Part shown: one piece after another, positions 1-64,000 of the stretch
How the letters are laid out: each line of letters opens with the position of its first letter
How positions within the stretch are numbered: position 1 is the first letter of the stretch
Notes under the pieces: model-generated
Database searches by the model: none
What the model was told of the DNA's origin: nothing
What the model saw: only the letters and a program-made list of their open reading frames with translations
Program-made: the position numbers and the translations under genes
NCBI RefSeq assembly: GCF_003201195.1
Contig: NZ_QICQ01000001.1
Span: forward strand, 62,001-126,000
Origin: Nitrosomonas eutropha
GTDB lineage: Bacteria; Pseudomonadota; Gammaproteobacteria; Burkholderiales; Nitrosomonadaceae
Direction of reading: 5' to 3'
Length of the DNA stretch: 64,000 nt

Positions 1-501
1 CGCCTCTTGTATGTCAGTACGTGCCCTCCCCTCATTTAGCCCGACGCGCACCGCGGCACGCCAAGCTGCCGTCACCTTGGGGTCGTCGTGCCATTCGGGC
101 TGCGCCTCCAGTATCGCCTCCAGTACGGGTTGGAAGAGGCCTTGCTTACGCGCAGCCTCCAACATTCTCACTGTTTGCTCAGATCCTTCATGAAACAGCA
201 CATAGCGCAACACCAACCGTACGTCGTTTGGGTACTTGCTAAGGATCTGTTTGACGTGGGGATAGAAGGCGCGGCACCCTTCGCAAGAGGGGTCGAAAAA
301 TTCAACGATCGTGATGGGAGCGTCAAGCCGCCCGATCACGGGTGAATGAAAGCGCACCAGCGTTGCCAGGTCCTGTGCCGCGATGGGCGTTTGGACAGAC
401 GCGGGAACCGGTGAGTTTGCTGGCCGCAAAAGAAATGCGGCCACGGTAAACACGATAAGGGATAAAACGCAGATTGAGATAACAAGAAGACGTCGATTCA
501 T
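1..501 (-). CDS. DsbA-family thiol-disulfide oxidoreductase, C-terminus beyond the window
   Basis: The minus strand is open from an ATG at 499-501 to the left edge without a stop, giving at least 167 residues. An N-terminal membrane or signal segment (about residues 5-25) is followed by a thioredoxin-fold start with the redox motif Cys-Glu-Gly-Cys at residues 73-76, preceded by the typical 'EFFDPSC' context. This is the pattern of periplasmic DsbA-like or single-anchor thiol oxidoreductases. Its start codon overlaps the dsbB stop (ATGA), so the two form a translationally coupled oxidase/reoxidant pair. A role in oxidising ICE-encoded envelope proteins or metal-binding proteins is inference. 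The missing C-terminus prevents assignment to DsbA, DsbC or DsbG. Confidence 0.8.
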   Translation of the reverse strand, partial: MNRRLLVISICVLSLIVFTVAAFLLRPANSPVPASVQTPIAAQDLATLVRFHSPVIGRLDAPITIVEFFDPSCEGCRAFYPHVKQILSKYPNDVRLVLRYVLFHEGSEQTVRMLEAARKQGLFQPVLEAILEAQPEWHDDPKVTAAWRAAVRVGLNEGRARTDIQEA

Positions 502-947
502 TTTTTAGAGTGATGGCGGACAAAGAGAAGGGAAATTACGATTAGCGTGAATGCAAGCAATGACAGGAACGGCAGGGGCACAGAGCCAAAGATTGTCATG
601 CCGGCACCAGAGCAGGATGCTTCTGCCGAGCAGGCAACGATTTCAGGTTCAATCACCCGCCAGTACAACAAGGTGTGATAGCCAGCAAACCCGCCGCCAA
701 CCAATGCCAGCGGCAAAGCATAGCGCCAGCTACCGTAGTCTGTTCGGTAGCTGGCAAGGCCAAGTACCCAGACCAGCGGAAACATGAATATCCGCTGGTA
801 CCAGCACAGCACGCACGGCGTCTGCCCCAACACTTCACCGATGAAGACCGCAGACAAGGTTGAAACCAGCGCTATTACCCATGACAGCGTCAGCCAGGCC
901 CACGCGCGTCGGGCCTGGCGCGCGGCTTGTATCGAGGCATCAATCAT
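498..947 (-). CDS. dsbB: Disulfide bond formation protein DsbB/BdbC family
   Basis: A 149-residue inner-membrane protein with about four hydrophobic spans. The quinone-linked first Cys pair is CVLC (C45, C48) after transmembrane segment 1, and the second periplasmic pair is C106 and C112. This is the four-cysteine layout of DsbB-type reoxidants that pass electrons from DsbA to quinone. The compact length and the 'LCWYQRIFMFPL' context resemble the BdbC branch. The stop overlaps the start of the DsbA-like gene at 498-501. The pair sits downstream of the copper chaperone gene on the same strand, so all are probably co-transcribed as cargo. Confidence 0.88.
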   Translation of the reverse strand: MIDASIQAARQARRAWAWLTLSWVIALVSTLSAVFIGEVLGQTPCVLCWYQRIFMFPLVWVLGLASYRTDYGSWRYALPLALVGGGFAGYHTLLYWRVIEPEIVACSAEASCSGAGMTIFGSVPLPFLSLLAFTLIVISLLFVRHHSKK

Positions 948-992
948 GACGCGCTTTCAACGGAAGACCAACGGACTATTCGGTATCCCACT

Positions 993-1487
993 TTAATGCG
1001 CATGGGTAGCATCCTCGGTTGAGGCTGGTGCCTTAAGCGAACCGATCTGCGCCGCACGCAGTTGCACATCAATCTCCCCGGCCCGCTCAAACTGTAGTGT
1101 GACCGGAACTACCTCGTCCTTGACAATGGCTTGCTTCAGCCCCAAGAACATGAGATGTATGCCACCTGGTGCCAGAATCACTTCCTTGCCGGCAGGGATT
1201 TTCACCCCATCTTTCAGATGGCGCATCCGCGCCATACCGTCAACGGTTTCAGAAATATGAATCTCAGCCTTCTCGGCCAGCGGGGAGCTCGCACCGACAA
1301 GGCGGTCGGCCTGTTTGCCGGTATTCGCCACCGTTACGTACCCACCTCCAACCCGGATTCCGGGGGGTGTCGCACGTGCCCATGCGTCGTGAACTGTAAC
1401 GGTGGTGGGTTCCGCCGCCTGAGCCGTCGGAATGGTTGCGGCCAGCAGCGCGATAATCACGCAATGCCTGAAGTGTGCTCTGATCAA
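993..1487 (-). CDS. Periplasmic copper chaperone, PCu(A)C family
   Basis: A 164-residue secreted protein. The signal peptide ends near 'TAQA|AEP', and the body is one PCuAC (DUF461) domain. The family's Met/His copper site is visible: His in 'AEIHI', Met residues in 'DGMARMRHL', then the distal 'GGIHLMF' His-x-Met. A His-containing tail (ATHAH) follows. The family carries Cu(I) in the periplasm, usually to cytochrome oxidase CuA or for copper tolerance. Here it lies between the P-type ATPase and DsbB/DsbA, so a metal-handling cargo role is likely. Whether it serves the host oxidase or detoxification cannot be read from sequence. Confidence 0.85.
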   Translation of the reverse strand: MIRAHFRHCVIIALLAATIPTAQAAEPTTVTVHDAWARATPPGIRVGGGYVTVANTGKQADRLVGASSPLAEKAEIHISETVDGMARMRHLKDGVKIPAGKEVILAPGGIHLMFLGLKQAIVKDEVVPVTLQFERAGEIDVQLRAAQIGSLKAPASTEDATHAH

Positions 1488-1549
1488 TGGATCACCTTTA
1501 AGAGAACAAATATGGATCGAAATATAGCTTAGTCATCAAGCCGTAGTGC

Positions 1550-3676
1550 TCAGTCCTGGCTTCTGTAGCGCAGCAAACGTAGTGCGTTCGCCGTGACGAG
1601 AACGGTAGCGCCCGTATCCGCCAGGATAGCCATCCAAAGCGTGGTAACGCCCAGTATCGTGGTCACCAGAAAAATTGCCTTCAGGCCCAATGCTAGTCCG
1701 ATGTTCTGCCAGATATTGCCCAATGTGGCGCGCGACAAGTCGATCAGATCCGCGATGCCCATGACCCGGTTCTGAAGCAGTGCGGCATCGGCCGTTTCGA
1801 GCGCAACGTCCGTTCCGCCTCCCATGGCTACGCCAACTGAAGCCGTAGCCAGTGCGGGGGCGTCGTTGATCCCGTCTCCCACCATCGCCACATGCCCATC
1901 CTGCTTGAGCCCGTCAATAGCAGCCAGCTTCGCTTCGGGCAGTAGTTCGGCCTGCACGCCGACCCCAAGCGCCCGCCCAATGGCATCACCGGTGCGGCGA
2001 TTGTCACCCGTCAGCATGACGGTTTTGATACCCATATCCGCCAAGCGCTTTAGTGCCTGCGCAGCATCCTGGCGCGGCTCATCGCGAAGCGCGATTAAGC
2101 CATCAATCCGTTTTCCGGCCAATACCACGACCACTGTCTTACCCGCTTGCTCGAGCGCGGAAATGGTTTGCCGAACTGACTCCTCGATGGGAGCAAGCTC
2201 CTCGGCATAGCGCGGCGATCCAACGGAGGCGAACCCAGACTTTAGACGAGCCGTAACCGCCTTGCCAGGAATGGCCAACGCCGCGCCAAAACTCTGAGGC
2301 AGTTCCAGATTTCGTGCCTCAGCCGCCTCCACGATAGCGGCTCCCAAGGGATGGCTGGTCTTGCGCTCGACCGCTGCGGCTCGAGCCAGCACCTCGTCCT
2401 CGGTACCGTTAAGGGTCACGATGTCGGTGATGCGTGGACGTCCTTCGGTGAGTGTTCCAGTCTTGTCGAACGCGACCGTTTTGAGCTTGCCCAGTGTTTC
2501 AAGGGCTGCTCCACCCTTGACCAACAACCCACGCCGCGCCCCAACAGCCAAGCCGGAGGCGATTGCCGCAGGAGTGGAAATGACCAACGCGCACGGACAG
2601 GCAATCAGCAAAGTAGCCAGGCCGCGATAGATCCATGTCATCCAGTCGCCACCAAACAACAACGGCGGCACGATGACAATAAGCAAGGACACCACCATCG
2701 CTACTGGCGTGTAAATGCTGCTGAACCGGTCAATGAAGCGCGCCAGTGGGGCCTTGGACTCCTGGGCCTCTTCGACCATATGAATGATTCGCGCAATAGT
2801 GTTGTCGCTTGCCGCGCGCGAGATCGACATGCGCAGCTCCGCATTGCCGTTGATGCTACCGGCGTAGAGATTCGCCCCGGGCTCCTTTGCCACAGGCACC
2901 GACTCACCGGTAATAGGCGCCTCGTTCACCTCGGATATGCCTTCAAGCACGCTGCCGTCGGATGGCACACGATCGCCTGGCCTGACGATCGCGATATCTC
3001 CAATCGCCAACTGCTCTACGGGCACAGTTTCAAGTTTTCCGTCTTGCTCGCGGATGGCCTGTCTTGGCGCCAGATCCATGAGTGCCTTGATCGCGGAACG
3101 TGCCCGCCCGGCTGCCACCGTTTCGAGCAGTTCGCCCACCGCAAATAGAAATATCACTACGGCCGCCTCTTCGGCGGCGTCGATCGCGAGTGCCCCGAGG
3201 GCCGCCACGGACATGAGCGTTTCGATACTGAACGGGGTTCCCGTGATGGCACTGGCGTAGGCCCGTCGAACGACCGGAATGATGCCAACAAATGCGGCTG
3301 CGGAGTACGCCCAACGCTCCCACTGCGGGAAAAATTGCGCTATGCCAACGGCTACGGCGAACGCCAGCCCCGTCATCCACACTAACTTGGCTTTTTTCCC
3401 GGCCCAGAAAGGCAGCGACTCCCGTTCAGCGGCTGACGCTCGAGTGCCAACAGCCCCCTCGCGAACCGGTGTAAACCCAAGCGCACGGATTTGTGCTTCG
3501 ATATTGTGCTGGCTACTGCGGTCTTCATCAAATGACAAGGCCAAACTTTCCCGGCCATAGCTGACATTGATATCGGTAACGCCAGGCAACCGCTTCATGG
3601 CGTTTTCTATCTTGACTGCACAGGCGCCGCAATCCATCCCCTCGATGCGTAGCTTTAGGGCTTTGGCGCTGGACAT
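1550..3676 (-). CDS. cadA: Heavy-metal translocating P1B-type ATPase (Zn/Cd/Pb exporter, CadA/ZntA-like)
   Basis: A 708-residue inner-membrane pump. Domains in order: an N-terminal HMA metal-binding domain with GMDCGAC (residues 13-19), membrane helices, an actuator with 'ITGES' (about 255-259), the transport motif CPC at 360-362, the phosphorylation motif DKTGT at 404-408, and the hinge 'GDGINDAPALA'. A lysine in the seventh membrane segment (ALGLKAIF) and Asp in 'ADTGATVLV' of the eighth are the signature of the P1B-2 (Zn/Cd/Pb) class rather than the copper class. It is divergent from the MerR-family gene at 3743, with a 19-bp-spacer promoter between, so metal induction is expected. The symbol could equally be zntA or pbrA; the true substrate is not determinable here. 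Confidence 0.92.
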   Translation of the reverse strand: MSSAKALKLRIEGMDCGACAVKIENAMKRLPGVTDINVSYGRESLALSFDEDRSSQHNIEAQIRALGFTPVREGAVGTRASAAERESLPFWAGKKAKLVWMTGLAFAVAVGIAQFFPQWERWAYSAAAFVGIIPVVRRAYASAITGTPFSIETLMSVAALGALAIDAAEEAAVVIFLFAVGELLETVAAGRARSAIKALMDLAPRQAIREQDGKLETVPVEQLAIGDIAIVRPGDRVPSDGSVLEGISEVNEAPITGESVPVAKEPGANLYAGSINGNAELRMSISRAASDNTIARIIHMVEEAQESKAPLARFIDRFSSIYTPVAMVVSLLIVIVPPLLFGGDWMTWIYRGLATLLIACPCALVISTPAAIASGLAVGARRGLLVKGGAALETLGKLKTVAFDKTGTLTEGRPRITDIVTLNGTEDEVLARAAAVERKTSHPLGAAIVEAAEARNLELPQSFGAALAIPGKAVTARLKSGFASVGSPRYAEELAPIEESVRQTISALEQAGKTVVVVLAGKRIDGLIALRDEPRQDAAQALKRLADMGIKTVMLTGDNRRTGDAIGRALGVGVQAELLPEAKLAAIDGLKQDGHVAMVGDGINDAPALATASVGVAMGGGTDVALETADAALLQNRVMGIADLIDLSRATLGNIWQNIGLALGLKAIFLVTTILGVTTLWMAILADTGATVLVTANALRLLRYRSQD

Positions 3677-3708
3677 GGTGGACTCGACAAAAAATTGATA
3701 ATGGCAGT

Positions 3709-3739
3709 ATGATAAACCCCGTAGTAACTACAGGGTCAA
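3709..3739 (-). promoter_or_regulatory. MerR-type promoter/operator of the heavy-metal ATPase gene
   Basis: Read on the minus strand, TTGACC (3734-3739) and TATCAT (3709-3714) are separated by exactly 19 bp, the overlong spacer used by MerR-family activators. The spacer lies within a dyad, with arms ACCCTGTAGT and ACTACGGGGT around one central base. The dyad resembles operators of Cd/Pb/Zn-responsive regulators. It ends a few bases from the regulator's ATG, so the same site could also affect regulator expression. Confidence 0.85.
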
Positions 3740-3742
3740 CCT

Positions 3743-4162
3743 ATGAACCAACGCACACTGACCATCGGTGTTCTGGCTCGGGCAACCGGAACCAATATCG
3801 AAACCATCCGCTACTACGAGCGGGAAGGATTACTTCCTAAGCCCGAGCGAACCAAGGGTAACTATCGCGCTTATGAAGCCAGCCACCAGCAACGACTGGG
3901 ATTTATCAGGAAGGCCCGAGACCTGGGATTCTCCTTGGCTCAGGTGCGTACCTTGTTGTCGCTCTCCGACGACAAGTCGCGATCTTGCTCGGCGATTGAC
4001 GAGATCGCCATGGAGCATCGGAAGGCTGTCGAGCAGAAGATCCTAGACCTTCGCGCCTTGAAGGCTGAACTCGACAATTTGATCGATCAGTGTAGTTGTG
4101 GCACGGTGGCGGAATGCCGCATCATCGAGTCACTTTCGCCGTCAGCCGGCCTGGCGCGATAA
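3743..4162 (+). CDS. MerR-family heavy-metal-responsive transcriptional regulator
   Basis: A 139-residue regulator. Its N-terminal MerR winged helix-turn-helix begins 'IGVLARATG' and contains the family pattern 'ETIRYYEREGLL'. A dimerisation helix follows, then cysteines C82, C117, C119 and C125, spaced like the metal ligands of MerR, ZntR, CadR and PbrR. It is divergent from the P1B-2 ATPase with the operator in the 66-bp gap. Ligand positions fit a divalent soft metal (Cd, Zn, Pb or Hg). No merT/merA genes are present, so mercury is unlikely. Confidence 0.88.
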   Translation: MNQRTLTIGVLARATGTNIETIRYYEREGLLPKPERTKGNYRAYEASHQQRLGFIRKARDLGFSLAQVRTLLSLSDDKSRSCSAIDEIAMEHRKAVEQKILDLRALKAELDNLIDQCSCGTVAECRIIESLSPSAGLAR

Positions 4163-4473
4163 ACCCAACAGTCCAGCCCCTATCTGCATTGAGCAGAGCG
4201 GGAGGGAAAGACGTCGGCTGCTCATCACCAATACGAAATGACTGCAAAGGGTTGTCTTCTGCTTGGCACTCCGAGCAATGCCCGCCAGATCAAATCGGAG
4301 CCAGTAGATGGCGGGTTATCGCGCCGTATTATTGCCAGAGGTTCATGCTTTTTCGTTATTAGGCTGCTGCGCTTAACTTATATCAGTTCAGTTGTACCAG
4401 GGAGCCCCCGCCAAACCCCGCATCCTAGCTTAGCCACTCCCATTTTGCCCTAAGCTGATCAAGCGGATGACAA
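4163..4473 (+). other. 311-bp gene-free stretch between metal cargo and transfer operon
   Basis: No ORF with coding character, RNA gene or clear terminator is seen. It separates the rightward regulator gene from the end of the leftward traC gene and probably marks the edge of the metal-cargo insertion. No intact transposase end or inverted repeat was recognised. Confidence 0.5.
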
Positions 4474-7365
4474 TCAGTCCTGCATGGGCTCCCATGACAA
4501 TGAATCAATTCCCCGAGCCCGATCAATCTTTTCGGATACCTTGATCGCGGCGTCCAGTTCGCTGATGCCGTGCTGCTGCATGAGTTGGAATCGTTCCGCC
4601 TTCTCCTCCGGTTCCGTCTGGGCCAGAGCCAGATACAGACTCGGCGGTACAGCACGGAACAATACCTCCATACTCTTGGACAAGATCACGCCTTCGGTGA
4701 ATTTCCCGGCCTCCTTGCGTGCCGACAGCATCAGCGCCTTCTGTGCGGGTGAGAGCTCACGGAACCGCGCGATCTTCTCCACCTCATCGGGCGGCATCGA
4801 CAGGCAAATCCACCACTCGATCATATTAAGCATGGGCTCGGCGGCTTTGGGCAGGTCATCGACGTTTTGCGTGGCCAGCCAGAACCAGGCGCCCAACTTG
4901 CGCCACATCTTCGTGATCTTAACCACGTAGGGCGCCAGCAGTGGGTTTTTGGTAATAATGTGGCCCTCGTCGGTGACGTTGATAATGGGCCGTCCGAGAA
5001 ATTGATCGCGCTCGGCGATGTTGTTGACGGTGCTGATCAGCGAAATATAGGCTATGGAAAGCTGCGCGTTGTACCCCTCGCGGGCGTAGGTCGCCAGATC
5101 GACCAGGGTAATGTCTGCTTCGGGCCAGGGCGTGCCGGGCCGGTCGAACATCTCGCCGTCGGCGCCCTGGCAGAACATGTCCATGGCGTCAGCCATCTCC
5201 AGCAGTCTGGCGCGGCGCATTTCGGGTAATGTGCTGTCCTGGCCGCGTTCACGTAGCGCATCGCGCACGTCTCGTGTCAGTACCGTGCGCTGCTCGCCAC
5301 CTTCCCTGTGGCAAAGTCGAGCGGCATCCAGGATGCACTGACGTATCAACGAGCGATCCGCCCTCGTCATACGGGCTTCTTCCTTGTCCTCACCGCCCGT
5401 AATCATCAGCCGTGCGGTGATTTCCAGCTCACCCAGCACGTCGCGTTGCTCATCCGCGCTCGTCTCCGCGATGCCATCAGCAGTCGGTTCGCCATCAAGG
5501 GCGTCCGCATCCAGCGTCTGTACGTCGCTGGGCGTCTCGATCAGGCGCCGAGCATCCGCGAACGGTGCCAAGCTAATACCAACGCCGGGCGAGAGTTTGA
5601 CGCGGTGGACCGTGAGACCCAGCCTTTTGGCGAATTCGCTGAACAAGCCGAAGGAGTTGCCGGCCTCCACGATGAATAGCCTTGGCCGGTAGATGGCCGT
5701 GACCTGATTGAGCAGGTTGTTCAATGTGGCTGACTTACCCGATCCGGTCGGGCCGAACAGGAACAGGTGAGCATTCATCTGTCGATCAAGCCGGTTCAAG
5801 GGATCGAAGGTGATCGGCCCGCCGCCGCGGTTAAAGAAGGTAATGCCGGGGTGTCCGGTGCCCTGGCTTCGACCCCACACCGGCGCAAGATTGGCCGCAT
5901 GCTGAGCGAACAGCAGTTGCGTATACCATTGTTTGCGGTCGAGCGTCGGGTTGTAGAGGCACGGCAACCAGCGCAAATAGGTGTTCAGCGGTGCCACCTC
6001 ATCTTCTTCACGTACAGGCTGCAATCCCGCGTTAAGCATCACGTTCGCCAATTGCAGGCCACGATGATCAAGTTCTGCCTCATCACGGCCACGCAGGTAA
6101 AAGGCCAGACTGCCTCGGTAGAGTTTGTGGGCGCTACCAATCAGAGACCGGGCCTCGTGCACATCCCGCAGTGTCTGCTCCGAGGCCAGGGTCTCGCCCA
6201 CTGCCTTCTTGGCCAGGTGATTCAGATGGGTCTCCAACACATCTTGGGGGGTGGCGATCACGGTTAAGCACATCACCGTGTCTTCGGGCATCTGGTCAAA
6301 CAAGGTGTTAATCGCATCGCCCTTGCGGGTTTCGCCCGTCAGGTGTCCCGTTGTCGGCGGCGTGCGCAAACGATCGGTGACCATGACTCGGTGCGGCAAG
6401 CCGTCGAAGTACCACAAGCCTTGGGACACATCCGAGCGCGGCTGGCCGAAGAACAATCGTTGGCTGAAATCCCGACCGCTGGCCAACTCGATGTCGTCGG
6501 GTTCTTGAGTTGGCGGATAGGCGGTCAGTTGGTAAAAGCGCGCGCGGTCCTCGGCCGTTGGTCCCAGTAGCAGAGGCTGAGGGTTAAACCAGCGCAGCAG
6601 CCAGTCGTGGATCTGCGGCGCATCCAGGCGATGGGCCTGGATACCGGCATTGCTCAAGCCACCGGCCAGACGGTCGCACACGATGTTCAGCGCCTGTGCG
6701 GGTGTCTGGCCCCGCCGTGCGGTTTGCCCCGTGACGCGGCGATAAACCACCATTCGCACGCGGCGGCTTTGGCCGCGCCAGGGCAGGCGTGTGACCACCG
6801 TATCCTCGAACAGCCCACCAGGCTTGGATACCGCTCGCAGGTGATGCGCGAAAAATCGCAGGTAAAAATCGGTAAAGGGCGTGCCCTGCGCACGCGGTTG
6901 CACATAACCTTGCAAGGTCTTCAGATACTCATCGAAGCTGGTTTCGTCTTGGGCGTAGAGTTGCAGGACCCACGGATTTTCGTCCAGTTCGTCAAAGCTG
7001 TCTTGCAGGGCGTTCTCCAGCGCATCGCGCGCCTGAGCCAGCCATGCGGCCTCCCGGCCTTCGGTGCCCAGCGGGATCAACTCAAAGAAGGCGGCCACCG
7101 ATTGGCCATCCTCCAACAACATGCATCTGCTGTCGGGCAGATACTCCACCCACGGCAGCAGTTCGACAAAGGACGGCGCCACGCCGTACAACGCCTCTTC
7201 GTTCCCCTGTGTCGCAGGTCGGTTGCGGTGGACCGCCCCACCCGGCTCGGGGATACCCGCCTCGTTCAGAGCCTGAATATGGCGCTGCCAGCGATCGGGC
7301 TGATCGGCGTTGGCAACCTCGTCATCAGGGCTGGCGCGCTTATGCCACGGAAACCGACCTGCCAT
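4474..7365 (-). CDS. traC: Conjugative transfer ATPase, TraC/VirB4 type (TIGR03744, PFL_4706 family)
   Basis: A 963-residue cytoplasmic/inner-membrane ATPase that powers the type IV secretion machine. The Walker A motif GPTGSGKS is at residues 538-545. A downstream 'NVTDEGHII' segment fits Walker B, followed by 'TQNVDDL', typical of the VirB4/TraC C-terminal motor. The N-terminal half is the VirB4/TraC pore-interacting region. Its start codon overlaps the stop of the lipoprotein gene by one base (TAATG), so it is coupled to the operon. It is the last (leftmost) gene of the mating-pore operon in this window. Length and context match PFGI-1/ICEclc-type elements. Confidence 0.93.
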   Translation of the reverse strand: MAGRFPWHKRASPDDEVANADQPDRWQRHIQALNEAGIPEPGGAVHRNRPATQGNEEALYGVAPSFVELLPWVEYLPDSRCMLLEDGQSVAAFFELIPLGTEGREAAWLAQARDALENALQDSFDELDENPWVLQLYAQDETSFDEYLKTLQGYVQPRAQGTPFTDFYLRFFAHHLRAVSKPGGLFEDTVVTRLPWRGQSRRVRMVVYRRVTGQTARRGQTPAQALNIVCDRLAGGLSNAGIQAHRLDAPQIHDWLLRWFNPQPLLLGPTAEDRARFYQLTAYPPTQEPDDIELASGRDFSQRLFFGQPRSDVSQGLWYFDGLPHRVMVTDRLRTPPTTGHLTGETRKGDAINTLFDQMPEDTVMCLTVIATPQDVLETHLNHLAKKAVGETLASEQTLRDVHEARSLIGSAHKLYRGSLAFYLRGRDEAELDHRGLQLANVMLNAGLQPVREEDEVAPLNTYLRWLPCLYNPTLDRKQWYTQLLFAQHAANLAPVWGRSQGTGHPGITFFNRGGGPITFDPLNRLDRQMNAHLFLFGPTGSGKSATLNNLLNQVTAIYRPRLFIVEAGNSFGLFSEFAKRLGLTVHRVKLSPGVGISLAPFADARRLIETPSDVQTLDADALDGEPTADGIAETSADEQRDVLGELEITARLMITGGEDKEEARMTRADRSLIRQCILDAARLCHREGGEQRTVLTRDVRDALRERGQDSTLPEMRRARLLEMADAMDMFCQGADGEMFDRPGTPWPEADITLVDLATYAREGYNAQLSIAYISLISTVNNIAERDQFLGRPIINVTDEGHIITKNPLLAPYVVKITKMWRKLGAWFWLATQNVDDLPKAAEPMLNMIEWWICLSMPPDEVEKIARFRELSPAQKALMLSARKEAGKFTEGVILSKSMEVLFRAVPPSLYLALAQTEPEEKAERFQLMQQHGISELDAAIKVSEKIDRARGIDSLSWEPMQD

Positions 7366-7799
7366 TAATAAGCCTCCACGCGTTCGCCCGGCATGGCGTA
7401 CTGCACCCGCTGATAGAGCGGGAAGACCGTGCTGTAGCCGGGAACCGGCACGGGGTCGGTGCCCGCCAGGTGCGGGAACACGTACATCACCAGATCCGGG
7501 TTGGGCAGGCGGTGGAACTGGCGCTGGATTTCGTTGGCGGCGGTGCGGGTGTAGCTTGCCTGTACTGTCGGGGCAGCGCGCACATCGACTTCGGTCAGTG
7601 GCCTGCGCAGGCTTTGGCGCACATCGAGCAATTGACGGTGTGCCACCTGGCCGCTGCCGCCCTCACCCGCCTCCTGGTGCCAGATATCCTGCATGGTCCG
7701 GCCACCATGCGGCAGCAACTCGTCCTTGTGGGTGGCGCACCCGGCGAGCGTGACTACTGTAATGACCAGCAGCAAGGGCTTAATCGAGTTCAAGCGCAT
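7365..7799 (-). CDS. Conjugative transfer region lipoprotein (TIGR03751 family)
   Basis: A 144-residue outer-envelope lipoprotein. The signal peptide ends in the lipobox LAGC (Cys about residue 21), and a short mature domain with 'DIWHQ' follows. Proteins of this size and position precede the TraC ATPase in ICE mating-pore operons and are thought to play a VirB7-like stabilising role; that role is inference. It overlaps the upstream TIGR03752 gene by 20 bp and touches traC. Confidence 0.85.
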   Translation of the reverse strand: MRLNSIKPLLLVITVVTLAGCATHKDELLPHGGRTMQDIWHQEAGEGGSGQVAHRQLLDVRQSLRRPLTEVDVRAAPTVQASYTRTAANEIQRQFHRLPNPDLVMYVFPHLAGTDPVPVPGYSTVFPLYQRVQYAMPGERVEAY

Positions 7800-9177
7800 G
7801 GGCTTCTCCTATACGGTGATCGACCCGGCGCCCTTGCGGCTCATAATCGATGGCCAGAGGTTTTTCCAGATGGACGGCCACCTTGGCGCCGGGCTGTACA
7901 TACACAGCGGCGAAGGCTTGACCGTAGAGCTTGTTGACCCACTGCGACATGTCCCGCACGCCACCGGCCAGAATCTGACCCATGGCCTCGTTGCCGGTAA
8001 TGCCTGTGGTGCCAATCGATCCGTCGGCCCCCACGTAGGACATCCGTCCGCTGTCTGAATCGATGAGCGATGCCGCGCCCGCACCGGCGGCGGTAATCAA
8101 AGCCTGCGTACCCAAGTACTGCTGAGCATTGCTGCGTCGATCGCCCGACACGCAAGGAATACCGAACGGGTCGCTAATCCAGCCCAGGCCATCCTCCTGG
8201 TTGTTGCGCTGATTATTTCGCTCGCTGTCTTTAGGGATGGTGCGAATCGTACCGTCATGAAAGACAAACGTGATGCTGCGCACCTGTCCGCGCACACATG
8301 ACAACGTCCAGTCGCCCGAGGCGGTGCCGCTGAACACAGCCCCCGCCACATCGGGAATGTCGATGCCGTTGGCGGTCAGATTGTCCGGCCCGACAATGAC
8401 CTTGAAGGGATACGGATCGTTGACCGTACCGTCGATGGGCACGCGGCCAATCAACGCCGTCATGGCGACTGAGCCCATCAAAGTTGAGTTGGTCGGCACC
8501 GTATAGACCGCCTTGGCGGAGCTCACCCCGGCAGCCTTGGCACCGGCGTCGGCCACGCGGCCGACGGTGGTTTCCAGTGTCTTTTGCGCGGGGCCGAAAC
8601 TCGTTGGAAAACTCAGACTACTGCTGCGATTGCGGCCATCGACCTGCTGGGCATCATCCGGTTCAATCCAGCGGATACCGGCACCTGCCCCAAAGCCATC
8701 CGCATCCCCCTCGCGCAGACCCAGACCGACGGGCAGATCGGTATTACCGAGACTTTCCAGACGGCGCTGCAAGTCCTGCAACAAACCTTCGGTCTGCTGG
8801 CGTTCGTTGGCAAGCTTGGCCTGGTCGCGTTGCAGGGTGCTGCGTTCCGACTCCAGTGCGGAATTGATGCGCTGGTCAATGGCGGTCTCGCGCTGGCGCA
8901 GACGCGCGTTCTCGCTGCGTTGTGTCTTGTTGTCGGCCTGCGCCGTCTGCAGTTCGGTGCGCATCTGCTTGACCTGCGCCACGAGCGTCGCCACAGTATC
9001 GTGCGGAGTATCGCCCTCGATGCCCAGCGCCTGCATCTCTTCGGGCGTGAGCTGACTGCCGGAACCCGCAGCGCCTGAACGGGTCGTGTCGCCACCGGAT
9101 AGCAGGCGGATACCCGCAAAAAGCACCAGTAGGGCCACCGGAATCATCAGCCACTTGAGAAGTCCGTTACTGCGCAT
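7780..9177 (-). CDS. ICE mating-pore protein, TIGR03752 (PFL_4705) family, TraB/VirB10-like
   Basis: A 465-residue protein. One N-terminal transmembrane helix (about residues 8-26) is followed by a coiled coil (about 65-140, rich in Q, R, E and L) and a C-terminal beta-rich periplasmic region ending with 'AKVAVHLEKPLAIDYE'. This is the layout of TraB/VirB10 proteins that span from inner to outer membrane. It overlaps its neighbours at both ends (20 bp with the lipoprotein gene, 11 bp with the TIGR03749 gene), so it is part of the coupled operon. Confidence 0.87.
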   Translation of the reverse strand: MRSNGLLKWLMIPVALLVLFAGIRLLSGGDTTRSGAAGSGSQLTPEEMQALGIEGDTPHDTVATLVAQVKQMRTELQTAQADNKTQRSENARLRQRETAIDQRINSALESERSTLQRDQAKLANERQQTEGLLQDLQRRLESLGNTDLPVGLGLREGDADGFGAGAGIRWIEPDDAQQVDGRNRSSSLSFPTSFGPAQKTLETTVGRVADAGAKAAGVSSAKAVYTVPTNSTLMGSVAMTALIGRVPIDGTVNDPYPFKVIVGPDNLTANGIDIPDVAGAVFSGTASGDWTLSCVRGQVRSITFVFHDGTIRTIPKDSERNNQRNNQEDGLGWISDPFGIPCVSGDRRSNAQQYLGTQALITAAGAGAASLIDSDSGRMSYVGADGSIGTTGITGNEAMGQILAGGVRDMSQWVNKLYGQAFAAVYVQPGAKVAVHLEKPLAIDYEPQGRRVDHRIGEAHALELD

Positions 9178-10069
9178 GGCCGTCTCCTTGCGCTTCTTGC
9201 ATTAGATGGGGCAGATGCACCGCTGGGTCAAAACGCTGAATGGCGGGCAGCAGCGACTTCGCCAGCCCATGGCCACGGGTTACCACGTACACGACCGTCG
9301 TATCCTCGGGCGTACCGTGTGGCCCCAAGGCCGAGTGCTGGAAGGTGGCGGTGAGAAAGTCGCCTTGCAACGCACGCGGGTCCAGTTCCAGCCAGCCGCT
9401 GTTGATATGGCTCACGCGCACCGCCGTGACCCACTGATCTTCCAACCGCCAGGACGCCAACGCGACCGCGCGTATCGGCAAAGTCGGCAGCAGCGTGTCC
9501 AGGTTCAGGTCACCGCGTAGGTTCACGCGCATGATGCCGGGTACGGCCTCCACGGTACGCAGCGGTGCATACAGGCTTTGTGCGGCATGGCGCGTGAGCA
9601 CTACAGGCACCGGGGTTTCGCGCCGCGAGGACTTAGCCGAGGCTGTCTGTGCGCCAATAGCGTTGCCCACCGCCTGCTGACCGTAGCGCTCGGGTGTGAT
9701 ACTCCCCTCGACGATCTGCACCGGCTCCAGTGCAGGCTCGCCGTCCTTGGCCGGTTGCGCGGCAATGTCCAGCAGAATCAGTTCCCCGGTGTCCGCGTCT
9801 TGCAACTGCAAACGAGTGGGCTCAATGGACTCATTGGCCCGCAGGTAGACCGCGCCACCGGCACTTTGCACCCGCAGGCGCTCCCCCATGCTGGCGGGCA
9901 CGCCAACGCGCACGTTGCGGTCGATAAACACAATGCGCTCCTGGCCGACGACCAGCGGCACGGCCAACGGCAGGCGTTCCCAACGCAGGATTTCCACCGC
10001 CTGGGCAGGAATAGCCATCATCCAGGCCAAAACGCCCAACCCAGCAAGAACTCGATGTTTGAAGCTCAT
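9167..10069 (-). CDS. ICE mating-pore protein, TIGR03749 (PFL_4704) family, TraK/VirB9-like
   Basis: A 300-residue exported protein. The signal peptide ends near 'AQA|VEIL', and 'ILRWERLPLAVPLVVGQERIV' begins the mature chain, the style of TraK/VirB9 secretin-like pore components. The remainder is beta-rich with no enzymatic motif. It overlaps the TIGR03746 gene by 4 bp (ATGA type) and the TIGR03752 gene by 11 bp. The TraK/VirB9 analogy comes from position beside the VirB10-like gene and is not proven. Confidence 0.85.
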   Translation of the reverse strand: MSFKHRVLAGLGVLAWMMAIPAQAVEILRWERLPLAVPLVVGQERIVFIDRNVRVGVPASMGERLRVQSAGGAVYLRANESIEPTRLQLQDADTGELILLDIAAQPAKDGEPALEPVQIVEGSITPERYGQQAVGNAIGAQTASAKSSRRETPVPVVLTRHAAQSLYAPLRTVEAVPGIMRVNLRGDLNLDTLLPTLPIRAVALASWRLEDQWVTAVRVSHINSGWLELDPRALQGDFLTATFQHSALGPHGTPEDTTVVYVVTRGHGLAKSLLPAIQRFDPAVHLPHLMQEAQGDGHAQ

Positions 10070-10746
10070 TGGGAATCTCCTTGCAGTCCCAGGCCGCTAC
10101 GCGCTGGGGTTTCTGACGCTGGCACGGTAATTCGCTGCGGCGCGCTGTCATAGCAGTCCAGCACCAGCCCGAACGGGTTGCGGGCCGGATCAACGTCCGC
10201 CCGCGCCACCTTGATGGGGTAACGCACCAGCGCCCGCTTGACCTGCTCGGAACCGTGATACTCGTCCGCGCTCAGGTCCAGCGTTACGATCCAGTCGTCG
10301 TCAGAAATCACCCGCACGCGAGCGCTCGGGTTCTCGCCATAGCCGCGACCGGGGATTTCATAGAGGCCACGCACGCGCTGGCGCAGCTCGCCGGTGCTGC
10401 GGCGGTACTCGAAGTCGGTCCGCAAAAATGCCCGGCAGGATGGCGTCAGATACGGCGACAAGACATGCAGGTTGCGGGCGTAGTCCTCTTCGCCATTGGT
10501 CGGCCAACGGTTAAGCTGCTGGAACACATAAAAAGTGAAGGCATAGACCGACTCGGGTGGTACTTCCCACCATTTGCGGGTGCTGCCCGATCGCAGATCA
10601 GGCGGCACGTGAATGGTCAGATCGCGCGGGGCGCTCCACCACCCGCCACCCATGACCAGCGCCACCACCAGCAGCGCGACTGCGCCGATGCGCAGGGTTT
10701 TGATATGCGCCTGCAGGTGCGCGACTTCGTTTTTGAAGCGGCTCAT
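10066..10746 (-). CDS. ICE mating-pore protein, TIGR03746 (PFL_4703) family, TraE/VirB8-like
   Basis: A 226-residue protein with a single N-terminal transmembrane helix (about 18-38) and a periplasmic domain, the layout of TraE/VirB8 nucleation factors. The start at 10746 ('MSRFKNE') is chosen over longer upstream openings because it overlaps the preceding gene's stop by 4 bp and because the upstream reading lies entirely inside the TIGR03750 gene. No catalytic motif is seen or expected. Confidence 0.86.
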   Translation of the reverse strand: MSRFKNEVAHLQAHIKTLRIGAVALLVVALVMGGGWWSAPRDLTIHVPPDLRSGSTRKWWEVPPESVYAFTFYVFQQLNRWPTNGEEDYARNLHVLSPYLTPSCRAFLRTDFEYRRSTGELRQRVRGLYEIPGRGYGENPSARVRVISDDDWIVTLDLSADEYHGSEQVKRALVRYPIKVARADVDPARNPFGLVLDCYDSAPQRITVPASETPARSGLGLQGDSQ

Positions 10747-11141
10747 TGCACGCCCCTTCGGACTGTCCAATAGCCGGTGCGCGTGACCAACGCATGGCCG
10801 CGCACCCAGCCTGCCAGCAACGGGTATGAGATCGCGATGCGCCATTGCAATTGCCGATACAGCCACGTGTCGGGCCTGCCGCGCTTCTTGCGGCGCAGAA
10901 TTCCACCACCGACGAACACGCCCAAGGCAATGCCGACGACAATGAAGGTCGGTGCCAGGGCAATGGTCGAGAAAAGCCAGGACAACGGCGCACCCGTCAA
11001 TAATCCCACCGCGCCCGACAGCCCGCAGCACATCCACAGCTCGTCCGCCGTCAAACCGCGTACCACGACCGGATGGCGATTAAGACGATGCGGCAGAAAC
11101 GACACGGTGCCATCGGACCGGATGTGCTGGTGCTCGGACAT
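10743..11141 (-). CDS. ICE membrane protein, TIGR03750 family, TraL/VirB3-like
   Basis: A 132-residue protein with two adjacent hydrophobic helices (about residues 37-85), a basic 'RRKKRGRPDTWLYR' segment, and a final amphipathic stretch. This resembles short TraL/VirB3-type inner-membrane components. The start at 11141 ('MSEHQHIRSDG') is preferred over a longer reading that would run into the TIGR03745 gene. It overlaps the next gene by 4 bp. Confidence 0.84.
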   Translation of the reverse strand: MSEHQHIRSDGTVSFLPHRLNRHPVVVRGLTADELWMCCGLSGAVGLLTGAPLSWLFSTIALAPTFIVVGIALGVFVGGGILRRKKRGRPDTWLYRQLQWRIAISYPLLAGWVRGHALVTRTGYWTVRRGVQ

Positions 11142-11152
11142 GGGCCGTTTCC

Positions 11153-11512
11153 TTACAGAACTGTCGTCGCTTCGGTGAGCAGCCAGATACCGACCACGAG
11201 CAGCACGGCACCGACTGCAACACTCAGGCCAAACTGGCCCCAAGTCTTCCTGCCCGTGTGGATTTCGGCGTACGTACCGTAGGCGTGGTAGCAGACACCA
11301 ATAAACATGGATGCGACGACCAGTAGCGCCACCAACAGCACGATGTCGTAGCCGTAGTTGCGGATGGTCTCCATAATGCCGCCGCCGGTGCCGCGCGACG
11401 GGTTTTCCAACGTGGGCAAGCCCTGGGCGAACGACAGCCCAGGTAGCGCGAGCGCGCTCAGAGCAAGCGTTAAACGGAGAACAAGGCGGGGGTATGACAA
11501 GCGAGTCTTCAT
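11153..11512 (-). CDS. ICE pilin-like membrane protein, TIGR03745 family
   Basis: A 119-residue protein. The signal peptide is cleaved near 'SFA|QGLP', and two hydrophobic segments follow ('YDIVLLVALLVVASMFIGVCY' region and a C-terminal one). This is the architecture of VirB2/TraA-type pilins, and its place in the operon supports that; the pilin role is inference. The start at 11512 is chosen because a signal peptide begins there and the upstream extension overlaps the TIGR03758 gene. Confidence 0.84.
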   Translation of the reverse strand: MKTRLSYPRLVLRLTLALSALALPGLSFAQGLPTLENPSRGTGGGIMETIRNYGYDIVLLVALLVVASMFIGVCYHAYGTYAEIHTGRKTWGQFGLSVAVGAVLLVVGIWLLTEATTVL

Positions 11513-11526
11513 GATAGATCCTTGAG

Positions 11527-11760
11527 TCAGGACAGGAGGAAAAATGTCAGCACGACGTATATGGCGAGAAAGCGCACCACGACGCCCAGGAACTGACGCT
11601 GGTTGATTCGGCTCTCTGCCCAGCCGACGTAGGCCGTGCGAATGGCCCAGGCCCCCCACAGCAAAAGCACTGCGAACACAAAGCCGACCAAGACGGTCGC
11701 CATGATGGCTGGCGTAATACTGCTATTGACCTGAAAGGCGCTGATCTGAGCGGAGGTCAT
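11527..11760 (-). CDS. Small ICE membrane protein, TIGR03758 family
   Basis: A 77-residue protein with two hydrophobic segments ('AIMATVLVGFVFAVLLLWGAW' and 'FLAIYVVLTFFLL'). It is always found beside the TIGR03745 pilin-like gene in this ICE group. It overlaps the RAQPRD gene by 4 bp. No motif suggests more than a structural role in pilus or pore assembly. Confidence 0.84.
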   Translation of the reverse strand: MTSAQISAFQVNSSITPAIMATVLVGFVFAVLLLWGAWAIRTAYVGWAESRINQRQFLGVVVRFLAIYVVLTFFLLS

Positions 11761-12128
11761 GGCTGGGCCTGCGGCAACGGGTTGTGCTGGGGCGCACGCT
11801 CACTACGGTAATCCCCCGCCAACTCGGTAAGATCCCGCGGTTGAGCGCGCGATGGGGTGAGATGAGACTGAATGCCGGTACGCACACGGGCCAGGTCGGC
11901 CAGCAAGCGCGGATAGTCGAAGTGGTAACGATCACCCGGCACGATGGGCGTGGCCGCTGCACTGTGTGCCACGAATCGTTCCAACGCATCAAGTTGGCGC
12001 AAGACCGCAGCCAGGTCTTGCCGCTGAGCTGGCACATCGGCGTGAGCCGCAAGCGGCACGGCCAAGACCGCTGTGAGCAGGAGAGACACGCCGCCGTGCA
12101 CGGCGCGACACCGAATCGAGAGCACCAT
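11757..12128 (-). CDS. RAQPRD-family ICE protein (TIGR01690)
   Basis: A 123-residue exported protein. The signal peptide ends near 'AAHA|DVPAQ', and the family signature RAQPRD is present literally in 'SRAQPRDLTELAGDY' near residue 95. The family is specific to ICE and genomic-island transfer regions and has no known enzymatic function. It is the last gene of this sub-operon before the interruption by the rightward TIR-domain gene. Confidence 0.92.
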   Translation of the reverse strand: MVLSIRCRAVHGGVSLLLTAVLAVPLAAHADVPAQRQDLAAVLRQLDALERFVAHSAAATPIVPGDRYHFDYPRLLADLARVRTGIQSHLTPSRAQPRDLTELAGDYRSERAPQHNPLPQAQP

Positions 12129-12259
12129 CGCCCCATCCCTTCGTTAGATCAACAATGGAATGATCGTGACGTTGCAAGCGCAATCAGGCTGCAAACAATA
12201 GGAACTGGCGGGCGTCCGGTTTTGGCGAATCAGGCCATCTACGGCAAGAACTGCGTCGG

Positions 12260-12297
12260 TATAATACAAAATGTATCGGCACACGTGAAATGCGAGG
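12260..12297 (+). promoter_or_regulatory. Probable -10 box and Shine-Dalgarno for the TIR-domain gene
   Basis: A perfect TATAAT lies at 12260-12265 and a GAGG at 12294-12297, five bases before the ATG at 12302. No good -35 is visible at 16-18 bp, so the promoter may be weak or activator-dependent. It reads against the surrounding leftward operon. Confidence 0.5.
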
Positions 12298-12301
12298 AAA
12301 T

Positions 12302-12556
12302 ATGAACGATTCCGTGGTTTTGCAGGAAATAATATCCAATCTCGAAAGCGTAGATCGCTCATGGAGCCAAGAGGAAATCAACCGTCCCTTAGACAAACTA
12401 ACATCGGCGATCGCAACAGTGGCGCGCTCCCACGGTGGGTCGTGGTTAGGATGGCAAGCACTTGTTTACTATTCAGGGTTCCAGCCCCCACCACCGGGGC
12501 ACCACTTCAGTTCTGAATGGGGGAAGGACACCTCTTTATCCATGAGACTGGGCTGA
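12302..12556 (+). pseudogene. N-terminal part of a frameshifted TIR-domain nucleotide-binding protein
   Basis: Eighty-four codons from an ATG with a good ribosome binding site to a TGA at 12554-12556. It contains 'GSWLGWQALVYYSGFQPPPPG', a motif that, as I recall, recurs at the N-terminus of predicted nucleotide-binding proteins with a C-terminal TIR-like domain. The +1 frame opens only at 12546 and continues 'WAEYTHETVVLHINELADHP' directly into the TIR ORF, so the two frames overlap by only about 11 bases. The simplest reading is one original gene of about 370 codons broken by a single extra base near 12548. A sequencing error is possible. Confidence 0.75.
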
Positions 12557-12593
12557 ATACACGCATGAGACGGTCGTACTGCATATAAACGAA

Positions 12594-13412
12594 TTGGCTG
12601 ATCACCCAGACTTGGGCCATGTACAGCAGCTCGCTGGGGAAACAGCCAGTACTTTTGACTCAGCAAAGTTGGAGATTGAGTCAATGCTCCGAGCGCTAAT
12701 TTCCAACACAAGTGATAAATATTACGAATCCCTATTGGACGAACTTCTTGGGATAAAAATTTTGCGTGGAGATGTTTTTATCGCCATGCGGGCACCAAAA
12801 AGGAATTTCACTACTCGGGATATGCTTGCGGTTAATCAAGGCATTTGGACCCCGCCTCATTGTTCGGTGGAAAGCCAGGTTTTTGAAATGCTTGGCCCTA
12901 AGGCGGCTTGCGCTCTGCTATTACCTCTTGCAAAAAAAGCACACTCCTACCTCTTACGAGTCAAAACACGGATGGAAAAACAATCTCTGGTTGGAACAAA
13001 TGTTTTTATTGGCCACGGTAGATCGAAAGTCTGGCGTGACTTGAAGGACTTCATCGTTGAGCGCATGAGATTGCCTTATGATGAATTTAACCGAGTCCCG
13101 GTAGCGGGAATCACAAACACCCATCGGCTGAACGAGATGCTCGATGCTGCAGCCATCGCGTTTGTTGTTATGACTGCCGAGGACGAACAAGCCGACGGGA
13201 AGATAGAGGCAAGAACGAACGTCATCCACGAAGTCGGCCTTTTCCAAGGACGCTTAGGTTTTACCAAGGCGATTGTCCTTCTTGAGGAAGGGTGCGAAGA
13301 ATTCAGCAATATTCAAGGACTTGGACAAATTAGGTTTCCAAAAGGAGATATCGCTTCAAAATTCGAGGACATTCGATTGGTTTTAGAACGCGAAGGGCTA
13401 ATTCAGATTTAG
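12594..13412 (+). CDS. TIR-domain (CAP12/Pycsar-type, PF10137-like) predicted NAD-binding effector, C-terminal portion
   Basis: 272 residues are read from a weak TTG; coding extends back to 12546 in this frame, so this is probably the C-terminal part of a longer protein. Residues about 140-270 match the TIR-like nucleotide-binding fold: 'NVFIGHGRSKVW' (first strand and loop), 'AIAFVVMTAEDEQ', 'ARTNVIHEVGLFQGRLG' with the likely catalytic Glu in 'HEVG', and 'GLGQIRFP'. Such TIR domains in bacterial immunity cleave NAD+. The preceding about 130 residues have no motif I recognise. It is transcribed against the T4SS operon and has lower GC than it, indicating acquisition. No cGAS-like or STING-like partner is adjacent. 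Confidence 0.8.
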   Translation: MADHPDLGHVQQLAGETASTFDSAKLEIESMLRALISNTSDKYYESLLDELLGIKILRGDVFIAMRAPKRNFTTRDMLAVNQGIWTPPHCSVESQVFEMLGPKAACALLLPLAKKAHSYLLRVKTRMEKQSLVGTNVFIGHGRSKVWRDLKDFIVERMRLPYDEFNRVPVAGITNTHRLNEMLDAAAIAFVVMTAEDEQADGKIEARTNVIHEVGLFQGRLGFTKAIVLLEEGCEEFSNIQGLGQIRFPKGDIASKFEDIRLVLEREGLIQI

Positions 13413-13464
13413 CACCCTGACCAACGACCCACTGGCCCTTGCAATGCTGGCGAGAAGCCACCGA

Positions 13465-14214
13465 CTATAAATACTTCTTAAAGCTCCCCGCTGTCAGGTT
13501 CACCGCCAGCCCCAGTAGCGCGGCGCTGGGCAGTAGGATTAATAGAGGGTGTAGAGATATAGGCAACGCCAGATAGACCACCCAGGGCAGTACGGCCAGC
13601 GGCATCAGCGACGCTTTAGCGCGGTGGTAAAAGAACCCCGATTCACGACCCGCGCCGAACTTTCGCACGTCACGGCGTACCAATCCATCGACCAGACCAA
13701 CGAACGCCGCCAGCAGGATCAACGGCAAGGTTAGCACCAAGATCAGTAATCGCACCAAGAAAGTGAGCGTGGTGAAGGCCGCGGCAATCAGGTAACGCTC
13801 CGACCAGACGTAAGCCTGGCTCAGGTAATAGCGAAAGTTCTTGGTACCGCTTTGACTCGGAACGCGGGCACGATCGGCAGTGTGGCTCATCCGGTCACCC
13901 ACGCCGGTTTTCACAAAAATCCATTCATGGCCGGTGTCCACCAACTGGTGTGCGGTACGCCCAGGCTCGCGCACGATGACGCTACGTCTGAAGTGGCTTG
14001 ATAAGTGGCTCAACTCATACTGCAGCATCGACTGCGAGTGGCGCCAACCCTGCTCCTTCCAGAACAGGTGCATACCCACACACTCGACCAGGATGGAAAT
14101 TAGCAGTGACCCGATTAACACGCCGAAGAGCTGAAGCGGTAAGCCTATGATGCTGGCTAACACCCCCTGACGGCGCTTTTGCTGTTGTTGTGCCGTGGAT
14201 GCTGCATCGCTCAT
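13465..14214 (-). CDS. ICE membrane protein, TIGR03747 (PFL_4697, DUF4400-like) family
   Basis: A 249-residue inner-membrane protein. It has an N-terminal helix (about 18-45), a soluble stretch with 'GHEWIFVKTGVGDRM', then a cluster of hydrophobic helices at the C-terminus. It is found next to the TraD coupling protein in this ICE group and is presumed to help couple TraD to the pore. It overlaps traD by 4 bp. Its other neighbour is the inserted TIR gene, 52 bp away and convergent. Confidence 0.85.
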   Translation of the reverse strand: MSDAASTAQQQQKRRQGVLASIIGLPLQLFGVLIGSLLISILVECVGMHLFWKEQGWRHSQSMLQYELSHLSSHFRRSVIVREPGRTAHQLVDTGHEWIFVKTGVGDRMSHTADRARVPSQSGTKNFRYYLSQAYVWSERYLIAAAFTTLTFLVRLLILVLTLPLILLAAFVGLVDGLVRRDVRKFGAGRESGFFYHRAKASLMPLAVLPWVVYLALPISLHPLLILLPSAALLGLAVNLTAGSFKKYL

Positions 14215-16385
14215 GGCGCTGCCTCATTGTCCTCGGCGCTGCCGCTTGCCGCATCCACGGGCTCGTCGTCCAGCAGCGTATCGGGCAGCGATTGCTCCTG
14301 CAACCCAGGGATGCCGGTATTTTCCCACCACTGACCGGTTTCTGTATAGCTCTGGCGCATGTACTCGGCGAGCTGCTGCAAATCCTGCGGCATGTTCTCG
14401 TCGGGATCAGGCGCTGGCAACGGCATACGAACCTTCCAAAGTGCCCCGCCCTGCATCAACGCGAAACACTGGCCTTTGGGGAGCTGGACGATATGCGCGG
14501 GTTCGATCATCGGCACACTGGTCATGCTTATGCGATCCTGAGTGTTGCTGGTAAAGTCGGTTTTACCGTGAATATCAGAGCTGTCGGTGGCGCCGCTAAC
14601 GACCGTGGTGGTGTAGACCTCAACCTTGGGTAATTGCTTGGTCAGTAGCTCGGCCGTCGCCGTCTCGCGCACGCGCAACATGAATAGATTGTTGAAGTTG
14701 CCGATCACTTGACCCGCCTTGGCGCGATTGCCAAGACGCGCTTCAATGTCAGACAGAGTCTGCGTGTAGGCGGTGACCTGAATGCCAGCCCCGCCTCCTT
14801 TATTGATCATCGGGATGAATTCATCGCCCATGAGTTCGTTGAATTCGTCCGCATGCAGGTTGATCGGCACCTTCTGACCCGCATTGGCCCCAGGCAGGCC
14901 ATCGTCAATGCCGAACTTGTAAATGTGGCCCGCCACCGATACCAAGTCAGAAAACATGGAGTTACCCACCGCCGCGGCGACCTCGGCATCGGACAGCGCA
15001 TCCAGACCCACATAGACCACCGCCCGTTTGCGGATGATTTGCATCCAGTCGAAGATTGGCCTGGGGTCGTTCAGGTCCGAGTAGTTTGGCGCGAGTAGTT
15101 GAGCGATCTTGCCGCTGGTGAGCTTTTCCAGCAGGGGTAAGAGGCTTGCCACGATCTTGTCGAAATACGTCTTGTCGTAGCGAACGGCGCTACGCAGACC
15201 GTCCAGTACCGGGTCGTAGTTTCGCGCTTGGCTCAGGTACTGCTCCAGCGCGACCACACGCTTCTCGCGTCCGATCATGTTCCTGGGGATGTTCCTGTCG
15301 TTTAGTCGTGCTTCAAGTTGAACTATGACCTCCCAGGCTTTGGGTTCGGTCTTGGCGAAATAATGCTGGGCATACTCGATGAACAGCGCATCGATGTTGA
15401 CCACGTGCCGTTGGATCAACAGATAATCCGGGCGCTGTCCCAGTTCGATCAGCGCACGCGCGACGATATTGACGAAGCGCCAAGCAAATTCTCGGAACGC
15501 CGCCGAGTTGCCCTCGCCCGAGAGCTGGCCCGCAATGCGGGTGGCCACTTCGGAAATCCGTCCGAATCGGCCAACCGCGTTGTAACGCGCGGATATGTCC
15601 GGCCAACCTAGGTGAAACACATAAAACTCGCCTTCTCGCCCGGCGCGTTTGGCCTCCACGTACATGCGTTTGAGCAAATCGGCATCGCCCTTCGGATCGA
15701 AGACAATGACGACCTCATGTTCACCCACGTGGTTCTTGCGTCGAATGTCCTGGGTGATAAAAAGCTCAGCTAACCGCGTTTTGCCCACCCGTGTGGTGCC
15801 CAGCACCAACGAATGACCGACGCGTTCCCCTAAGGGCAGGCTGACGTCCACTTCATGCGGCTCGATGCCATGCAACCGCGGCAAACCGCCGACCGGCGGC
15901 AGTGGGCGCACTGGATTCAATGGCACATCCCATGCCGTAAGCTGCGCCAAACGAGATAAGGGAAATGGCGCGAACTCCAAACGTTCTTCCAAGCGCCGCG
16001 CCAGTCGATAAGCCGAAGTCGGCTCGACGTAGCGGCGAAAATCAGGCCGGTATGTCTGCGTCAGCCTATGCGTATGCTTCTGTTCCCACAAAAAGCCCTT
16101 GCCGATGAACAGCCGCTGCTGGCTGACCGGCACATCGCGGCTGGTCATCACATAACGTGGCAGACGTCGAATGTTGCGGCGGTAGCGCAATATCGCCTGT
16201 GCCTGTCGAAACCGAATGGCACCGAAGACAGCGAACGCCAGAGCGCTACCGATACCAATATCTAGGTTCAGCGCGAGCGCCCACGGGGCCACCACGCACA
16301 AAATCGCGGCGCCGGTACAGACCGCCACGGTGTATAGCTCCACGGCGGGACGCAGCAATACCTCAACCGGCTGGGTCTGCGCCAT
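14211..16385 (-). CDS. traD: Type IV coupling protein TraD (TIGR03743, SXT TraD type)
   Basis: A 724-residue inner-membrane ATPase that links the relaxosome to the pore. Two N-terminal hydrophobic segments (about 15-60) are followed by the motor domain with Walker A GTTRVGKT (196-203) and Walker B 'VVIVFDPKGD' (225-234). A later 'NLHADEFNELMGDEF' segment fits the TraD/VirD4 acidic motif, and the C-terminal tail is acidic. Length and neighbours match SXT/PFGI-1-type TraD. It begins 4 bp from the end of the TIGR03765 gene. Confidence 0.93.
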   Translation of the reverse strand: MAQTQPVEVLLRPAVELYTVAVCTGAAILCVVAPWALALNLDIGIGSALAFAVFGAIRFRQAQAILRYRRNIRRLPRYVMTSRDVPVSQQRLFIGKGFLWEQKHTHRLTQTYRPDFRRYVEPTSAYRLARRLEERLEFAPFPLSRLAQLTAWDVPLNPVRPLPPVGGLPRLHGIEPHEVDVSLPLGERVGHSLVLGTTRVGKTRLAELFITQDIRRKNHVGEHEVVIVFDPKGDADLLKRMYVEAKRAGREGEFYVFHLGWPDISARYNAVGRFGRISEVATRIAGQLSGEGNSAAFREFAWRFVNIVARALIELGQRPDYLLIQRHVVNIDALFIEYAQHYFAKTEPKAWEVIVQLEARLNDRNIPRNMIGREKRVVALEQYLSQARNYDPVLDGLRSAVRYDKTYFDKIVASLLPLLEKLTSGKIAQLLAPNYSDLNDPRPIFDWMQIIRKRAVVYVGLDALSDAEVAAAVGNSMFSDLVSVAGHIYKFGIDDGLPGANAGQKVPINLHADEFNELMGDEFIPMINKGGGAGIQVTAYTQTLSDIEARLGNRAKAGQVIGNFNNLFMLRVRETATAELLTKQLPKVEVYTTTVVSGATDSSDIHGKTDFTSNTQDRISMTSVPMIEPAHIVQLPKGQCFALMQGGALWKVRMPLPAPDPDENMPQDLQQLAEYMRQSYTETGQWWENTGIPGLQEQSLPDTLLDDEPVDAASGSAEDNEAAP

Positions 16386-16389
16386 ATTG

Positions 16390-16932
16390 TCATTGCTCGA
16401 TGCCAGTGGCCGTAATCAATGCGGGATAGTGGTGCAGACCCAGCCGCTCGGCCAGATCGTCAGCCGATACAGGCCAGAGCTGCAGGCCGGGAGCCAGCGT
16501 CCGCAAGCGCTCTAGTCCTTGCATCGTCTCGACATTGACCACGAGACCCGCCGCATTGCGTTCGTGCAGACTTGCCGCATGGCGACGCAGCCAGGCATGC
16601 GACGTCTCATCGTCGCCAATTAAGAAAAACGGCTGTAGGCCCGGTGCCTCAATCACCCGACGCACAACCGCGCCCGGCGTGAGCTTCGCGCTACGCACGG
16701 GCAGCATCTGGGCTTCACCGTCGATGGTTGAAGGCAGCTGGGGAATGGGAACAGGTGGACGCTGTATGCCGCTGGTGCGCGGCTGCAGGTTAAGCGCTTC
16801 GTAGTACGGTAACGCCGATACGCCACCGCGATCTTCCACCACAATCAACGGTTCGGCTGCTTGTAGGGCTGACAAAGGTGTGGCGGTGATCAGGACGCAC
16901 AGGCCGAGCACGGCCAGAGCAATGGATTTCAT
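16390..16932 (-). CDS. ICE protein, TIGR03765 (PFL_4695) family
   Basis: A 180-residue exported protein with a signal peptide ending near 'ALQA|AEPL'. The mature chain contains 'PLIVVEDRGGVSALPYYEAL' and 'FFLIGDDETSHAWLRRHAASL'. No enzymatic motif is recognised. The start at 16932 ('MKSIALAVLG') gives a clean signal peptide and a 4-bp overlap with the transglycosylase gene; longer upstream readings lie inside that gene. Confidence 0.84.
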   Translation of the reverse strand: MKSIALAVLGLCVLITATPLSALQAAEPLIVVEDRGGVSALPYYEALNLQPRTSGIQRPPVPIPQLPSTIDGEAQMLPVRSAKLTPGAVVRRVIEAPGLQPFFLIGDDETSHAWLRRHAASLHERNAAGLVVNVETMQGLERLRTLAPGLQLWPVSADDLAERLGLHHYPALITATGIEQ

Positions 16933-17519
16933 TGTGAACTCTCCAGATAGCTGGCGCGTGACGCGCCGGGCGAACCCTGCACACGGTTCAGGTGCCGGGA
17001 AACGCTGCGCCGATAACGCGCCGCCGGCTCTCCGCCTGCTGGACGGTGGTAACGACCCATTGCCAACAGCCAATCCTCACCCGGCTTGTACTGCTCAAGC
17101 AGAATGGCGGCGGCAATTGCCAAGTTGGCGTAGGGGTCGAGCAGGTCACACGGGCGGTTGTAGCGGTGTTTCTGATAGCCCAGGTTGATTTGCGCGAGGC
17201 CCACATCAACGCGGGTGGGCGCAGCCTCCCTCAGCGTCTGGAGCAGAGCGGTGCAAGCCTCGGCGCGCGTGGCATAACGGTACGACTGACCCGCTACATT
17301 CAGCGACCAAGGCCAAGGGATGATGCGGTTGTCGCGGCGGATGCCGCTTTCTTGCAGGGCCACGGCAAAGAGCACCGTCGATGGGATGCCTACTCGCTGA
17401 GCTGCCAACTGATAGGCGGGAGGGGGGACTTCCTGAGCATACCCGTGACTGGTGAGCAGACCAGCCGCCAACAGCAGCACCCACAGGGGCTGCACCGGGC
17501 TTAGGGTTGTCGCTGCCAT
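16929..17519 (-). CDS. Transfer-associated lytic transglycosylase (SLT domain)
   Basis: A 196-residue periplasmic muramidase that opens peptidoglycan for pore assembly. The signal peptide ends near 'HGYA|QEVP'. The SLT-fold catalytic Glu is E57 in 'AVALQESGI', and the conserved 'VGLAQINLGY' and 'YANLAIAAAIL' motifs follow. The start at 17519 ('MAATTLSPVQ') is chosen because it starts a signal peptide; the longer form would encroach further on the TIGR03759 gene. It overlaps that gene by 19 bp. Confidence 0.9.
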   Translation of the reverse strand: MAATTLSPVQPLWVLLLAAGLLTSHGYAQEVPPPAYQLAAQRVGIPSTVLFAVALQESGIRRDNRIIPWPWSLNVAGQSYRYATRAEACTALLQTLREAAPTRVDVGLAQINLGYQKHRYNRPCDLLDPYANLAIAAAILLEQYKPGEDWLLAMGRYHRPAGGEPAARYRRSVSRHLNRVQGSPGASRASYLESSQ

Positions 17520-18229
17520 TGCCCATTCACCTGAAGCACAACGGCAGGCAGGTCGCCAGACAGACCGAGCGACAGCCAACGCCCCCCGTCGTGATTTAGA
17601 GTGATAGTGCCGCTGCGTACCCTGGCTGGGTCGATTTGCATACGTTTGGCCAAATCACGGATGCGGGCATCATCCTGACGACTACCGACCATATAAAGGT
17701 CAAAATCACTGCCTGCCGCCTGCAAACGCTGCACGAGCGAACCGCAGCTTGCGCACTCGTCCTTCACGAAAATCGCCATGCGCCCGCTGCCTGCAATCGA
17801 CATGCCGCCAGGCGTTGCATCGGGAAGATTAACCCGCGGCAAGCCGGGGTGTAGCCTCTGCCACGCGTCGTCGTAGGCGCGTTGGTAGGCCAGCAACTTC
17901 TCGACGCGACGTGCTTCCGCCTGTACCTGTAGTACGGCATAACGCCGCCGCTCCTCCTCCGAACGCGCTTCAACGCCCAGGGCCGAAAGCGGATCAAGGT
18001 TAGGCGAATAGATCCCCAAAGGGCCATCCATCAGCTCTTCAAAACGTGCCCACTCCTCTGCACCCAATCCCCAGTCCCGTGCCAGGCGTTCGTCGCGGCT
18101 TTGTTCGATCTGACTTTGACCGGTGCGCGATGGCTGCATGATGGAGTCTTGCTGGGAGGCTGGTTGGGCCGACACCCACTGGGGCAATCCTGCGAATAGG
18201 GCAAGCGCCAAGGTGATCTGTGGTTTCAT
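17501..18229 (-). CDS. ICE protein, TIGR03759 (PFL_4693) family, with thioredoxin-like CxxC
   Basis: A 242-residue exported protein with a signal peptide ending near 'WVSA|QPAS'. A helical charged middle (about 40-125) is followed by a C-terminal thioredoxin-like segment, 'MAIFVKDECASCGSLVQRL', with C159 and C162. This could make it a substrate or partner of the ICE-borne DsbA/DsbB; that link is inference. The start at 18229 is preferred for its signal peptide and a GGAG upstream; an alternative TTG at 18247 would overlap the previous stop. Confidence 0.85.
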   Translation of the reverse strand: MKPQITLALALFAGLPQWVSAQPASQQDSIMQPSRTGQSQIEQSRDERLARDWGLGAEEWARFEELMDGPLGIYSPNLDPLSALGVEARSEEERRRYAVLQVQAEARRVEKLLAYQRAYDDAWQRLHPGLPRVNLPDATPGGMSIAGSGRMAIFVKDECASCGSLVQRLQAAGSDFDLYMVGSRQDDARIRDLAKRMQIDPARVRSGTITLNHDGGRWLSLGLSGDLPAVVLQVNGQWQRQP

Positions 18230-18243
18230 GGCTTGGCTCCGGA

Positions 18244-18894
18244 TCAAGGGATGACCAGACGGCGGGTCTGTTTACCGTTTTGGAACACGGCGGTGTTCGC
18301 CTCAATGGCTTGCAATCGCCACTGCCCCACTGCTTCGCCGGGCAAAACCACTTGAATCTTGTCCGCTGTCAGCTCACCCTTTACAGGCGCGACAGAAACG
18401 CTGCGCTGGCCGGCCCGCATTTCTGAACCGACGACACGAAACGGAAACGGGGATTGCCGCGCAGTCGCAGCCACAGACGTGACGGGTTTAGTTGGTGGCG
18501 GCGGCACTGCCGGAGCGGGTTGTGAGCGGATTTTGAGCTGCTCGACTTCGGTATGCAGTGCCCGTAACGCCTCTGCGTCCGAACGGTCGGCCAGCGCCTG
18601 CTCCATTCGAGTAAGACGTGCATCGAGGTGTTGGCGCGTCTCGTACAGTGAGGCGACTGTCGCGGATTCGGGCTGGGCGTCGAGCATTTGCACCCTTTCA
18701 GCCAATTCGACGATCCGCGCCTCCAGCACCTGAACCTGTCGCAGGCCTGAATCGACATGCGCCTGCTCAGCGAGGCCTGTCATGGCACGATACCCAATTC
18801 CGACCAGTATGCTGAGTGCGACCAACCAGACCCAGAGCAGGCCCTGCAAGCCTACCGCGACCGTGCCACGCAAGGTATTCTTTGCGCCCTTCAT
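18244..18894 (-). CDS. Membrane-anchored coiled-coil protein of the ICE transfer region
   Basis: A 216-residue protein. One N-terminal transmembrane helix (about 15-38) is followed by a coiled coil (about 48-120, repeated hydrophobic-charged heptads), a proline-rich linker ('PAPAVPPPPTKP'), and a small C-terminal beta domain ('SPFPFRVVGSEMRAGQRSVSV'). The order resembles PilP- or TcpP-like alignment proteins. It overlaps the PilL-like gene by 4 bp, so it is the second gene of the operon. I do not recognise a specific family. Confidence 0.75.
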   Translation of the reverse strand: MKGAKNTLRGTVAVGLQGLLWVWLVALSILVGIGYRAMTGLAEQAHVDSGLRQVQVLEARIVELAERVQMLDAQPESATVASLYETRQHLDARLTRMEQALADRSDAEALRALHTEVEQLKIRSQPAPAVPPPPTKPVTSVAATARQSPFPFRVVGSEMRAGQRSVSVAPVKGELTADKIQVVLPGEAVGQWRLQAIEANTAVFQNGKQTRRLVIP

Positions 18895-19472
18895 GCCCGA
18901 ACTCCTGTCACCGAGACGGGAAAGGTCAGTACCGGCTCGCTGGCAGGCATGCCACTAGTAGGCTCCTGCTCGATATCACTGGGGTTGGATCGAACAAAGC
19001 AGATTTGCCGTGCCACCTCGTCGACTTGCAGCTCCCAGGCGGAACCCGCCAACGTCAGCAGCGCATCGCGCAAAGTCATTGGCCCTAAATGCAAATGGGC
19101 CAACGGTAGAGGTAGCGCGTAGAGTTCGGTGGTCGCTGAGTCAAACTGACAAAGCTGATAGCCGCTGCGTTTCAAGACATGGCGCAGGCCGTCGGCCACC
19201 GATGCACGAGCATTCTCAGGCATGGATACATCGACGGTCTGCAAAAATAGGTCGCGCTGCGCCGCCGTTGGCGCAAGCTCGACCAAGGTGTAGCGACCAT
19301 ATCGCATAACCGGAATCAGCTCTGGCGGTGCTGGTTCAGAAGCCTCAGAGGGCACTGCCATCAGGGGCTGCGGTTCAACGGGCTCCGACATGGTGGTGCA
19401 GCCACTTGCCAAAGCTACTGCAGTGAGCAGGCTGCAACCAAAAAAGCTTCGAGAGGGGATGAATGATTGCAT
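18891..19472 (-). CDS. pilL: PilL N-terminal-type lipoprotein (TIGR03748 family), first gene of the transfer operon
   Basis: A 193-residue outer-membrane lipoprotein. The lipobox ASGC (Cys about residue 25) is followed by a proline/glutamate-rich linker, then a PilL/secretin-N-like domain with 'RYGRYTLVELAP', 'VADGLRHVLKRSGYQLC' and 'LTLAGSAWELQVDEVARQICFV'. It probably assists pore or type IVb pilus assembly. As the rightmost gene of the leftward operon it should lie nearest the operon promoter, in the 19473-19765 region. Confidence 0.83.
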   Translation of the reverse strand: MQSFIPSRSFFGCSLLTAVALASGCTTMSEPVEPQPLMAVPSEASEPAPPELIPVMRYGRYTLVELAPTAAQRDLFLQTVDVSMPENARASVADGLRHVLKRSGYQLCQFDSATTELYALPLPLAHLHLGPMTLRDALLTLAGSAWELQVDEVARQICFVRSNPSDIEQEPTSGMPASEPVLTFPVSVTGVRA

Positions 19473-19765
19473 GGCAGGGGTTCAGCTCTCTTATACGGAG
19501 GAACTGATACCTTCGCCGGTAGGTCGGGTAGGGTCAGCAATCAATGCGAACTGGCTGCGTGCCGCATTTTTGTCAGCGGCACCTGTTATTGTTAATTAAT
19601 ACCTACTAATTACTCCCAGAGGGGATATTGGATGGATGCGTTAGAGCAGAAGTGGAACGTAATTGAAAAAGCTCACAATTTTCACTTCTCATGGTGAGCT
19701 ACGCTGTAGCATGCTGACTGTCCGATGATGCAGGGCACGTAGAAGTCTATCTCAATGTCGCCCTG
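19473..19765 (-). other. Upstream region of the transfer operon
   Basis: No convincing gene. The leftward transfer operon promoter should lie here but no strong -35/-10 pair is evident. A GGGGATA half-site with an imperfect partner lies at 19611-19627 and resembles the palindromes upstream of topB and the inrR-like gene. A 21-codon ORF at 19632-19697 has no recognisable product. Confidence 0.4.
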
Positions 19766-19915
19766 CGACCGAGGCTGTGTGAAAACGCTCGCTCGTCAAG
19801 GACGTCTGCAATATCGACCTCTCAGATTGCCGTAAGATCGATTTTCTTGGCCTCGGCAAGGGGTCAAGGACCCTTGAAATCGTCAGTGAATCGCGTTTTC
19901 ACACAGCCTCGGTCG
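19766..19915. mobile_element. MITE-like element, 150 bp with 23-bp perfect terminal inverted repeats
   Basis: The ends at 19766-19788 and 19893-19915 are perfect inverted repeats of 23 bp, whose inner part (GAGGCTGTGTGAAAACGC) looks like the tip of insertion sequences with GAGGCTGTGTGAAAA ends. The 104-bp interior has no transposase, so the element would be non-autonomous. No clear flanking target duplication was found. Alternatively the long inverted repeat may act as a transcription barrier between the transfer operon and the helicase block. Confidence 0.65.
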
Positions 19916-20010
19916 AAAGCGGTAGGTACGAATTCAATTCTAACTGTTGTGACTGTACGTGCCACATCGGCTCTGAGTCAGCACAACTGACGAAACAATT
20001 GTTTCATTCT

Positions 20011-20043
20011 CACAAAGAAACCCGGCGCCCATCAGGGCGCCGG
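20011..20043 (-). terminator. Rho-independent terminator after the SNF2 helicase gene
   Basis: On the minus strand a perfect 9-bp stem (CCGGCGCCC / GGGCGCCGG, 20022-20043) with a 4-base loop is followed by the T-rich stretch TTTCTTTG. It sits 14 bp past the helicase stop and would end the leftward accessory transcripts before the MITE and transfer operon. Confidence 0.85.
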
Positions 20044-20056
20044 TGTGAAAAAACAA

Positions 20057-22333
20057 TCAGGCCGCGACAAGCTGCCTGGCCAATGCTACTTCGACGGAAT
20101 CACCGTCCGGATTCAGTACATCAAGCCCAGACTCTGGCACGTCTCCCGACGTACTTTGTGAGACCAGGATCTTCTTGGCCATGAGGGTTAGGCACGTCAT
20201 CTGCGATGTGGCTGCATAGCCCAGATAGATCACCCGCACGGCTAGCTTTTGGCCGATACGCCATGAACGGCGTGCAGCCTGCTGCAGGGTGTACACGTTG
20301 TAGCCCGACTGCATGAATACAATCGTGGGGAACTCCAGAAGATCCAGCCCCGTCTTGACTAACTCGGGATTAGTGATGAGGACATCGATACCCCGATCAA
20401 GCTGCTCGGCAATCCAGTCCTCCCGGCGTGAAGCATCTACGCTTGCGCGCAATACCGCCACCTTGAAACCTTCCTGCTCCAGCAATATCTTCAGACGCGA
20501 GGTGGTGTCGCGTGTGCCGGTATAAACGGAATAGACCAAGGTTTTACGTCCTGCAGATTTTTCCTCCCTGCAGATGTCGATCAGCTCGCGCTCCTTGGGC
20601 ATGATTTCCAGTTCGTTAAACTGAACTGGTGTGAACGCTAGCACCTGACGGGTACGCGGATGACGAACTGTTTCCGCTCTGAAGCAACAGTCGGACCAGG
20701 CCAGCAATACATTAAGTACAACGCCCAGCAAGGTGGTATCCCGCTTGCGCAGGGCTTCTTTGAGTGCCGAAGTCAGGTTTGCAGCCAGACTGCTGTAGGT
20801 ATCGCCTTGTTCGGCATCCATCTCGACTTCCCGAAATTCCTCGACATACGGCGGCAGTATGCCCCCCATATCGCGAAGTTTTAGGAATATCGTGTACGGC
20901 AGGATGCAACGCAATACGCCCTTCGGACCAAAACCTGGGGCTTTGACCGTTCGTACTGAAACCTTGCTGCCCTTGGCGGTCTTGTGGGCCGGCCCGTCGG
21001 TCTCGGAGAAAATGTCTTTCAGAACGCCATGATCCCGCATGAAGGCCATCGCGGCCGAACTCATGCTGCCGCTGCTGCTTGGACGGTAGCCATCTTCAAT
21101 CATTCGCCCAGGCAATGCCCGGAATAGAAGGTGAAAAAGATCGTCCGCGTAGCCGCCCATGAGCGTGCCGGTTAACAGCACCGTCTTACGGACCTTGGCC
21201 GCAATCACCCCCATTGCCTGACCTTGCGCTGAACCGCCTGTCTTGTACTCATGCGCTTCATCAGCGATAAGCAAGTCGAACGTGCCTTGTGGCAAGTAGC
21301 GTTTGACATACTCGGAGGCCTGATAGCCACCTTCACCAAAGCCGAACTCCATACTGGACATCGCGCGTTCCATCCGTTGCGCTTGCCGATCAGAGAACAC
21401 CAGCTCTCCTCGGTCATCCATCAAATTGATGAAGTTGTGGAGATTGTCCCCGAGCATCGAGGCCAGGAAGCTGTCACCGAACATCTTCATCAGTTTTTGT
21501 GCGGTAGCCTCACCGATGGTTGGAATACGCTTTAAAGCGCGAAGCACTGCTGAGGATTGATCGTTGCCGGATAATGTTCTAGGACGCATCAACGTCCAGA
21601 GTGCTTCGGTGCAGACATTGCACTTACGACGAGTTTCTTCGGCCTCCAGCTCCAAGGCATTGATTGGCTCGCCATCGAGGTCGGTGATTTCCGTCCCACA
21701 GTGTGGGCAGGCCCCGATGACGCCATCGCGTGTCCGTTTACGCATAAATGCGGGTTTCCAGTGAAAACCCATGCGCATACGGACCCGACCAATAATGAAA
21801 AACTCCTGACCCGTCGGCTCCTCGCCCATTTGCTCGCGCAGCTTGATGAGCTTGAGCAAGGTATCGGGGCCATTGAGCACCCATACCTTGGCGCCTGCGA
21901 CGGTTTCCAGAATTTCCCGGCGCCACTTGTAAACCAGATGGGGCGGGCTCAGAACCAGGGTGCGGCGATAGCCTTCCGCATTGAGAACGGCTGCCAGCGC
22001 AATGCCGACAATGGTCTTGCCGGTGCCCATCTCGCCATTGATGATCGCGGCGCGTTCGCCTTGATTCACCAATAACTCCGCTGCCGCATGCACGACTTCG
22101 GCCTGAGCCGGGAAAAGCTGACGTTTGAGGGCTGCGAGCACCAATTGACGCTCGGGCCGAGGCGTACCGTTATAGACAGGCGGGTTGGCCCGGTTCAGGC
22201 TGTCCAGCAGTTCGTCGCCGAACTCCTCGACGAAGTCCTGCAAGCTGAACGACAGTTCCGACTCTGCGACATCTGCCTGCTCGTCGGTGTGGATGGTTTC
22301 TGCGACAGTTGTCGCTTCGAGTTGCGTATTCAT
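20057..22333 (-). CDS. SNF2/DEAD-box superfamily 2 helicase
   Basis: A 758-residue SF2 helicase. Walker A is GEMGTGKT (residues 100-107), followed by 'LVLSPPHLVYKWRREIL' (motif Ia), 'LLIADEAHEYK' (DEAH box), 'VLLTGTLMGG' (motif III) and C-terminal 'QQAARRSWRIGQ' (motif VI, SNF2 style). A zinc-ribbon-like Cys cluster ('CPHCGTEIT...CNVC') interrupts the first domain at about residues 210-245. The start at 22333 follows a GGAG site; a longer reading from 22372 would run into the leader hairpin. ICE-borne helicases of this type are common but their role is unknown; DNA repair or replication after transfer is inference. Confidence 0.88.
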   Translation of the reverse strand: MNTQLEATTVAETIHTDEQADVAESELSFSLQDFVEEFGDELLDSLNRANPPVYNGTPRPERQLVLAALKRQLFPAQAEVVHAAAELLVNQGERAAIINGEMGTGKTIVGIALAAVLNAEGYRRTLVLSPPHLVYKWRREILETVAGAKVWVLNGPDTLLKLIKLREQMGEEPTGQEFFIIGRVRMRMGFHWKPAFMRKRTRDGVIGACPHCGTEITDLDGEPINALELEAEETRRKCNVCTEALWTLMRPRTLSGNDQSSAVLRALKRIPTIGEATAQKLMKMFGDSFLASMLGDNLHNFINLMDDRGELVFSDRQAQRMERAMSSMEFGFGEGGYQASEYVKRYLPQGTFDLLIADEAHEYKTGGSAQGQAMGVIAAKVRKTVLLTGTLMGGYADDLFHLLFRALPGRMIEDGYRPSSSGSMSSAAMAFMRDHGVLKDIFSETDGPAHKTAKGSKVSVRTVKAPGFGPKGVLRCILPYTIFLKLRDMGGILPPYVEEFREVEMDAEQGDTYSSLAANLTSALKEALRKRDTTLLGVVLNVLLAWSDCCFRAETVRHPRTRQVLAFTPVQFNELEIMPKERELIDICREEKSAGRKTLVYSVYTGTRDTTSRLKILLEQEGFKVAVLRASVDASRREDWIAEQLDRGIDVLITNPELVKTGLDLLEFPTIVFMQSGYNVYTLQQAARRSWRIGQKLAVRVIYLGYAATSQMTCLTLMAKKILVSQSTSGDVPESGLDVLNPDGDSVEVALARQLVAA

Positions 22334-22352
22334 GGTGATGCTCCATAAAAAT

Positions 22353-22390
22353 GGGGCATGCACCTCCCCCAAGGGGCGGTGACATGCCCC
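22353..22390 (-). promoter_or_regulatory. Leader hairpin 1 (upstream of the SNF2 helicase gene)
   Basis: RNA sense is minus. A near-perfect two-part hairpin: outer stem GGGGCAUG / CAUGCCCC, inner stem CACC-G-CCCC with loop UU and GGGG-GA-GGUG. It ends 19 nt before the start codon. It is the clearest member of a repeated family found before most genes from 22 to 32 kb. Confidence 0.8.
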
Positions 22391-22436
22391 AGGGGGATAA
22401 AAGTTAGATGGCGGCCAAAGCCCGCCGTGGGTGGAA

Positions 22437-22748
22437 TCAGTACTCGCTGGGCAGGAGCAGCGTGGTCACGCTGCGATCCCATTCAGTAATGATCCAGAGT
22501 TGCAGGGCTGATTCGACCTGATAGGAAGAGAACAGGCGATCCTGGCCCGATGCCAGCGCGGCATCGTTCAACTGACGATCGCCTTCGACGAGATCTCCCC
22601 AGTCGCCGCCAAGGTGGCGGCGTAGGTACATGCTGGGGTTGAGTCGGCCTTGCTGGATCAACTCGTGAACGCCAACCGTCAAAATCAATTGGCCTGGCGA
22701 AAAGCGCATATTCGGTACCACGCTAATGAATAGTGCTTCGGTTGCCAT
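22437..22748 (-). CDS. Conserved ICE/plasmid accessory protein of unknown function
   Basis: A 103-residue soluble protein. The segment 'LRRHLGGDWGDLVEGDRQLNDAAL' followed by 'LQLWIITEWDRSVTTLLLPSEY' is typical of a widespread plasmid and ICE protein sometimes mislabelled as a restriction subunit; nothing in the sequence supports an enzymatic role. The start at 22748 has AGGAG nearby. It has its own leader hairpin and lies 103 bp upstream of the helicase gene. Confidence 0.75.
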   Translation of the reverse strand: MATEALFISVVPNMRFSPGQLILTVGVHELIQQGRLNPSMYLRRHLGGDWGDLVEGDRQLNDAALASGQDRLFSSYQVESALQLWIITEWDRSVTTLLLPSEY

Positions 22749-22784
22749 GGTGATAGCTCCTAAATGAGAAAGCCGAAGCGATGG

Positions 22785-22815
22785 CACCCATCGGGCGGCA
22801 TGGCCCCGGTGGGTG
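22785..22815 (-). promoter_or_regulatory. Leader hairpin 2 (upstream of the 103-residue accessory gene)
   Basis: RNA sense is minus. Outer arms CACCCA and UGGGUG pair around a GC-rich interior with GGGGCC. It is less regular than its relatives and ends 36 nt from the start codon. Confidence 0.55.
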
Positions 22816-22844
22816 GATGAAAGTGGTGGAGGCGTGCCCTAAGA

Positions 22845-23954
22845 TCAATGAATAGTGAGGATCTGACCCAGCGTGGCTGAGTCGGGCGTCAAGTCCCAAG
22901 CCCTGATAACGGGCACGAACTTGTCGGTGAGGATGCGCGTCTCGGCCACAGAGCCGTCATCGCGTTCGCGATACTCGGTGGCGGTGGCTTTCTGCTTGTA
23001 GGTGTCGCCCTTGACGGCCAGGATACGACCGCTTTTAGACTGCACGACACCTGAGATGGCGCCCGCCGCCAAGGCCAGCGCCAAGTGCCAGTGAGATAAA
23101 CCGCGTGCTGGAGGCCGCATGGATTGTTGAGCGGCGCCCAGATGGGTCTCGCTCGATGGCCATAGCCCCTGCAGGCGCTGCACTTCCTCGGCAAACTGCG
23201 CCGGCTCCATACTGATCCGGTAAAAATGCGCCGGCTCGGCCTGTGCGGCTGGGATGCTGTAGGGCAACGCGGTCCATGCAGGAGGGAGCTCCTGCGCTTC
23301 GATTTCAGCTTGTCCGACCTGTAGCAGCCGGGCACGGATGGACTTGACGTCATCCCCCGCCAGCTCACGCTGGCGAACTCGACGCCCGAACACGACAACC
23401 TGTTTGAACTGGGTATCCACCGCACGGTAGACGCTCAGATCGGTAAAGTGCCGTGTCAGCCATCCAACCATTTCCTGATCAAGGACGTAGGACGGGATGA
23501 TAAAAACCAACACACCGCCATACTGCAACTGCGGCAGCGTCTTCTGGTAGAACAACTTCTCAAGCCGGGCGCGGCCCCTGCCTTCGTAGCCCATGTTGCC
23601 GTTGGCGTCTCGGGCGAGATCACCGTACGGCGGGTTGAGCCACAGCAGGCCGAAGCACTGGCGTGTGATTAGCGTGTCCATTAGATCGCCATGGATGCAT
23701 CGATCAACCAGTCGGCGGGCATGGTCTGCCCGTTCCTGGTCGTATTCGACCGCGTAGGCGGTGACGTGCTCACGCCCGAGGGCGTGCGCAGCCTCCGCAA
23801 TGGCGACACCTTCGCCAGCGCAAGGATCAAGAATGCATATCGGTCCATCACTGGGCGCGAGAGCGTTGAGAGTTCGTTCAAGCGTGGCTTCGTCGGTTGG
23901 GTAATAGCCGTTTTTGGCAAAATTCCGAGCGAGCCGGGGGAACATGAGAGCCAT
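22845..23954 (-). CDS. DUF6094-type putative N6-adenine methyltransferase
   Basis: A 369-residue protein with a Rossmann methyltransferase start: 'ICILDPCAGEGVAIAEAA' (AdoMet motif I, about residues 38-55), an acidic strand end 'AYAVEYDQERADHARRL', and the catalytic NPPY in 'LLWLNPPYGDLARD' (about residue 105), the mark of N6-adenine or exocyclic-amine methylation. The C-terminal half is unassigned. The start at 23954 gives a standard N-terminus ('MALMFPRLARNFAKNGYYPTD'). No restriction enzyme is adjacent, so it may protect the ICE or modulate its DNA. Its own leader lacks the hairpin seen at neighbouring genes. Confidence 0.8.
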   Translation of the reverse strand: MALMFPRLARNFAKNGYYPTDEATLERTLNALAPSDGPICILDPCAGEGVAIAEAAHALGREHVTAYAVEYDQERADHARRLVDRCIHGDLMDTLITRQCFGLLWLNPPYGDLARDANGNMGYEGRGRARLEKLFYQKTLPQLQYGGVLVFIIPSYVLDQEMVGWLTRHFTDLSVYRAVDTQFKQVVVFGRRVRQRELAGDDVKSIRARLLQVGQAEIEAQELPPAWTALPYSIPAAQAEPAHFYRISMEPAQFAEEVQRLQGLWPSSETHLGAAQQSMRPPARGLSHWHLALALAAGAISGVVQSKSGRILAVKGDTYKQKATATEYRERDDGSVAETRILTDKFVPVIRAWDLTPDSATLGQILTIH

Positions 23955-24028
23955 GGGAAAATCTCCTGTTTGGCGTGGATGAGTCAATGCGAATACGGGC
24001 GAGCAGCACGCATCTGCGGGTAAAAGCG

Positions 24029-24688
24029 TCAGGCCACCGCTTCCAGTGGCCGGTTGGTCGCTGCCGATAGCGGCGCTGGATAGGCGGTGAGCACGTCCTG
24101 GCGGATGAGATCGCCCAGTGCGTCGGTGAGAAGTGGTACGTCCAACCCCAGATGAAAACCCTGCAACGGCCCGAGAGCCAGTGGCAGTGCCTTGAGCATT
24201 TCCCGATCGCGTAGCAGCGCCAGTACAGGCGCTTGCCAGTGCTCCAGAAGCGGCAGCGGGCACGTGTCCTTGACCAGGCGCCACAGTCGGGCGGTGGGAT
24301 CGTTAGTTGAGCGTGGCAGCAACGCGAGGGCGCTGGCCGTACTCTTTTCAGGTTGGGTGCAGCGTCGGTCGAACAACCAAAGGTTGGTCATTGAACCGAA
24401 CAGCGTGCGGCGATAAGCACGGGTGAGGCGCTTTTCCAGACGATCGACCGCGCCGACCGAGACCGGGACAGAGCCCCCTTGGTCGGTGATGAGATGGAAT
24501 TGATCCAGCCCATCTTCGGCGCGGCCCAGGGTCAGGCGAGCGATGAATTGCTGGATCGCGGTATGGCGTGCCCAGACGGAGAGAAAAATGAACTCGCCTT
24601 GCTCGTTGCACACGCACGCATCGGCCATCAGGTCGCTGCATTCGTCGATACGGTACAGCACGGGAGTTTGATTAGATGATGGGAGCAT
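24029..24688 (-). CDS. Conserved ICE accessory protein, function unknown
   Basis: A 219-residue soluble protein beginning 'MLPSSNQTPVLYRIDECSDLMADACV'. It has no transmembrane segment, signal peptide or catalytic motif that I recognise. A hydrophobic-leucine-rich C-terminal part ('LPLALGPLQGFHLGLDVPLLTDALGDLIRQDVL') suggests a helical fold. It has a strong leader hairpin at 24708-24741 and lies in the accessory block between unknown genes and the DUF6094 methyltransferase gene. Confidence 0.7.
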   Translation of the reverse strand: MLPSSNQTPVLYRIDECSDLMADACVCNEQGEFIFLSVWARHTAIQQFIARLTLGRAEDGLDQFHLITDQGGSVPVSVGAVDRLEKRLTRAYRRTLFGSMTNLWLFDRRCTQPEKSTASALALLPRSTNDPTARLWRLVKDTCPLPLLEHWQAPVLALLRDREMLKALPLALGPLQGFHLGLDVPLLTDALGDLIRQDVLTAYPAPLSAATNRPLEAVA

Positions 24689-24707
24689 AGTGGTGTCCTC
24701 AAGAAAA

Positions 24708-24741
24708 GAGACAGCACCGCCCCAAGGGCAGTGACTGCCCC
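24708..24741 (-). promoter_or_regulatory. Leader hairpin 3 (upstream of the 219-residue accessory gene)
   Basis: RNA sense is minus. Outer stem GGGGCAG / CUGUCUC and inner stem CACUGCCC / GGGCGGUG with a UUG loop, ending 19 nt before the ATG. Base changes relative to hairpin 1 keep the pairing, which is evidence for conserved RNA structure. Confidence 0.8.
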
Positions 24742-24852
24742 GTATGGGATGAAAGAACGCGGATTACTCGGATTGAGTTCTCAGCCGCGAGTCAAATTAC
24801 AGCGCATCGCCGGAAAGGCGAACCGGTAAAAACAATCGCTTCACATAGAGAT

Positions 24853-25194
24853 TCAGAGCTCTCGTTCGGTAAACGAACCGTCAGTCTGATGCTTGGCTAC
24901 GCGGTTACCGGTATAGCTTTCTCGGTCACGCTGGACCTGGATGAACATGCTCTCGGGTACGCCAATCTGAAAATGGCGCAAGACTTCTCTGTAGTAGTCC
25001 AGGCCATGATTGAACGGATCGCTCTCGTGCAGATTGCTATACAAGAAGTCATCGCTCTCAACCTTCATGGTGTCGTCGATCAATTCGGCCGGCTTCTCGA
25101 CGACCAAGAAGTAGTAATCCATCGGCCGGTCCCAGCCGAGTAGGACGGTGATGGGAAATCCCTTGTGAAATGTATCGAAGTAGTGCCGACTCAT
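24853..25194 (-). CDS. Small ICE accessory protein, function unknown
   Basis: A 113-residue soluble, acidic protein beginning 'MSRHYFDTFHKGFPITVLLGWDRP' and ending 'VAKHQTDGSFTEREL'. The segment 'HESDPFNHGLDYYREVLRHFQIGVPESMF' has no motif I can place. The start at 25194 has GGAG seven bases upstream and a leader hairpin above it. Longer readings lie in the leader and the next gene. Confidence 0.7.
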   Translation of the reverse strand: MSRHYFDTFHKGFPITVLLGWDRPMDYYFLVVEKPAELIDDTMKVESDDFLYSNLHESDPFNHGLDYYREVLRHFQIGVPESMFIQVQRDRESYTGNRVAKHQTDGSFTEREL

Positions 25195-25216
25195 GCTGAA
25201 GCTCCTAGATTGAAAT

Positions 25217-25250
25217 CGCCAGGAACCTCCCCATCGGGGTCGCCCCGGCG
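25217..25250 (-). promoter_or_regulatory. Leader hairpin 4 (upstream of the 113-residue accessory gene)
   Basis: RNA sense is minus. Outer stem CGCCGGG / CCUGGCG (one G-U pair) and inner GACCCC / GGGG-A-GGUU with a GAU loop, 22 nt before the start codon. Confidence 0.75.
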
Positions 25251-25298
25251 GGTGTGTGAAGTAGCCGCGTCTGCGGCGATGAAGTGACGTGCCAGCCT

Positions 25299-25646
25299 TT
25301 AGTAGTCCGAATCGCAACCGGCCGGGCAACAACCCAGTGTGATCCCGTGTGTGCAAATGCCGTTTGCAGCATTCCAGTCCTGGGTTTCCTGCCTCTGGGC
25401 AGGTGTTGCGTAGTCCCATTCCTGTGCTATTTGCAGAGCTTGTGCGCGCTGGTATTCGGGCAATTGATCAACTTGTGCATCAATCTCCGAACTGAAGCGT
25501 TCAACGTAGTAGTCGTAAGAGAGACCGCAACCCTTGATGGCTTCGTCGGCTGCGGCGTCGCAGACAATCCGCCAGGCTGGCTCATCCAGCGCAGAGCGGG
25601 TATCCCCAATGGGGTGTGACGATGTATTGCAAGCAATGATTGACAT
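25299..25646 (-). CDS. Small ICE protein with cysteine-rich C-terminus, function unknown
   Basis: A 115-residue protein with seven cysteines. Five of them crowd the last 20 residues ('ICTHGITLGCCPAGCDSDY'), which suggests metal binding or disulfides. No signal peptide is present, so a cytoplasmic metal site is more likely than a disulfide fold. The rest is helical with 'PEYQRAQALQIAQEWDYATPAQRQ'. It has a leader hairpin and GGAG before the ATG. I do not recognise the family. Confidence 0.65.
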   Translation of the reverse strand: MSIIACNTSSHPIGDTRSALDEPAWRIVCDAAADEAIKGCGLSYDYYVERFSSEIDAQVDQLPEYQRAQALQIAQEWDYATPAQRQETQDWNAANGICTHGITLGCCPAGCDSDY

Positions 25647-25668
25647 GATGCAGACCTCCAGAAAGAAA

Positions 25669-25704
25669 CCAGAGCCCTCCCCCCGGCGGGAGAAGTGACC
25701 CCGG
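25669..25704 (-). promoter_or_regulatory. Leader hairpin 5 (upstream of the cysteine-rich accessory gene)
   Basis: RNA sense is minus. Outer stem CCGGGGU / GCUCUGG (with G-U pairs) and inner CUCCC / GGGAG region, 22 nt before the start codon. Confidence 0.7.
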
Positions 25705-25742
25705 CGGGTGGTTGAAGAACACCGTGGTTGCGGTGCCTGTGA

Positions 25743-26414
25743 TTACGCAGGTTGTGGTTCGGCCTCGCGGCTCCACTCTTGCGCCTTGAAGTCCAGTGCA
25801 TAACCCAGCTCGCCCAGGCGGGCGATCTGCGCGCGTAGGGTGCGGCGGTCGATGGTCGAATCCAGTTTGATGGAATCCTCCAGCGGCCACAGCAATCCGA
25901 ACAAGGCCGCATCGTCGCTGTCCGGGCCGCCAGAGGCGGCGACGACAACCGACGGTGCATCCATACCAAAAGGTGTGGTATCGATCAATGGGTCTGACGA
26001 TGCGTGAACCGGCGTTGCTTGCAACGTGGACGCGGTGACCGATGTTGCTATCGGCTGCGTCCCCTGTTCCTCATCGAGTGGATCAACTTCCTGTGCGGCG
26101 AAGCTCTTGGCATCGTCGCGGCTTAGTTCGTCCAGACCTGAGAGGGTCATCCCGTCCAAGGAGGCGCGGATCTCGAAACGCATCCCGCCACCCGTTGGGT
26201 AAGCCCTCGGGTAGATGTACTTTATGAGGAATTCCCCGTCGTACTTACCTTCGGGATATTGCTCCAGTTCAGCGTCTTTGACCTCGAACACCCCAAGATG
26301 CGTGGTCAGGCGACCGACCGTGAACGGTCCATTGCGGCCTCGGATGGTGCGCAGCGTGAGCTGGCCCGAAACGACGATAGGAGAAGTGCTTGAACGTGCA
26401 ACCGTAGTAGACAT
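25743..26414 (-). CDS. DUF3275 family ICE protein
   Basis: A 223-residue soluble protein. The N-terminal DUF3275 region includes 'VSGQLTLRTIRGRNGPFTVGRLTTHLGVFEVKDAELEQYPEGKYDGEFLIKYI', and a Ser/Thr/Asp-rich disordered linker leads to a conserved C-terminal helical segment ('LRAQIARLGELGYALDFKAQEW'). The family is confined to ICEs and related islands and has no known function; beta-strand content suggests ligand or nucleic-acid binding. The start at 26414 follows GGAG; the next gene upstream is the DUF3577 protein. Confidence 0.82.
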   Translation of the reverse strand: MSTTVARSSTSPIVVSGQLTLRTIRGRNGPFTVGRLTTHLGVFEVKDAELEQYPEGKYDGEFLIKYIYPRAYPTGGGMRFEIRASLDGMTLSGLDELSRDDAKSFAAQEVDPLDEEQGTQPIATSVTASTLQATPVHASSDPLIDTTPFGMDAPSVVVAASGGPDSDDAALFGLLWPLEDSIKLDSTIDRRTLRAQIARLGELGYALDFKAQEWSREAEPQPA

Positions 26415-26445
26415 GAGGTAGCTCCTTGTGATGAATGTGCAAATG

Positions 26446-26472
26446 CCCACAACCACACGGGGTGGTTGCGGG
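26446..26472 (-). promoter_or_regulatory. Leader hairpin 6 (upstream of the DUF3275 gene)
   Basis: RNA sense is minus. An 11-bp stem CCCGCAACCAC / GUGGUUGUGGG with a CCCGU loop, 31 nt before the start codon. Simple rather than two-part. Confidence 0.75.
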
Positions 26473-26521
26473 CCATAGGGGAAGAAAGAACAAGTCCCTG
26501 GGGTGGGCCTAGTGAGTCAGA

Positions 26522-27436
26522 TCAGAACGAAGTTGCCATTGCAGGCTCGTCGGTCTGCGGCTGCTGCTCCATATCGGATTGAGTGAGCTCGGAAAGCGTT
26601 GAGTCGTCGCTATCACTTACATGGCCTGTGCCCTCTGCCGCCGAAGCGTCTTCGGATACGGGTGCCAGGTCAACAGCCGGATAAACCTGCTGACCATCAA
26701 CCTTGATCAGGCTGATGTGGACCAGGTTGGACTTCAAGGACAAGGCTGCTTCGCCTGCGCGATCACCCTTGATACGAAGGTACGGATCGGTCTTCATGTC
26801 GTTAAGACGGAAGGCGATCAGCACTTTGCGTTCGGCCACTACAGCCTCTACGCAGCGACGCACCAGGTGCTGGGCGTCGATGGTCGCGACGATGGTATCG
26901 ATGTACCGATAGTCCGGTTCCTCGACAGGCCCGGCCAAGGCGCCAATGGAGCATGACAGGAACGGGTCGCCATTTTTTGGCGCCACCTCCTGGGGACGGT
27001 TCAGATACCCAATGCCTCGGGTGATCAGTTCATGCTGTTCGATTTGTGCCAGTTCGGCACGATCAATCAGCTCGACTTTGAGTAGTCGGCCTTTAAGGCT
27101 TCCGGCTGGCTTGCCCTTATTCTCGCCGCTGGGACGAATATAGGGATCGCCCCAGAGGTCGCCGATCCGAAAGCGGATTAGGGGCCGCTGTTTCGGGTCA
27201 TCAACACCGACGTAACGCTGCACTAGTGTCTTGGCATCAGCGCCAGAGACTTTGAGGTCAAAATAGCGCAGCATCGAGTCCTTGGCGGGACCAACCAGCG
27301 CGGCGACGGTGCATGCGAGGAAAGACTCGGCACGACGCCCGCCTCGCACGGGTACTATCCGGACGCGCTGCAGATAGCCAATACCAGAGGTATGCAGATC
27401 AAAGTAGGACTTCGTATTGGAAGAAGCTTGGTTCAT
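26522..27436 (-). CDS. STY4534/DUF3577 family ICE protein with internal duplication
   Basis: A 304-residue soluble protein containing two copies of one domain. The first has 'SGIGYLQRVRIVPVRGGRRAESFLACTVAALVGP' and the second 'RGIGYLNRPQEVAPKNGDPFLSCSIGALAGP', each followed by 'YFDLKVSGADAKTLVQRYV' or 'YIDTIVATIDAQHLVRRCV' and a DPY-containing strand. A single-domain form of about 150-200 residues is what I recall as usual, so this looks like a tandem duplication. The C-terminal 40 residues are acidic and disordered. Single-stranded DNA-binding-like behaviour has been suggested by the fold style; that is inference. The start at 27436 follows GGAG. Confidence 0.82.
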   Translation of the reverse strand: MNQASSNTKSYFDLHTSGIGYLQRVRIVPVRGGRRAESFLACTVAALVGPAKDSMLRYFDLKVSGADAKTLVQRYVGVDDPKQRPLIRFRIGDLWGDPYIRPSGENKGKPAGSLKGRLLKVELIDRAELAQIEQHELITRGIGYLNRPQEVAPKNGDPFLSCSIGALAGPVEEPDYRYIDTIVATIDAQHLVRRCVEAVVAERKVLIAFRLNDMKTDPYLRIKGDRAGEAALSLKSNLVHISLIKVDGQQVYPAVDLAPVSEDASAAEGTGHVSDSDDSTLSELTQSDMEQQPQTDEPAMATSF

Positions 27437-27459
27437 GGTGAATCTCCATTGGATAAGAA

Positions 27460-27503
27460 GCGGAAGACACACCATGCCCAAAGCGGCAGGTGCGTAACCC
27501 CGC
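27460..27503 (-). promoter_or_regulatory. Leader hairpin 7 (upstream of the DUF3577 gene)
   Basis: RNA sense is minus. Outer stem GCGGGG / CUUCCGC and inner CACC-U-GCC / GGC-A-UGGUG, 23 nt before the start codon. The region 27504-27757 above it (254 bp) holds no gene; a 6-bp palindrome at 27641-27655 is unremarkable. Confidence 0.7.
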
Positions 27504-27749
27504 GATGGGTTGAGAAAGGCAGCTGCATCACCACCAGAAAAAACTGGCAGTCGTTCGCGCGTGGATGCGGTGCGAACTGGTGTGGTCACGCGGCAGGTGT
27601 CGCGCCGCAACCTTAAAGACCAATGGTTGCCCGGCATGTCGCTGACAACGTCAGCAATCATGGGGTAAGGGTTGCACCATGCCCACTGAGACGCCACCGT
27701 CAATGTGTGATCACACCGGACCGTATAGGCCGCAACAAATGGAATCACC

Positions 27750-27782
27750 AAGAAACAAGCCCCCGATGGTTGGTCGGGGGCT
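27750..27782 (-). terminator. Rho-independent terminator after the 271-residue accessory gene
   Basis: On the minus strand, a perfect 9-bp stem AGCCCCCGA / TCGGGGGCT (27758-27782) with a 7-base loop is followed by TTGTTTCTTGG. It lies 18 bp past the stop at 27801 and splits the accessory block into separate transcripts. Confidence 0.82.
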
Positions 27783-27800
27783 GAGATAGGCACAGGTTGG

Positions 27801-28616
27801 TTAGGCAGTAGAAGAAAGCGCTTTCTTGCTGCGGGCCGGCTTTTGCAAGGTCTGAACACGAATGCGACGCCAGGTACCGTCATCAATCAGATCGGCCAAG
27901 GTCTCCCCCAGCATGTCGAAATAGATGTCGTCGCGGCGCTCTACCCGCTCATCGTCGCGATGCAGTGCCACCGCATAGGCGTCGTCCGCACGCATATAGA
28001 TTATGCTGACGCGTCCCGAGAACTTCGCGGTTTGAACTGTGAAGCTCACCGTGGGCGGTGTCCGGATGATGTCTGCAGGTCTTGGGTCAACGAGTTCGAA
28101 GTCACGCGCCTGGGCGTCGACCAGCATGTGAGCGATCCGCCGATGCCCATCGGGGGCAGGCATTTGCTCCAGTTGCTCGATAAGCTGTTGCAACTCCAGA
28201 CTCTGGGGCTGCGCAACGGGCAATTTGGCCGGTGCCGCACCCAGGATCATGCGTTGCACGGTGTAGGGTGTACCGTCTGCCGTTTGTTTGATGACCTCTT
28301 CCGGTGTATCGGCACGCTGACCGTCGAAACGACGACGTGCATAGGGTATGACTTCGATCTTGGCTCCCTCTTCGGGAACCTCGGTTACGAGCGTACGATC
28401 CAGAACCGCGAACTTCGTTCGACTGATTTTGACAACGATGGCGTCCTCAGTGGTAGCGACAACCTTACCCTCAAAGGGCGACGGATCAACGTGAAAGCCC
28501 AGCATGTTCTCCTTCGGCTTCCCGTCGAAGATGTTGAACTGAAAGGATCGTGCGTTGCTTGGCACATGGCCGGCAACCAGAGAAGGCATTTGTTGACGAA
28601 TGGTTTGATGATCCAT
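27801..28616 (-). CDS. ICE accessory protein, function unknown
   Basis: A 271-residue soluble protein. An N-terminal beta-rich half ('FHVDPSPFEGKVVATTEDAIVVKISRTKFAVLDRTLVTEVPEEGAKIEVIPYARRRFDG') is followed by a helical middle and 'VSFTVQTAKFSGRVSIIYMRADDAYAVALHRD'. No catalytic or membrane motif is recognised. Homologues occur in other ICEs of this type, judging by context only. A terminator follows it and a leader hairpin precedes it, so it can be expressed separately. Confidence 0.7.
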   Translation of the reverse strand: MDHQTIRQQMPSLVAGHVPSNARSFQFNIFDGKPKENMLGFHVDPSPFEGKVVATTEDAIVVKISRTKFAVLDRTLVTEVPEEGAKIEVIPYARRRFDGQRADTPEEVIKQTADGTPYTVQRMILGAAPAKLPVAQPQSLELQQLIEQLEQMPAPDGHRRIAHMLVDAQARDFELVDPRPADIIRTPPTVSFTVQTAKFSGRVSIIYMRADDAYAVALHRDDERVERRDDIYFDMLGETLADLIDDGTWRRIRVQTLQKPARSKKALSSTA

Positions 28617-28636
28617 GATGGAGTCTCCGATAATAC

Positions 28637-28670
28637 GGAACCCCTCACCCCCATAGGGATGAATGGTCCC
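28637..28670 (-). promoter_or_regulatory. Leader hairpin 8 (upstream of the 271-residue accessory gene)
   Basis: RNA sense is minus. Outer stem GGGACC / GGUUCC and inner UCAUCCC / GGGUGA with a UAU loop, 20 nt before the start codon. Confidence 0.75.
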
Positions 28671-28867
28671 TTGGGGTTGGAATGGACGATGAGCGTCCGG
28701 AGATGAGATCAGCCAGCGAACTGTAGGTTCGCCGCAGTCTTGATGGCCTTGACTGCCTGGGATGCTGCCAGCTACGCCAGCGAACATGTTTTAAGGATGG
28801 GGCAGCGACACAATATCGTCTGTTATGAAACAGATGCAGTGTTCATCCGCCTTCCAGCCATGCAGAC

Positions 28868-28892
28868 AAAAAAAAGCCCCTGGGTAAGGGGC
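28868..28892 (-). terminator. Rho-independent terminator after the DUF5983-like gene
   Basis: On the minus strand, GCCCCT / AGGGGC (28876-28892) forms a 6-bp stem with a 5-base loop and is followed by eight T residues (28868-28875). It begins 12 bp past the stop at 28905. Confidence 0.88.
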
Positions 28893-28904
28893 GAATGAGA
28901 AAAT

Positions 28905-29621
28905 CTACATTTCATAGACTGGAAGACCGTCCAGTTCCGGTGCGTCAGCGTCGATAATTAGGATGCGCACGTCGGCGTTGGCCGCTAGGTGCAGCACTCG
29001 CATCAAATCCTCTGGCATGCCTTTGGACAGATGTTTCTCGCGCAGTTGCTCGGCGGTGATACCGTCAATGCCCAGCAGATGCTCATCCGTCCAAGGGGTG
29101 GCAATCAACTTGACGCCAATGGCCGGGCTGTATGGCATCCGAAAAGCGATAAACATGAACCCGGTTGGCGTAGCAATATCGGCCAAATCGCGCAAATATC
29201 GCCCTGATTCCTCGGTGATGTGAGCTGTGCTGATTTCCCAGGCGCGGCTGTAGACGCCGGTCTCGAATTTCAGACGATGTACCACCTCGCGGGCAGCTTC
29301 TTCGGAATAGGTGTCGCCCACATGCAGCGGCTGGCCGTCGAAATCGTCGGCGGCGATGGCGTAGATCACTGTGCGCACGATGCCTTCACCCTGGCACTGA
29401 GCTTCCAGTTCGTCGGGCACGTCCTGGCCTTCGGTGATGAGCGCGAAGTCCTGGCCGAATAGGCAAGGAAACAAGGCAACCTCGCCATCGGAAAGATGCG
29501 TCTGGCTGGCATGTAATGGCCGCCAGATTGGCGGGCAATCATCCTCGTAGGTGATGAGCAACGTTCGCACAATGTGCGGGTTCTGATAGCCGCGAGTGAA
29601 AGGATTCTCGATCTTGGTCAT
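28905..29621 (-). CDS. ICE protein with DUF5983-like C-terminus, function unknown
   Basis: A 238-residue soluble protein. The C-terminal 'DVRILIIDADAPELDGLPVYEM' matches a motif found at the ends of several plasmid and ICE proteins (DUF5983). The central part ('FETGVYSRAWEISTAHITEESGRYLRDL') resembles the same family. The N-terminus holds 'DGQPLHVGDTYSEEAAREVVHRL'. It is flanked by its own leader hairpin and a terminator, so it looks like a monocistronic unit. Confidence 0.72.
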   Translation of the reverse strand: MTKIENPFTRGYQNPHIVRTLLITYEDDCPPIWRPLHASQTHLSDGEVALFPCLFGQDFALITEGQDVPDELEAQCQGEGIVRTVIYAIAADDFDGQPLHVGDTYSEEAAREVVHRLKFETGVYSRAWEISTAHITEESGRYLRDLADIATPTGFMFIAFRMPYSPAIGVKLIATPWTDEHLLGIDGITAEQLREKHLSKGMPEDLMRVLHLAANADVRILIIDADAPELDGLPVYEM

Positions 29622-29645
29622 GGGATTTCTCCAGCAGAGGGATAG

Positions 29646-29680
29646 CCAAGGCCAATCCCCTGCCGGGGATTGAACCCCGG
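29646..29680 (-). promoter_or_regulatory. Leader hairpin 9 (upstream of the DUF5983-like gene)
   Basis: RNA sense is minus. A perfect inner stem CAAUCCCC / GGGGAUUG with a GGCA loop and an outer stem CCGGGGU / GCCUUGG with G-U pairs, 24 nt before the start codon. Confidence 0.8.
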
Positions 29681-29821
29681 TGGGTGGAAAATGCATAGCG
29701 ACCGCTCAGGTCGCGTCGTTACTTGATCAATCGTGAAAGTCGATGGTGTCGCCCCTCCCCTTCCTGCACCACCGTAAATATGGTTGCGCATACGGTGATT
29801 ACGCAACGCATGCGGCAAGGG

Positions 29822-30385
29822 TTAAGACGGGTGATCACTCAAGACATAGCGCTTCCATAAAGCGAATGCCTCATCTGGCGGCAGTTCAGCCAGGATGACG
29901 ATGGGCAAGGTATGTCGTGCGCGCAGGGCTGTGAAATACGCGGGTCGGTCTGTGATCGTCTTCAGCTTGACGCCCTTCAAAAAGAGCAGCTTGCCATTCT
30001 TGATGAACAACACCTTATTGCCGATGTCGCGAGTGAACGCGGTGCGCAGCTTACGATCAGTGTGCTGGGTCTCGGCCAAATGATCGACGAGAAAATCCAG
30101 CGTCATGTTGATGATTAGGGGAGCGTCGTCCTGACCGGTGATACCCCCTTCGAACCGGGCCGGTGACAGACCTTTGGCAAACTGTCCGGCTTCGGACAAT
30201 TGCGCAGCCTTGCCTTCCAGAGCATGCAGAAAGGTCGAGCCTCCACGCCCGTCGTTGCGTGCTTGGGCAATGGCGACACCGTCGAACAGCACGATGGCGG
30301 TGAAGCACAGCGTCTCTTCACTGGCGAACTGCGCCACTTTGAGGCTCTTCAAGGCAATACGGTCTTGCTTAATGATGGTTTCCAT
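29822..30385 (-). CDS. ICE accessory protein, function unknown
   Basis: A 187-residue soluble protein beginning 'METIIKQDRIALKSLKVAQFASEETLCFTAIVLFDG'. It has a Gly-rich turn ('ARNDGRGGSTFLHALEGKAAQL') and ends 'FALWKRYVLSDHPS'. No catalytic motif is recognised. The start at 30385 has an AGGA site and a leader hairpin. Confidence 0.7.
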   Translation of the reverse strand: METIIKQDRIALKSLKVAQFASEETLCFTAIVLFDGVAIAQARNDGRGGSTFLHALEGKAAQLSEAGQFAKGLSPARFEGGITGQDDAPLIINMTLDFLVDHLAETQHTDRKLRTAFTRDIGNKVLFIKNGKLLFLKGVKLKTITDRPAYFTALRARHTLPIVILAELPPDEAFALWKRYVLSDHPS

Positions 30386-30417
30386 GGAGATTCCTATGAT
30401 GGGGTCGAGTGAGGGCA

Positions 30418-30433
30418 CGCCCCTGGCGGGACG
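30418..30433 (-). promoter_or_regulatory. Leader hairpin 10 (upstream of the 187-residue accessory gene)
   Basis: RNA sense is minus. Stem CGUCCC / GGGGCG with a GCCA loop, 32 nt before the start codon. Only the inner part of the two-part structure is clear. Confidence 0.6.
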
Positions 30434-30629
30434 AGACACTTACTCAGTAGGTTGGAGAAAGAGGCATCAATACCCGCATGGGCAACGTTCGCCGGTGTGA
30501 TGCGTGTGCGAACTGGCGGGTTGCATGGGGAAGTCCCACGGCAGCCTGCAAACCCTGGCTGCTGGCGGTTGCTGAAGTTTCAGCAAGTCAGGGCTATAGG
30601 GTGGCCTTGCGAGTCCAATAAATCGCGCA

Positions 30630-32123
30630 TCAATACGCGCCAGGTGCTTCCTCTTTTGCGAGATGTTGTATCAGACGGTGCCCCAGCCAAGCCACACACG
30701 GCACGGCCATGGAGTTTCCGATCGCCTTGTAACGCTGGGTATCAGTTGCGGGCTTGCCGCGATATGGCACTTGGGTGTAGTCGTCCGGCATGCCCTGCAA
30801 GCGCTCGCATTCCACTGGCATCAGCCGACGCACCCGCCACTGCGACCAGTCGCTGGCACTTGGCCTATTTCCGGTGTACTGGAAGTAGGTGTCATAGTCG
30901 GGTATCAGCACGTGGTTTTTGTCACCGCCGCCACTGCTGGCACGCAGAGCCGGTGCGACGGTGCCTCCCAGCTCGGCGGCGATGCCGTGGTCGCGACCAC
31001 GCAATGCCACGCTAAGCACCATGGGCAGGCCCTGCCCGGGCTTGCCACCGCCCGTCGAGAGCGCACCAGCGATCTGCCCGTGGCCGGACTCCAAGCGCAA
31101 CTCGCCGCGAGAGTTCTGTGCAAACGCCATGGCTTGCCGCGCATAGGTGGTGATGATGGGTACGCCCCTGCCCGTGCCGTCTTCGCTGCTGCCTGTGGAC
31201 GTGCCCAGCGTGTGGCTGATGTCACCCGCCACAGACTGCACCACAAAAGTTTCAACCTCAAAGTCATTCTTAGGGCCTGCGGCAGCTGTTAGGCAAGCGG
31301 CGACATCAATCGGCCCCGAGGTGTTGCCACCACCAAAGCCGAACGTCACCCTGACCTTGTCATAATGCTGATTCAGTCCGACATAGTCGCCTGGTGATGC
31401 AGTGCTTGCTCCAGCAGCACAGGCAGCGTCTTGCCACGGCGCAAAGCCCTGCGAAGAATCCCCGTGCAAGCCGTCGCGCTCAAAAAGTACTTCGGCGGGA
31501 TCGACGTCATTTCGACCACTTGCCACAAGAAACACGCGTTTGCGACGCTGGGCGACACCGAAATGTTGAGCGTCGAGCACGCGCCAGGCGAGGCGGCGCT
31601 GGGGGCCAGACACGTAACCTGCGTGCGTCCATTTTGCCCCTGGCGGCTCGAGCGCGCGGCTTTCTCCGGCCAGTGCGCCCAGCAGGCAGCCAAAGGCGTT
31701 GGAGCGGTCGCTAAGGACACCTGGGACGTTTTCCCAGATGATCGTGGCGGGCGGACGTTGATTTTTTTGGCGAGTTTGGTCGATGGCATTGGCAAGCTCC
31801 ACATACTTAAGGGTTAAGGCGCCACGCGGGTCAGAGAGTCCCTGACGTGCACCGGCGATGCTAAACGTCTGGCAAGGGGTACCGCCCACGAGAATGTCCG
31901 GGGCGACAACTAGGCCCGCTCGCACCTGCTCGGCGATCTGTGTCATATCGCCCAGGTTGGGCACGTCGGGGTAGCGATGGGCGAGCACGGCGCACGGGAA
32001 CGGTTCAATCTCGGAAAACCACGCGGCTTGCGGGCCTTGTGGTTGCCACGCGAGACTCACGGCTTCAATGCCACTGCAGACGCTGCCGTATTGCAGCGTA
32101 GTGTGGGTAGGCTGAGGGTGCAT
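30630..32123 (-). CDS. dcm: DNA (cytosine-5-)-methyltransferase, Dcm family
   Basis: A 497-residue C5-cytosine methyltransferase. Motif I is 'GSVCSGIEA' (residues 13-21), the catalytic PCQ is at 83-85 in 'GGTPCQTFSIAG', and ENV is at 131-133. The motif VIII-type 'GVAQRRKRVF' lies near residue 210, and the motif IX/X region near the C-terminus is 'KAIGNSMAVPC'. The target-recognition region spans about residues 230-440. No restriction endonuclease gene is in the neighbourhood, so it is an orphan. Likely roles are shielding the incoming ICE from host restriction. The symbol is used for the family only. Confidence 0.9.
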   Translation of the reverse strand: MHPQPTHTTLQYGSVCSGIEAVSLAWQPQGPQAAWFSEIEPFPCAVLAHRYPDVPNLGDMTQIAEQVRAGLVVAPDILVGGTPCQTFSIAGARQGLSDPRGALTLKYVELANAIDQTRQKNQRPPATIIWENVPGVLSDRSNAFGCLLGALAGESRALEPPGAKWTHAGYVSGPQRRLAWRVLDAQHFGVAQRRKRVFLVASGRNDVDPAEVLFERDGLHGDSSQGFAPWQDAACAAGASTASPGDYVGLNQHYDKVRVTFGFGGGNTSGPIDVAACLTAAAGPKNDFEVETFVVQSVAGDISHTLGTSTGSSEDGTGRGVPIITTYARQAMAFAQNSRGELRLESGHGQIAGALSTGGGKPGQGLPMVLSVALRGRDHGIAAELGGTVAPALRASSGGGDKNHVLIPDYDTYFQYTGNRPSASDWSQWRVRRLMPVECERLQGMPDDYTQVPYRGKPATDTQRYKAIGNSMAVPCVAWLGHRLIQHLAKEEAPGAY

Positions 32124-32672
32124 TTGGGTTTCTCCTATTCGTAAGGGCCAACACTGACATCGGCTTGCCCGGGAGGTAGTGGTAAGGCAGGAGAAAGAAG
32201 CCGAAGACCCTTAGGCCTTCGGCGCGGGAGGAAGTCACCACCCGTGGGCTGATCCACGTTTACGGTCGTCGCTAGAACCGTCCGTTGTCACAGCAATCAC
32301 ACCCGGCCCATGTCGTGGCTGGGGCCGGCATTGTCTGGCGCACATCCGCGCACAAAGGGAGCCCGTTATTTCACCGGCGGGCACCGGCACCGATTACCGT
32401 CAACCCCGAAAGGTCTCCTGGTGCCTCGCACGACGACGCGGCGGCAAAATACCAGGGGACCCATCGCAGACGACGGAAATAGCAACGATCAAGGGAAAGC
32501 GCATGGAGCGATTCACGTAAAAGCATCCTTCCTGCCTCGGCCGCCGTTTCCGGCGTGACGAGACGCGCACACGGTTGCAGAAGAATTTGCGCGCTGGGAG
32601 TCCCGAGAGGGCTACGGGACGAATGCCATGCAACCGAGTCGGTCTGCACGGCACTGAGGGGTTTGGAGCATT
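32124..32672 (-). other. 549-bp gene-poor stretch between topB and the methyltransferase gene
   Basis: The first 100 bp is the methyltransferase leader, with GGAG before the ATG and a 7-bp hairpin GCCGAAG / CUUCGGC at 32200-32223. The rest (32224-32672) shows only an unconvincing 92-codon minus ORF (32371-32649) lacking recognisable homology or a good start site. No terminator for topB was recognised. Confidence 0.45.
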
Positions 32673-34688
32673 TCAGGATGTCTTGGATGCGCTGCGGCGC
32701 TTGCGCGGCGCGCTGCGCTTGGGCGTTGCGGAGTCAACCGGCACGGTGCCTTTGCACTCGGGATAACGCGAGCATGACCAGAACGGACCATTTTTGCCAG
32801 TGCGTTGGCGTGTGGCCGAGCCGCACTGCGGGCAAGCTGGACCTTGGGGCACCTTGATCGTCATGGCTGTGCCCTGGTACTGGGCGATGATCTGTGAAAT
32901 CCAGGCCGACTGCTTGCCGGTGAAGACGTCATGGGTAAGCTCGCCCGCCTCGATCATGTCCAGGGCCTGCTCCCAGACTGCTGTCGTGCCGGGGTCAGCA
33001 ATGGCCGCGGGAACCGTATCAATGAGCGTGCCAGCCGCTTCCGACGCACGGATCGCCCGGCCCTTCTTGATCAGATAGCCACGTGTCAGCAGCCCGTTGA
33101 TGATATTGGCGCGAGTGGCCTCGGTGCCGATGCCAACCGTGTCCTTGAGCTTCTGCTTCAGGCGTGGGTCGGACACCAGCTTGGCGACACTTTTCATGGC
33201 CTTGACCAGCTCTCCTTGGGTGTAGGGCCGGGGAGGCAGCGTCTTGAGCGCCTTAAGATCAACGGTGTTCATCTGGCAGGACAGGCCTTGGTTCAGTGCG
33301 GGCAACACTTGACTGCGCGGGGCGGCCTCATCGTCGGCATCCTCCGCTTGCTGCTCGACCAGCACCAGCCGCCATCCTGGGATGACAATCTGTTTGCCTA
33401 CGGCCTGAAGATGTTGACCCGCGCACGAAAGCCGCGCAATGGTGCGGTCAAATTCATGATGCGGTAGAAACTGTGCTAGGTAATGGGCACGGATCAGTCG
33501 ATAAACGGCCAGCTCCTTCTCGCTCATGGCCGAGAGGTTCGCGGGTTCCAGCGTGGGGATGATGCCATGGTGAGCGGTGACCTTGCTGTCGTTCCAGGCC
33601 CGTGAACGCTGTCTGCGATCAAGCTGCTCCATCACGGGCCGCAAGGCGGGATCGGTTCTGAGCAGGCTGTCGAGCACGGCTGGCACATCGGCCTGCATAC
33701 TCTCGGGCAGGTAGCCCGAATCCGAGCGTGGATAGGTGGTGGCCTTATGCGTTTCGTACAACGCCTGGGCAATGTCCAGCGTTTCCTGCACATCCAGGCC
33801 AAGCTGCTTGGAACAGACTTCCTGCAACGTCCCAAGATCGAAGGGCAATGGCGGGCCCTCGCGCACCCGTTCGGTTTCGACGGACGCGACCTGAGCGGTG
33901 CCGTTTGCACGCAATTGTTGCGCCGCCTGTTGTGCCACGGACTCCTGCAGGCACCTTCCCGCCTCGTCGGTGCAGGCTTCGGGGGCCAGCCACTGCGCGA
34001 TGAAAGATTGTCCTGTTGCTGAGAGCGCTACGTCGATAGCCCAGAATGGGATGGAGACAAACTGATTGATTTCACGGTCGCGATCCACCACGAGCTTTAA
34101 CGTGGGCGTTTGCACCCGACCTACCGACAACACGCCATCGTAGCCAGCCTGCCGACCCAATAGAGTGAAAAGCCGACTCAGGTTCATGCCCACCAGCCAG
34201 TCGGCGCGGGAGCGCGCCAAGGCCGAATGGTACATGGGCAGCGTCTCAGATGACGGTTTCAGGGCAGCCAATGCCTTGCGGATCGATGCATCATTCAGGG
34301 CCGATAGCCACAGGCGTTGAATAGGCCCTCGGTAGCCACACAGCTCAACAATTTCACGGGCGATCATTTCGCCTTCACGATCCGCGTCGGTGGCGATCAC
34401 CAACTCGGTAGCTTGTGCCAGCAACTGCTTGACGACTTTGAATTGCGCGGCGGTCTTGGGTTTGACTTCGATACGCCAGCGCTCGGGAATAATGGGCAAC
34501 TGTTCGATGGACCAGTGTTTGAGATTTGCGTCATAAGCTTCTGGCGGCGCCGCCTCGACCAGATGGCCAATGCACCAGGTCACGATGACGCCCGGGCCTT
34601 TCAGGCAACCGTTGTCGCGCTGCGTGGCGCCAAGCACTTTGCCGATGTCTTTGCCCTGGGAAGGCTTCTCGCACAGAAATAACCTCAT
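32673..34688 (-). CDS. topB: DNA topoisomerase III
   Basis: A 671-residue type IA topoisomerase. The TOPRIM domain starts 'MRLFLCEKPSQGKDIGKVLG' and carries DADREGE (residues 101-107), which binds Mg2+. The catalytic tyrosine is Y319 in 'TTYPRSDSGYLP'. The C-terminus has a topoisomerase zinc finger ('CPQCGSATRQRTGKNGPFWSCSRYPECKG') and a basic tail. It may resolve interlinked single strands during ICE transfer or replication. The start at 34688 ('MRLFLCEKP') is the family-typical one. A palindromic site lies about 200 bp upstream. Confidence 0.93.
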   Translation of the reverse strand: MRLFLCEKPSQGKDIGKVLGATQRDNGCLKGPGVIVTWCIGHLVEAAPPEAYDANLKHWSIEQLPIIPERWRIEVKPKTAAQFKVVKQLLAQATELVIATDADREGEMIAREIVELCGYRGPIQRLWLSALNDASIRKALAALKPSSETLPMYHSALARSRADWLVGMNLSRLFTLLGRQAGYDGVLSVGRVQTPTLKLVVDRDREINQFVSIPFWAIDVALSATGQSFIAQWLAPEACTDEAGRCLQESVAQQAAQQLRANGTAQVASVETERVREGPPLPFDLGTLQEVCSKQLGLDVQETLDIAQALYETHKATTYPRSDSGYLPESMQADVPAVLDSLLRTDPALRPVMEQLDRRQRSRAWNDSKVTAHHGIIPTLEPANLSAMSEKELAVYRLIRAHYLAQFLPHHEFDRTIARLSCAGQHLQAVGKQIVIPGWRLVLVEQQAEDADDEAAPRSQVLPALNQGLSCQMNTVDLKALKTLPPRPYTQGELVKAMKSVAKLVSDPRLKQKLKDTVGIGTEATRANIINGLLTRGYLIKKGRAIRASEAAGTLIDTVPAAIADPGTTAVWEQALDMIEAGELTHDVFTGKQSAWISQIIAQYQGTAMTIKVPQGPACPQCGSATRQRTGKNGPFWSCSRYPECKGTVPVDSATPKRSAPRKRRSASKTS

Positions 34689-34887
34689 ACTGTTCCATCC
34701 GAATCTCGTTGTTAATGCGAATGGGATCAGGATGGCGGCAGTGTCAGATTCGGACAGCAAACAAATCGTACTCGGGGCAAACGCCTTTACCGCGCTCGGT
34801 AGCGTGCGTAAGGGCCGGACGGAATCTGAGGCTTCTGGAACAGGTGCCTCCAGATCGGAGGGCGCGTGGAACGCAGTGGACTTCAGT

Positions 34888-34907
34888 GGAGCTATCCCCT
34901 GGGGATA
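34888..34907. promoter_or_regulatory. Palindromic putative activator site upstream of topB
   Basis: GGAGCTATCCCCTGGGGATA contains a perfect 7-bp inverted repeat (TATCCCC / GGGGATA) around one base. The complementary 20-mer occurs at 36876-36895 upstream of the inrR-like gene. Such sharing suggests a common regulator, for example an ICE-encoded FlhDC-like activator as in ICEclc; that identity is inference. Confidence 0.6.
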
Positions 34908-34925
34908 GGTGTATCGCACGACGTT

Positions 34926-34960
34926 AAAAAAAGAGCAGCGACATCAGCATGCCACTGCTC
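34926..34960 (-). terminator. Rho-independent terminator after ssb
   Basis: On the minus strand, an 11-bp stem (GAGCAGTGGCA / TGTCGCTGCTC, G-T pairs allowed, 34933-34960) is followed by seven T residues (34926-34932). It lies 13 bp past the ssb stop and ends the parA-to-ssb operon before the topB promoter region. Confidence 0.9.
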
Positions 34961-34973
34961 CACACAAAGGAAG

Positions 34974-35375
34974 TTATTCGTTCTCAGAGGCCGGTTCGGT
35001 ACTGGCTGACTTGGCACTGACCCTGATCGACTCCAACCGAAACGGCAAGACGCCCACGCGCCGAGCCTCGATCTTGAAGGTGACGCGCTCGTTTTCCTCG
35101 GCGTCCTCCCATTCGTCGCGCACGGTGCGCCCATCCACGAGGACACGCATGCCTTTCTGGTACAGGTTGGCCCAACTCTCGGCATCGCGATGCCACAGCT
35201 CCACCGGAGCCCAGAAGCCCCCACGGTCCTCGAAGGTGCCATCCTTCTTTGGCACAGGGTTGTCGAAATAGACGTTCAGGCGCAGCAGCCGGCTGGGTTC
35301 GTCGTTGCCATTGGGAAACTCACGGTACTCCGGGGCCGAGCCGATATTACCTTCACCAAAAAAATGGGTACTCAT
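34974..35375 (-). CDS. ssb: Single-stranded DNA-binding protein (ICE type)
   Basis: A 133-residue OB-fold protein without the acidic tip of chromosomal SSB (its end is 'STEPASENE'). It starts 'MSTHFFGEGNIGSAPEYREF' and has 'YQKGMRVLVDGRTVRDEWED', typical of ICE-borne SSB-like proteins next to inrR. It should coat transferred single-stranded DNA. A 6-bp hairpin (GCCTGC / GCAGGC) lies at 35401-35418, 26 nt upstream. It is the last gene of the rightmost leftward operon, before a terminator. Confidence 0.9.
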   Translation of the reverse strand: MSTHFFGEGNIGSAPEYREFPNGNDEPSRLLRLNVYFDNPVPKKDGTFEDRGGFWAPVELWHRDAESWANLYQKGMRVLVDGRTVRDEWEDAEENERVTFKIEARRVGVLPFRLESIRVSAKSASTEPASENE

Positions 35376-35400
35376 AGGTCAATCTCCTGATGCGTGTGGT

Positions 35401-35418
35401 GCCTGCTCTGGCGCAGGC
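35401..35418 (-). promoter_or_regulatory. Hairpin in the ssb leader
   Basis: RNA sense is minus. A perfect 6-bp stem GCCUGC / GCAGGC with a GCCAGA loop, 26 nt from the ssb ATG. It occupies the same position as the accessory-block leader hairpins but is a simpler structure. Confidence 0.55.
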
Positions 35419-35432
35419 GGTTGGAATTACCG

Positions 35433-35960
35433 CTAACCGCGGTCTGTCTCAGACATAGATCGCAGCCGGCGCAGATAAACGTCTTCAGCCTGAGCCAACT
35501 TGCTGGCGCATTCCCGGGCCTGGCGCCCAAGGGTGTGCAGCAAGCTAATCTGCATGTTCAGCACAATGCGTTGCTGTTCAATGGCGTGCAGGTCATCGAA
35601 CATAGTCACCGGCGTGGCAGCGCTGGCCATCAACGCCTGCCACAAGGCCACGCCCATGGCCGAACGGTCATGCTTGCGCCAGCGCAAAAAGGTCGTGCCT
35701 GCGCCAGTGTTCTGTTGGGCCAGTTCTACATCCAGCAGATGGAAGGGGTAGCCGCTCGTCTGTGGCAGCACCCGTCGCTGCGCCAGGCCTATCATGTCGT
35801 CGCGCAGTGCGAAGCACTGGTTGGCCCAATCATCCAAAGCCCCCTTACCTTTAAAAGGTTTTAAAAGGCCTTTTAGATAGGCCGCGTGTTCCAACCGCAG
35901 GAAGTCCGTCTGTTGCAACGCCTGGAAGTGACGACGTGCGCTGTCGTGGTGATCGCTCAT
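35433..35960 (-). CDS. DUF3158 family ICE protein
   Basis: A 175-residue soluble helical protein beginning 'MSDHHDSARRHFQALQQTDFLRLEHAAYLKGLLKPFKGKGALDDW' with a C-terminal coiled-coil-like helix. The family is an ICE marker with no defined function. It overlaps the inrR-like gene by 4 bp and lies 57 bp from ssb, so it is co-expressed with both. Confidence 0.8.
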   Translation of the reverse strand: MSDHHDSARRHFQALQQTDFLRLEHAAYLKGLLKPFKGKGALDDWANQCFALRDDMIGLAQRRVLPQTSGYPFHLLDVELAQQNTGAGTTFLRWRKHDRSAMGVALWQALMASAATPVTMFDDLHAIEQQRIVLNMQISLLHTLGRQARECASKLAQAEDVYLRRLRSMSETDRG

Positions 35961-36757
35961 GCCGGTTCGTCCTCGTCGGTGGCAACAGGATCGAACGTAT
36001 CGGGCGAAGCATCGGACGCGACAGATGGCGGATCGCCCGCATCGGACTCGACATGGCTACTCAGCGGCTGGCCCCGGCGCACGATCGGCGGCGCGAAGCG
36101 AGAGCGCCGCGCACCTTCCAGCACGTCCTGCGGCAGTTCGCCGAACTTCTCGATGGCGGCCCGCGCGGCGGCATTTTGCGAAGCGAAGTCATCTCGCTGC
36201 GTACCTGAATAGCGGTATTGCTGCGCCAGACTGAACAGGCTGCGCAGTGCGTGCGCGCCCTCATGCAGCCAGCGCTCCAGTGTGCTGCGGTCGATCAATG
36301 CCGTGTGGTGCGCGAGGATAAGTTTGCGGGCGATCTCATCGTAATCGGCCAGCAGATAGACAGCGGCGAACCCCAATTGGGCATTGACGAACAGCGGTAA
36401 CTTAACCGGCTGTACGTTCAGATTCTCTCCCAGGCTCAGCGCCGATGGCACGTTGGTCAGGGCCTGATCGACCTGTTCGCCCAGAGTTTGAAGCGTGTTC
36501 TTGGTTTGCTCGAGCTTGTCTTCAATGCGAAGCATCCACCAGTCGGAGTACGGATCGTCTTGCTCCGCGCCCCGTTTGAGCTTATTCATGATCGACACAA
36601 AGCCGTTTAAACCGACGATAGCCGGCTTACCTTCGGCGGGTGCGCGCCCGTGCCAGATGCGTGAGGCGTGATGTGTGTGCAGCGTGAGCGACATAGCGCT
36701 GCGTAGAGATCCGAGATTCAACTGTAAGGACTCGGAGGAATTACGTTCGTTGGACAT
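35957..36757 (-). CDS. inrR: TIGR03761 (PFL_4669) family protein, InrR-like
   Basis: A 266-residue soluble protein. 'NLGSLRSAMSLTLHTHHASRIWHGRAPAEGKPAIVGLNGFVSIMNKLKRGAEQDDPYSDWWMLRIEDKLEQ' matches the family that includes ICEclc InrR, which is needed for bistable activation of transfer in that element. Position next to ssb and the par genes agrees. A palindrome is present about 120 bp upstream. The symbol is transferred by family only. Confidence 0.82.
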   Translation of the reverse strand: MSNERNSSESLQLNLGSLRSAMSLTLHTHHASRIWHGRAPAEGKPAIVGLNGFVSIMNKLKRGAEQDDPYSDWWMLRIEDKLEQTKNTLQTLGEQVDQALTNVPSALSLGENLNVQPVKLPLFVNAQLGFAAVYLLADYDEIARKLILAHHTALIDRSTLERWLHEGAHALRSLFSLAQQYRYSGTQRDDFASQNAAARAAIEKFGELPQDVLEGARRSRFAPPIVRRGQPLSSHVESDAGDPPSVASDASPDTFDPVATDEDEPA

Positions 36758-36875
36758 AGTGACAACTCGTCATGAATGGGTGAGGCACCATCATCGGCGT
36801 GGACCAGAAGGCAGTCAGTCAAGAAAGGGATACGCGCTTACCCCAGTTTCGCCGTGACCGCGTTGGCCCGCGAAT

Positions 36876-36895
36876 TATCCCCAGGGGATAGCTCC
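36876..36895. promoter_or_regulatory. Palindromic putative activator site upstream of the inrR-like gene
   Basis: TATCCCCAGGGGATAGCTCC, a perfect TATCCCC / GGGGATA inverted repeat with flank, is the exact complement of the site near topB. It lies about 120 bp from the inrR-like start, where an upstream activator would bind, in the 229-bp gap behind the STY4528 gene. Confidence 0.6.
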
Positions 36896-36986
36896 AAGGA
36901 AATCCATGGTGTTCTGATCCTCAACACGCGATGGCTTTTCGCATGGGACGCAGACCATGGCTGCTCCCCCACCCTACTGGCCGGAA

Positions 36987-38162
36987 TCAGTCCTTGTTCA
37001 CCAATTCGCGTAGTCGATTCAGATGTTCCAGAGCGACTTCGGGCGGCACCACTTCGCGCGGCGTTGGTTCGGGTGTAGATACGTTGGTTGGTGCCGGGCC
37101 TTTCGATTTTCCTGCCCAGGGTTTGAAGTCCCCACTGATGGCGCGTTGGATGATGCCAAACAGATAGCCAGCAGGATTACGCACCACCTGGTTATTGCAA
37201 CGCGCCGCCCACTCGTCGAGCACCGCCTGGCGCAGGGACTCATCCACTTGCCGTAGCGCGACCAAGGTGCCCGCCTGCTGCTCTTGCTTTAATTGACCAA
37301 AACGTTGTGGCAAGCGTAAATTCTGTGCCCCGCGAACGGACTCAGCCGTACGTACTTCTTTAATACTTACCTCACGTACTGTACGGTCCTGCTTCGGATT
37401 CCGAAGAGTGCCGTTTAACGCCGGTTTCACCCCTGCTTCGGATTCCGAAGACGGCGCTTCGACATTCCGAAGTAAGCCCGAACGGCCTTCTTCGGATTCG
37501 TGGCGATCCCCCTCCTGTGGATAACTCGTGTCTGGGGCGCCCTGCTGCAGGCGTTGCGCGAGCACGTACAAACGTGAGGGCAACGTGCGTCCCTGCAACA
37601 AGGGGTCATCGGCAATTTCCTGCAAGGTATTCAGGCCGACGATCTGAACGGCCTTGGCCGAGTGGCTCAGAGACTGACTGACCAGTTCCAGATAATCCGG
37701 GTCAAGCTGCATGGCTTCAAACGGCGTCAACGGTTCGTCGTGCAGCACATAGAGGTTGCCCAGAATACGACCCGTTTTGGGGTCGCGTCGGCGGCGCACC
37801 AGACTGAGCCAACGCGTCAGACGCAACAAGGTCAGTGCGCGCGCCACCGTCTCATGCGAGGCTTGAGCTCCGCACGGCATCGAAGCCAACCAGGGTCGCA
37901 ATTGGTCATAGGTGGAAAACGCCGTGACGCCGTCATCATTGAGCAGCAGCCGGAAGACTTGCCACGCGTTGCGCTCCAGCGGTGTCAATCGTCTGTCGAG
38001 GAAAAGTCGGCGCGGAACGCTTTCGTGCCGGTTTCCGCTATAAAGAAACCCGTCGCTCGCCGGGTTCTGTTCCTGCTCGGATGAAAGATCCGTCAGCGCA
38101 CCGTCCAACAGGTTGGACAGCAAGACGGGACCATCGTGCCGACTCGCGTCATGGGTCGACAC
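36987..38162 (-). CDS. STY4528-type pathogenicity-island replication protein
   Basis: A 391-residue protein. The region 'VPRRLFLDRRLTPLERNAWQVFRLLLNDDGVTAFSTYDQLRPWLASMPCGAQASHETVARALTLLRLTRWLSLVRRRRD' is a winged-helix initiator-like domain characteristic of the STY4528 family, and a charged C-terminal half ends 'HLNRLRELVNKD'. The family is linked to replication or maintenance of genomic islands. The linker-coding DNA (37392-37500) carries iteron-like palindromes. It lies 4 bp before the DUF2857 gene. Confidence 0.78.
   Translation of the reverse strand: MSTHDASRHDGPVLLSNLLDGALTDLSSEQEQNPASDGFLYSGNRHESVPRRLFLDRRLTPLERNAWQVFRLLLNDDGVTAFSTYDQLRPWLASMPCGAQASHETVARALTLLRLTRWLSLVRRRRDPKTGRILGNLYVLHDEPLTPFEAMQLDPDYLELVSQSLSHSAKAVQIVGLNTLQEIADDPLLQGRTLPSRLYVLAQRLQQGAPDTSYPQEGDRHESEEGRSGLLRNVEAPSSESEAGVKPALNGTLRNPKQDRTVREVSIKEVRTAESVRGAQNLRLPQRFGQLKQEQQAGTLVALRQVDESLRQAVLDEWAARCNNQVVRNPAGYLFGIIQRAISGDFKPWAGKSKGPAPTNVSTPEPTPREVVPPEVALEHLNRLRELVNKD
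37392..37500. repeat. Iteron-like palindromic repeats within the replication-protein gene
   Basis: Two perfect 15-bp palindromes CTTCGGATTCCGAAG (37392-37406 and 37436-37450) lie 44 bp apart, and share a 20-nt identity on the minus strand. An imperfect copy is at 37457-37472 and a half copy at 37490-37500. They encode a serine/glutamate linker. Repeats inside a rep gene are a known position for replication origins; their function here is inference. Confidence 0.65.
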
Positions 38163-38165
38163 GAT

Positions 38166-38726
38166 CTAGCCCAACCCTTGGTCAACCCAGCCCTTGATTG
38201 CTGACCAGACCACGGATAGCGGTAGCGACATGTCTTCGGCCAAGTCCATGGCGGCCTCCAGAATGGCGGCCTCATCCTCGTACGCAATACTTCTGACTTC
38301 TGCGAGCGCCCTCCACTGCTTCCACAGCGCCGTGTCTTGCGCTTCATCCAGCACGGGGTGGCGCCCCTTGCGTTTGGGCAGCCCCAGGATGTCGCGTCGC
38401 AGCGCGACCTCCTGATGCGTCAAACCGTAGAAACGACCGACCATCTCCGTGCTGGCACCAAGGCTAAGCATACGATCAACAAAAGCGATCTCTTTTTCCG
38501 CATCCTGGGCCTGTTGCAGCAACCGCTTGACCACGTCTCGATTGATCGACACGGAGCACCACGACACGGAAGCATTCAGGAGCACGCTGATCAGTTCGGG
38601 ACGCTTGAGCGCGTTAAGCTCTTCCTCACCGAACCCCATCGCCTTACAGCGGCGCAACTGGCCGTTACGCAGATCGTACAGCGCCTGGGCAATAACGGCC
38701 TGATTCAAAGGATGTGGTGTGGACAT
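38166..38726 (-). CDS. DUF2857 family ICE protein
   Basis: A 186-residue soluble helical protein with 'SWCSVSINRDVVKRLLQQAQDAEKEIAFVDRMLSLGASTEMVGRFYGLTHQEVALRRDILGLPKRKGRH', a region resembling FlhC/HTH-like architecture. The family is an ICE marker in par-region operons. It lies between the STY4528 gene and parB (15-bp gap to parB). Confidence 0.8.
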   Translation of the reverse strand: MSTPHPLNQAVIAQALYDLRNGQLRRCKAMGFGEEELNALKRPELISVLLNASVSWCSVSINRDVVKRLLQQAQDAEKEIAFVDRMLSLGASTEMVGRFYGLTHQEVALRRDILGLPKRKGRHPVLDEAQDTALWKQWRALAEVRSIAYEDEAAILEAAMDLAEDMSLPLSVVWSAIKGWVDQGLG

Positions 38727-38741
38727 GACGATCCTCCTCTC

Positions 38742-40394
38742 TCACGCACCGCGATAGGGTTTATCGAGGTCAAGCTCCGCCAGGCGTCTTGCCAGGCGCA
38801 ACAAGCGAAACAACTTGACCAAGGCGGTGTCGCTCAAACCAGGCGCCTGTTGACCATTGCCGCGCAACAGTACCGGCAAGTCGGCAGCCAGGCGCTCATC
38901 GTCAGGCTCTGGCACCGCAATAGGCTGGCCGCTTAGGGTCCTCAACAAGTGCATGACAGCACGTGCGGCGACCGGCAGCCTTTCCTGCCATTCGGCGCAA
39001 CGGAAGCCGATACCATCTGAGGAGGGCTGCACACAGTCAGCCACGCCAGCCTCGTCGGCGATCTCCCGCGCGAACTGCTCGATGTGGGTTCGGAGCCGAT
39101 CGGGTGCATCCAACCCCGGGTCGATGTACCAGATATCCGAGATCGGATACAACCCACCGGCCTGCACAGGAATGGATTGCAGCACGTTGGCCGAAAATTC
39201 GGGCGGTATCGCATCGCCCAACTGCGCGGCCACCATGCGCTGAATAGATTGCAGCCGGTCGGTCGTGGGGGCTGCAGAGATGATATGTTCCTGTAGACGC
39301 TCAGAGTTATCGATATCATCGGTGTTGGCGTCGTTAGCACCCACGATGGCTTCGCGTGTCGGCGAGCTCGCCACAGGCGGGCTGACAGGCGGCGCACTGA
39401 GTGGCACAAAGACTGTGGGCGGTGTTTCAACCAAAGAGGACGGCACTGCCGCGGGTGCGGGTAACGGCGCAAGCGAACCCATGAGCGTTGGCTCGCTGAC
39501 CAGGGCGCGTTGCCTGCGGTCGGAGTCATTCAGGTCCAGGCTCAGGACGTCATAGTTCACATCCAGCAGGTCAGACATTTGTCCAATCAGTTCGTCCTGC
39601 ACGCGTTGCCAGGAAAACTCCTCCACCTGGGTATCGAATGGGGTCAGCACGTCCAGAAAGAAGCTCTCAAAATCCAGCGGTACCCTCTTGCCTTTCGCAC
39701 GGTGCTCCCAGATACGTTCACATGACTTGCGCATAACGGCAAGTCGCTCGATCTGATGGCGACCAAGGCCGGCATAAAGCACGGTCGGGATGGCCGGCAG
39801 CAGATAGCGCACGGCATCGGACATGCGGCTGATGTGAGATTGCTGCACGGGGTAACCGTCGGCGGCAAGGCGGCGCGCGAGTTCGGATTGGCTCAGCGCT
39901 GCACCGTTTTCCTGTTCGTAGAACCCTCGAGCTTTTTCTACACCGAGCGCACGCTCGATAAACGTCAGGCCGCCGCGCAACTCGTTTTCGGCCAGATGCC
40001 CCGTGAGGGCGATGATCTCGCCCCGCTCTGGCCAAGGCCGGAACAGGCAGGAAATACGGAAAAAGCGCTCATCCTTGGTTTCTGACCACAGTTCACGCAG
40101 AATGGCTAGCCGCGTGTTGCCACCATTGCGGATGATGTAGTGCTGCGCGCCCGGTCGCCGGGTAATGGCCGGTGATGCGTCCAGGCCACGTTCTCGGATA
40201 GAGGCCTTGATCTCCTCGTACGCGGAGTTGCGCTTCATGCGAGGATCGTGATCGTAGGGGCGCAACTGGTCCAAAGTGACGACCATGGGGGTATCGGCGA
40301 TCGGGTCGCTCAGTGCAGAGGCAGAGGGACTGCCGCGCTCGAAGCCAGCAGCCAGCAACTTGGTTGCCATATCCTGAGACGTCATGTCAGCCAT
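38742..40394 (-). CDS. parB: ICE-type chromosome-partitioning-like protein ParB (TIGR03764)
   Basis: About 550 residues from 'MADMTSQDMATKLLAAGFERG'. A ParB/Srx-like N-terminal domain ('DQLRPYDHDPRMKRNSAYEEIKASIRERGLDASPAITRRPGAQHYIIRNGGNTRLAILRELW') is followed by a helix-turn-helix ('LSQSELARRLAADGYPVQQSHISRM') and a long C-terminal region. The ATG at 40394 has GAGGA about 9 bases upstream; one further out at 40421 has no site. It overlaps the HicA-like gene. With ParA it should stabilise the ICE during its extrachromosomal phase. Confidence 0.85.
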   Translation of the reverse strand: MADMTSQDMATKLLAAGFERGSPSASALSDPIADTPMVVTLDQLRPYDHDPRMKRNSAYEEIKASIRERGLDASPAITRRPGAQHYIIRNGGNTRLAILRELWSETKDERFFRISCLFRPWPERGEIIALTGHLAENELRGGLTFIERALGVEKARGFYEQENGAALSQSELARRLAADGYPVQQSHISRMSDAVRYLLPAIPTVLYAGLGRHQIERLAVMRKSCERIWEHRAKGKRVPLDFESFFLDVLTPFDTQVEEFSWQRVQDELIGQMSDLLDVNYDVLSLDLNDSDRRQRALVSEPTLMGSLAPLPAPAAVPSSLVETPPTVFVPLSAPPVSPPVASSPTREAIVGANDANTDDIDNSERLQEHIISAAPTTDRLQSIQRMVAAQLGDAIPPEFSANVLQSIPVQAGGLYPISDIWYIDPGLDAPDRLRTHIEQFAREIADEAGVADCVQPSSDGIGFRCAEWQERLPVAARAVMHLLRTLSGQPIAVPEPDDERLAADLPVLLRGNGQQAPGLSDTALVKLFRLLRLARRLAELDLDKPYRGA

Positions 40395-40647
40395 GGCCTG
40401 TTCCTCGAAGAGGGTTTTCATGTATCGGGCGGCATTGCCGGTCAGCGCGCCGAATCTGGGCCTGCGCATTGAGGCTGGCTCGATGGTCGCTTGCCGTCGT
40501 GCTGGTGTAGATCGGCGCGTAGCCCGCTTTGGTGAACTTGAGATGACCGCCTGACGTTCGCTTGACGTGCCAGCCTTCACCGATGGCAAATTCAATCAAG
40601 GCGCGCAGCCGCTTATGGCCACGTGCCAACTCATGCGCGTTAGCCAT
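40387..40647 (-). CDS. HicA-like small protein between parA and parB
   Basis: An 86-residue protein with 'FAIGEGWHVKRTSGGHLKFTKAGYAPIYTSTTASDHRASLNAQAQIRRAD', the shape of HicA/YcfA-type double-stranded RNA-binding toxins (a Gly-rich turn, a single His, and a conserved tail). HicA's essential His could be the 'GGH' residue. No HicB antitoxin gene follows; parB overlaps it instead. It overlaps parA by 8 bp. A standalone RNA-binding regulator is an alternative to a toxin. Confidence 0.65.
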   Translation of the reverse strand: MANAHELARGHKRLRALIEFAIGEGWHVKRTSGGHLKFTKAGYAPIYTSTTASDHRASLNAQAQIRRADRQCRPIHENPLRGTGHG

Positions 40648-41500
40648 GGCGGGTACTCCTTGGTTGATCCGGGCGACCAGACACTCGGGCCAACGGCTCC
40701 TTCCACAAGGGAAAAAGTTCAATGGCAAGCGATCGCATGGTTTCGAGTGCGGCGGGCGCCACCCGGCCCGTCGGCTGTCGGTATTCGACGCGATGTACTG
40801 GCAGGCCACGTGTCGCAGCGCGGGGGTAGGCTTCGATGGCTGGCACATCGGTGTCCAGGACACGAAGGCCATCCTGCCCCTGAAATAGATCACGCAGCGC
40901 CTGCTGAATCAGCCGGGCGTTCGAGGACACAGGATGCACCCGGTTGATGAGCAGGTGCAAAGGCGGCGGCTGGATGCCCAGGTGCCGATACGGCGCGATA
41001 TCCTCAATCAGTTGCAGGGTTCCGCGCCGTAATTCACGTGCGGCCAGGATTTCGGGGGTAACAGGCGACAGCGCCAAGTCGGACGCCAGCACGGCCATCT
41101 CCAGCATCACACTGCGCGCGCCCTGCGTATCGATCAGCACCAGATCGTAGCGTGGTGCCAGTACCGGCAAGAGGTGGCGCAGCCGCAGGCGTCCATCGGC
41201 CGCGTGCAGCAGCAGTGTGTTCAGTTCGCCCCGATCATCGTTGGACACCACCACGTCCAGGCCAGCAATGACGGTGCGGGACACCAACTGCTCGATACGC
41301 TGCTCATTGAAGGCGAGCAACTCGTAGGTGCCGCCGGCGGCACGATGTGCCAGCTCATAGTAGGACGACAGTGTGGGCTGGATGTCAAAATCAAGCAGCA
41401 GCACGCGCAGGCCGACATCGGCGAGCAATCCGCCCAGGTTGGCGGCGGTGGTCGTCTTGCCCACCCCGCCTTTGGTAGAAATGATGGATACAACCTGCAT
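40640..41500 (-). CDS. parA: ParA-family partition ATPase
   Basis: A 286-residue P-loop ATPase. The deviant Walker A is 'KGGVGKTTT' (residues 10-18) with the ParA signature lysine at position 10; 'LLLDFDIQPTLSSYY' follows, then 'VLIDTQGARSVM' as Walker B. The start at 41500 ('MQVVSIISTKGGVGKTT') has GGAGAG upstream and is the family-typical start; a longer reading would overlap the AlpA gene. It works with ParB and lies in the order AlpA, ParA, HicA-like, ParB. Confidence 0.92.
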   Translation of the reverse strand: MQVVSIISTKGGVGKTTTAANLGGLLADVGLRVLLLDFDIQPTLSSYYELAHRAAGGTYELLAFNEQRIEQLVSRTVIAGLDVVVSNDDRGELNTLLLHAADGRLRLRHLLPVLAPRYDLVLIDTQGARSVMLEMAVLASDLALSPVTPEILAARELRRGTLQLIEDIAPYRHLGIQPPPLHLLINRVHPVSSNARLIQQALRDLFQGQDGLRVLDTDVPAIEAYPRAATRGLPVHRVEYRQPTGRVAPAALETMRSLAIELFPLWKEPLARVSGRPDQPRSTRHG

Positions 41501-41540
41501 GGCGCTCTCCGTATGGGTGTAGAAATGTGGGCGAGAGCGG

Positions 41541-41753
41541 TCAGGCCCGGTTATTGAGGCGCTCGGTGATCCACTGATCAATCTCAGTAGAGTCCCAGCC
41601 GACCGCGCGCACCCCGAGGCGCAATGCTTTCGGAAACTGGCCTTTCTTCATCAGGTTGTAGATATGGGCGCGTTTAAAGCCAGTTTTGGCTTCAACCTCT
41701 TCGCGCCGCAAAATGCGGCGTTCGCCCGGTGGCAAGGCTGGTATCTGCGACAT
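41541..41753 (-). CDS. alpA: AlpA-family phage/ICE regulatory protein
   Basis: A 70-residue DNA-binding protein with an AlpA/MerR-like winged helix ('ILRREEVEAKTGFKRAHIYNLMKKGQFPKALRLGVRAVGWDSTEIDQWI'). In ICEclc-type elements such a regulator lies in this par-region operon. The start at 41753 is nearest a purine-rich site. It probably regulates the operon or excision functions; direct targets are unknown. Confidence 0.85.
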   Translation of the reverse strand: MSQIPALPPGERRILRREEVEAKTGFKRAHIYNLMKKGQFPKALRLGVRAVGWDSTEIDQWITERLNNRA

Positions 41754-41870
41754 AGGGTCACTCCTTAACGCTCGGTAGCGCTTGTTGGCGTAACCTCTAT
41801 TCAATCGAAACGGGTGGAGAAGTACATTGCAAATGCAATTTGCGAGACTGCAGATACAAGCTGGAAGCGC

Positions 41871-42620
41871 TCAGGTATTTGCGCTACGCAGCCTGCGCCT
41901 TGCGCTGGCAAACTTGCCGTTCAAGGTTCGTTCAGTGATTCCCATGACGCTATGGTGATGCGCAACCAGCGCACTAACGATGGCTTCCTGGGTCCTGAAA
42001 CTGGAGTAGGCCTTGCCCGATGGTGAGGTCCCCAGTATCAACGCCAGCATTCCGCCGATGATATTTAAGTAAGTCGCTTCGGCCCTGTCAGAGAGGGAGC
42101 ATTGATTATTACAAGCAAGGGCCACCACCGATTGCTGCAGAAGGCGTTCCTGCTGCACCCGAAGCGCTTGCAACTGGCGGCGGCATTGCTCAAGCTCGGC
42201 TTTCATGGCCTGTCGCTCGATCAACATGGCCTGGCCTGCCTCCAGCGTGATGATGGGATGTGTAATGCGCTCGCTGCGACTGAAAAGAAACCCAGGGCGA
42301 TGCGCTGGATAATGGGTGCGCATCCAACGCTTCAAGTCGATATGGCGAATAGTCAGCTCTGTCGAGTCAAGCAGCGATTCGTCATTTGACGTGACACCGT
42401 TTTGCCCATACGCCAGTTCCCGGTTGATGACGGCGTCGTAGATGCGATCCATACATAATAAAAGTTCGTTCCACCGGGGATAGTTAAGCGTTCGCGGTAA
42501 GTTTCTCGGCGGGGAGATAGCAGACAGAATCTCCTGCTCGTGTCGCAATAGTCCAGTCCAACGAATGGCAGCTTCGATGGGGCGATAGAAAACCATGGAT
42601 GTGGGGGGCCTTTCATGCAT
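41871..42620 (-). CDS. ICE right-end protein of unknown function, first gene of the maintenance operon
   Basis: A 249-residue soluble protein. A coiled-coil region ('RQAMKAELEQCRRQLQALRVQQERLLQQ') sits in the middle, preceded by 'DLKRWMRTHYPAHRPGFLFSR' and followed by 'FRTQEAIVSALVAHHHSVMGITERTLNGKFASARRRL'. Strong GGAG sites precede the ATG at 42620. I do not recognise the family. It is transcribed in the same direction as alpA. Confidence 0.7.
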   Translation of the reverse strand: MHERPPTSMVFYRPIEAAIRWTGLLRHEQEILSAISPPRNLPRTLNYPRWNELLLCMDRIYDAVINRELAYGQNGVTSNDESLLDSTELTIRHIDLKRWMRTHYPAHRPGFLFSRSERITHPIITLEAGQAMLIERQAMKAELEQCRRQLQALRVQQERLLQQSVVALACNNQCSLSDRAEATYLNIIGGMLALILGTSPSGKAYSSFRTQEAIVSALVAHHHSVMGITERTLNGKFASARRRLRSANT

Positions 42621-43252
42621 GTCTCCGTCTCCTTGTGGGAGTGCTACATCACCGACTCCTCTGTTGTACGAGTGCCTTTGTAAAAACCTTGAGAACCGAC
42701 ATCAGATCCGCCGCTTGCGGGTAGCTATCACGTGCTTGATGTGCGAAAATTCGATAGTTCTGATCGGCCACGTCACAAACTCCAGCGTTAACCCGTTACT
42801 CGTACATACTTGTCAGCGTCTTGGTTTGTGGCTGTCCCGGCAAGTCCCATTAGGTCTGACTTGTTCTACCGACGGTCTCACCAGACGACATCAGTGACGC
42901 AAGTTTGCCGCCGTGCTAGCGAACACTAAGGGAAGCGTCGGTCGCCTAAGACCCATCCGGAATCCTGATAGACCAATATTGCAACTACTGTTCTCTATCG
43001 AATCTGGAAAATGATTCGTAGCGCATCACCGCTGCGTGCACGGGGATGCAATGCTAGGTAGTCAAGGCCGATGCAAGAACATGGCGATCAAGCCGCGTAG
43101 TGGATGTGTATAGATATTGATGGACGGCGTTGGACGCTTCGTGGGAAAGGGGCATTTGCCATTGGCCAAGAATTAGTCCATAATCTAGTCCATCACATAG
43201 AAAGGTGATGAGGAATTTCTTTTTGAATCAAAGAGATAGCGACTGGATTCTA
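42621..43252 (+). other. ICE right-end non-coding region
   Basis: 632 bp between the first gene of the maintenance operon and the attachment site. No ORF with coding character. It should hold the leftward promoter of the operon and, at 43156-43184, an outward promoter. Nothing else is recognised. Confidence 0.5.
43156..43184 (+). promoter_or_regulatory. Outward-facing promoter at the ICE right end
   Basis: TTGCCA (43156-43161) and CATAAT (43179-43184) match sigma-70 boxes at 5 of 6 positions each, with an ideal 17-bp spacer. Transcription would leave the ICE across attR, 70 bp downstream, toward tRNA-Cys. In ICEclc an equivalent right-end promoter drives the integrase after circularisation; the parallel is inference. 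Confidence 0.65.
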
Positions 43253-43270
43253 GTCCCGTTTCCCGCTCCA
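43253..43270 (+). other. ICE attachment site (attR): 18-bp 3' end of tRNA-Gly
   Basis: GTCCCGTTTCCCGCTCCA equals the T-arm end, acceptor arm and CCA of a betaproteobacterial tRNA-Gly, the integration target of ICEclc-type tyrosine integrases. The bases just 5' do not complete a T-stem, so this is a partial copy. Chromosomal DNA starts after it. The intact tRNA-Gly and the integrase gene should be at the other end of the ICE, outside the window. Confidence 0.8.
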
Positions 43271-43375
43271 TTTTATTGTTTTATGCTGTGTTCTGCATAT
43301 TCCGGCGTTTCTTGGTCCACGTCAAATTTCCATGCTTGGCGTCGTAAAGTAAGCGACGCTTATCAAACGGTTCAT

Positions 43376-43449
43376 GGCGGGGTGGCAGAGTGGTTATGCA
43401 GCGGCCTGCAAAGCCGTCTACGCCGGTTCGATTCCGACCCCCGCCTCCA
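43376..43449 (+). tRNA. tRNA-Cys (GCA)
   Basis: Acceptor stem GGCGGGG / CCCCGCC, 7-base anticodon loop CTGCAAA giving GCA, a T-loop TTCGATT, and encoded CCA at 43447-43449. It lies 106 bp past attR and 25 bp before tRNA-Leu. Upstream of it the sequence has a 6-bp hairpin (43339-43359) of unknown meaning. Confidence 0.95.
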
Positions 43450-43474
43450 TACATATCAGAAGTGCTTCGTAATT

Positions 43475-43563
43475 GCCCGGGTGGTGAAATTGGTAGACAC
43501 AAGGGACTTAAAATCCCTCGGACATAAACGTCCATGCCGGTTCGATTCCGGCCCCGGGCACCA
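43475..43563 (+). tRNA. tRNA-Leu (UAA)
   Basis: Acceptor stem GCCCGGG / CCCGGGC, anticodon loop CTTAAAA giving TAA (UAA), a long variable arm (CGGACATAAACGTCC region), T-loop TTCGATT, and encoded CCA at 43561-43563. Probably co-transcribed with tRNA-Cys. Confidence 0.95.
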
Positions 43564-43775
43564 GGAAGTCACAGCGTACTTACTGAGTATTCTGGTATGC
43601 GCTGGATTATCAGCACGATCGGTAGTAAAACGTTCTGTAAAAACAGCATGCCCGTCACAATTGTCGAAATAATGGAATAACCCGCAATTTTGCTGTGTGG
43701 TAGTGGAATTCACCCGGATTCTGATAAAATTACAGATTCGTTATAGGAAGTGCCGTTCGAGGACAAAATACCATC

Positions 43776-44099
43776 ATGACTTATGTAGTGACTGAAAGTT
43801 GTATCAAATGTAAATATACCGATTGTGTTGACGTGTGCCCTGTGGATTGCTTTCGTGAGGGCCCCAATTTTCTGGTAATCGATCCGGATGAATGTATCGA
43901 TTGTACGCTGTGTGTGGCGGAATGCCCGGTGGAAGCAATTTATGCAGAAGATGACGTTGCTGAAGATCAGCGACGGTTCATCGCACTCAATGCGGAGTTA
44001 TCCAAAATCTGGGAACCGATTATCGAGAAGAAAGATGCACTGCCGGATGCAGATGAATGGGCGTCTGTCACAGACAAACTGGATCATCTGGAACGCTGA
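43776..44099 (+). CDS. fdxA: Seven-iron ferredoxin FdxA
   Basis: A 107-residue ferredoxin binding one [3Fe-4S] and one [4Fe-4S] cluster. The first Cys set is in '[20 protein letters not shown]', where the extra spacing and Asp-rich context are typical of the 7Fe type, and the second is '[12 protein letters not shown]'. The long C-terminal tail ('[25 protein letters not shown]') is typical of proteobacterial FdxA. It carries low-potential electrons in the cytoplasm. It is the first protein gene after the tRNAs. Confidence 0.93.
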
Positions 44100-44170
44100 T
44101 AAAGGTTGCAATCGCAAAGCCGTTAATCATCATCACAATCACATATAACAAAACGGTCAAGGAGACGTGA

Positions 44171-44533
44171 ATGATGAAAACTTCGATTATATGGATTTTT
44201 TTTCTGATGCTGCTTTGTGTACTTCCGCAGACTGTCATGGCAGAGCATGGTTCAGCACAAAGCTATCCGGCCGCAGCAAGTGAAAAACTGGTTAACGGTA
44301 TTGCTAACGCAGCAACCGGTTTTGTTGAACTTCCCAAAAACGTGATTCTTGCCACTCAGCGGGACGGTGCTGCATACGGGGTGACTATCGGTTTTTTGAC
44401 CGGTATCCTGCATACCATTGGACGCACTGTATTTGGCGCACTGGATGCAGCAACCTTTCTTATTCCCACTCGACCGACTGTTCGCCCGCCTTATATCTGG
44501 CAAGATTTTGATAAAGAAACTACCTACGGGTAA
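44171..44533 (+). CDS. Exosortase-associated/TIGR04073 family exported protein
   Basis: A 120-residue secreted protein with a signal peptide (about residues 1-24, 'VMA|EHG'). The mature region has the family pattern 'EKLVNGIANAATGFVELPKNVILATQRDGAAYGVTIGFLTGILHTIGRTVFGALDAATFLIPTRPTVRPPY'. A strong AAGGAGA site precedes the ATG. Family function is unknown; it often co-occurs with exosortase systems. It is convergent with mfd (19 bp apart). Confidence 0.85.
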   Translation: MMKTSIIWIFFLMLLCVLPQTVMAEHGSAQSYPAAASEKLVNGIANAATGFVELPKNVILATQRDGAAYGVTIGFLTGILHTIGRTVFGALDAATFLIPTRPTVRPPYIWQDFDKETTYG

Positions 44534-44552
44534 TTTTTATTGCCTGCCTGCT

Positions 44553-47500
44553 TCAGTTTTTCAATTCCGTCATCAATTTCCTGATTTTCTTTATCCGCTC
44601 TCCGATATCCGGGATTTGCGCCCGGATGATCAAGCGATCAGGCCCGGACATACTGTATTCCTTACCACTTTGGATAAGCTGAATGATTTTTATAGCTTCG
44701 ATCGGTGGATCAGTTACAAACTGTAACTGAATACTATCTTGGCTTGCGTCAATACGCGTAATACCCATTTTTTTGGCTTCAATGCGTAGTCGGTGACTGT
44801 CCAGTAATGCACGGGCTGGATCAGGTAACAGGCCAAAGCGATCAATCAACTCCTGGTGAATCTCATCCAGCTCCGCCTCATCGCTGCAACCCGCCATGCG
44901 CTTGTACAGAACGAGCCGTTCATGAATATTGTTACAGTAATTTTCTGGCAGTAGTGCAGGAACATGCAGCCTAACCTCCGTTGAAATACCGAGAGGTTGC
45001 TGCATATCCGGCTCATGACCTGCTTTCAATGATTTAATCGCCGCATCCAGTAACGAATTGTAAAGGCTAAATCCGACCTCTTGCATCTCGCCACTTTGTG
45101 AATCCCCCAACACTGCACCTGCACCACGAATCTCCAGGTCATGCATGGCCAGATAAAAACCGGATCCAAGCTCTTCCATTGCCTGAATGGCTTCCAGTCG
45201 TCTGATTGCCTGTATTGTCAGTGCTGCTTTTTCCGGTGTCAGCAAATAGGCATACGCTTGATGGTGCGAACGGCCCACCCTGCCGCGCAACTGATGTAAC
45301 TGTGCCAGGCCGAACTTATCAGCGCGATGGATAATAATCGTATTGGCGGTGGGAACATCAATTCCTGTTTCAATGATGGTCGTACACAGCAGCATATTGA
45401 AACGCTGCTGATAAAAATCACGCATAACATGTTCCAACTCGCTTTCCCGCATTTGCCCATGTGCAATGTTTATTTTTGCTTCTGGCAGCAGTTTGATCAG
45501 CTTGGTATACATGTTCTGAATGGTGCTGACCTCATTGTAGAGAAAATAGATTTGTCCACCACGTTTCAGTTCGCGCAGGCAGGCTTCGCGAATGATTCCC
45601 TCTGTGTAAGGGTGTACGAATGTCCGGATTGCCAATCTTCTCTGGGGAGCAGTAGCGATAACTGAAAAATCCCTGAGACCTTCAAGCGACATTGCCAGTG
45701 TGCGTGGAATTGGCGTTGCAGTCAGTGTTAGTACATCTACTTCAGCACGTAATTTCTTGAGTTGTTCCTTCTGGCGCACACCGAAACGATGTTCTTCATC
45801 GATGATAACCAGCCCCAGGTTTTTGAATTTGACCTTGTCCTGAATCAGCTTATGTGTTCCGATAATAATATCGGTTGTTCCTTGCGCCAAGCTTTGCAGC
45901 GCTTCGGATTGTTCTTTGGTCGAACGGAAACGTGAAAGCTCAGCAATTTTTACCGGCCATTGGTCGGCAATCAGCCCGAAGCGATCAGAGAAACTCTGAT
46001 AATGCTGCTCTGCCAGCAGCGTGGTTGGCACCAAAATCGCAACCTGCCTGCCATCCGCGATCGCAATGAAAGCAGCGCGCAAGGCGACTTCAGTCTTGCC
46101 GAAGCCAACATCTCCACAAATCAGTCGATCCATTGGCTTTCCGGAAACCATATCCTGAATGACCGCATGAATGGCGGCAGCCTGATCTGGTGTTTCCTCA
46201 AAACCAAAGCCGTCTGCGAAGACATTGTAATCATGTTGATTAAGGCGAAATGTATGGCCTTTGCGGGCGGCACGCTGTGCATACAGATTCAGCAGCTCAG
46301 CAGCGGTATCGCGTACCTGTTGCATCGCCTTGCGCTTGGCTTTTTCCCATTGGCCACTTCCCAGCTTGTGCAAAGGAGCCTCCTCCGGCGCAGCACCGCT
46401 GTAGCGGCTGATAAGATGAAGCTGTGTGACCGGTACATACAGCTTGTCTCCTCCCTGATATTCCAGCGCGAGGAATTCGTCAGATTGGTCTGAATTATTC
46501 TCGCCAGCATCCATACTTACCAAGCCGAGATAACGGCCGATACCATGTTGTTCGTGCACCACTGGATTGCCGGGTTTGATTTCAGACAGATCACGCAAAA
46601 TGGAATCAGCAGAAGTGGTTTTGCGTGCATCGCGCGCGCGCTGTCCGCGTACATGGGTAGCATACAGCTCGGTTTCAGTGATCAGTGCCAGTTTTTCTGC
46701 AGCCAGAATAAAACCATTGTGCAAGGCCGCCACACCGAGCATGCAGAGCGTGTGATCCGATTGAAAAGCAGCATAGTCTTCGCAGAGTTTTAATTGCAGG
46801 CCATATTCACGCAAGTATTCGGCCATCAGCTCGCGCCGCCCCAGGCTTTCTGCCAGCAGTAAAATCCGGCCCCCGTCCTGCGTAAATGTGCTGATAAAAG
46901 TGGTTAACTGCTCGATTGGGTCGGCAGCACGACGATCTACCCGCACAGATGGAAGAGGAAGAGAAAACGGCTCACTAATTGTTTGCTGATCACCGCCCTG
47001 TATTTCTATCCGACTATATGCTTTGAGGTAGCCGTAAAACTGATCTTCCAGCAAAAACAGATCAGCGGGGGGAAGTAAGGGGCGATCAATATCACTGCGC
47101 ATCAGCTGAAAGCGTGATCGGGTATCCTGCCAGAAATTTTCAATGGTGGATGCAATTTCACCGTGCAGGCATAGCGTGGAATGCTGTGGTAAATAATCAA
47201 ATAATGTAGCAGTCTGTTCAAAAAAAAGTGGCAGGTAATATTCAATTCCGGCAGGAATATTTCCCTTGCTGATTTCCTGATACAGCCAGCTGCGTGTTGG
47301 ATCTCCCTCAAATTTTTCCCGGAAGCCGGTACGGAAACGACTGCGCCCGGTATCGTCGAGGGGAAATTCTCGTGCCGGTAACAGCCGGATTTCATTGACT
47401 GGATAAATACTGCGCTGGGTATCCGCATCGAATGTACGTATGGATTCAATTTCATCATCGAACAGATCAATACGATAAGGAAGCGGGCTCCCCATGGGAA

Positions 47501-48017
47501 ACAGGTCGATCAACCCTCCGCGAATACTGTATTCTCCCGGCGAAATTACTTGTGAAACATGGGAATAGCCAGCCAACGACATCTGGCTGCGAAATGACTG
47601 CAAATCCAATGTACTTTTTTGTTTGATGAAGAACGAATACGCTGCCAGAAACTCTCGTGGCGGCATTCTGTATAACGCAGTTGTAACCGGTACGATCAAT
47701 ACGTCGCAGGCATTGTTTACAATCTGGTGAAAAGTAGCCAGGCGTTCTGAAATCAGATCATGGTGTGGGGAAAAAACATCGTAAGGTAAAGTTTCCCAGT
47801 CCGGCAATAAACTCACACGCAAATCGGGTGCAAAAAAAGGGATTTCCTCAAGTAATCTTCGTGCATCCTGTGCATTGGCGGTGATAACAGCCAACAGCTG
47901 GTTGTCCTGATTCTGCTGGTTTGCCAGTTGTGCCAGGGCACAGGCATCACTGGACCCTACAAAACCAGTGTAACGTTGTAGATGTCCTGGACGAATTTTG
48001 ATTGGTTTGGATGACAT
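44553..48017 (-). CDS. mfd: Transcription-repair coupling factor
   Basis: A 1154-residue SF2 translocase that releases stalled RNA polymerase and recruits UvrA. N-terminal UvrB-like region ('FVGSSDACALAQLANQQ', 'LPDWETLPYDVFSPH'), RNA-polymerase interaction domain ('PGNPVVHEQHGIGRYLGL'), Walker A 'CGDVGFGKTEVALRA', DEEH box 'LVIIDEEHRFGV', and a C-terminal TRG motif region ('ATPIPRTLAMSLEGLRDFSVI', 'HQLRGRVGRS') all appear in order. Full length. The start at 48017 ('MSSKPIKIR') avoids overlap with the downstream-coded membrane protein gene. Confidence 0.96.
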   Translation of the reverse strand: MSSKPIKIRPGHLQRYTGFVGSSDACALAQLANQQNQDNQLLAVITANAQDARRLLEEIPFFAPDLRVSLLPDWETLPYDVFSPHHDLISERLATFHQIVNNACDVLIVPVTTALYRMPPREFLAAYSFFIKQKSTLDLQSFRSQMSLAGYSHVSQVISPGEYSIRGGLIDLFPMGSPLPYRIDLFDDEIESIRTFDADTQRSIYPVNEIRLLPAREFPLDDTGRSRFRTGFREKFEGDPTRSWLYQEISKGNIPAGIEYYLPLFFEQTATLFDYLPQHSTLCLHGEIASTIENFWQDTRSRFQLMRSDIDRPLLPPADLFLLEDQFYGYLKAYSRIEIQGGDQQTISEPFSLPLPSVRVDRRAADPIEQLTTFISTFTQDGGRILLLAESLGRRELMAEYLREYGLQLKLCEDYAAFQSDHTLCMLGVAALHNGFILAAEKLALITETELYATHVRGQRARDARKTTSADSILRDLSEIKPGNPVVHEQHGIGRYLGLVSMDAGENNSDQSDEFLALEYQGGDKLYVPVTQLHLISRYSGAAPEEAPLHKLGSGQWEKAKRKAMQQVRDTAAELLNLYAQRAARKGHTFRLNQHDYNVFADGFGFEETPDQAAAIHAVIQDMVSGKPMDRLICGDVGFGKTEVALRAAFIAIADGRQVAILVPTTLLAEQHYQSFSDRFGLIADQWPVKIAELSRFRSTKEQSEALQSLAQGTTDIIIGTHKLIQDKVKFKNLGLVIIDEEHRFGVRQKEQLKKLRAEVDVLTLTATPIPRTLAMSLEGLRDFSVIATAPQRRLAIRTFVHPYTEGIIREACLRELKRGGQIYFLYNEVSTIQNMYTKLIKLLPEAKINIAHGQMRESELEHVMRDFYQQRFNMLLCTTIIETGIDVPTANTIIIHRADKFGLAQLHQLRGRVGRSHHQAYAYLLTPEKAALTIQAIRRLEAIQAMEELGSGFYLAMHDLEIRGAGAVLGDSQSGEMQEVGFSLYNSLLDAAIKSLKAGHEPDMQQPLGISTEVRLHVPALLPENYCNNIHERLVLYKRMAGCSDEAELDEIHQELIDRFGLLPDPARALLDSHRLRIEAKKMGITRIDASQDSIQLQFVTDPPIEAIKIIQLIQSGKEYSMSGPDRLIIRAQIPDIGERIKKIRKLMTELKN

Positions 48018-48043
48018 GGTTTTACAAACGGAGTTTGGATTGT

Positions 48044-49324
48044 TCAGAAATATGCCAGATGTGAAGCCAGGAAAAATGCACCAACCAGACCGATAATGGT
48101 AGCTATTGTTCCCAGGAAACATCGTTTGGCCAGTACAATGTTTCCGGTAAAAAATATTAGTCCCAGCTTGAAAATGAGATTGGCAATTACTCCGAGCGTA
48201 ATTGCGATCACAACTTCGATGATTTCCAGTTGACCCATCTCGTACAAACGTAAGCTGCTCAGTGTGATCGCATCCACATTGGTTAGCCCAGAAATAATGG
48301 CCACAGCGTATAATCCGCTATTGCCGGCGATCTCTGATAACCAGCCGGAAAGAAACAATACTGCCGCGTAAAGCAGGCCAAATCTTACGGCGATCGAGAT
48401 TTCTGTCGGATTTTTGGTATCCGGCATTGGAACAGCTTGCTGCTGGCTAAATTCACGCCACCTGAATACTGAAGCGATTAATCCCAAAAAAAGACCGCCA
48501 CCCAGAATGGGCGTAAGGTAGGGAAAAATAGTTGGAGAAATGATCTCGGTAATCAATGCAAGCCTGACCAGTACAACCAAATTGGCCAGTAAAATTACAA
48601 TAACTGCCGTATTGATCAGATCAGGCTTATCTCCGTTATGGCGCGTAAACACCATCGTGGTAGCCGTACTGGAAACCAGTCCTCCCAGCACACCCAGCAG
48701 AACAGCACCATGACGCTGACCGACGAAACGTAATGCAATATAGCCAGCCAGGCTAATGCCAGAGATCAGTACGATCATCAGCCATATCTGATAAGGATTG
48801 AATGCGTTGAAGGGACCATAATCCTTATCAGGCAAAATGGGCAGGATAATGAAGCTGAGTACCGCGAATTGCAGTATCGAAATCAGATCCTTTCGGCTCA
48901 GGTTTTGTGAAATTCCCTGAAGCTCGGTTTTAAAATAAAGCAGTATAGTTGTGATAATGGCAAGCATAACTGCCAATATTGATTCTTCATACCATACCAA
49001 AGCTCCCAATCCGTAGCAGATCAGTATCGCAGCAATTGTGGTGGTACCTGGATCCTTCTGTTTTTCCCGTTTATCCCGGTAGGATGAAATCATCATGATT
49101 CCGGTTAGCAACAATCCGCTGATTAGCAGCCAGGGTGTTTGCACCTTATCCGATAGCACGGAGGCCAGCGTGCCGAACATGGCCACCAGGGCAAAAGTGC
49201 GTAACCCCGCTTTGGCTGCTGGATGCCGTTCACGCTCCAGACCGATGAGCAAGCCAATCGCCATACTGGTGGCAAATTCAACCAGATAAACCCGCTCATG
49301 TTCAGGAAAAAATAGTTCATCCAT
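48044..49324 (-). CDS. MgtC/SapB-DUF4010 family membrane protein
   Basis: About 426 residues with roughly a dozen transmembrane segments. The MgtC-like motif 'FATSMAIGLLIGLERERHP' is at the N-terminus, and the DUF4010 half carries 'LGVLGGLVSSTATTMVF' and 'ISGLTNVDAITLS'. The family is often linked to Mg2+ homeostasis or acid/low-Mg2+ survival, but direct transport is unproven. The ATG at 49324 overlaps the recJ stop by 8 bp; a TTG at 49357 would extend it by 11 residues. Confidence 0.85.
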   Translation of the reverse strand: MDELFFPEHERVYLVEFATSMAIGLLIGLERERHPAAKAGLRTFALVAMFGTLASVLSDKVQTPWLLISGLLLTGIMMISSYRDKREKQKDPGTTTIAAILICYGLGALVWYEESILAVMLAIITTILLYFKTELQGISQNLSRKDLISILQFAVLSFIILPILPDKDYGPFNAFNPYQIWLMIVLISGISLAGYIALRFVGQRHGAVLLGVLGGLVSSTATTMVFTRHNGDKPDLINTAVIVILLANLVVLVRLALITEIISPTIFPYLTPILGGGLFLGLIASVFRWREFSQQQAVPMPDTKNPTEISIAVRFGLLYAAVLFLSGWLSEIAGNSGLYAVAIISGLTNVDAITLSSLRLYEMGQLEIIEVVIAITLGVIANLIFKLGLIFFTGNIVLAKRCFLGTIATIIGLVGAFFLASHLAYF

Positions 49325-51080
49325 ATTGTGCGCAACCAGATCCAAACCAGTGTTCAAGTAGTAACTGCATACGAGTGCTTCCGTTATATTCGTTCAGCTG
49401 CACCCGGTAGACAGCGTCAATCTCGGCTGGCAAACGTTCAGTATGAAAAAACAGAATGCCATCATATATCCGGCTGGCGCCAGCTTTGCGCAGCTTCAGT
49501 TTCAAATGTTTTTCTCCTACAATTCGTTGATTTTCAACCCGGAAGCGGCCGTTGAAACTGGGTTCAGGAAAACCTTGTCCCCAGACTTGATTGGTCAGAT
49601 ATTGTGCCAGTTCCAGAGTCAGATCTCTTTCTTCCAGTTCACCATCGGTTTCAATTACTTGTATCAAATCGACAGGCGTCAGCAGTGACTGCGCAACTTG
49701 CTCGAATACTGCGCGAAATTGTTCAAAATGCTGTGCATGTACTGTCAGACCGGCAGCCATAGCATGGCCACCAAATTTGACGATTAATCCTGGGTGACGT
49801 TTTGTAACCAGATCCAGTGCATCGCGCAAATGCAAGCCCGGAATTGATCTGCCGGAACCTTTGATTTCCCCATTATTTCCCTGTGCAAACACGATAACCG
49901 GTCGATGCAATCTGTCTTTGATGCGCGATGCAATCAGGCCGATAACACCCTGATGCCAATCTGAATCGTACAAACACAGGCTGTAAACAGGGTGCACCCT
50001 GTTATTGGCTGGCGCATCGAACTGATCAAGCATATTTATCACCCCTTCCAGCTTGCTCATCGCTTCATCCTGCATGCCTGCCTCGATTTCACGACGCTGG
50101 CGGTTCAGTTCATCCAGCTCGCTGGCCAGATGCAGGGCACGGGATTCATCTTCGGCCAGTAAACATTCGATTCCTAGTGACATATCATCCAGCCGTCCGG
50201 CAGCATTTAATCTGGGGGCAAGAATAAATCCCAGCTCATAAGTGGTGACGCGACTGAAATCACGCCCAGCTACCTTGAACAACGCATGAATACCAGCACA
50301 GCAATGGCCGCTGCGGATTCGCTGCAATCCTTGCTGTACCAGGATGCGGTTGGTTCCTTCCAGCCTGACCACATCGGCAACGGTGCCCAATGCCACCAGA
50401 TCAAGCAGGTTGGCCAGATTGGGTTCTTTACCTGTCGCAATGAAGGATCCTCGTTCACGCAGTTCTGCTCGTAACGCCAGCATTACGTAAAAAATTACGC
50501 CAACTCCGGCAATATGTTTATCAGGAAAATCACATCCTGGCTGGTTGGGATTAACGATAACCGCTGCCTCTGGCAGTTGATCTCCAGGCAGATGATGATC
50601 AGTGATAAATACCTGCATGCCCAGCCGGTTTGCTTCCGCAACGCCCTCCACGCTGGCAATGCCGTTATCCACAGTAATCAGGATTGCGGGAGGAGGATTG
50701 CAATTTGCTGCCAGCTGCACGATTTCCGGTGTCAGCCCATAGCCGTATTCAAAACGATTGGGTACAAGATAATCCACCACAGCACCAAACTGGCTTAATG
50801 CGCGCAAGGCGACTGCACAAGCAGTTGCGCCGTCTGTATCGTAGTCGGCAATGACAAGTAAACGCTTTTTTGCTGCAATCGCATCGGCTAGTAAAACTGC
50901 AATTTGCCTGATATTTTTTAGTTGCTGAAATGATGCCATGTGGGAAAATGTTGTATCGAGCTGATTCGGTTTTTCTATGCCACGTGCAGCAAAAATACGT
51001 GCAAGTACCGATGGCAGGCCGTGTGCAGTGAGGGTTTCGTATGCGTGAGAGGGAAACTTGCGGATAATAATATTAGTCAT
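49317..51080 (-). CDS. recJ: Single-stranded-DNA-specific 5'-3' exonuclease RecJ
   Basis: A 587-residue DHH-family exonuclease. Metal ligands are in 'VIADYDTDGATAC' (motif I), 'VFITDHHLPGD' (DHH motif III) and 'GVIGLIASRIKDRLHRPVIVFA' (DHHA1-type domain), and 'KFGGHAMAAGLT' follows. It acts in recombination and mismatch repair in the cytoplasm. The start at 51080 ('MTNIIIRKFPSHA') is chosen over a longer reading. It is tightly coupled to the DUF4010 gene. Confidence 0.95.
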   Translation of the reverse strand: MTNIIIRKFPSHAYETLTAHGLPSVLARIFAARGIEKPNQLDTTFSHMASFQQLKNIRQIAVLLADAIAAKKRLLVIADYDTDGATACAVALRALSQFGAVVDYLVPNRFEYGYGLTPEIVQLAANCNPPPAILITVDNGIASVEGVAEANRLGMQVFITDHHLPGDQLPEAAVIVNPNQPGCDFPDKHIAGVGVIFYVMLALRAELRERGSFIATGKEPNLANLLDLVALGTVADVVRLEGTNRILVQQGLQRIRSGHCCAGIHALFKVAGRDFSRVTTYELGFILAPRLNAAGRLDDMSLGIECLLAEDESRALHLASELDELNRQRREIEAGMQDEAMSKLEGVINMLDQFDAPANNRVHPVYSLCLYDSDWHQGVIGLIASRIKDRLHRPVIVFAQGNNGEIKGSGRSIPGLHLRDALDLVTKRHPGLIVKFGGHAMAAGLTVHAQHFEQFRAVFEQVAQSLLTPVDLIQVIETDGELEERDLTLELAQYLTNQVWGQGFPEPSFNGRFRVENQRIVGEKHLKLKLRKAGASRIYDGILFFHTERLPAEIDAVYRVQLNEYNGSTRMQLLLEHWFGSGCAQYG

Positions 51081-51191
51081 GACCAATATGTTATCACCGG
51101 GTTGCAATAAGCCGGTTTGAAGAAACAGTTTGCAAGCTGGAGGAGGTGGGTTTTGCTATATCAAGAAATCAGTATCAATCCCGGGAAAAGG

Positions 51192-51251
51192 AAGTAAAAG
51201 GGACAGGAGTATTTCGATTGCGGATGAATTACCGCCGAAAATACTCCTGTC
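51192..51251 (-). terminator. Terminator after the cytochrome P460 gene
   Basis: On the minus strand, a 13-bp stem (AAATACTCCTGTC complement pairing with GACAGGAGTATTT, 51202-51214 and 51239-51251, with an inner hairpin) is followed by CCTTTTACTTCC. It ends the P460 transcript 20 bp past its stop. Strong enough to act in both directions and protect recJ from readthrough. Confidence 0.8.
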
Positions 51252-51271
51252 AGATGGGTGGGTATCAGAAC

Positions 51272-51868
51272 TTACTTCGGTGCAACCACACCTGATTCGC
51301 CGGTTGCTTTGGCTGCACGCAGTACCGGATAAAACTGTGTGTAAACCATATCTGTCTTGGCATTTTCCTTGTGACATGCAGCACACTCAGCCGTAGGCAA
51401 GTTTTTCGCTGCGGTAACCAGCGGTGTACCAGGCACATAGAAAATGTAGAAAGCCCAGTTTCCTGGTTCATCTGGGAAGCGTTTTGAATCCTTGACGGAT
51501 GCTTCCAGGCCGATATAGTCGCCCATGAAATAGCCATTACCGCTGCCCGGGCCTTTGCGGCCGCCAACGCTGATCAGCTCTTTTACGGTCATGGCGCCAT
51601 CCCGGAATTCCCCTGTTTTTTTCCAGTGGGCATAGCTTTCAGGATCAATGTAAACGGTTCTGATTTCGGTAAAGGGTGCTTTTCCGTCATTCAGTTCGTC
51701 GGGTGTCACCTGAGTACCGACCATTACCCATTCACGATAATTTTTTGGTAACAGCAGCTCTCCCTTATCATTAAATTCGGCCATACTTGCTGCCAACGTA
51801 CCGCTGACCATCACGGCAGAAAAAACCAGACCACTCAAGCTACTCACCAGTTGTTTTTTAAAGTTCAT
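51272..51868 (-). CDS. cytL: Cytochrome P460
   Basis: A 198-residue periplasmic c-type haem enzyme that oxidises hydroxylamine (to nitrous oxide or nitric oxide in ammonia oxidisers). The signal peptide ends 'GTLA|ASMA' (26 residues). The haem motif CAACH is at 162-166. Subtracting the signal, R70 corresponds to mature Arg44, K96 to Lys70 (which cross-links to the haem in N. europaea P460) and E122 to Glu96, known active-site positions. A strong AAGGAGAT site precedes the ATG and a terminator follows. The gene is monocistronic. Confidence 0.93.
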   Translation of the reverse strand: MNFKKQLVSSLSGLVFSAVMVSGTLAASMAEFNDKGELLLPKNYREWVMVGTQVTPDELNDGKAPFTEIRTVYIDPESYAHWKKTGEFRDGAMTVKELISVGGRKGPGSGNGYFMGDYIGLEASVKDSKRFPDEPGNWAFYIFYVPGTPLVTAAKNLPTAECAACHKENAKTDMVYTQFYPVLRAAKATGESGVVAPK

Positions 51869-51955
51869 GAAGATCTCCTTTTAGTTGATGTTGATAACAT
51901 AATTATTTCATCCCGATCGGGAAGATGCTTATCCGGTCGGCAGGTGCGGCGCAGT

Positions 51956-52876
51956 TTACGCCAGATTTGTTGTGAACAGGTTTGCCAGCGCAACACCAGG
52001 GTCCGGTGCGCGCATGAAGGTTTCCCCGATCAGAAAAGTGTGGATGCAATGAGATAGCATCATTTCTACATCAGCTGGTGTACGAATGCCACTTTCGGTA
52101 ACGATAATTCGTCCGGACGGGATATGTTTGACCAGCTGCAAGGTCGTATCCAGTGTGGTTTCAAACGTTTTCAGATTACGGTTGTTGATTCCGATCAATG
52201 GTGTGGACAATTGTAATGCGAGATCAAGCTCATCTGCGTTATGCACTTCCACCAGTACGGCCATGCCCAGTTCCTGTGCAATGGTTTCCAGTTTGTGCAT
52301 CCGTTCGAGTGCACTGTCACCTTGATTGATAGCGGAATCATGTTGAAAAATGGGTGAAAAAAAGGCTGCAACGATCAGCAGAATACAATCGGCACCCATG
52401 GCACGCGCTTCGTAGACCTGATATTCGTCTAACATAAAATCCTTGCGCAGCACCGGTAAATCACAAGCAGCGCGTGCCTGCCGTAAAAAATCAGCATTGC
52501 CCATGAAGAACTGCTCATCCGTCAGCACGGATAGACAGGCCGCCCCGTTTCTGGCGTAACTGGCTGCAATGTCTGTCGGGATAAAATCTTCCAGGATCGG
52601 ATTCCGCCCGGATAAATTTCCCACATGTCCTGATCCAGAAACATTTTGTGACTCTGTTTGTCCGCGCAATAAGCCCTTGCTTGGGCTGGCCCGTTTGATC
52701 TCTGCAATGACAGCAGCGTGGTTTTGATTAATCCGGCTGCGTATGGCCTGGAGAAAATCACGTGGAGCGGGTACTGCCCGTGCTTCGTCATGAATTTTAT
52801 CCAGTGATTTTTGTGTTTGGGTAGCTGAAATCTCCTGCTTTTTTACGGCGAGGATGCGATCAAGAATATCTGACAT
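51956..52876 (-). CDS. trpC: Indole-3-glycerol phosphate synthase, with two insertions
   Basis: A 306-residue TIM-barrel enzyme of tryptophan synthesis. Catalytic landmarks are present: '[13 protein letters not shown]' (residues 56-68), '[11 protein letters not shown]', 'VLRKDFMLD' (about 142-150), '[11 protein letters not shown]' and '[11 protein letters not shown]'. The usual length is about 260 residues. Extra segments lie at about 72-95 (Gln/Gly/Ser-rich) and about 172-193 ('[22 protein letters not shown]'), both at loop positions in the barrel. Ten bp separate it from trpD, in the order trpG-trpD-trpC. Confidence 0.92.
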
Positions 52877-52886
52877 GCAAAACTAA

Positions 52887-53921
52887 TTAATGGGTTAACT
52901 GATTGGAGAATTTGATTAATGCCAGCATTTTTTCTTTGGCAGCACCACTGGCCAGCTTGTCACGGGCAATTTCCACCCCTTCGGCCCAGGAATCAGCTTT
53001 TCCAGCGACATAAATTGCTGCGCCTGCATTGAGTAGAACAATATCTCTGGCAGGTCCGGGATGATTATCCAGCACAGACAGAAGCATTACTCGTGCATCA
53101 TCCGTACTATTTACCTGCAGAGATTCTATTGCGGTACGTTCCAATCCGAAATCTTCCGGCTGCACCGTATATTCCCGGATTTCTCCCTCCTTGAGTTCAG
53201 CAATTTTGGTTGGGCCGGAAATGGTAATTTCATCCAGCCCATCGCTGCCATGGACGATCATTGCGTGCTGGCTTCCCAGCCGGAGCAAGGCCTGTGCCAA
53301 TATCCCGGTCAGATCTTCATTGAATACACCCAACAACTGGTTTTTAGCACCTGCAGGATTGGTTAACGGCCCCAGGATGTTGAATAACGTGCGCACACCC
53401 AGCTCTCGACGAACGGGAGCCGCATGTTTCATGGCATGATGAAAATTAGGAGCAAACATAAAACCAATGCCAACTTCGGTAATGGATTGGGCAATTTGGT
53501 CAGGCGTTTGATTAAGATGGATGCCGATTGCTTCTAGTACATCTGCACTGCCCGCTTTGCTCGAAACAGAACGTCCGCCGTGTTTGGCTACCTGTGCATC
53601 TGCAGCAGCAGCCACAAAGGCGGAAGCTGTTGAAATATTGAAGGTATTGCATCCATCCCCACCGGTACCGCAGGTATCGACCAGATTGACTGAATCGGCC
53701 ACTTCAATGTGCAAAGCCAGTTCACGCATGACTTGAGCCGCTGCAGTAATTTCACCGATGCTCTCACGTTTCATGCGTAAACCCGTCATCAGGGCAGCAG
53801 TCATTGCCGGTGAAACGTTTCCTGACATGATTGCGCGCATCAGCTCAACCATTTCCTCATAAGGAGTTTCGCGCTGCTCCAGGATTCGAGCGAGAATAGC
53901 TTGTGGTTTCACGCTTCGCAC
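52887..53921 (-). CDS. trpD: Anthranilate phosphoribosyltransferase
   Basis: A 344-residue enzyme that adds phosphoribose to anthranilate. It contains '[50 protein letters not shown]', the family glycine-rich PRPP-binding loop and KHG motif. The start codon is GTG at 53919-53921 and overlaps the trpG stop by 13 bp, indicating translational coupling. Confidence 0.95.
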
Positions 53922-54511
53922 AGTTTTGATGAATGGTCTTGAATATGATGTTCGCGCAGAAAATTTTTGAGCAGCTGATGACCATGTTCACTTAAAACCG
54001 ATTCTGGATGAAATTGCACACCTTCGACTGGCAACGTACGGTGTCGCACGCCCATAATTTCGCCTTCTTCAGTCCAAGCGGAGATAGCAAGACAGTCAGG
54101 TATACTTGATGGTTCGATAATTAGTGAATGATAGCGGGTTGCCATGAACGGACTGGCAATTCCCTGGAAAACGCCCCGACCATCATGAAAAACCGGCGAT
54201 GTTTTACCATGCATGACTTTTTCGGCACGTACAATCCGCCCACCGAAAGCCTGGCCGATACTTTGATGACCAAGACACACTCCCAATATGGGAATTTTTC
54301 CACTAAACCGGGTGATCAATTCCATAGAAACACCCGCTTCATCCGGTGTGCATGGGCCTGGTGAAATAACGATGCCGGCTGGATTCAACTGCTGAACTGC
54401 ATCTAGCGAAATTTCATCGTTTCGAACAACCGTAATTTCCTCACCGAGTTCACCCAGATATTGCACTAGGTTGTAGGTAAAGGAATCGTAATTATCAATC
54501 ATCAGCAACAT
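53909..54511 (-). CDS. trpG: Anthranilate synthase glutamine amidotransferase subunit
   Basis: A 200-residue class I amidotransferase supplying ammonia to TrpE. The catalytic Cys is in '[15 protein letters not shown]' and the His-Glu pair in '[14 protein letters not shown]'. The family oxyanion region '[13 protein letters not shown]' is present. trpE is not upstream; the next gene is a divergent histidine kinase, so trpE must be elsewhere. Confidence 0.94.
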
Positions 54512-54637
54512 GGCGAGTACAATGGTTATTTAATATCCGGGGAAAAATTGCTGTGCAGAGAATCAATGCGTGAAAATGGCCATAATCTTTCTACTCAGGT
54601 ATTTTCGCCCAGGTCGCACGAAAGGTAAACCTGATAT

Positions 54638-56137
54638 ATGAAAATTTCTACAGATGTTTCATCTTCTGAGCGAATACACCGGGAAAACAGATCCAGATAT
54701 AAACCGAAATCATTTCTGGCTCTAATCCTGCTTGGATTTTCAATTGTCGGCTTGCCTCTGATCAGTGCGCTGATATACAGTGCCATACGTATTGATCAGC
54801 TATCCGAACAAAGCCGATACAATGTTTATCAAGCCACCCAGATTACCAATGGTACCGGGGTTATTATTGGTGAAATCATGGCGATGGAGCGTAGTGTGCA
54901 ACATGCGCTGGTGCTGGATGATGCAACTCTGCTAGAAGGCTATTTTATTGCGCACACCAAGTTTGAAAACATTACCAATCACCTCTCCATTATTTCCACG
55001 TATCCGGAACAACAGCTTCCACTGGAAAAGCTGCGGCTACTGGAAACTGGAATTTTTCGGGAAATACTGGATCTGAAAGAACACCCGCAGGATTTACAGT
55101 ATCTGCTTGAACGTTTCGCTTCTTTGCTCGACCTTGCCCAGGAATTTTCAACCAACAGTTTTCGTATGATCGGGCAAAGTGTCGGTAATGTAAGTGAGAT
55201 TGCCACACAAACCCGCTCACTGGTTGAATGGGAGTTACTGATTCTGGTTCCACTGGTTATTTTTCTGGCACTGGTTTTTTCCGTATTTATTGCTCGTCCC
55301 GTCCGCCAGATTGATGAAGCAATTGCTCAAATGGGGCGTGGTAATCTTTCCCGACCAATCCGTGTCAACGGGCCGCAAAACCTCACCTACATTGGGGAAC
55401 GTTTGGACTGGCTGCGACAGCGCCTGCTCAAGCTGGAGAACCAGAAAATACAGTTCTTTCGCCATATTTCCCATGAGCTGAAAACACCCCTGACAGCAAT
55501 TCGGGAAGGCGCTGATCTTTTGGCTGAGGGGGTGACGGGCAATCTCAACCGGAAACAACAGCTCATTGCCGGGATTCTTCATACCAGCAGCATACAATTG
55601 CAAAAACGTATAGAAGATTTGCTCAATTTCAGCGCGCTCCAGGCGGAGATCATTACGCTTGCCAAACAGAATGTTAATTTGGAAAAAATGATAAATTCAG
55701 TTATTCAAGCGCAAAATCTTTCCATCTTGAGCAAAAGCCTTACAATTAACCTGAATTGCCCGGAGTTATTTCTGGAGTGTGACAAACAGAAGCTGGACAT
55801 CATGCTTGATAACCTACTTTCCAATGCCGTCAAATTTTCTTCGGCATATGGTCACATTGAAATTACTGCTTTGTGTGATGAAAACAAGGTGCAGATCGAC
55901 ATTATGGATTTCGGCCCAGGTGTTGATAATGCTGATGGAGATCGGATATTTGAGCCGTTCTACCAGGGGCGCAATACGCCTGAAAATCATGCCAAGGGCA
56001 CGGGCCTCGGCCTGGCGATTGCGAAGGAATATGCCGTCGCACATGGAGGAAATATCGAACTTGTTCGGGATACCGGAAAATGTGGCGCACATTTTCGATT
56101 AACACTGCCCACCAACAGTTCTGAATCCACATCATGA
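54638..56137 (+). CDS. glrK: Sensor histidine kinase, GlrK/QseE type
   Basis: A 499-residue inner-membrane kinase. Two transmembrane helices (about 25-48 and 198-218) flank a periplasmic sensor. A HAMP region is followed by the H-box 'HISHELKTPLTAIREGADLL' (His279), an N-box 'LLSNAVKF' and G-boxes 'DFGPGVDNADG' and 'GTGLGLAIAKEYAVAHGG'. The next gene is a QseG-like lipoprotein and then a sigma-54 regulator, which is the GlrK-QseG-GlrR arrangement. In enterobacteria the system responds to cell-envelope or hormone signals; the ligand here is unknown. Confidence 0.88.
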   Translation: MKISTDVSSSERIHRENRSRYKPKSFLALILLGFSIVGLPLISALIYSAIRIDQLSEQSRYNVYQATQITNGTGVIIGEIMAMERSVQHALVLDDATLLEGYFIAHTKFENITNHLSIISTYPEQQLPLEKLRLLETGIFREILDLKEHPQDLQYLLERFASLLDLAQEFSTNSFRMIGQSVGNVSEIATQTRSLVEWELLILVPLVIFLALVFSVFIARPVRQIDEAIAQMGRGNLSRPIRVNGPQNLTYIGERLDWLRQRLLKLENQKIQFFRHISHELKTPLTAIREGADLLAEGVTGNLNRKQQLIAGILHTSSIQLQKRIEDLLNFSALQAEIITLAKQNVNLEKMINSVIQAQNLSILSKSLTINLNCPELFLECDKQKLDIMLDNLLSNAVKFSSAYGHIEITALCDENKVQIDIMDFGPGVDNADGDRIFEPFYQGRNTPENHAKGTGLGLAIAKEYAVAHGGNIELVRDTGKCGAHFRLTLPTNSSESTS

Positions 56138-56673
56138 AAACAATTTGTAAATTATTGGCAGGGCTGATTTTAATCACGACCCTTCCCGGGTGTATGCGTA
56201 CACTAGTTCAGCCGGTACATCAGCCATCCGAACATATGGAAACCCGGATTATCCAGGAACCGGATGATCTGGGTGAGCTAATGCGTTACTACAGCGCACT
56301 ACAAGATAAATCCAAATCAGAGCTCATCGAAGAGTATCAGTACGCCAACAGTCATTATCGCGACAGCATCGATGCACACCAGCGACTTAAATTATTGATA
56401 CTGTTGTTGTTGCCCGATACCGGTTTTCAAAGTACGCGAGCTGCACTGGATCTAATGGAAAATCCTCCGGAGCAGATCGAGTCGACTCCCGCTACGACCG
56501 CCTTTCAAAACTTGCTGATATTATTACTTAAGCAGCAGCGAGCAGCGAATTTCAAAATACGAAGTTTATCTGTAAAGTTACGGACAACAGAGGCAGAAGT
56601 AAAAACACTGCAAGATAAGATCAACGCAATTAAAAATATTGAAAAACACTTCATGCGCAAAAGTGCATTCTGA
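56134..56673 (+). CDS. QseG-like lipoprotein
   Basis: A 179-residue outer-membrane lipoprotein with lipobox LPGC (Cys about residue 20). It is largely helical with a C-terminal coiled coil ('RAANFKIRSLSVKLRTTEAEVKTLQDKINAIKNIEKH'). It overlaps the kinase gene by 4 bp (ATGA). By analogy to enterobacterial QseG, it may bind the kinase at the outer membrane; similarity is by position and layout only. Confidence 0.7.
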   Translation: MKTICKLLAGLILITTLPGCMRTLVQPVHQPSEHMETRIIQEPDDLGELMRYYSALQDKSKSELIEEYQYANSHYRDSIDAHQRLKLLILLLLPDTGFQSTRAALDLMENPPEQIESTPATTAFQNLLILLLKQQRAANFKIRSLSVKLRTTEAEVKTLQDKINAIKNIEKHFMRKSAF

Positions 56674-56689
56674 TTAATTAGCTGGCTAA

Positions 56690-58057
56690 ATGATGCAAAG
56701 TAAAAAAATTCTTCTGGTGGATGATGATCCGGATTTACTTGAGCTGCTTTCCATTCGCCTGACAGCAGCCGGATATGAAACGGTTCCCGCCGAAAGTGCC
56801 GAAGCGGCCATCAATTATCTCGACATATCACGACCGCATCTCGTCATTAGTGACATACAGATGAGCGGCATGGATGGTATGGCATTGTTCGAGCATATCC
56901 ATCGTCATATTCCAACGCTTCCGGTCATTATCCTGACCGCGTTCGGTACCATTCCGGATGCTGTCGCGGCAACGCAGCGCGGGATTTTTGGTTATCTCAC
57001 AAAGCCATATAATCCTAAAATTCTGCTGAGCCAGGTCGAGCGTGCAATTGATCTGGCGCCTGCTGTAGATACAATCTCCAGCAAAGTGCCTGCCCCGACA
57101 TGGCGGAAAGCGATCATTACTCGCAGTGCGCTCATGGAAGATCTGCTTGCCAAAGTGGATCGCGTCGCGCAAGGCAATGCCAGTGTGCTGCTGTCTGGTG
57201 AAAGCGGTGTCGGCAAGGAATTATTTGCTCGTGCCATTCATCAAGCATCCAAACGCTGTGAGCAGCCGTTCATCACCATTAATTGTGCGGCCATTCCTGA
57301 ACAACTCCTGGAGTCTGAGCTGTTCGGTCATGCCAAAGGTGCATTTACCGGGGCAGTCCGGGAGCATAAAGGGCTGTTCCAGCTGGCAGAAGGAGGTAGT
57401 TTGTTTCTGGACGAGATTGGTGATATGCCTTTGCTGTTGCAGGCAAAATTGCTACACGCACTGCAGGAGAGGGTTATCCGGCCGGTTGGAACAGCTCAGA
57501 GCATCCCGATTGATGTACGTATCATTTCTGCTACGCATAAAGATCTGAAATCGGAGATCCAGGCAGGAAATTTCCGTGAAGACCTGTATTACCGGCTTTT
57601 TGTGGTGGGTTTGACAATTCCTTCACTTGCCCAGCGTGGTGAAGACATTCCTCTGCTGGCCAATCATTTTCTGCGTGTATTTGCCGAGAAGCACCAAAAG
57701 GATATCAATGGCTTTTCTCCGGAAGCAATCAGTTTTCTGCTGGCATCTTCCTGGCCAGGCAATATCCGCCAGCTGATGAATGTTATCGAACAAAGTATCG
57801 TCATGAGTGCGGTTCCTCTCATCTCCAGCGAACTGATCCGCGATGCCATGCACAAGGATGAAGAGCAGATGATCTCGTTTGAGGAAGCCCGCAAACAGTT
57901 TGAAAGAGATTATCTCGTCAAGGTGCTGAAAATAACTGCCGGAAATGTAACCCAGGCGGCCAGGCTGGCCAAGCGCAACCGCACCGAGTTTTACAAACTG
58001 CTGCAACGACACCAGTTGGATTTCACACTCTATAAGTCCTTGCAGGAAAAGGTCTGA
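56690..58057 (+). CDS. glrR: Sigma-54-dependent response regulator, GlrR/QseF type
   Basis: A 455-residue NtrC-family activator. Receiver with acidic pocket 'VDDDPD' and phospho-acceptor D55 in 'VISDIQMSG', then AAA+ with Walker A GESGVGKE (170-177) and the sigma-54 contact loop GAFTGA (217-222). The C-terminus has a Fis-type helix-turn-helix ('GNVTQAARLAKRNRTEFYKLLQRHQ'). Start at ATGATG 56690, 16 bp past the lipoprotein stop. It is convergent with the ChaN gene 8 bp away. Confidence 0.9.
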   Translation: MMQSKKILLVDDDPDLLELLSIRLTAAGYETVPAESAEAAINYLDISRPHLVISDIQMSGMDGMALFEHIHRHIPTLPVIILTAFGTIPDAVAATQRGIFGYLTKPYNPKILLSQVERAIDLAPAVDTISSKVPAPTWRKAIITRSALMEDLLAKVDRVAQGNASVLLSGESGVGKELFARAIHQASKRCEQPFITINCAAIPEQLLESELFGHAKGAFTGAVREHKGLFQLAEGGSLFLDEIGDMPLLLQAKLLHALQERVIRPVGTAQSIPIDVRIISATHKDLKSEIQAGNFREDLYYRLFVVGLTIPSLAQRGEDIPLLANHFLRVFAEKHQKDINGFSPEAISFLLASSWPGNIRQLMNVIEQSIVMSAVPLISSELIRDAMHKDEEQMISFEEARKQFERDYLVKVLKITAGNVTQAARLAKRNRTEFYKLLQRHQLDFTLYKSLQEKV

Positions 58058-58065
58058 TTTCCCGT

Positions 58066-59334
58066 TTATTTCACTAAAGGCGGGAATTTCGCAATGATTT
58101 CAATGATGACACCTTCCCGCAACACTTTCAGGGGCAACCAGGTACCCGGTGCCTGACGTTTAACCGCAGCAATCACATCACTGCTTTCCTGAGGGGTATT
58201 GCCAGCCATTTCAAGAATTACGTCTCCGGCCTGTAATCCGGCAGATTCGGCGATACTCCGTTTTTCGACTTGTAGCACGAGAGCCCCCCCGGTTTTCTTG
58301 CTGAACTCAAAGCCGATGCCCAAACGCTGCTGTAATGGAGCGGCGGATACCGATGTAAACGGCATCAGGCCAAATACTGCATCAGCATAACCTTCAACCA
58401 GTGGCTTGCAGGATCGGTTGGTATCCCATGGCAACAATGCAGCAATTTTTTTCACACCGAGATCTTCTAGCTGGTGAGGTACACCAAAGCCTTTCAGGAT
58501 ATGACCGGAGCCCATAATGCCCACCACCAGCGGATTTTTGTTCTTGTCATAACTGCTGAGCGTCATATGGATTTCCTGTGCCATCGCGCGATCCCATAAC
58601 TGCTGACTGACAACAAAGCGCAAAAAATCGGGATCATAAACGTTTGGTTTTTGAGCTTTTCCAGTAGATTTATGAGCGGGGCGATCATGCTGTACATAAA
58701 TGGGCAGCAGAAATTCCAGATATTCCGGTGTGGGAGGTGCTGGTCGCGTGACGCCTTCCCGATCTTTTTCTGGTACACCATCGAATCCCTTGGAGGTGAC
58801 AGCCCGTCTCAGTGCAATATCAATGTTAAGGGCGCGCATTGGAATGCGGTTCATCCGCGCAAAGTGGAACAGCGGCAGGTACAGATTGGCATCCGTATTC
58901 CAAACCGATTGCCATTCAGATCGAGCCAGAAATTCGGACTCTGTCAGCTCTCCCGCCACCCATTGATCCAGAATTTTCTGCACCCGGCGTGGAAACATCT
59001 CAAAGCCGATTACCATGTCCGGACGTGCAGCGTACAAGGTAGCCAACATTTGCAGTTGCCAGCGATGATGTTCAGGATTAGCGTGCATCTCGCCCAGTAA
59101 TACCACGGATTTGTCCTTTACTGACGTCAGCACGCTGGACAGTGTTGTTTCCCCTTTACCGGGGATTATCCAGCTTGCAACCGGAACACATTTGTCCGGT
59201 GTGATCTGCTTACTGGTAGAAACTATTTTTTTCTCCGAAGCAGTTTGGGCGGCAAGATCAGAAACATTCACCATTCCTCCTAGCAACAATAAACCGGGTA
59301 TGACAAATTGCCGAGCAGACTTTAAATCAATCAT
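58066..59334 (-). CDS. ChaN-like haem-binding/PDZ-domain exported protein
   Basis: A 422-residue secreted protein. The signal peptide is followed by a ChaN/DUF399 domain ('VVLLGEMHANPEHHRWQLQMLATLYAARPDMVIGFEMFPRRVQ' and 'GVPEKDREGVTRPAPPTP'), which in relatives binds haem pairs, and a C-terminal PDZ domain ('GGALVLQVEKRSIAESAGLQAGDVILEM'). The start at 59334 gives a signal peptide; a longer reading starts inside purL's end. Iron or haem acquisition is inferred; a peptidase role has not been ruled out. Confidence 0.8.
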   Translation of the reverse strand: MIDLKSARQFVIPGLLLLGGMVNVSDLAAQTASEKKIVSTSKQITPDKCVPVASWIIPGKGETTLSSVLTSVKDKSVVLLGEMHANPEHHRWQLQMLATLYAARPDMVIGFEMFPRRVQKILDQWVAGELTESEFLARSEWQSVWNTDANLYLPLFHFARMNRIPMRALNIDIALRRAVTSKGFDGVPEKDREGVTRPAPPTPEYLEFLLPIYVQHDRPAHKSTGKAQKPNVYDPDFLRFVVSQQLWDRAMAQEIHMTLSSYDKNKNPLVVGIMGSGHILKGFGVPHQLEDLGVKKIAALLPWDTNRSCKPLVEGYADAVFGLMPFTSVSAAPLQQRLGIGFEFSKKTGGALVLQVEKRSIAESAGLQAGDVILEMAGNTPQESSDVIAAVKRQAPGTWLPLKVLREGVIIEIIAKFPPLVK

Positions 59335-59389
59335 TGTTTTGTTATGTATTTTTAAGTGTTTGTGTAACATCAATATATTAGAAGTATTC

Positions 59390-62300
59390 TCAATCCACCC
59401 ATTTGCGGGCATTCCTGAACATTTTCATCCAGGGGGCATCTTCCGGCCAATCGTCAGGGTGCCACGAATGCTGCACAGTGCGGAATATTCTTTCCGGATG
59501 CGGCATCAAAATAGTTACCCGGCCATCAGTTGAAGTCATGCCGGTAATGCCTGCAGGAGAGCCATTGGGATTAAGCGGGTAGGTTTCTGTAAGCTCGCCG
59601 CGGTTGTTGACAAACTGTAGTGCAATGTAGGGTTGCGCCGTGAGCAATTGCCCATTATCGCGGAATACCGCCAACCCTTCACCATGCGCAACGGTGATGG
59701 GCAAGCGGCTACCTGCCATGCCGTCAAAAAACAGAGAAGGGCTGTTCCCGATTTTAGCCATGACAAAACGTGCTTCGAACTGCTCGGAACGGTTGCGCTC
59801 GAAACGAGGCCAATGAGCGGTTCCGGGAATGATAGCCTGCAGGTGGCTCATCATCTGACAACCGTTGCATACGCCCAGCGCAAAGGTATCAGTGCGAACA
59901 AAGAAAGCGGCAAATTCATCCCGCGCCCGCGCGTTGAACAAAATGGATTGTGCCCATCCCCGGCCTGCACCCAGCACGTCACCGTAAGAGAATCCGCCTC
60001 CGGCAACCAAGCCCTTGAATTCGGCCAGTTTCACCCGCCCGGACAAAATGTCGCTCATGTGGACATCTACGGTATCGAATCCAGCACGGTCAAAAGCAGC
60101 CGCCATTTCTACCTGGCCGTTAACTCCCTGTTCGCGCAGAATAGCAACTGCGGGACGGCTGGCAAGGATGCCTGGTACAGAAGCAGCTTTATCCAGTGAA
60201 AACGTCAGGTGAACATGCAGTCCCGGATCATCTGTATCCAGCAGTCGATCAAATTCCTGTTGCGCACATCCGGGATGATCACGCAGTTTTTGCATCTGAA
60301 AGCTGGTTTCCGACCAGATACGTTGTAACGCCACACGTTTTTCCTGAAAGATCACCTTGCCGTCATACATCAGATGGATGTCATCCTGTCGGTTCGGGTG
60401 GCCGATCAGGTAGCTGGCTTGTCCCAATCCTGCCCCTGCCAGAATAGTCATCACTGTAGCATGATGCCGGGTTTCGATCTGGATAATGGCGCCCAGTTCC
60501 TCGCTAAACAAAGTTGACAGCACTTGTGTGTCTACAACATCAACTGATCTGGAGATCAGTGCATCCAGCGCGATGCTGACGCCGCAATGTCCGGCAAATG
60601 CCATTTCACAGAGTGCGACAAACAGCCCGCCATCAGAGCGATCATGGTAGGCCAGCAGCAAACCTTGTTCATTGAGCGTTTGCACGGCATCAAAAAAAGC
60701 TTTGAGTGTTTCCGGACTCTCCAGATCAGGTGCACGATCCCCTGATTGTCCGTAAACCTGCGCCAGAGCCGATCCACCAAGCCGATTTTTGCCATTACCC
60801 AGATCAAGCAAAATCAGCTCAGTTTCACCTTTATCTAGCCGCAGTTGCGGCGTGAGTGTCTTGCGTGCATCGGAGACTTTGGCAAATGCCGAAATAATCA
60901 ATGAAAGCGGTGCAATTACTTCTTTTTGTTGTGAATCATGCCAACTGGTTTTCATCGACAATGAATCCTTGCCTACCGGGATACTGATTCCCAGTGTGGG
61001 ACACAATTCCATTGCTACGGCATGTACGGCGTCATACAATGCGGCATCCTCACCCGGGTGTCCCGCCGCGGCCATCCAGTTTGCAGATAATCGGACGGTT
61101 CCAAGGCTGGCAATCGCGGCAGCAGCCAGATTGGTAATTGCTTCCCCTACCGCCATACGTGCTGAACTGGCTGCATCGATCACAGCCAGCGGCGTGCGTT
61201 CACCTAGCGCGAATGCTTCGCCCAGATACGTCTGAAAGCCCGAGGTAGTAACCGCGACATCGGCTACCGGCACTTGCCATGGGCCAACCATCTGATCGCG
61301 CGCCGTCTGGCCGCCAACTGTGCGATCGCCAATCGTAATCAGAAAGGATTTGTTCGCCACGGCTGGCAGGCGCAGAACGCGACTGACCGCTTCCTGCAGG
61401 CGTATACCGGTTTTGTCCAGAGGAGTAGGGGCAGGGTGGATACGTTTTACATTGCGCACCATTTTGGGTGGTTTGCCCAGCAGTACGGATAAAGGAATAT
61501 CCGCCGGATGAGTGGCCGAATGTTCATCGGCCACAATCAGTTGCGGCTCTGTCAGTGCTTCACCGACAACAGCGAACGGGCAGCGCTCGCGTTCGCAAAT
61601 TGCCTGGAACAAAGGCAGGGATTGCGGATGAATGGCAAGCACATAACGTTCCTGCGCTTCATTACACCAGATCTGCAGGGGCGACATGCCCGGTTCGTCA
61701 GAGGGAACCGCACGCAGATCAAACCAGCCGCCACGTGCTGCACCATACACTAGCTCGGGCAGGGCATTGGAAAGCCCGCCAGCACCCACATCGTGAATGG
61801 CCAGAATCGGATTGGGTTGCCCGCTGCGTGCCAGTTGCCAGCAGCGATCAATCACCTCCTGCGCACGCCGCTGCATTTCGGCATTACCCCGCTGCACCGA
61901 GTTGAAATCAAGCGCTTCCTCATTGGTGCCGGCATCCATACTGGATGCCGCACCACCACCCAACCCGATAGCCATGCCCGGCCCTCCCAGGTGGATCAGC
62001 AAGGTGCTTGGTGGAAAAGGTGCTTTGGCAGTGTGCAATGCGGAAATCTGGCCGATGCCGCCCGCCAGCATAATAGGTTTGTGATAGCCGCGTACCTGAC
62101 CGTTGACTTCTACTTCATAGGTACGGAAATAACCTGCCAGATTGGGACGGCCAAATTCGTTACTGAATGCCGCACCACCAATCGGAGCAGTCAACATAAT
62201 GTCAAGCGCAGAGGCAATATGCCCCGGTTTGCCATAATTATCAGTCTCCCAGGGTTGGATGGCCTCAGGAATGCGCAGGTTGGATACGCTGAATCCGGTC

Positions 62301-63292
62301 AGGCCGGCCTTGGGTTTCGCGCCGGATCCGGTTGCACCTTCATCGCGAATCTCGCCCCCCACGCCGGTTGCCGCACCTGGAAAAGGTGAGATGGCCGTCG
62401 GATGATTGTGCGTCTCCACCTTAATTAACCAATGGGTCAGTTCCGGTTCGTGCCTGTACGAATTGCCTTGACTGGGGTAAAACCGCTCAACAGTTTTTCC
62501 TTCCAGAATGGCAGCATTATCTGCATAGGCAACAATGGTATGTTCAGGGTGGCGCTGATGCGTATGCCGGATCATGTCAAACAGCGAATGGGGTTGCTGC
62601 ATGCCATCGATTACCCAGCTCGCATTGAAAATCTTGTGGCGACAATGTTCCGAATTGGCCTGTGCAAACATCATCAATTCGACATCGGTAGGGTTGCGCC
62701 GAATGCGGATAAAATAATCCAGCAGATAATCAATTTCATCGGGTGACAGCGCCAGTCCCATTTCCCGGTTTGCCTGCAGCAGCGCATCACTTCCCTGGCC
62801 AATCAGATCAACTTCAGCCAATGTGCCTGGTGTGGAATGCTGAAACAGGATCGCAGCTTCAGGCAGCGAATGCAGTACCACTTCAGTCATGCGGTCATGA
62901 ATATACGCCTCGATTTGCAACATCTGCTCCGGCGGTAGTGTTGTCTGGCAACGAAACGCGAAAACAATGCCGCGTTCCAGTCGCTCGATTTTATCCAGAC
63001 TGCAACAATGCGCGATATCAGTAGCCTTGGATGACCAGGGTGAAATCGTGCCAGGACGAGGTACAACCAGCAACAGTTTGCTGCCCAGGGAGAGCGGCGC
63101 TGCTGCCCCCTCAACATTGAGCAACTGTCGTAGCCGATCGATTTCTTCCGGCGTCAAATCACGCTGAACCTCACAGAAATAGTGGTAGTCGGCAGTAATA
63201 CCGGAAATTTCCGGTACGATTGACTGAATTGAATGAAGCAAGCGTTCCAGACGAAAAGGAGAAAGCGCATTGCGCCCGTGAAATTGCAACAT
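59390..63292 (-). CDS. purL: Phosphoribosylformylglycinamidine synthase
   Basis: A 1300-residue large PurL, catalysing the ATP-dependent conversion of FGAR to FGAM in purine synthesis. An N-terminal domain, the AIRS-like ATP region ('[32 protein letters not shown]') and a C-terminal glutaminase with catalytic Cys in '[12 protein letters not shown]' and the His-Pro-Glu ('[10 protein letters not shown]') are visible. Full length for the proteobacterial single-chain form. It lies 55 bp from the ChaN gene. Confidence 0.97.
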
Positions 63293-63536
63293 CAGGAATG
63301 TAGCCAGTTAAATGAAAAGACATGATTTTACACGAGTAACCTACAGCCAGATTATTGTCTGGATGATTAGGTTGGGAAAAACCAGAAAGTGATCGCATGG
63401 ATCAATAATAGTTGCAGTTTCTCCGTTTATACAAAAAAATTCGGAACATCTTCTTCGGGCTTGACTTAGTTATTTCCATCTGTCATTTTTTACATATTCC
63501 CCAGATGTAATACTTGCTTTTAGGAAGGAGGACAGC

Positions 63537-64000
63537 ATGAGAAAAATACTACCCGCCGGTATGTTGTATGTTGTTATGGTGTTACTCACAACCGCAGTAT
63601 GTTTTGCAGGAAATAAAAGGGATGCTGCAGAAGGGCGCAATATCTGGTTCAACAGTACTTTTGGAGGAGAGCGCTTTTTTAGTCTTATCTTGCCTAATGC
63701 TCCCTTCAATTTCCAGATTGGCTTTGATCATATGTTAACCTGGCCACGGGATAGTCGGTTTGATGAATACGGAGTTATTAATGATCCGGATTGCACCCCG
63801 GGTGATGCGTCAACGGGCTATTTCGATCGATGTGCAGATCCTGAGTCCGCCGGTGTCATAGGAGTGCGAAAATTTCCAAACCCCTCAGGCGGCTCACCGC
63901 TTATAGGGATCACCTGTGCCGCTTGTCATGCCGGATTTGATCCCGTTCATCCTCCTTCAAATCCAAATAATCCACAAGAAAGAAACATTCATCCTACTGT
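63537..64000 (+). CDS. Exported cytochrome c-type protein, C-terminus beyond the window
   Basis: Open from ATG 63537-63539 (site AAGGAGGA upstream) to the right edge, giving 154 residues. The signal peptide ends near 'VCFA|GNKR'. 'AAEGRNIWFNSTFGGERFF' follows, and the haem c motif CAACH is at residues 127-131. It appears to be a large di- or multi-haem cytochrome or related periplasmic redox enzyme; specificity cannot be read from this portion. Divergent from purL (244-bp gap). Confidence 0.78.
   Translation, partial: MRKILPAGMLYVVMVLLTTAVCFAGNKRDAAEGRNIWFNSTFGGERFFSLILPNAPFNFQIGFDHMLTWPRDSRFDEYGVINDPDCTPGDASTGYFDRCADPESAGVIGVRKFPNPSGGSPLIGITCAACHAGFDPVHPPSNPNNPQERNIHPT

Follow-up and report, generated by a model that had tools for sequence, protein, structure and literature searches.

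Leaders of eight ICE genes in Nitrosomonas eutropha with two mutually exclusive predicted RNA folds that hide or free the ribosome site

Background

GC-rich hairpins recur just upstream of the start codons of accessory genes of an ICE in Nitrosomonas eutropha, within a stretch of 64,000 nucleotides (contig NZ_QICQ01000001.1, positions 62,001 to 126,000; here called the window). A preliminary description of this DNA counted ten of them as one series, added a simpler one before a methyltransferase gene, and proposed that they are RNA structures through which these genes share a post-transcriptional control. This raises the question of whether the hairpins are RNA structures rather than DNA repeats, which genes share them and what they might do.

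Results

Hairpins were found at all ten places, on the minus strand, with recomputed positions 22352-22391, 22773-22809, 24708-24741, 25217-25250, 25668-25705, 26445-26473, 27460-27503, 28637-28670, 29646-29680 and 30406-30446. Judging from comparison of the leaders, they are real RNA structures, each one arm of a larger element, and eight leaders of this serial type are predicted to form two mutually exclusive RNA folds, one with the ribosome site (SD) hidden and one with it free. From 5' to 3' such a leader consists of the C/G-rich segments C1, G1, C2, G2 and C3, followed by the SD. Fold II, the hairpin already reported, has an outer G1:C3 stem that encloses a C2:G2 hairpin, and it leaves the SD free (ON). 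In the alternative fold (OFF), the partner of G1 is C2, above a basal C1:G2 stem (hairpin I), and C3 and its 5' neighbour pair with the SD and the stretch to the AUG (P3), hiding the ribosome site. The preliminary description saw one of the two folds; that the 3' arm of its hairpin also pairs with the SD region, and that the element extends 5' to include C1, goes beyond it. The letters of the leader vary while the pairing is kept, and outside the pairs the only conserved part is a short single-stranded U/C-rich flank ending in A. As expected of SD-sequestering bistable leaders in general, the conserved pairing of the SD region excludes the second conserved fold.

Membership was assessed with a covariance model, R2, trained on 80 matches, among them two leaders of the window and orthologs of further ones; no fewer than two of its training rows are reverse-strand matches and its E-values are rough. 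It replaced, together with shuffling, a raw two-state energy score, which proved unspecific in GC-rich DNA (score <= -20 in 47/325 control and 196/921 ICE genes). In the window R2 finds eight leaders at E<=0.011, those of the genes starting at 22333, 22748, 24688, 25194, 25646, 27436, 28616 and 29621, and in 398 kb of control DNA it finds nothing better than E 4.7. The features are listed below, all on the minus strand, with model energies at 37 C of the two folds (on, off) in kcal/mol and the number of shuffles that reach the two-state score.

22334..22402, minus strand: predicted switch leader of the SNF2/DEAD-type helicase gene (20057-22333); R2 E 2.6e-16, in R2 training set; fold II 22352-22391, SD 22341-22344, OFF as hairpin I plus P3 from SD to start codon; on -32.0, off -39.5; 0/10
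22749..22820, minus strand: predicted switch leader of gene 22437-22748 (no family); R2 E 0.0052; on -19.8, off -22.4; 1/10
24690..24755, minus strand: predicted switch leader of gene 24029-24688 (no family); R2 E 2.4e-9, in R2 training set; on -23.8, off -27.3; 0/10
25195..25259, minus strand: predicted switch leader of gene 24853-25194 (no family); R2 E 0.0005; on -20.7, off -29.8; 0/10
25647..25715, minus strand: predicted switch leader of gene 25299-25646 (no family); R2 E 0.00046; on -25.6, off -27.4; 0/10
27437..27515, minus strand: predicted switch leader of the DUF3577/STY4534 gene (26522-27436), directly 3' of a radC RNA; R2 E 0.011; on -25.2, off -30.0; 0/10
28617..28682, minus strand: predicted switch leader of gene 27801-28616 (KfrB-domain match below threshold); overlaps a radC RNA match at the latter's 3' end; R2 E 0.0016; on -20.4, off -30.9; 1/10
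29622..29691, minus strand: predicted switch leader of the DUF5983 gene (28905-29621); R2 E 0.00036; on -23.9, off -24.3; 0/10
30374..30458, minus strand: doubtful, perhaps degenerate member before gene 29822-30385, 3' of a radC RNA; R2 E 1.4 only; off fold weak (-10.1)
26445..26473, minus strand: hairpin before the DUF3275 gene (25743-26414), a non-member in this copy; no R2 match; competing SD pairing weak (off -11.3)
27525..27672, minus strand: radC RNA (RF01754), directly 5' of the DUF3577 switch; 103.5 bits (gathering score 40)
28645..28798, minus strand: radC RNA (RF01754), 5' of and overlapping switch 28617-28682; 73.2 bits
30464..30602, minus strand: radC RNA (RF01754); 56.9 bits

The proposed series of ten therefore stands for eight genes, the hairpin at 26446 dropping out and that at 30418 remaining doubtful, neither with a strong SD-hiding fold. 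The methyltransferase hairpin (32200-32223) does not belong, since it lies about 76 nt before the start codon, is terminator-like and has no R2 match; members had thus been over-counted. The DUF6094 gene lacks the element, as had been noted, and the T4SS and par operons lie outside the series: R2 has no match in the T4SS, par or chromosomal parts of the window, though T4SS gene 16390-16932 passes by the raw two-state score, at -20.0.

The claim that both arms change together with pairing kept is borne out in a sequence-based alignment of 22 helicase-gene leaders, in which 11/17 fold II pairs have changed on both sides. Covariation of fold II in this alignment is 0.302, compared with 0.159 after shuffling (0/500) and at most 0.090 when the structure is slid; that of P3 is 0.206 vs 0.115 (0/500), with the count of doubly changed P3 pairs reached by 20/500 shuffles. 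When DUF3577-gene leaders are aligned with MAFFT, P3 hardly varies and shows no covariation.

The pairing is also partner-specific. In 140 related leaders of nine gene families, C3 pairs with its own SD region at -12.21 kcal/mol and with swapped ones at -9.02 (z -14.3, 0/2000), and the signal persists when segments are permuted only within families (z -8.4, 0/2000) or when the SD core is removed (own -4.33 vs -2.86, 0/2000). A second set of 49 leaders from other elements gives z -10.1, and z -6.3 without the SD core (both 0/5000), whereas no specificity is seen (z -0.1) in 142 control leaders taken from 20 regions chosen arbitrarily in such genomes. G1:C2, which excludes fold II, is likewise specific (z -12.4, own against swapped partners within the related leaders only), and for C1:G2, the base of hairpin I, no such signal was found. 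Both folds and the SD pairing are, on this comparative evidence, conserved.

Covariation, together with specific SD pairing that is absent in controls, favours RNA structure over DNA repeats, and both covariation and homologous hairpins in related ICE leaders were found when looked for. It seems most improbable that the leader instead acts as DNA, its two CCC-n-GGG palindromes about two helical turns apart being operators for an element-encoded repressor: C1-n-G1 and C2-n-G2 are each near-palindromic, but covarying pairs also lie beyond the palindromes, the SD region is a pairing partner of the third segment, and the SD starts within a narrow range, 8-13 nt before the AUG. We also think it improbable, if somewhat less so, that nothing switches and that the hairpin passively stabilises the 5' end or spaces the ribosome, the SD-region complementarity having another cause. 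GC-rich hairpins near start codons do occur elsewhere, as in the 142 control leaders, and the SD is predicted to be mostly paired (mean probability unpaired 0.00-0.35) in 12/12 cluster genes, members and non-members alike, so that SD accessibility fails as a membership criterion. Against a passive hairpin, the own-versus-swapped pairing is specific in two leader sets and not in controls, and it survives removal of the SD core.

Taken singly, the leaders stand out only moderately from shuffled sequence, with z between -2.3 and -0.8 for the ten listed hairpins (300 shuffles each), and significance rests on the leader set and its relatives. The two-state score beats all 10 shuffles in 23/23 DUF3577-gene, 29/33 helicase-gene and 7/7 leaders of the gene at 24853-25194, in 23/34 leaders of the gene at 24029-24688, and in only 9/131 controls. 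When folding is followed in order, fold II is the MFE structure before the SD emerges in 110/128 and 41/47 leaders of two sets, and OFF is the MFE once the SD is out in 82/128 and 40/47; the full-length MFE stays fold II in 41/128. These sets comprise short leaders selected because their fold II is strong, a bias towards fold II at the intermediate stage, and the energies are model values rather than kinetics. We prefer this analysis to an earlier OFF-minus-ON estimate (median -4.1 kcal/mol in 157 leaders) because the latter let very small SD hairpins form next to fold II. If the folded sequence includes 18 coding nt and longer upstream flanks, the MFE structure contains P3 for four of eight window leaders (22333, 25194, 27436 and 28616); fold II persists in 24688 and 25646, and other structures are predicted for 22748 and 29621. 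Longer flanks thus weaken the predicted OFF fold in half of the window leaders, and among the eight the SD-hidden fold has the weakest evidence in leader 29622..29691, where the full-length model predicts neither fold.

Fold II is often followed by U residues, with a mean of 4.16 U in the next 8 nt compared with 1.51 after control hairpins, and at least 5 U in 60/128 leaders compared with 4/142 controls. In a simple scan, window leaders 24690-24755 and 25647-25715 hold terminator-like sites. The leader might accordingly be a transcription attenuator, in which fold II with its U-rich tail would act as an intrinsic terminator ahead of every gene, G1:C2 pairing (hairpin I) would serve as antiterminator and an element-wide antitermination signal would open the cluster; PMC11658703 reports that a Gram-positive ICE, Tn916, uses processive antitermination. 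We regard this as unlikely, though less so than the operator or the passive hairpin: it leaves the partner-specific C3:SD pairing unexplained, 68/128 leaders have no such U tract, and the tail runs straight into the SD (median 10 nt).

Three cluster leaders also carry radC RNA (RF01754), which the preliminary description had not noted. It is found in the same kind of elements as the switch leader and differs in sequence and fold; radC matches above the gathering score of 40 bits come only from the three separate modules and do not extend over the switches, except for the overlap at 28645-28682. As a required partner radC RNA was ruled out by its occurrence in 2/369 genomes, compared with 30/369 for the switch, and it is absent from 6/8 window switches. 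Apart from the radC overlap, Rfam 15 has no gathering-score match over the switches in the window, and at 17 other switch-bearing loci only radC and group II intron matches were found, some radC matches again overlapping a switch. The helicase leader has a weak match to sbcD RNA (RF01757) of 20.9 bits (E 1.7), short of the gathering score of 40.

R2 matches are present in 30/369 genomes, in 23 at E<=1e-4, and in both related and less related mobile elements, pKLC102 included. That the motif is a shared leader is upheld by these homologues and by its placement directly before start codons: 138/155 full-length matches abut an ORF start, compared with 733/4000 random positions, and in seven named plasmid regions 34/38 plus-strand matches end at most 4 nt from an annotated CDS start (hand count). 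Matches often precede establishment genes (RadC, DUF3577, ArdC). ArdC genes as such do not mark the switch, since no R2 match at E<=2 occurs in 53 kb from six other plasmid regions that contain ArdC-like genes. In a 175-genome sample, all nine DUF3577-positive genomes are among the 30 switch-positive ones; as a trans factor DUF3577 is a companion at best, because 11/30 switch-positive genomes lack it.

Discussion

From the position of the pairing it follows that control would be post-transcriptional, as the preliminary description had proposed, and the most likely role of the leader is translational on/off control. Each of the eight leaders is probably a standalone two-state translational switch. 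In ermC-type translational attenuators, segments pair as 1:2 and 3:4 or as 2:3, with the SD in the last stem. The switch leader follows the same pairing logic without a leader peptide: an AUG uORF with an SD-like site occurs in 1/128 leaders, compared with 8/128 after shuffling, which rules out an erm-type attenuator with its short translated ORF over the first stem. Translational riboswitch expression platforms have mutually exclusive sequestering and anti-sequestering stems; the switch leader shares this exclusivity, but has no visible conserved aptamer-like core. Type I toxin mRNAs with metastable leaders, such as hok and aapA3 (both named in PMC6733600), pass through increasingly stable SD-controlling folds during transcription. 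The switch leader is predicted to share this hierarchy, whereas the transient folds of the toxin mRNAs hide the SD and the predicted transient fold II frees it; the switch leader, unlike them, is local to the 5' end and recurs in front of many genes other than type I toxins. No description of the switch leader was found in the literature searched.

We infer the following about switching itself, its translational effect, the sequence of events and the trigger. During transcription hairpin I would be most stable first and then fold II, just before the SD emerges; once the stretch from SD to AUG is out, OFF would be most stable in most leaders. A new mRNA could thus be translatable at first and then turn silent unless held open, by a ribosome or by a factor on C1 or on the conserved U/C-rich, A-ending flank. 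With leaders set gene by gene, expression would be limited to a brief burst or to the response to a signal, the genes otherwise being silent. For an antisense partner the window offers no clear candidate, its plus strand having only scattered sites with one mismatch each (one for a first motif, six for a second). Tentatively, and with more doubt than confidence, we speculate that these are a new class of self-timing leaders, in which the transcript folds from I through translatable II to silent I+P3, establishment genes are translated mainly from fresh mRNA in a burst after entry or excision and are then silenced without a regulator protein, and radC RNA is an upstream module that biases the switch.

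Our results suggest an uncharacterised layer of gene control in a wide range of conjugative elements, including pKLC102, that would act on genes for anti-restriction, recombination and replication and on others yet without a name. Being compact and arranged in tandem series, the switch may be a natural laboratory for co-transcriptional folding. No mechanism for radC RNA, a family listed since 2010, was found in the literature searched, and a term search of PMC2864571 returns radC once, in a table row that gives no function; the switch would provide it with a concrete, testable expression platform. In 17 of the 22 radC RNAs checked, which came from the window and from loci L009, L010, L057, L150 and L156, the radC RNA lies directly upstream of a switch or overlaps it (hand count; one with R2 E 1.4).

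A proposed switch leader family and its setting

In the window, part of a source genome of 2.67 Mb in 85 contigs, we read the ORFs as those of a conjugative element whose genes include T4SS, helicase, dcm and par. DUF6094, DUF3275, DUF5983 and DUF3577/STY4534 (the "ICE replication protein" of NCBIfam) genes are also present in the element. Two tandem tRNA genes, at 43376-43446 and 43475-43560 (+), lie just past the par-side genes and are a plausible integration site. Within the T4SS region an opposite-strand gene (12594-13412, +) encodes a protein that we take to resemble TIR-like nucleotide-binding defence effectors, and the product encoded at 51272 presumably resembles cytochrome P460, which would suit an ammonia-oxidising betaproteobacterium.

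The preliminary description reported ten hairpins before consecutive accessory genes and proposed them as a possible new RNA motif. The hairpins are indeed present where they were placed, and covariance searches unite eight of them in one family; of the other two, 26446 has no match and 30374-30458 is doubtful. The DUF6094 gene and the T4SS and par operons, described as lacking the hairpin, have no match, and neither does the dcm gene, which had been named as carrying a simpler form. The first model, R1, was built from 22 helicase-gene leaders (alignment A1), and R2 is R1 widened once with 80 matches (alignment A3), its training rows including two window leaders and orthologs of further ones. 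Running such a model on related elements, as had been proposed, recovered homologous leaders, and paired sites covary in A1.

Proposed switch leaders and radC RNAs (Rfam RF01754) of the window and its left flank
22334-22402 (-), switch leader, R2 match E<=0.011; training row of R2; opposite strand matched as well
22749-22820 (-), switch leader, R2 match E<=0.011
24690-24755 (-), switch leader, R2 match E<=0.011; training row of R2
25195-25259 (-), switch leader, R2 match E<=0.011
25647-25715 (-), switch leader, R2 match E<=0.011
27437-27515 (-), switch leader, R2 match E<=0.011
28617-28682 (-), switch leader, R2 match E<=0.011
29622-29691 (-), switch leader, R2 match E<=0.011
30374-30458, doubtful leader, R2 E 1.4
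27525-27672 (-), radC RNA, in cluster
28645-28798 (-), radC RNA, in cluster
30464-30602 (-), radC RNA, in cluster
G000:C1:60506-60661 (same contig), radC RNA, fourth copy in genome

R2 had no match in the chromosomal part of the window. Controls were 20 regions totalling 398 kb, placed arbitrarily in genomes that have such elements; there the best R2 match had E 4.7 and R1 had none at E<=1. An extra copy lies left of the window (G000:C1:59787-59865, R2 E 0.042), by our reading before a gene adjoining a RadC-like gene.

Two alternative folds

The usual layout, 5' to 3', is a U/C-rich single strand, C1 (CCC), G1 (GGGG...), about 8 nt, C2 (CCCC), 3-4 nt, G2 (GGGG), C3 (...CCCC), a U-rich spacer, GGAG and AUG. 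In fold II, G1 pairs with C3 around an inner C2:G2 stem and the Shine-Dalgarno sequence (SD) is free; in the window helicase gene it reads UGGGGCAUG-u-CACC-g-CCCC-uug-GGGG-a-GGUG-CAUGCCCCA. The alternative combines hairpin I (G1:C2 on a C1:G2 base) with P3, here GGUG-c-AUGC-c-CCAU-uuuu-AUGG-a-GCAU-CACC-AUG, spanning SD to start codon (-39.5 vs -32.8 kcal/mol for fold II). In other elements this topology recurs with other bases, as in UUUGGGUUC..GAACCCAAA at L135:4864 and GGUCUGUCC..GGAGACAGACC at L132:1266.

Related elements were found by a DUF3577 protein scan (seven named loci, L005-L011) and DUF3275 searches (13/369 class genomes, 4/398 phylum genomes, 43/248 genomes of one family and 1/7). 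The 40 stretches fetched gave 47 element loci, from which the leaders of 12 orthologous genes were extracted. After dropping those at least 92% alike, 251 remained, and a descriptor search was run on the 241 whose SD could be recognised. Its filters (hairpin <= -15 kcal/mol, <=46 nt, <=26 nt from SD), which pick for the hairpin and not for SD pairing, passed 164, of which 157 had a single hairpin loop.

The alternative fold was assessed by comparing how well each C3 pairs with the SD region of the same leader and with those of the others. Among 140 leaders in nine families the own pairing is stronger (-12.21 vs -9.02 kcal/mol, z -14.3, 0/2000), also when swapped among orthologs only (z -8.4, 0/2000) and without the SD core (-4.33 vs -2.86, 0/2000; within families also 0/2000). 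No such specificity is seen (z -0.1) in 142 control leaders that likewise have a hairpin before the SD. It recurs (z -10.1, 0/5000) in a second set of 49 leaders from other elements, taken from the 20 stretches described below and found with R2, a model that does not contain P3, and left after removing those at least 85% alike. G1:C2 (z -12.4) and C2:G2 (z -15.7) are also partner-specific, both without a control run, and C1:G2 gave no such signal in this test. G1:C3 is strong (z -25.9), and we do not count it as evidence because it was used for detection and is strong in controls (-16.4).

Covariation was scored per site in A1, a sequence alignment. Both-side changes occur in 11/17 fold II pairs, with 29 double-change cells vs 9.8 expected (0/500). 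For P3 they occur in 7/12 pairs, a number matched by 20/500 shuffles, with 19 double-change cells vs 7.2 expected (0/500). The covariation scores are 0.302 for fold II (slid <=0.090) and 0.206 for P3 (slid <=0.097). The DUF3577 alignment is uninformative on P3, which is almost constant there.

Two-state specificity was scored against 10 dinucleotide shuffles per leader of the sequence upstream of a retained SD. All shuffles fell short of the leader's own score in 29/33 helicase, 23/23 DUF3577, 20/35 DUF3275, 10/36 DUF6094 and 1/7 dcm leaders, and in 23/34, 7/7, 5/7, 15/25, 10/15, 10/20 and 1/5 of the remaining families; among controls (160/325 sampled, 131 with a recognisable SD) the count was 9/131, near the 9% chance expectation. 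In the window 0/10 shuffles reached the score at 22333, 24688, 25194, 25646, 27436 and 29621, 1/10 at 22748 and 28616, and 3-7/10 at the other four cluster genes.

Predicted folding order and probable mode of control

MFE folds of growing transcripts, which describe prefix thermodynamics and not kinetics, were computed for 128 leaders in eight families and a second set of 47. Before C3, hairpin I is the MFE in 118/128 and 37/47; before the SD, fold II is in 110/128 and 41/47, a middle stage biased by the choice of leaders for strong fold II; with SD and AUG, the SD-hiding fold is in 82/128 and 40/47. The complete path is followed by 67/128 and 27/47. Among the window leaders fold II is the MFE before the SD in 7/8 and the SD-hiding fold is the final MFE in 6/8. 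When longer flanks and 18 coding nt are included, the MFE retains P3 in 4/8 (22333, 25194, 27436, 28616), 24688 and 25646 keep fold II, and 22748 and 29621 adopt other folds. The SD accessibility predicted with longer flanks is low for each of the 12 cluster genes and is therefore no marker of switch members.

We favour translational control, since it is precisely the stretch from SD to AUG that the conserved alternative pairing would hide. After fold II comes a U-rich tail, at which termination or pausing may occur. Tails and leader peptides were analysed in the same 128 leaders, and leader-peptide control is unlikely.

Upstream of region 1 lies a U/C-rich, A-ending flank that is conserved though unpaired (last position A in 54/60 flanks of the second set) and is therefore a candidate trigger site. 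A motif resembling it, UUUUUCAACC, is repeated in the P3 loop of two related loci (L071 and L073), hinting at a shared binding site. Many leaders have a further small GC hairpin (GCCGC-AGAC-GCGGC type, letters differing between leaders) that follows the stop codon of the gene before and sits just 5' of the U/C-rich flank, as at 25264-25277 and 25720-25735 (-); it may protect the 3' end of that gene's transcript or act as its terminator.

Relation to radC RNA and distribution

Three cluster leaders carry the radC RNA, namely the doubtful 30374 and two members of the family; the other six window switches lack it. By hand count, 17/22 radC RNAs (window, L009, L010, L057, L150, L156) are overlapped by a switch or have one <=30 nt downstream. 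Where both occur, the switch is likely to be the expression platform of the radC RNA. At E<=0.001 radC RNA was found in only 2/369 genomes; the Castellaniella sp. S9 genome has ten. In Weinberg 2010 (PMC2864571) the term radC appears once, as a table row. Among the matches listed in open-access literature (titles and abstract openings) there was no description of these leaders, whose novelty is provisional.

At a per-genome cut-off of E<=0.01, where chance would give about 4, R2 matched 30/369 class genomes, 23 of them at E<=1e-4. Six of the 30 (G000, G021, G122, G125, G242, G262) had supplied training leaders. The 30 comprise 11/13 DUF3275-positive genomes and 19 others, some with multiple matches (G223 11, G279 9, G107 8). 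Twenty stretches around matches in 16 of these 19 held 82 R2 matches, 76 full length. Across alignments A3 and A4, 138/155 full-length matches adjoin an ORF start, 101 exactly (random positions 733/4000). By hand count, 34/38 plus-strand matches in seven named plasmid regions, among them 8/9 in the 20.6 kb of pKLC102 searched, end <=4 nt from an annotated start; ArdC regions of six other plasmids had no switch match.

Of 64 downstream proteins in the 20 stretches, 59 were scanned, and many had no family. Among the matches listed, which leave 12 of the 37 families outside, were nine RadC-like proteins, six DUF3577, three ArdC N-terminal domains, three DUF6573, one ArdB/KlcA-type antirestriction protein, one cytosine methylase, one RecT/Bet, PRTRC proteins and an AAA ATPase, the remaining families having one member each. 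One genome has three apparently near-identical copies (equal scores) of a switch-bearing stretch (G247:C2 near 1502000, 3136000 and 3491000), in each of which the DUF3577 match runs through one TAA. Group II intron matches lie near the helicase gene of a related element (L071:2574-2723 and 368-445).
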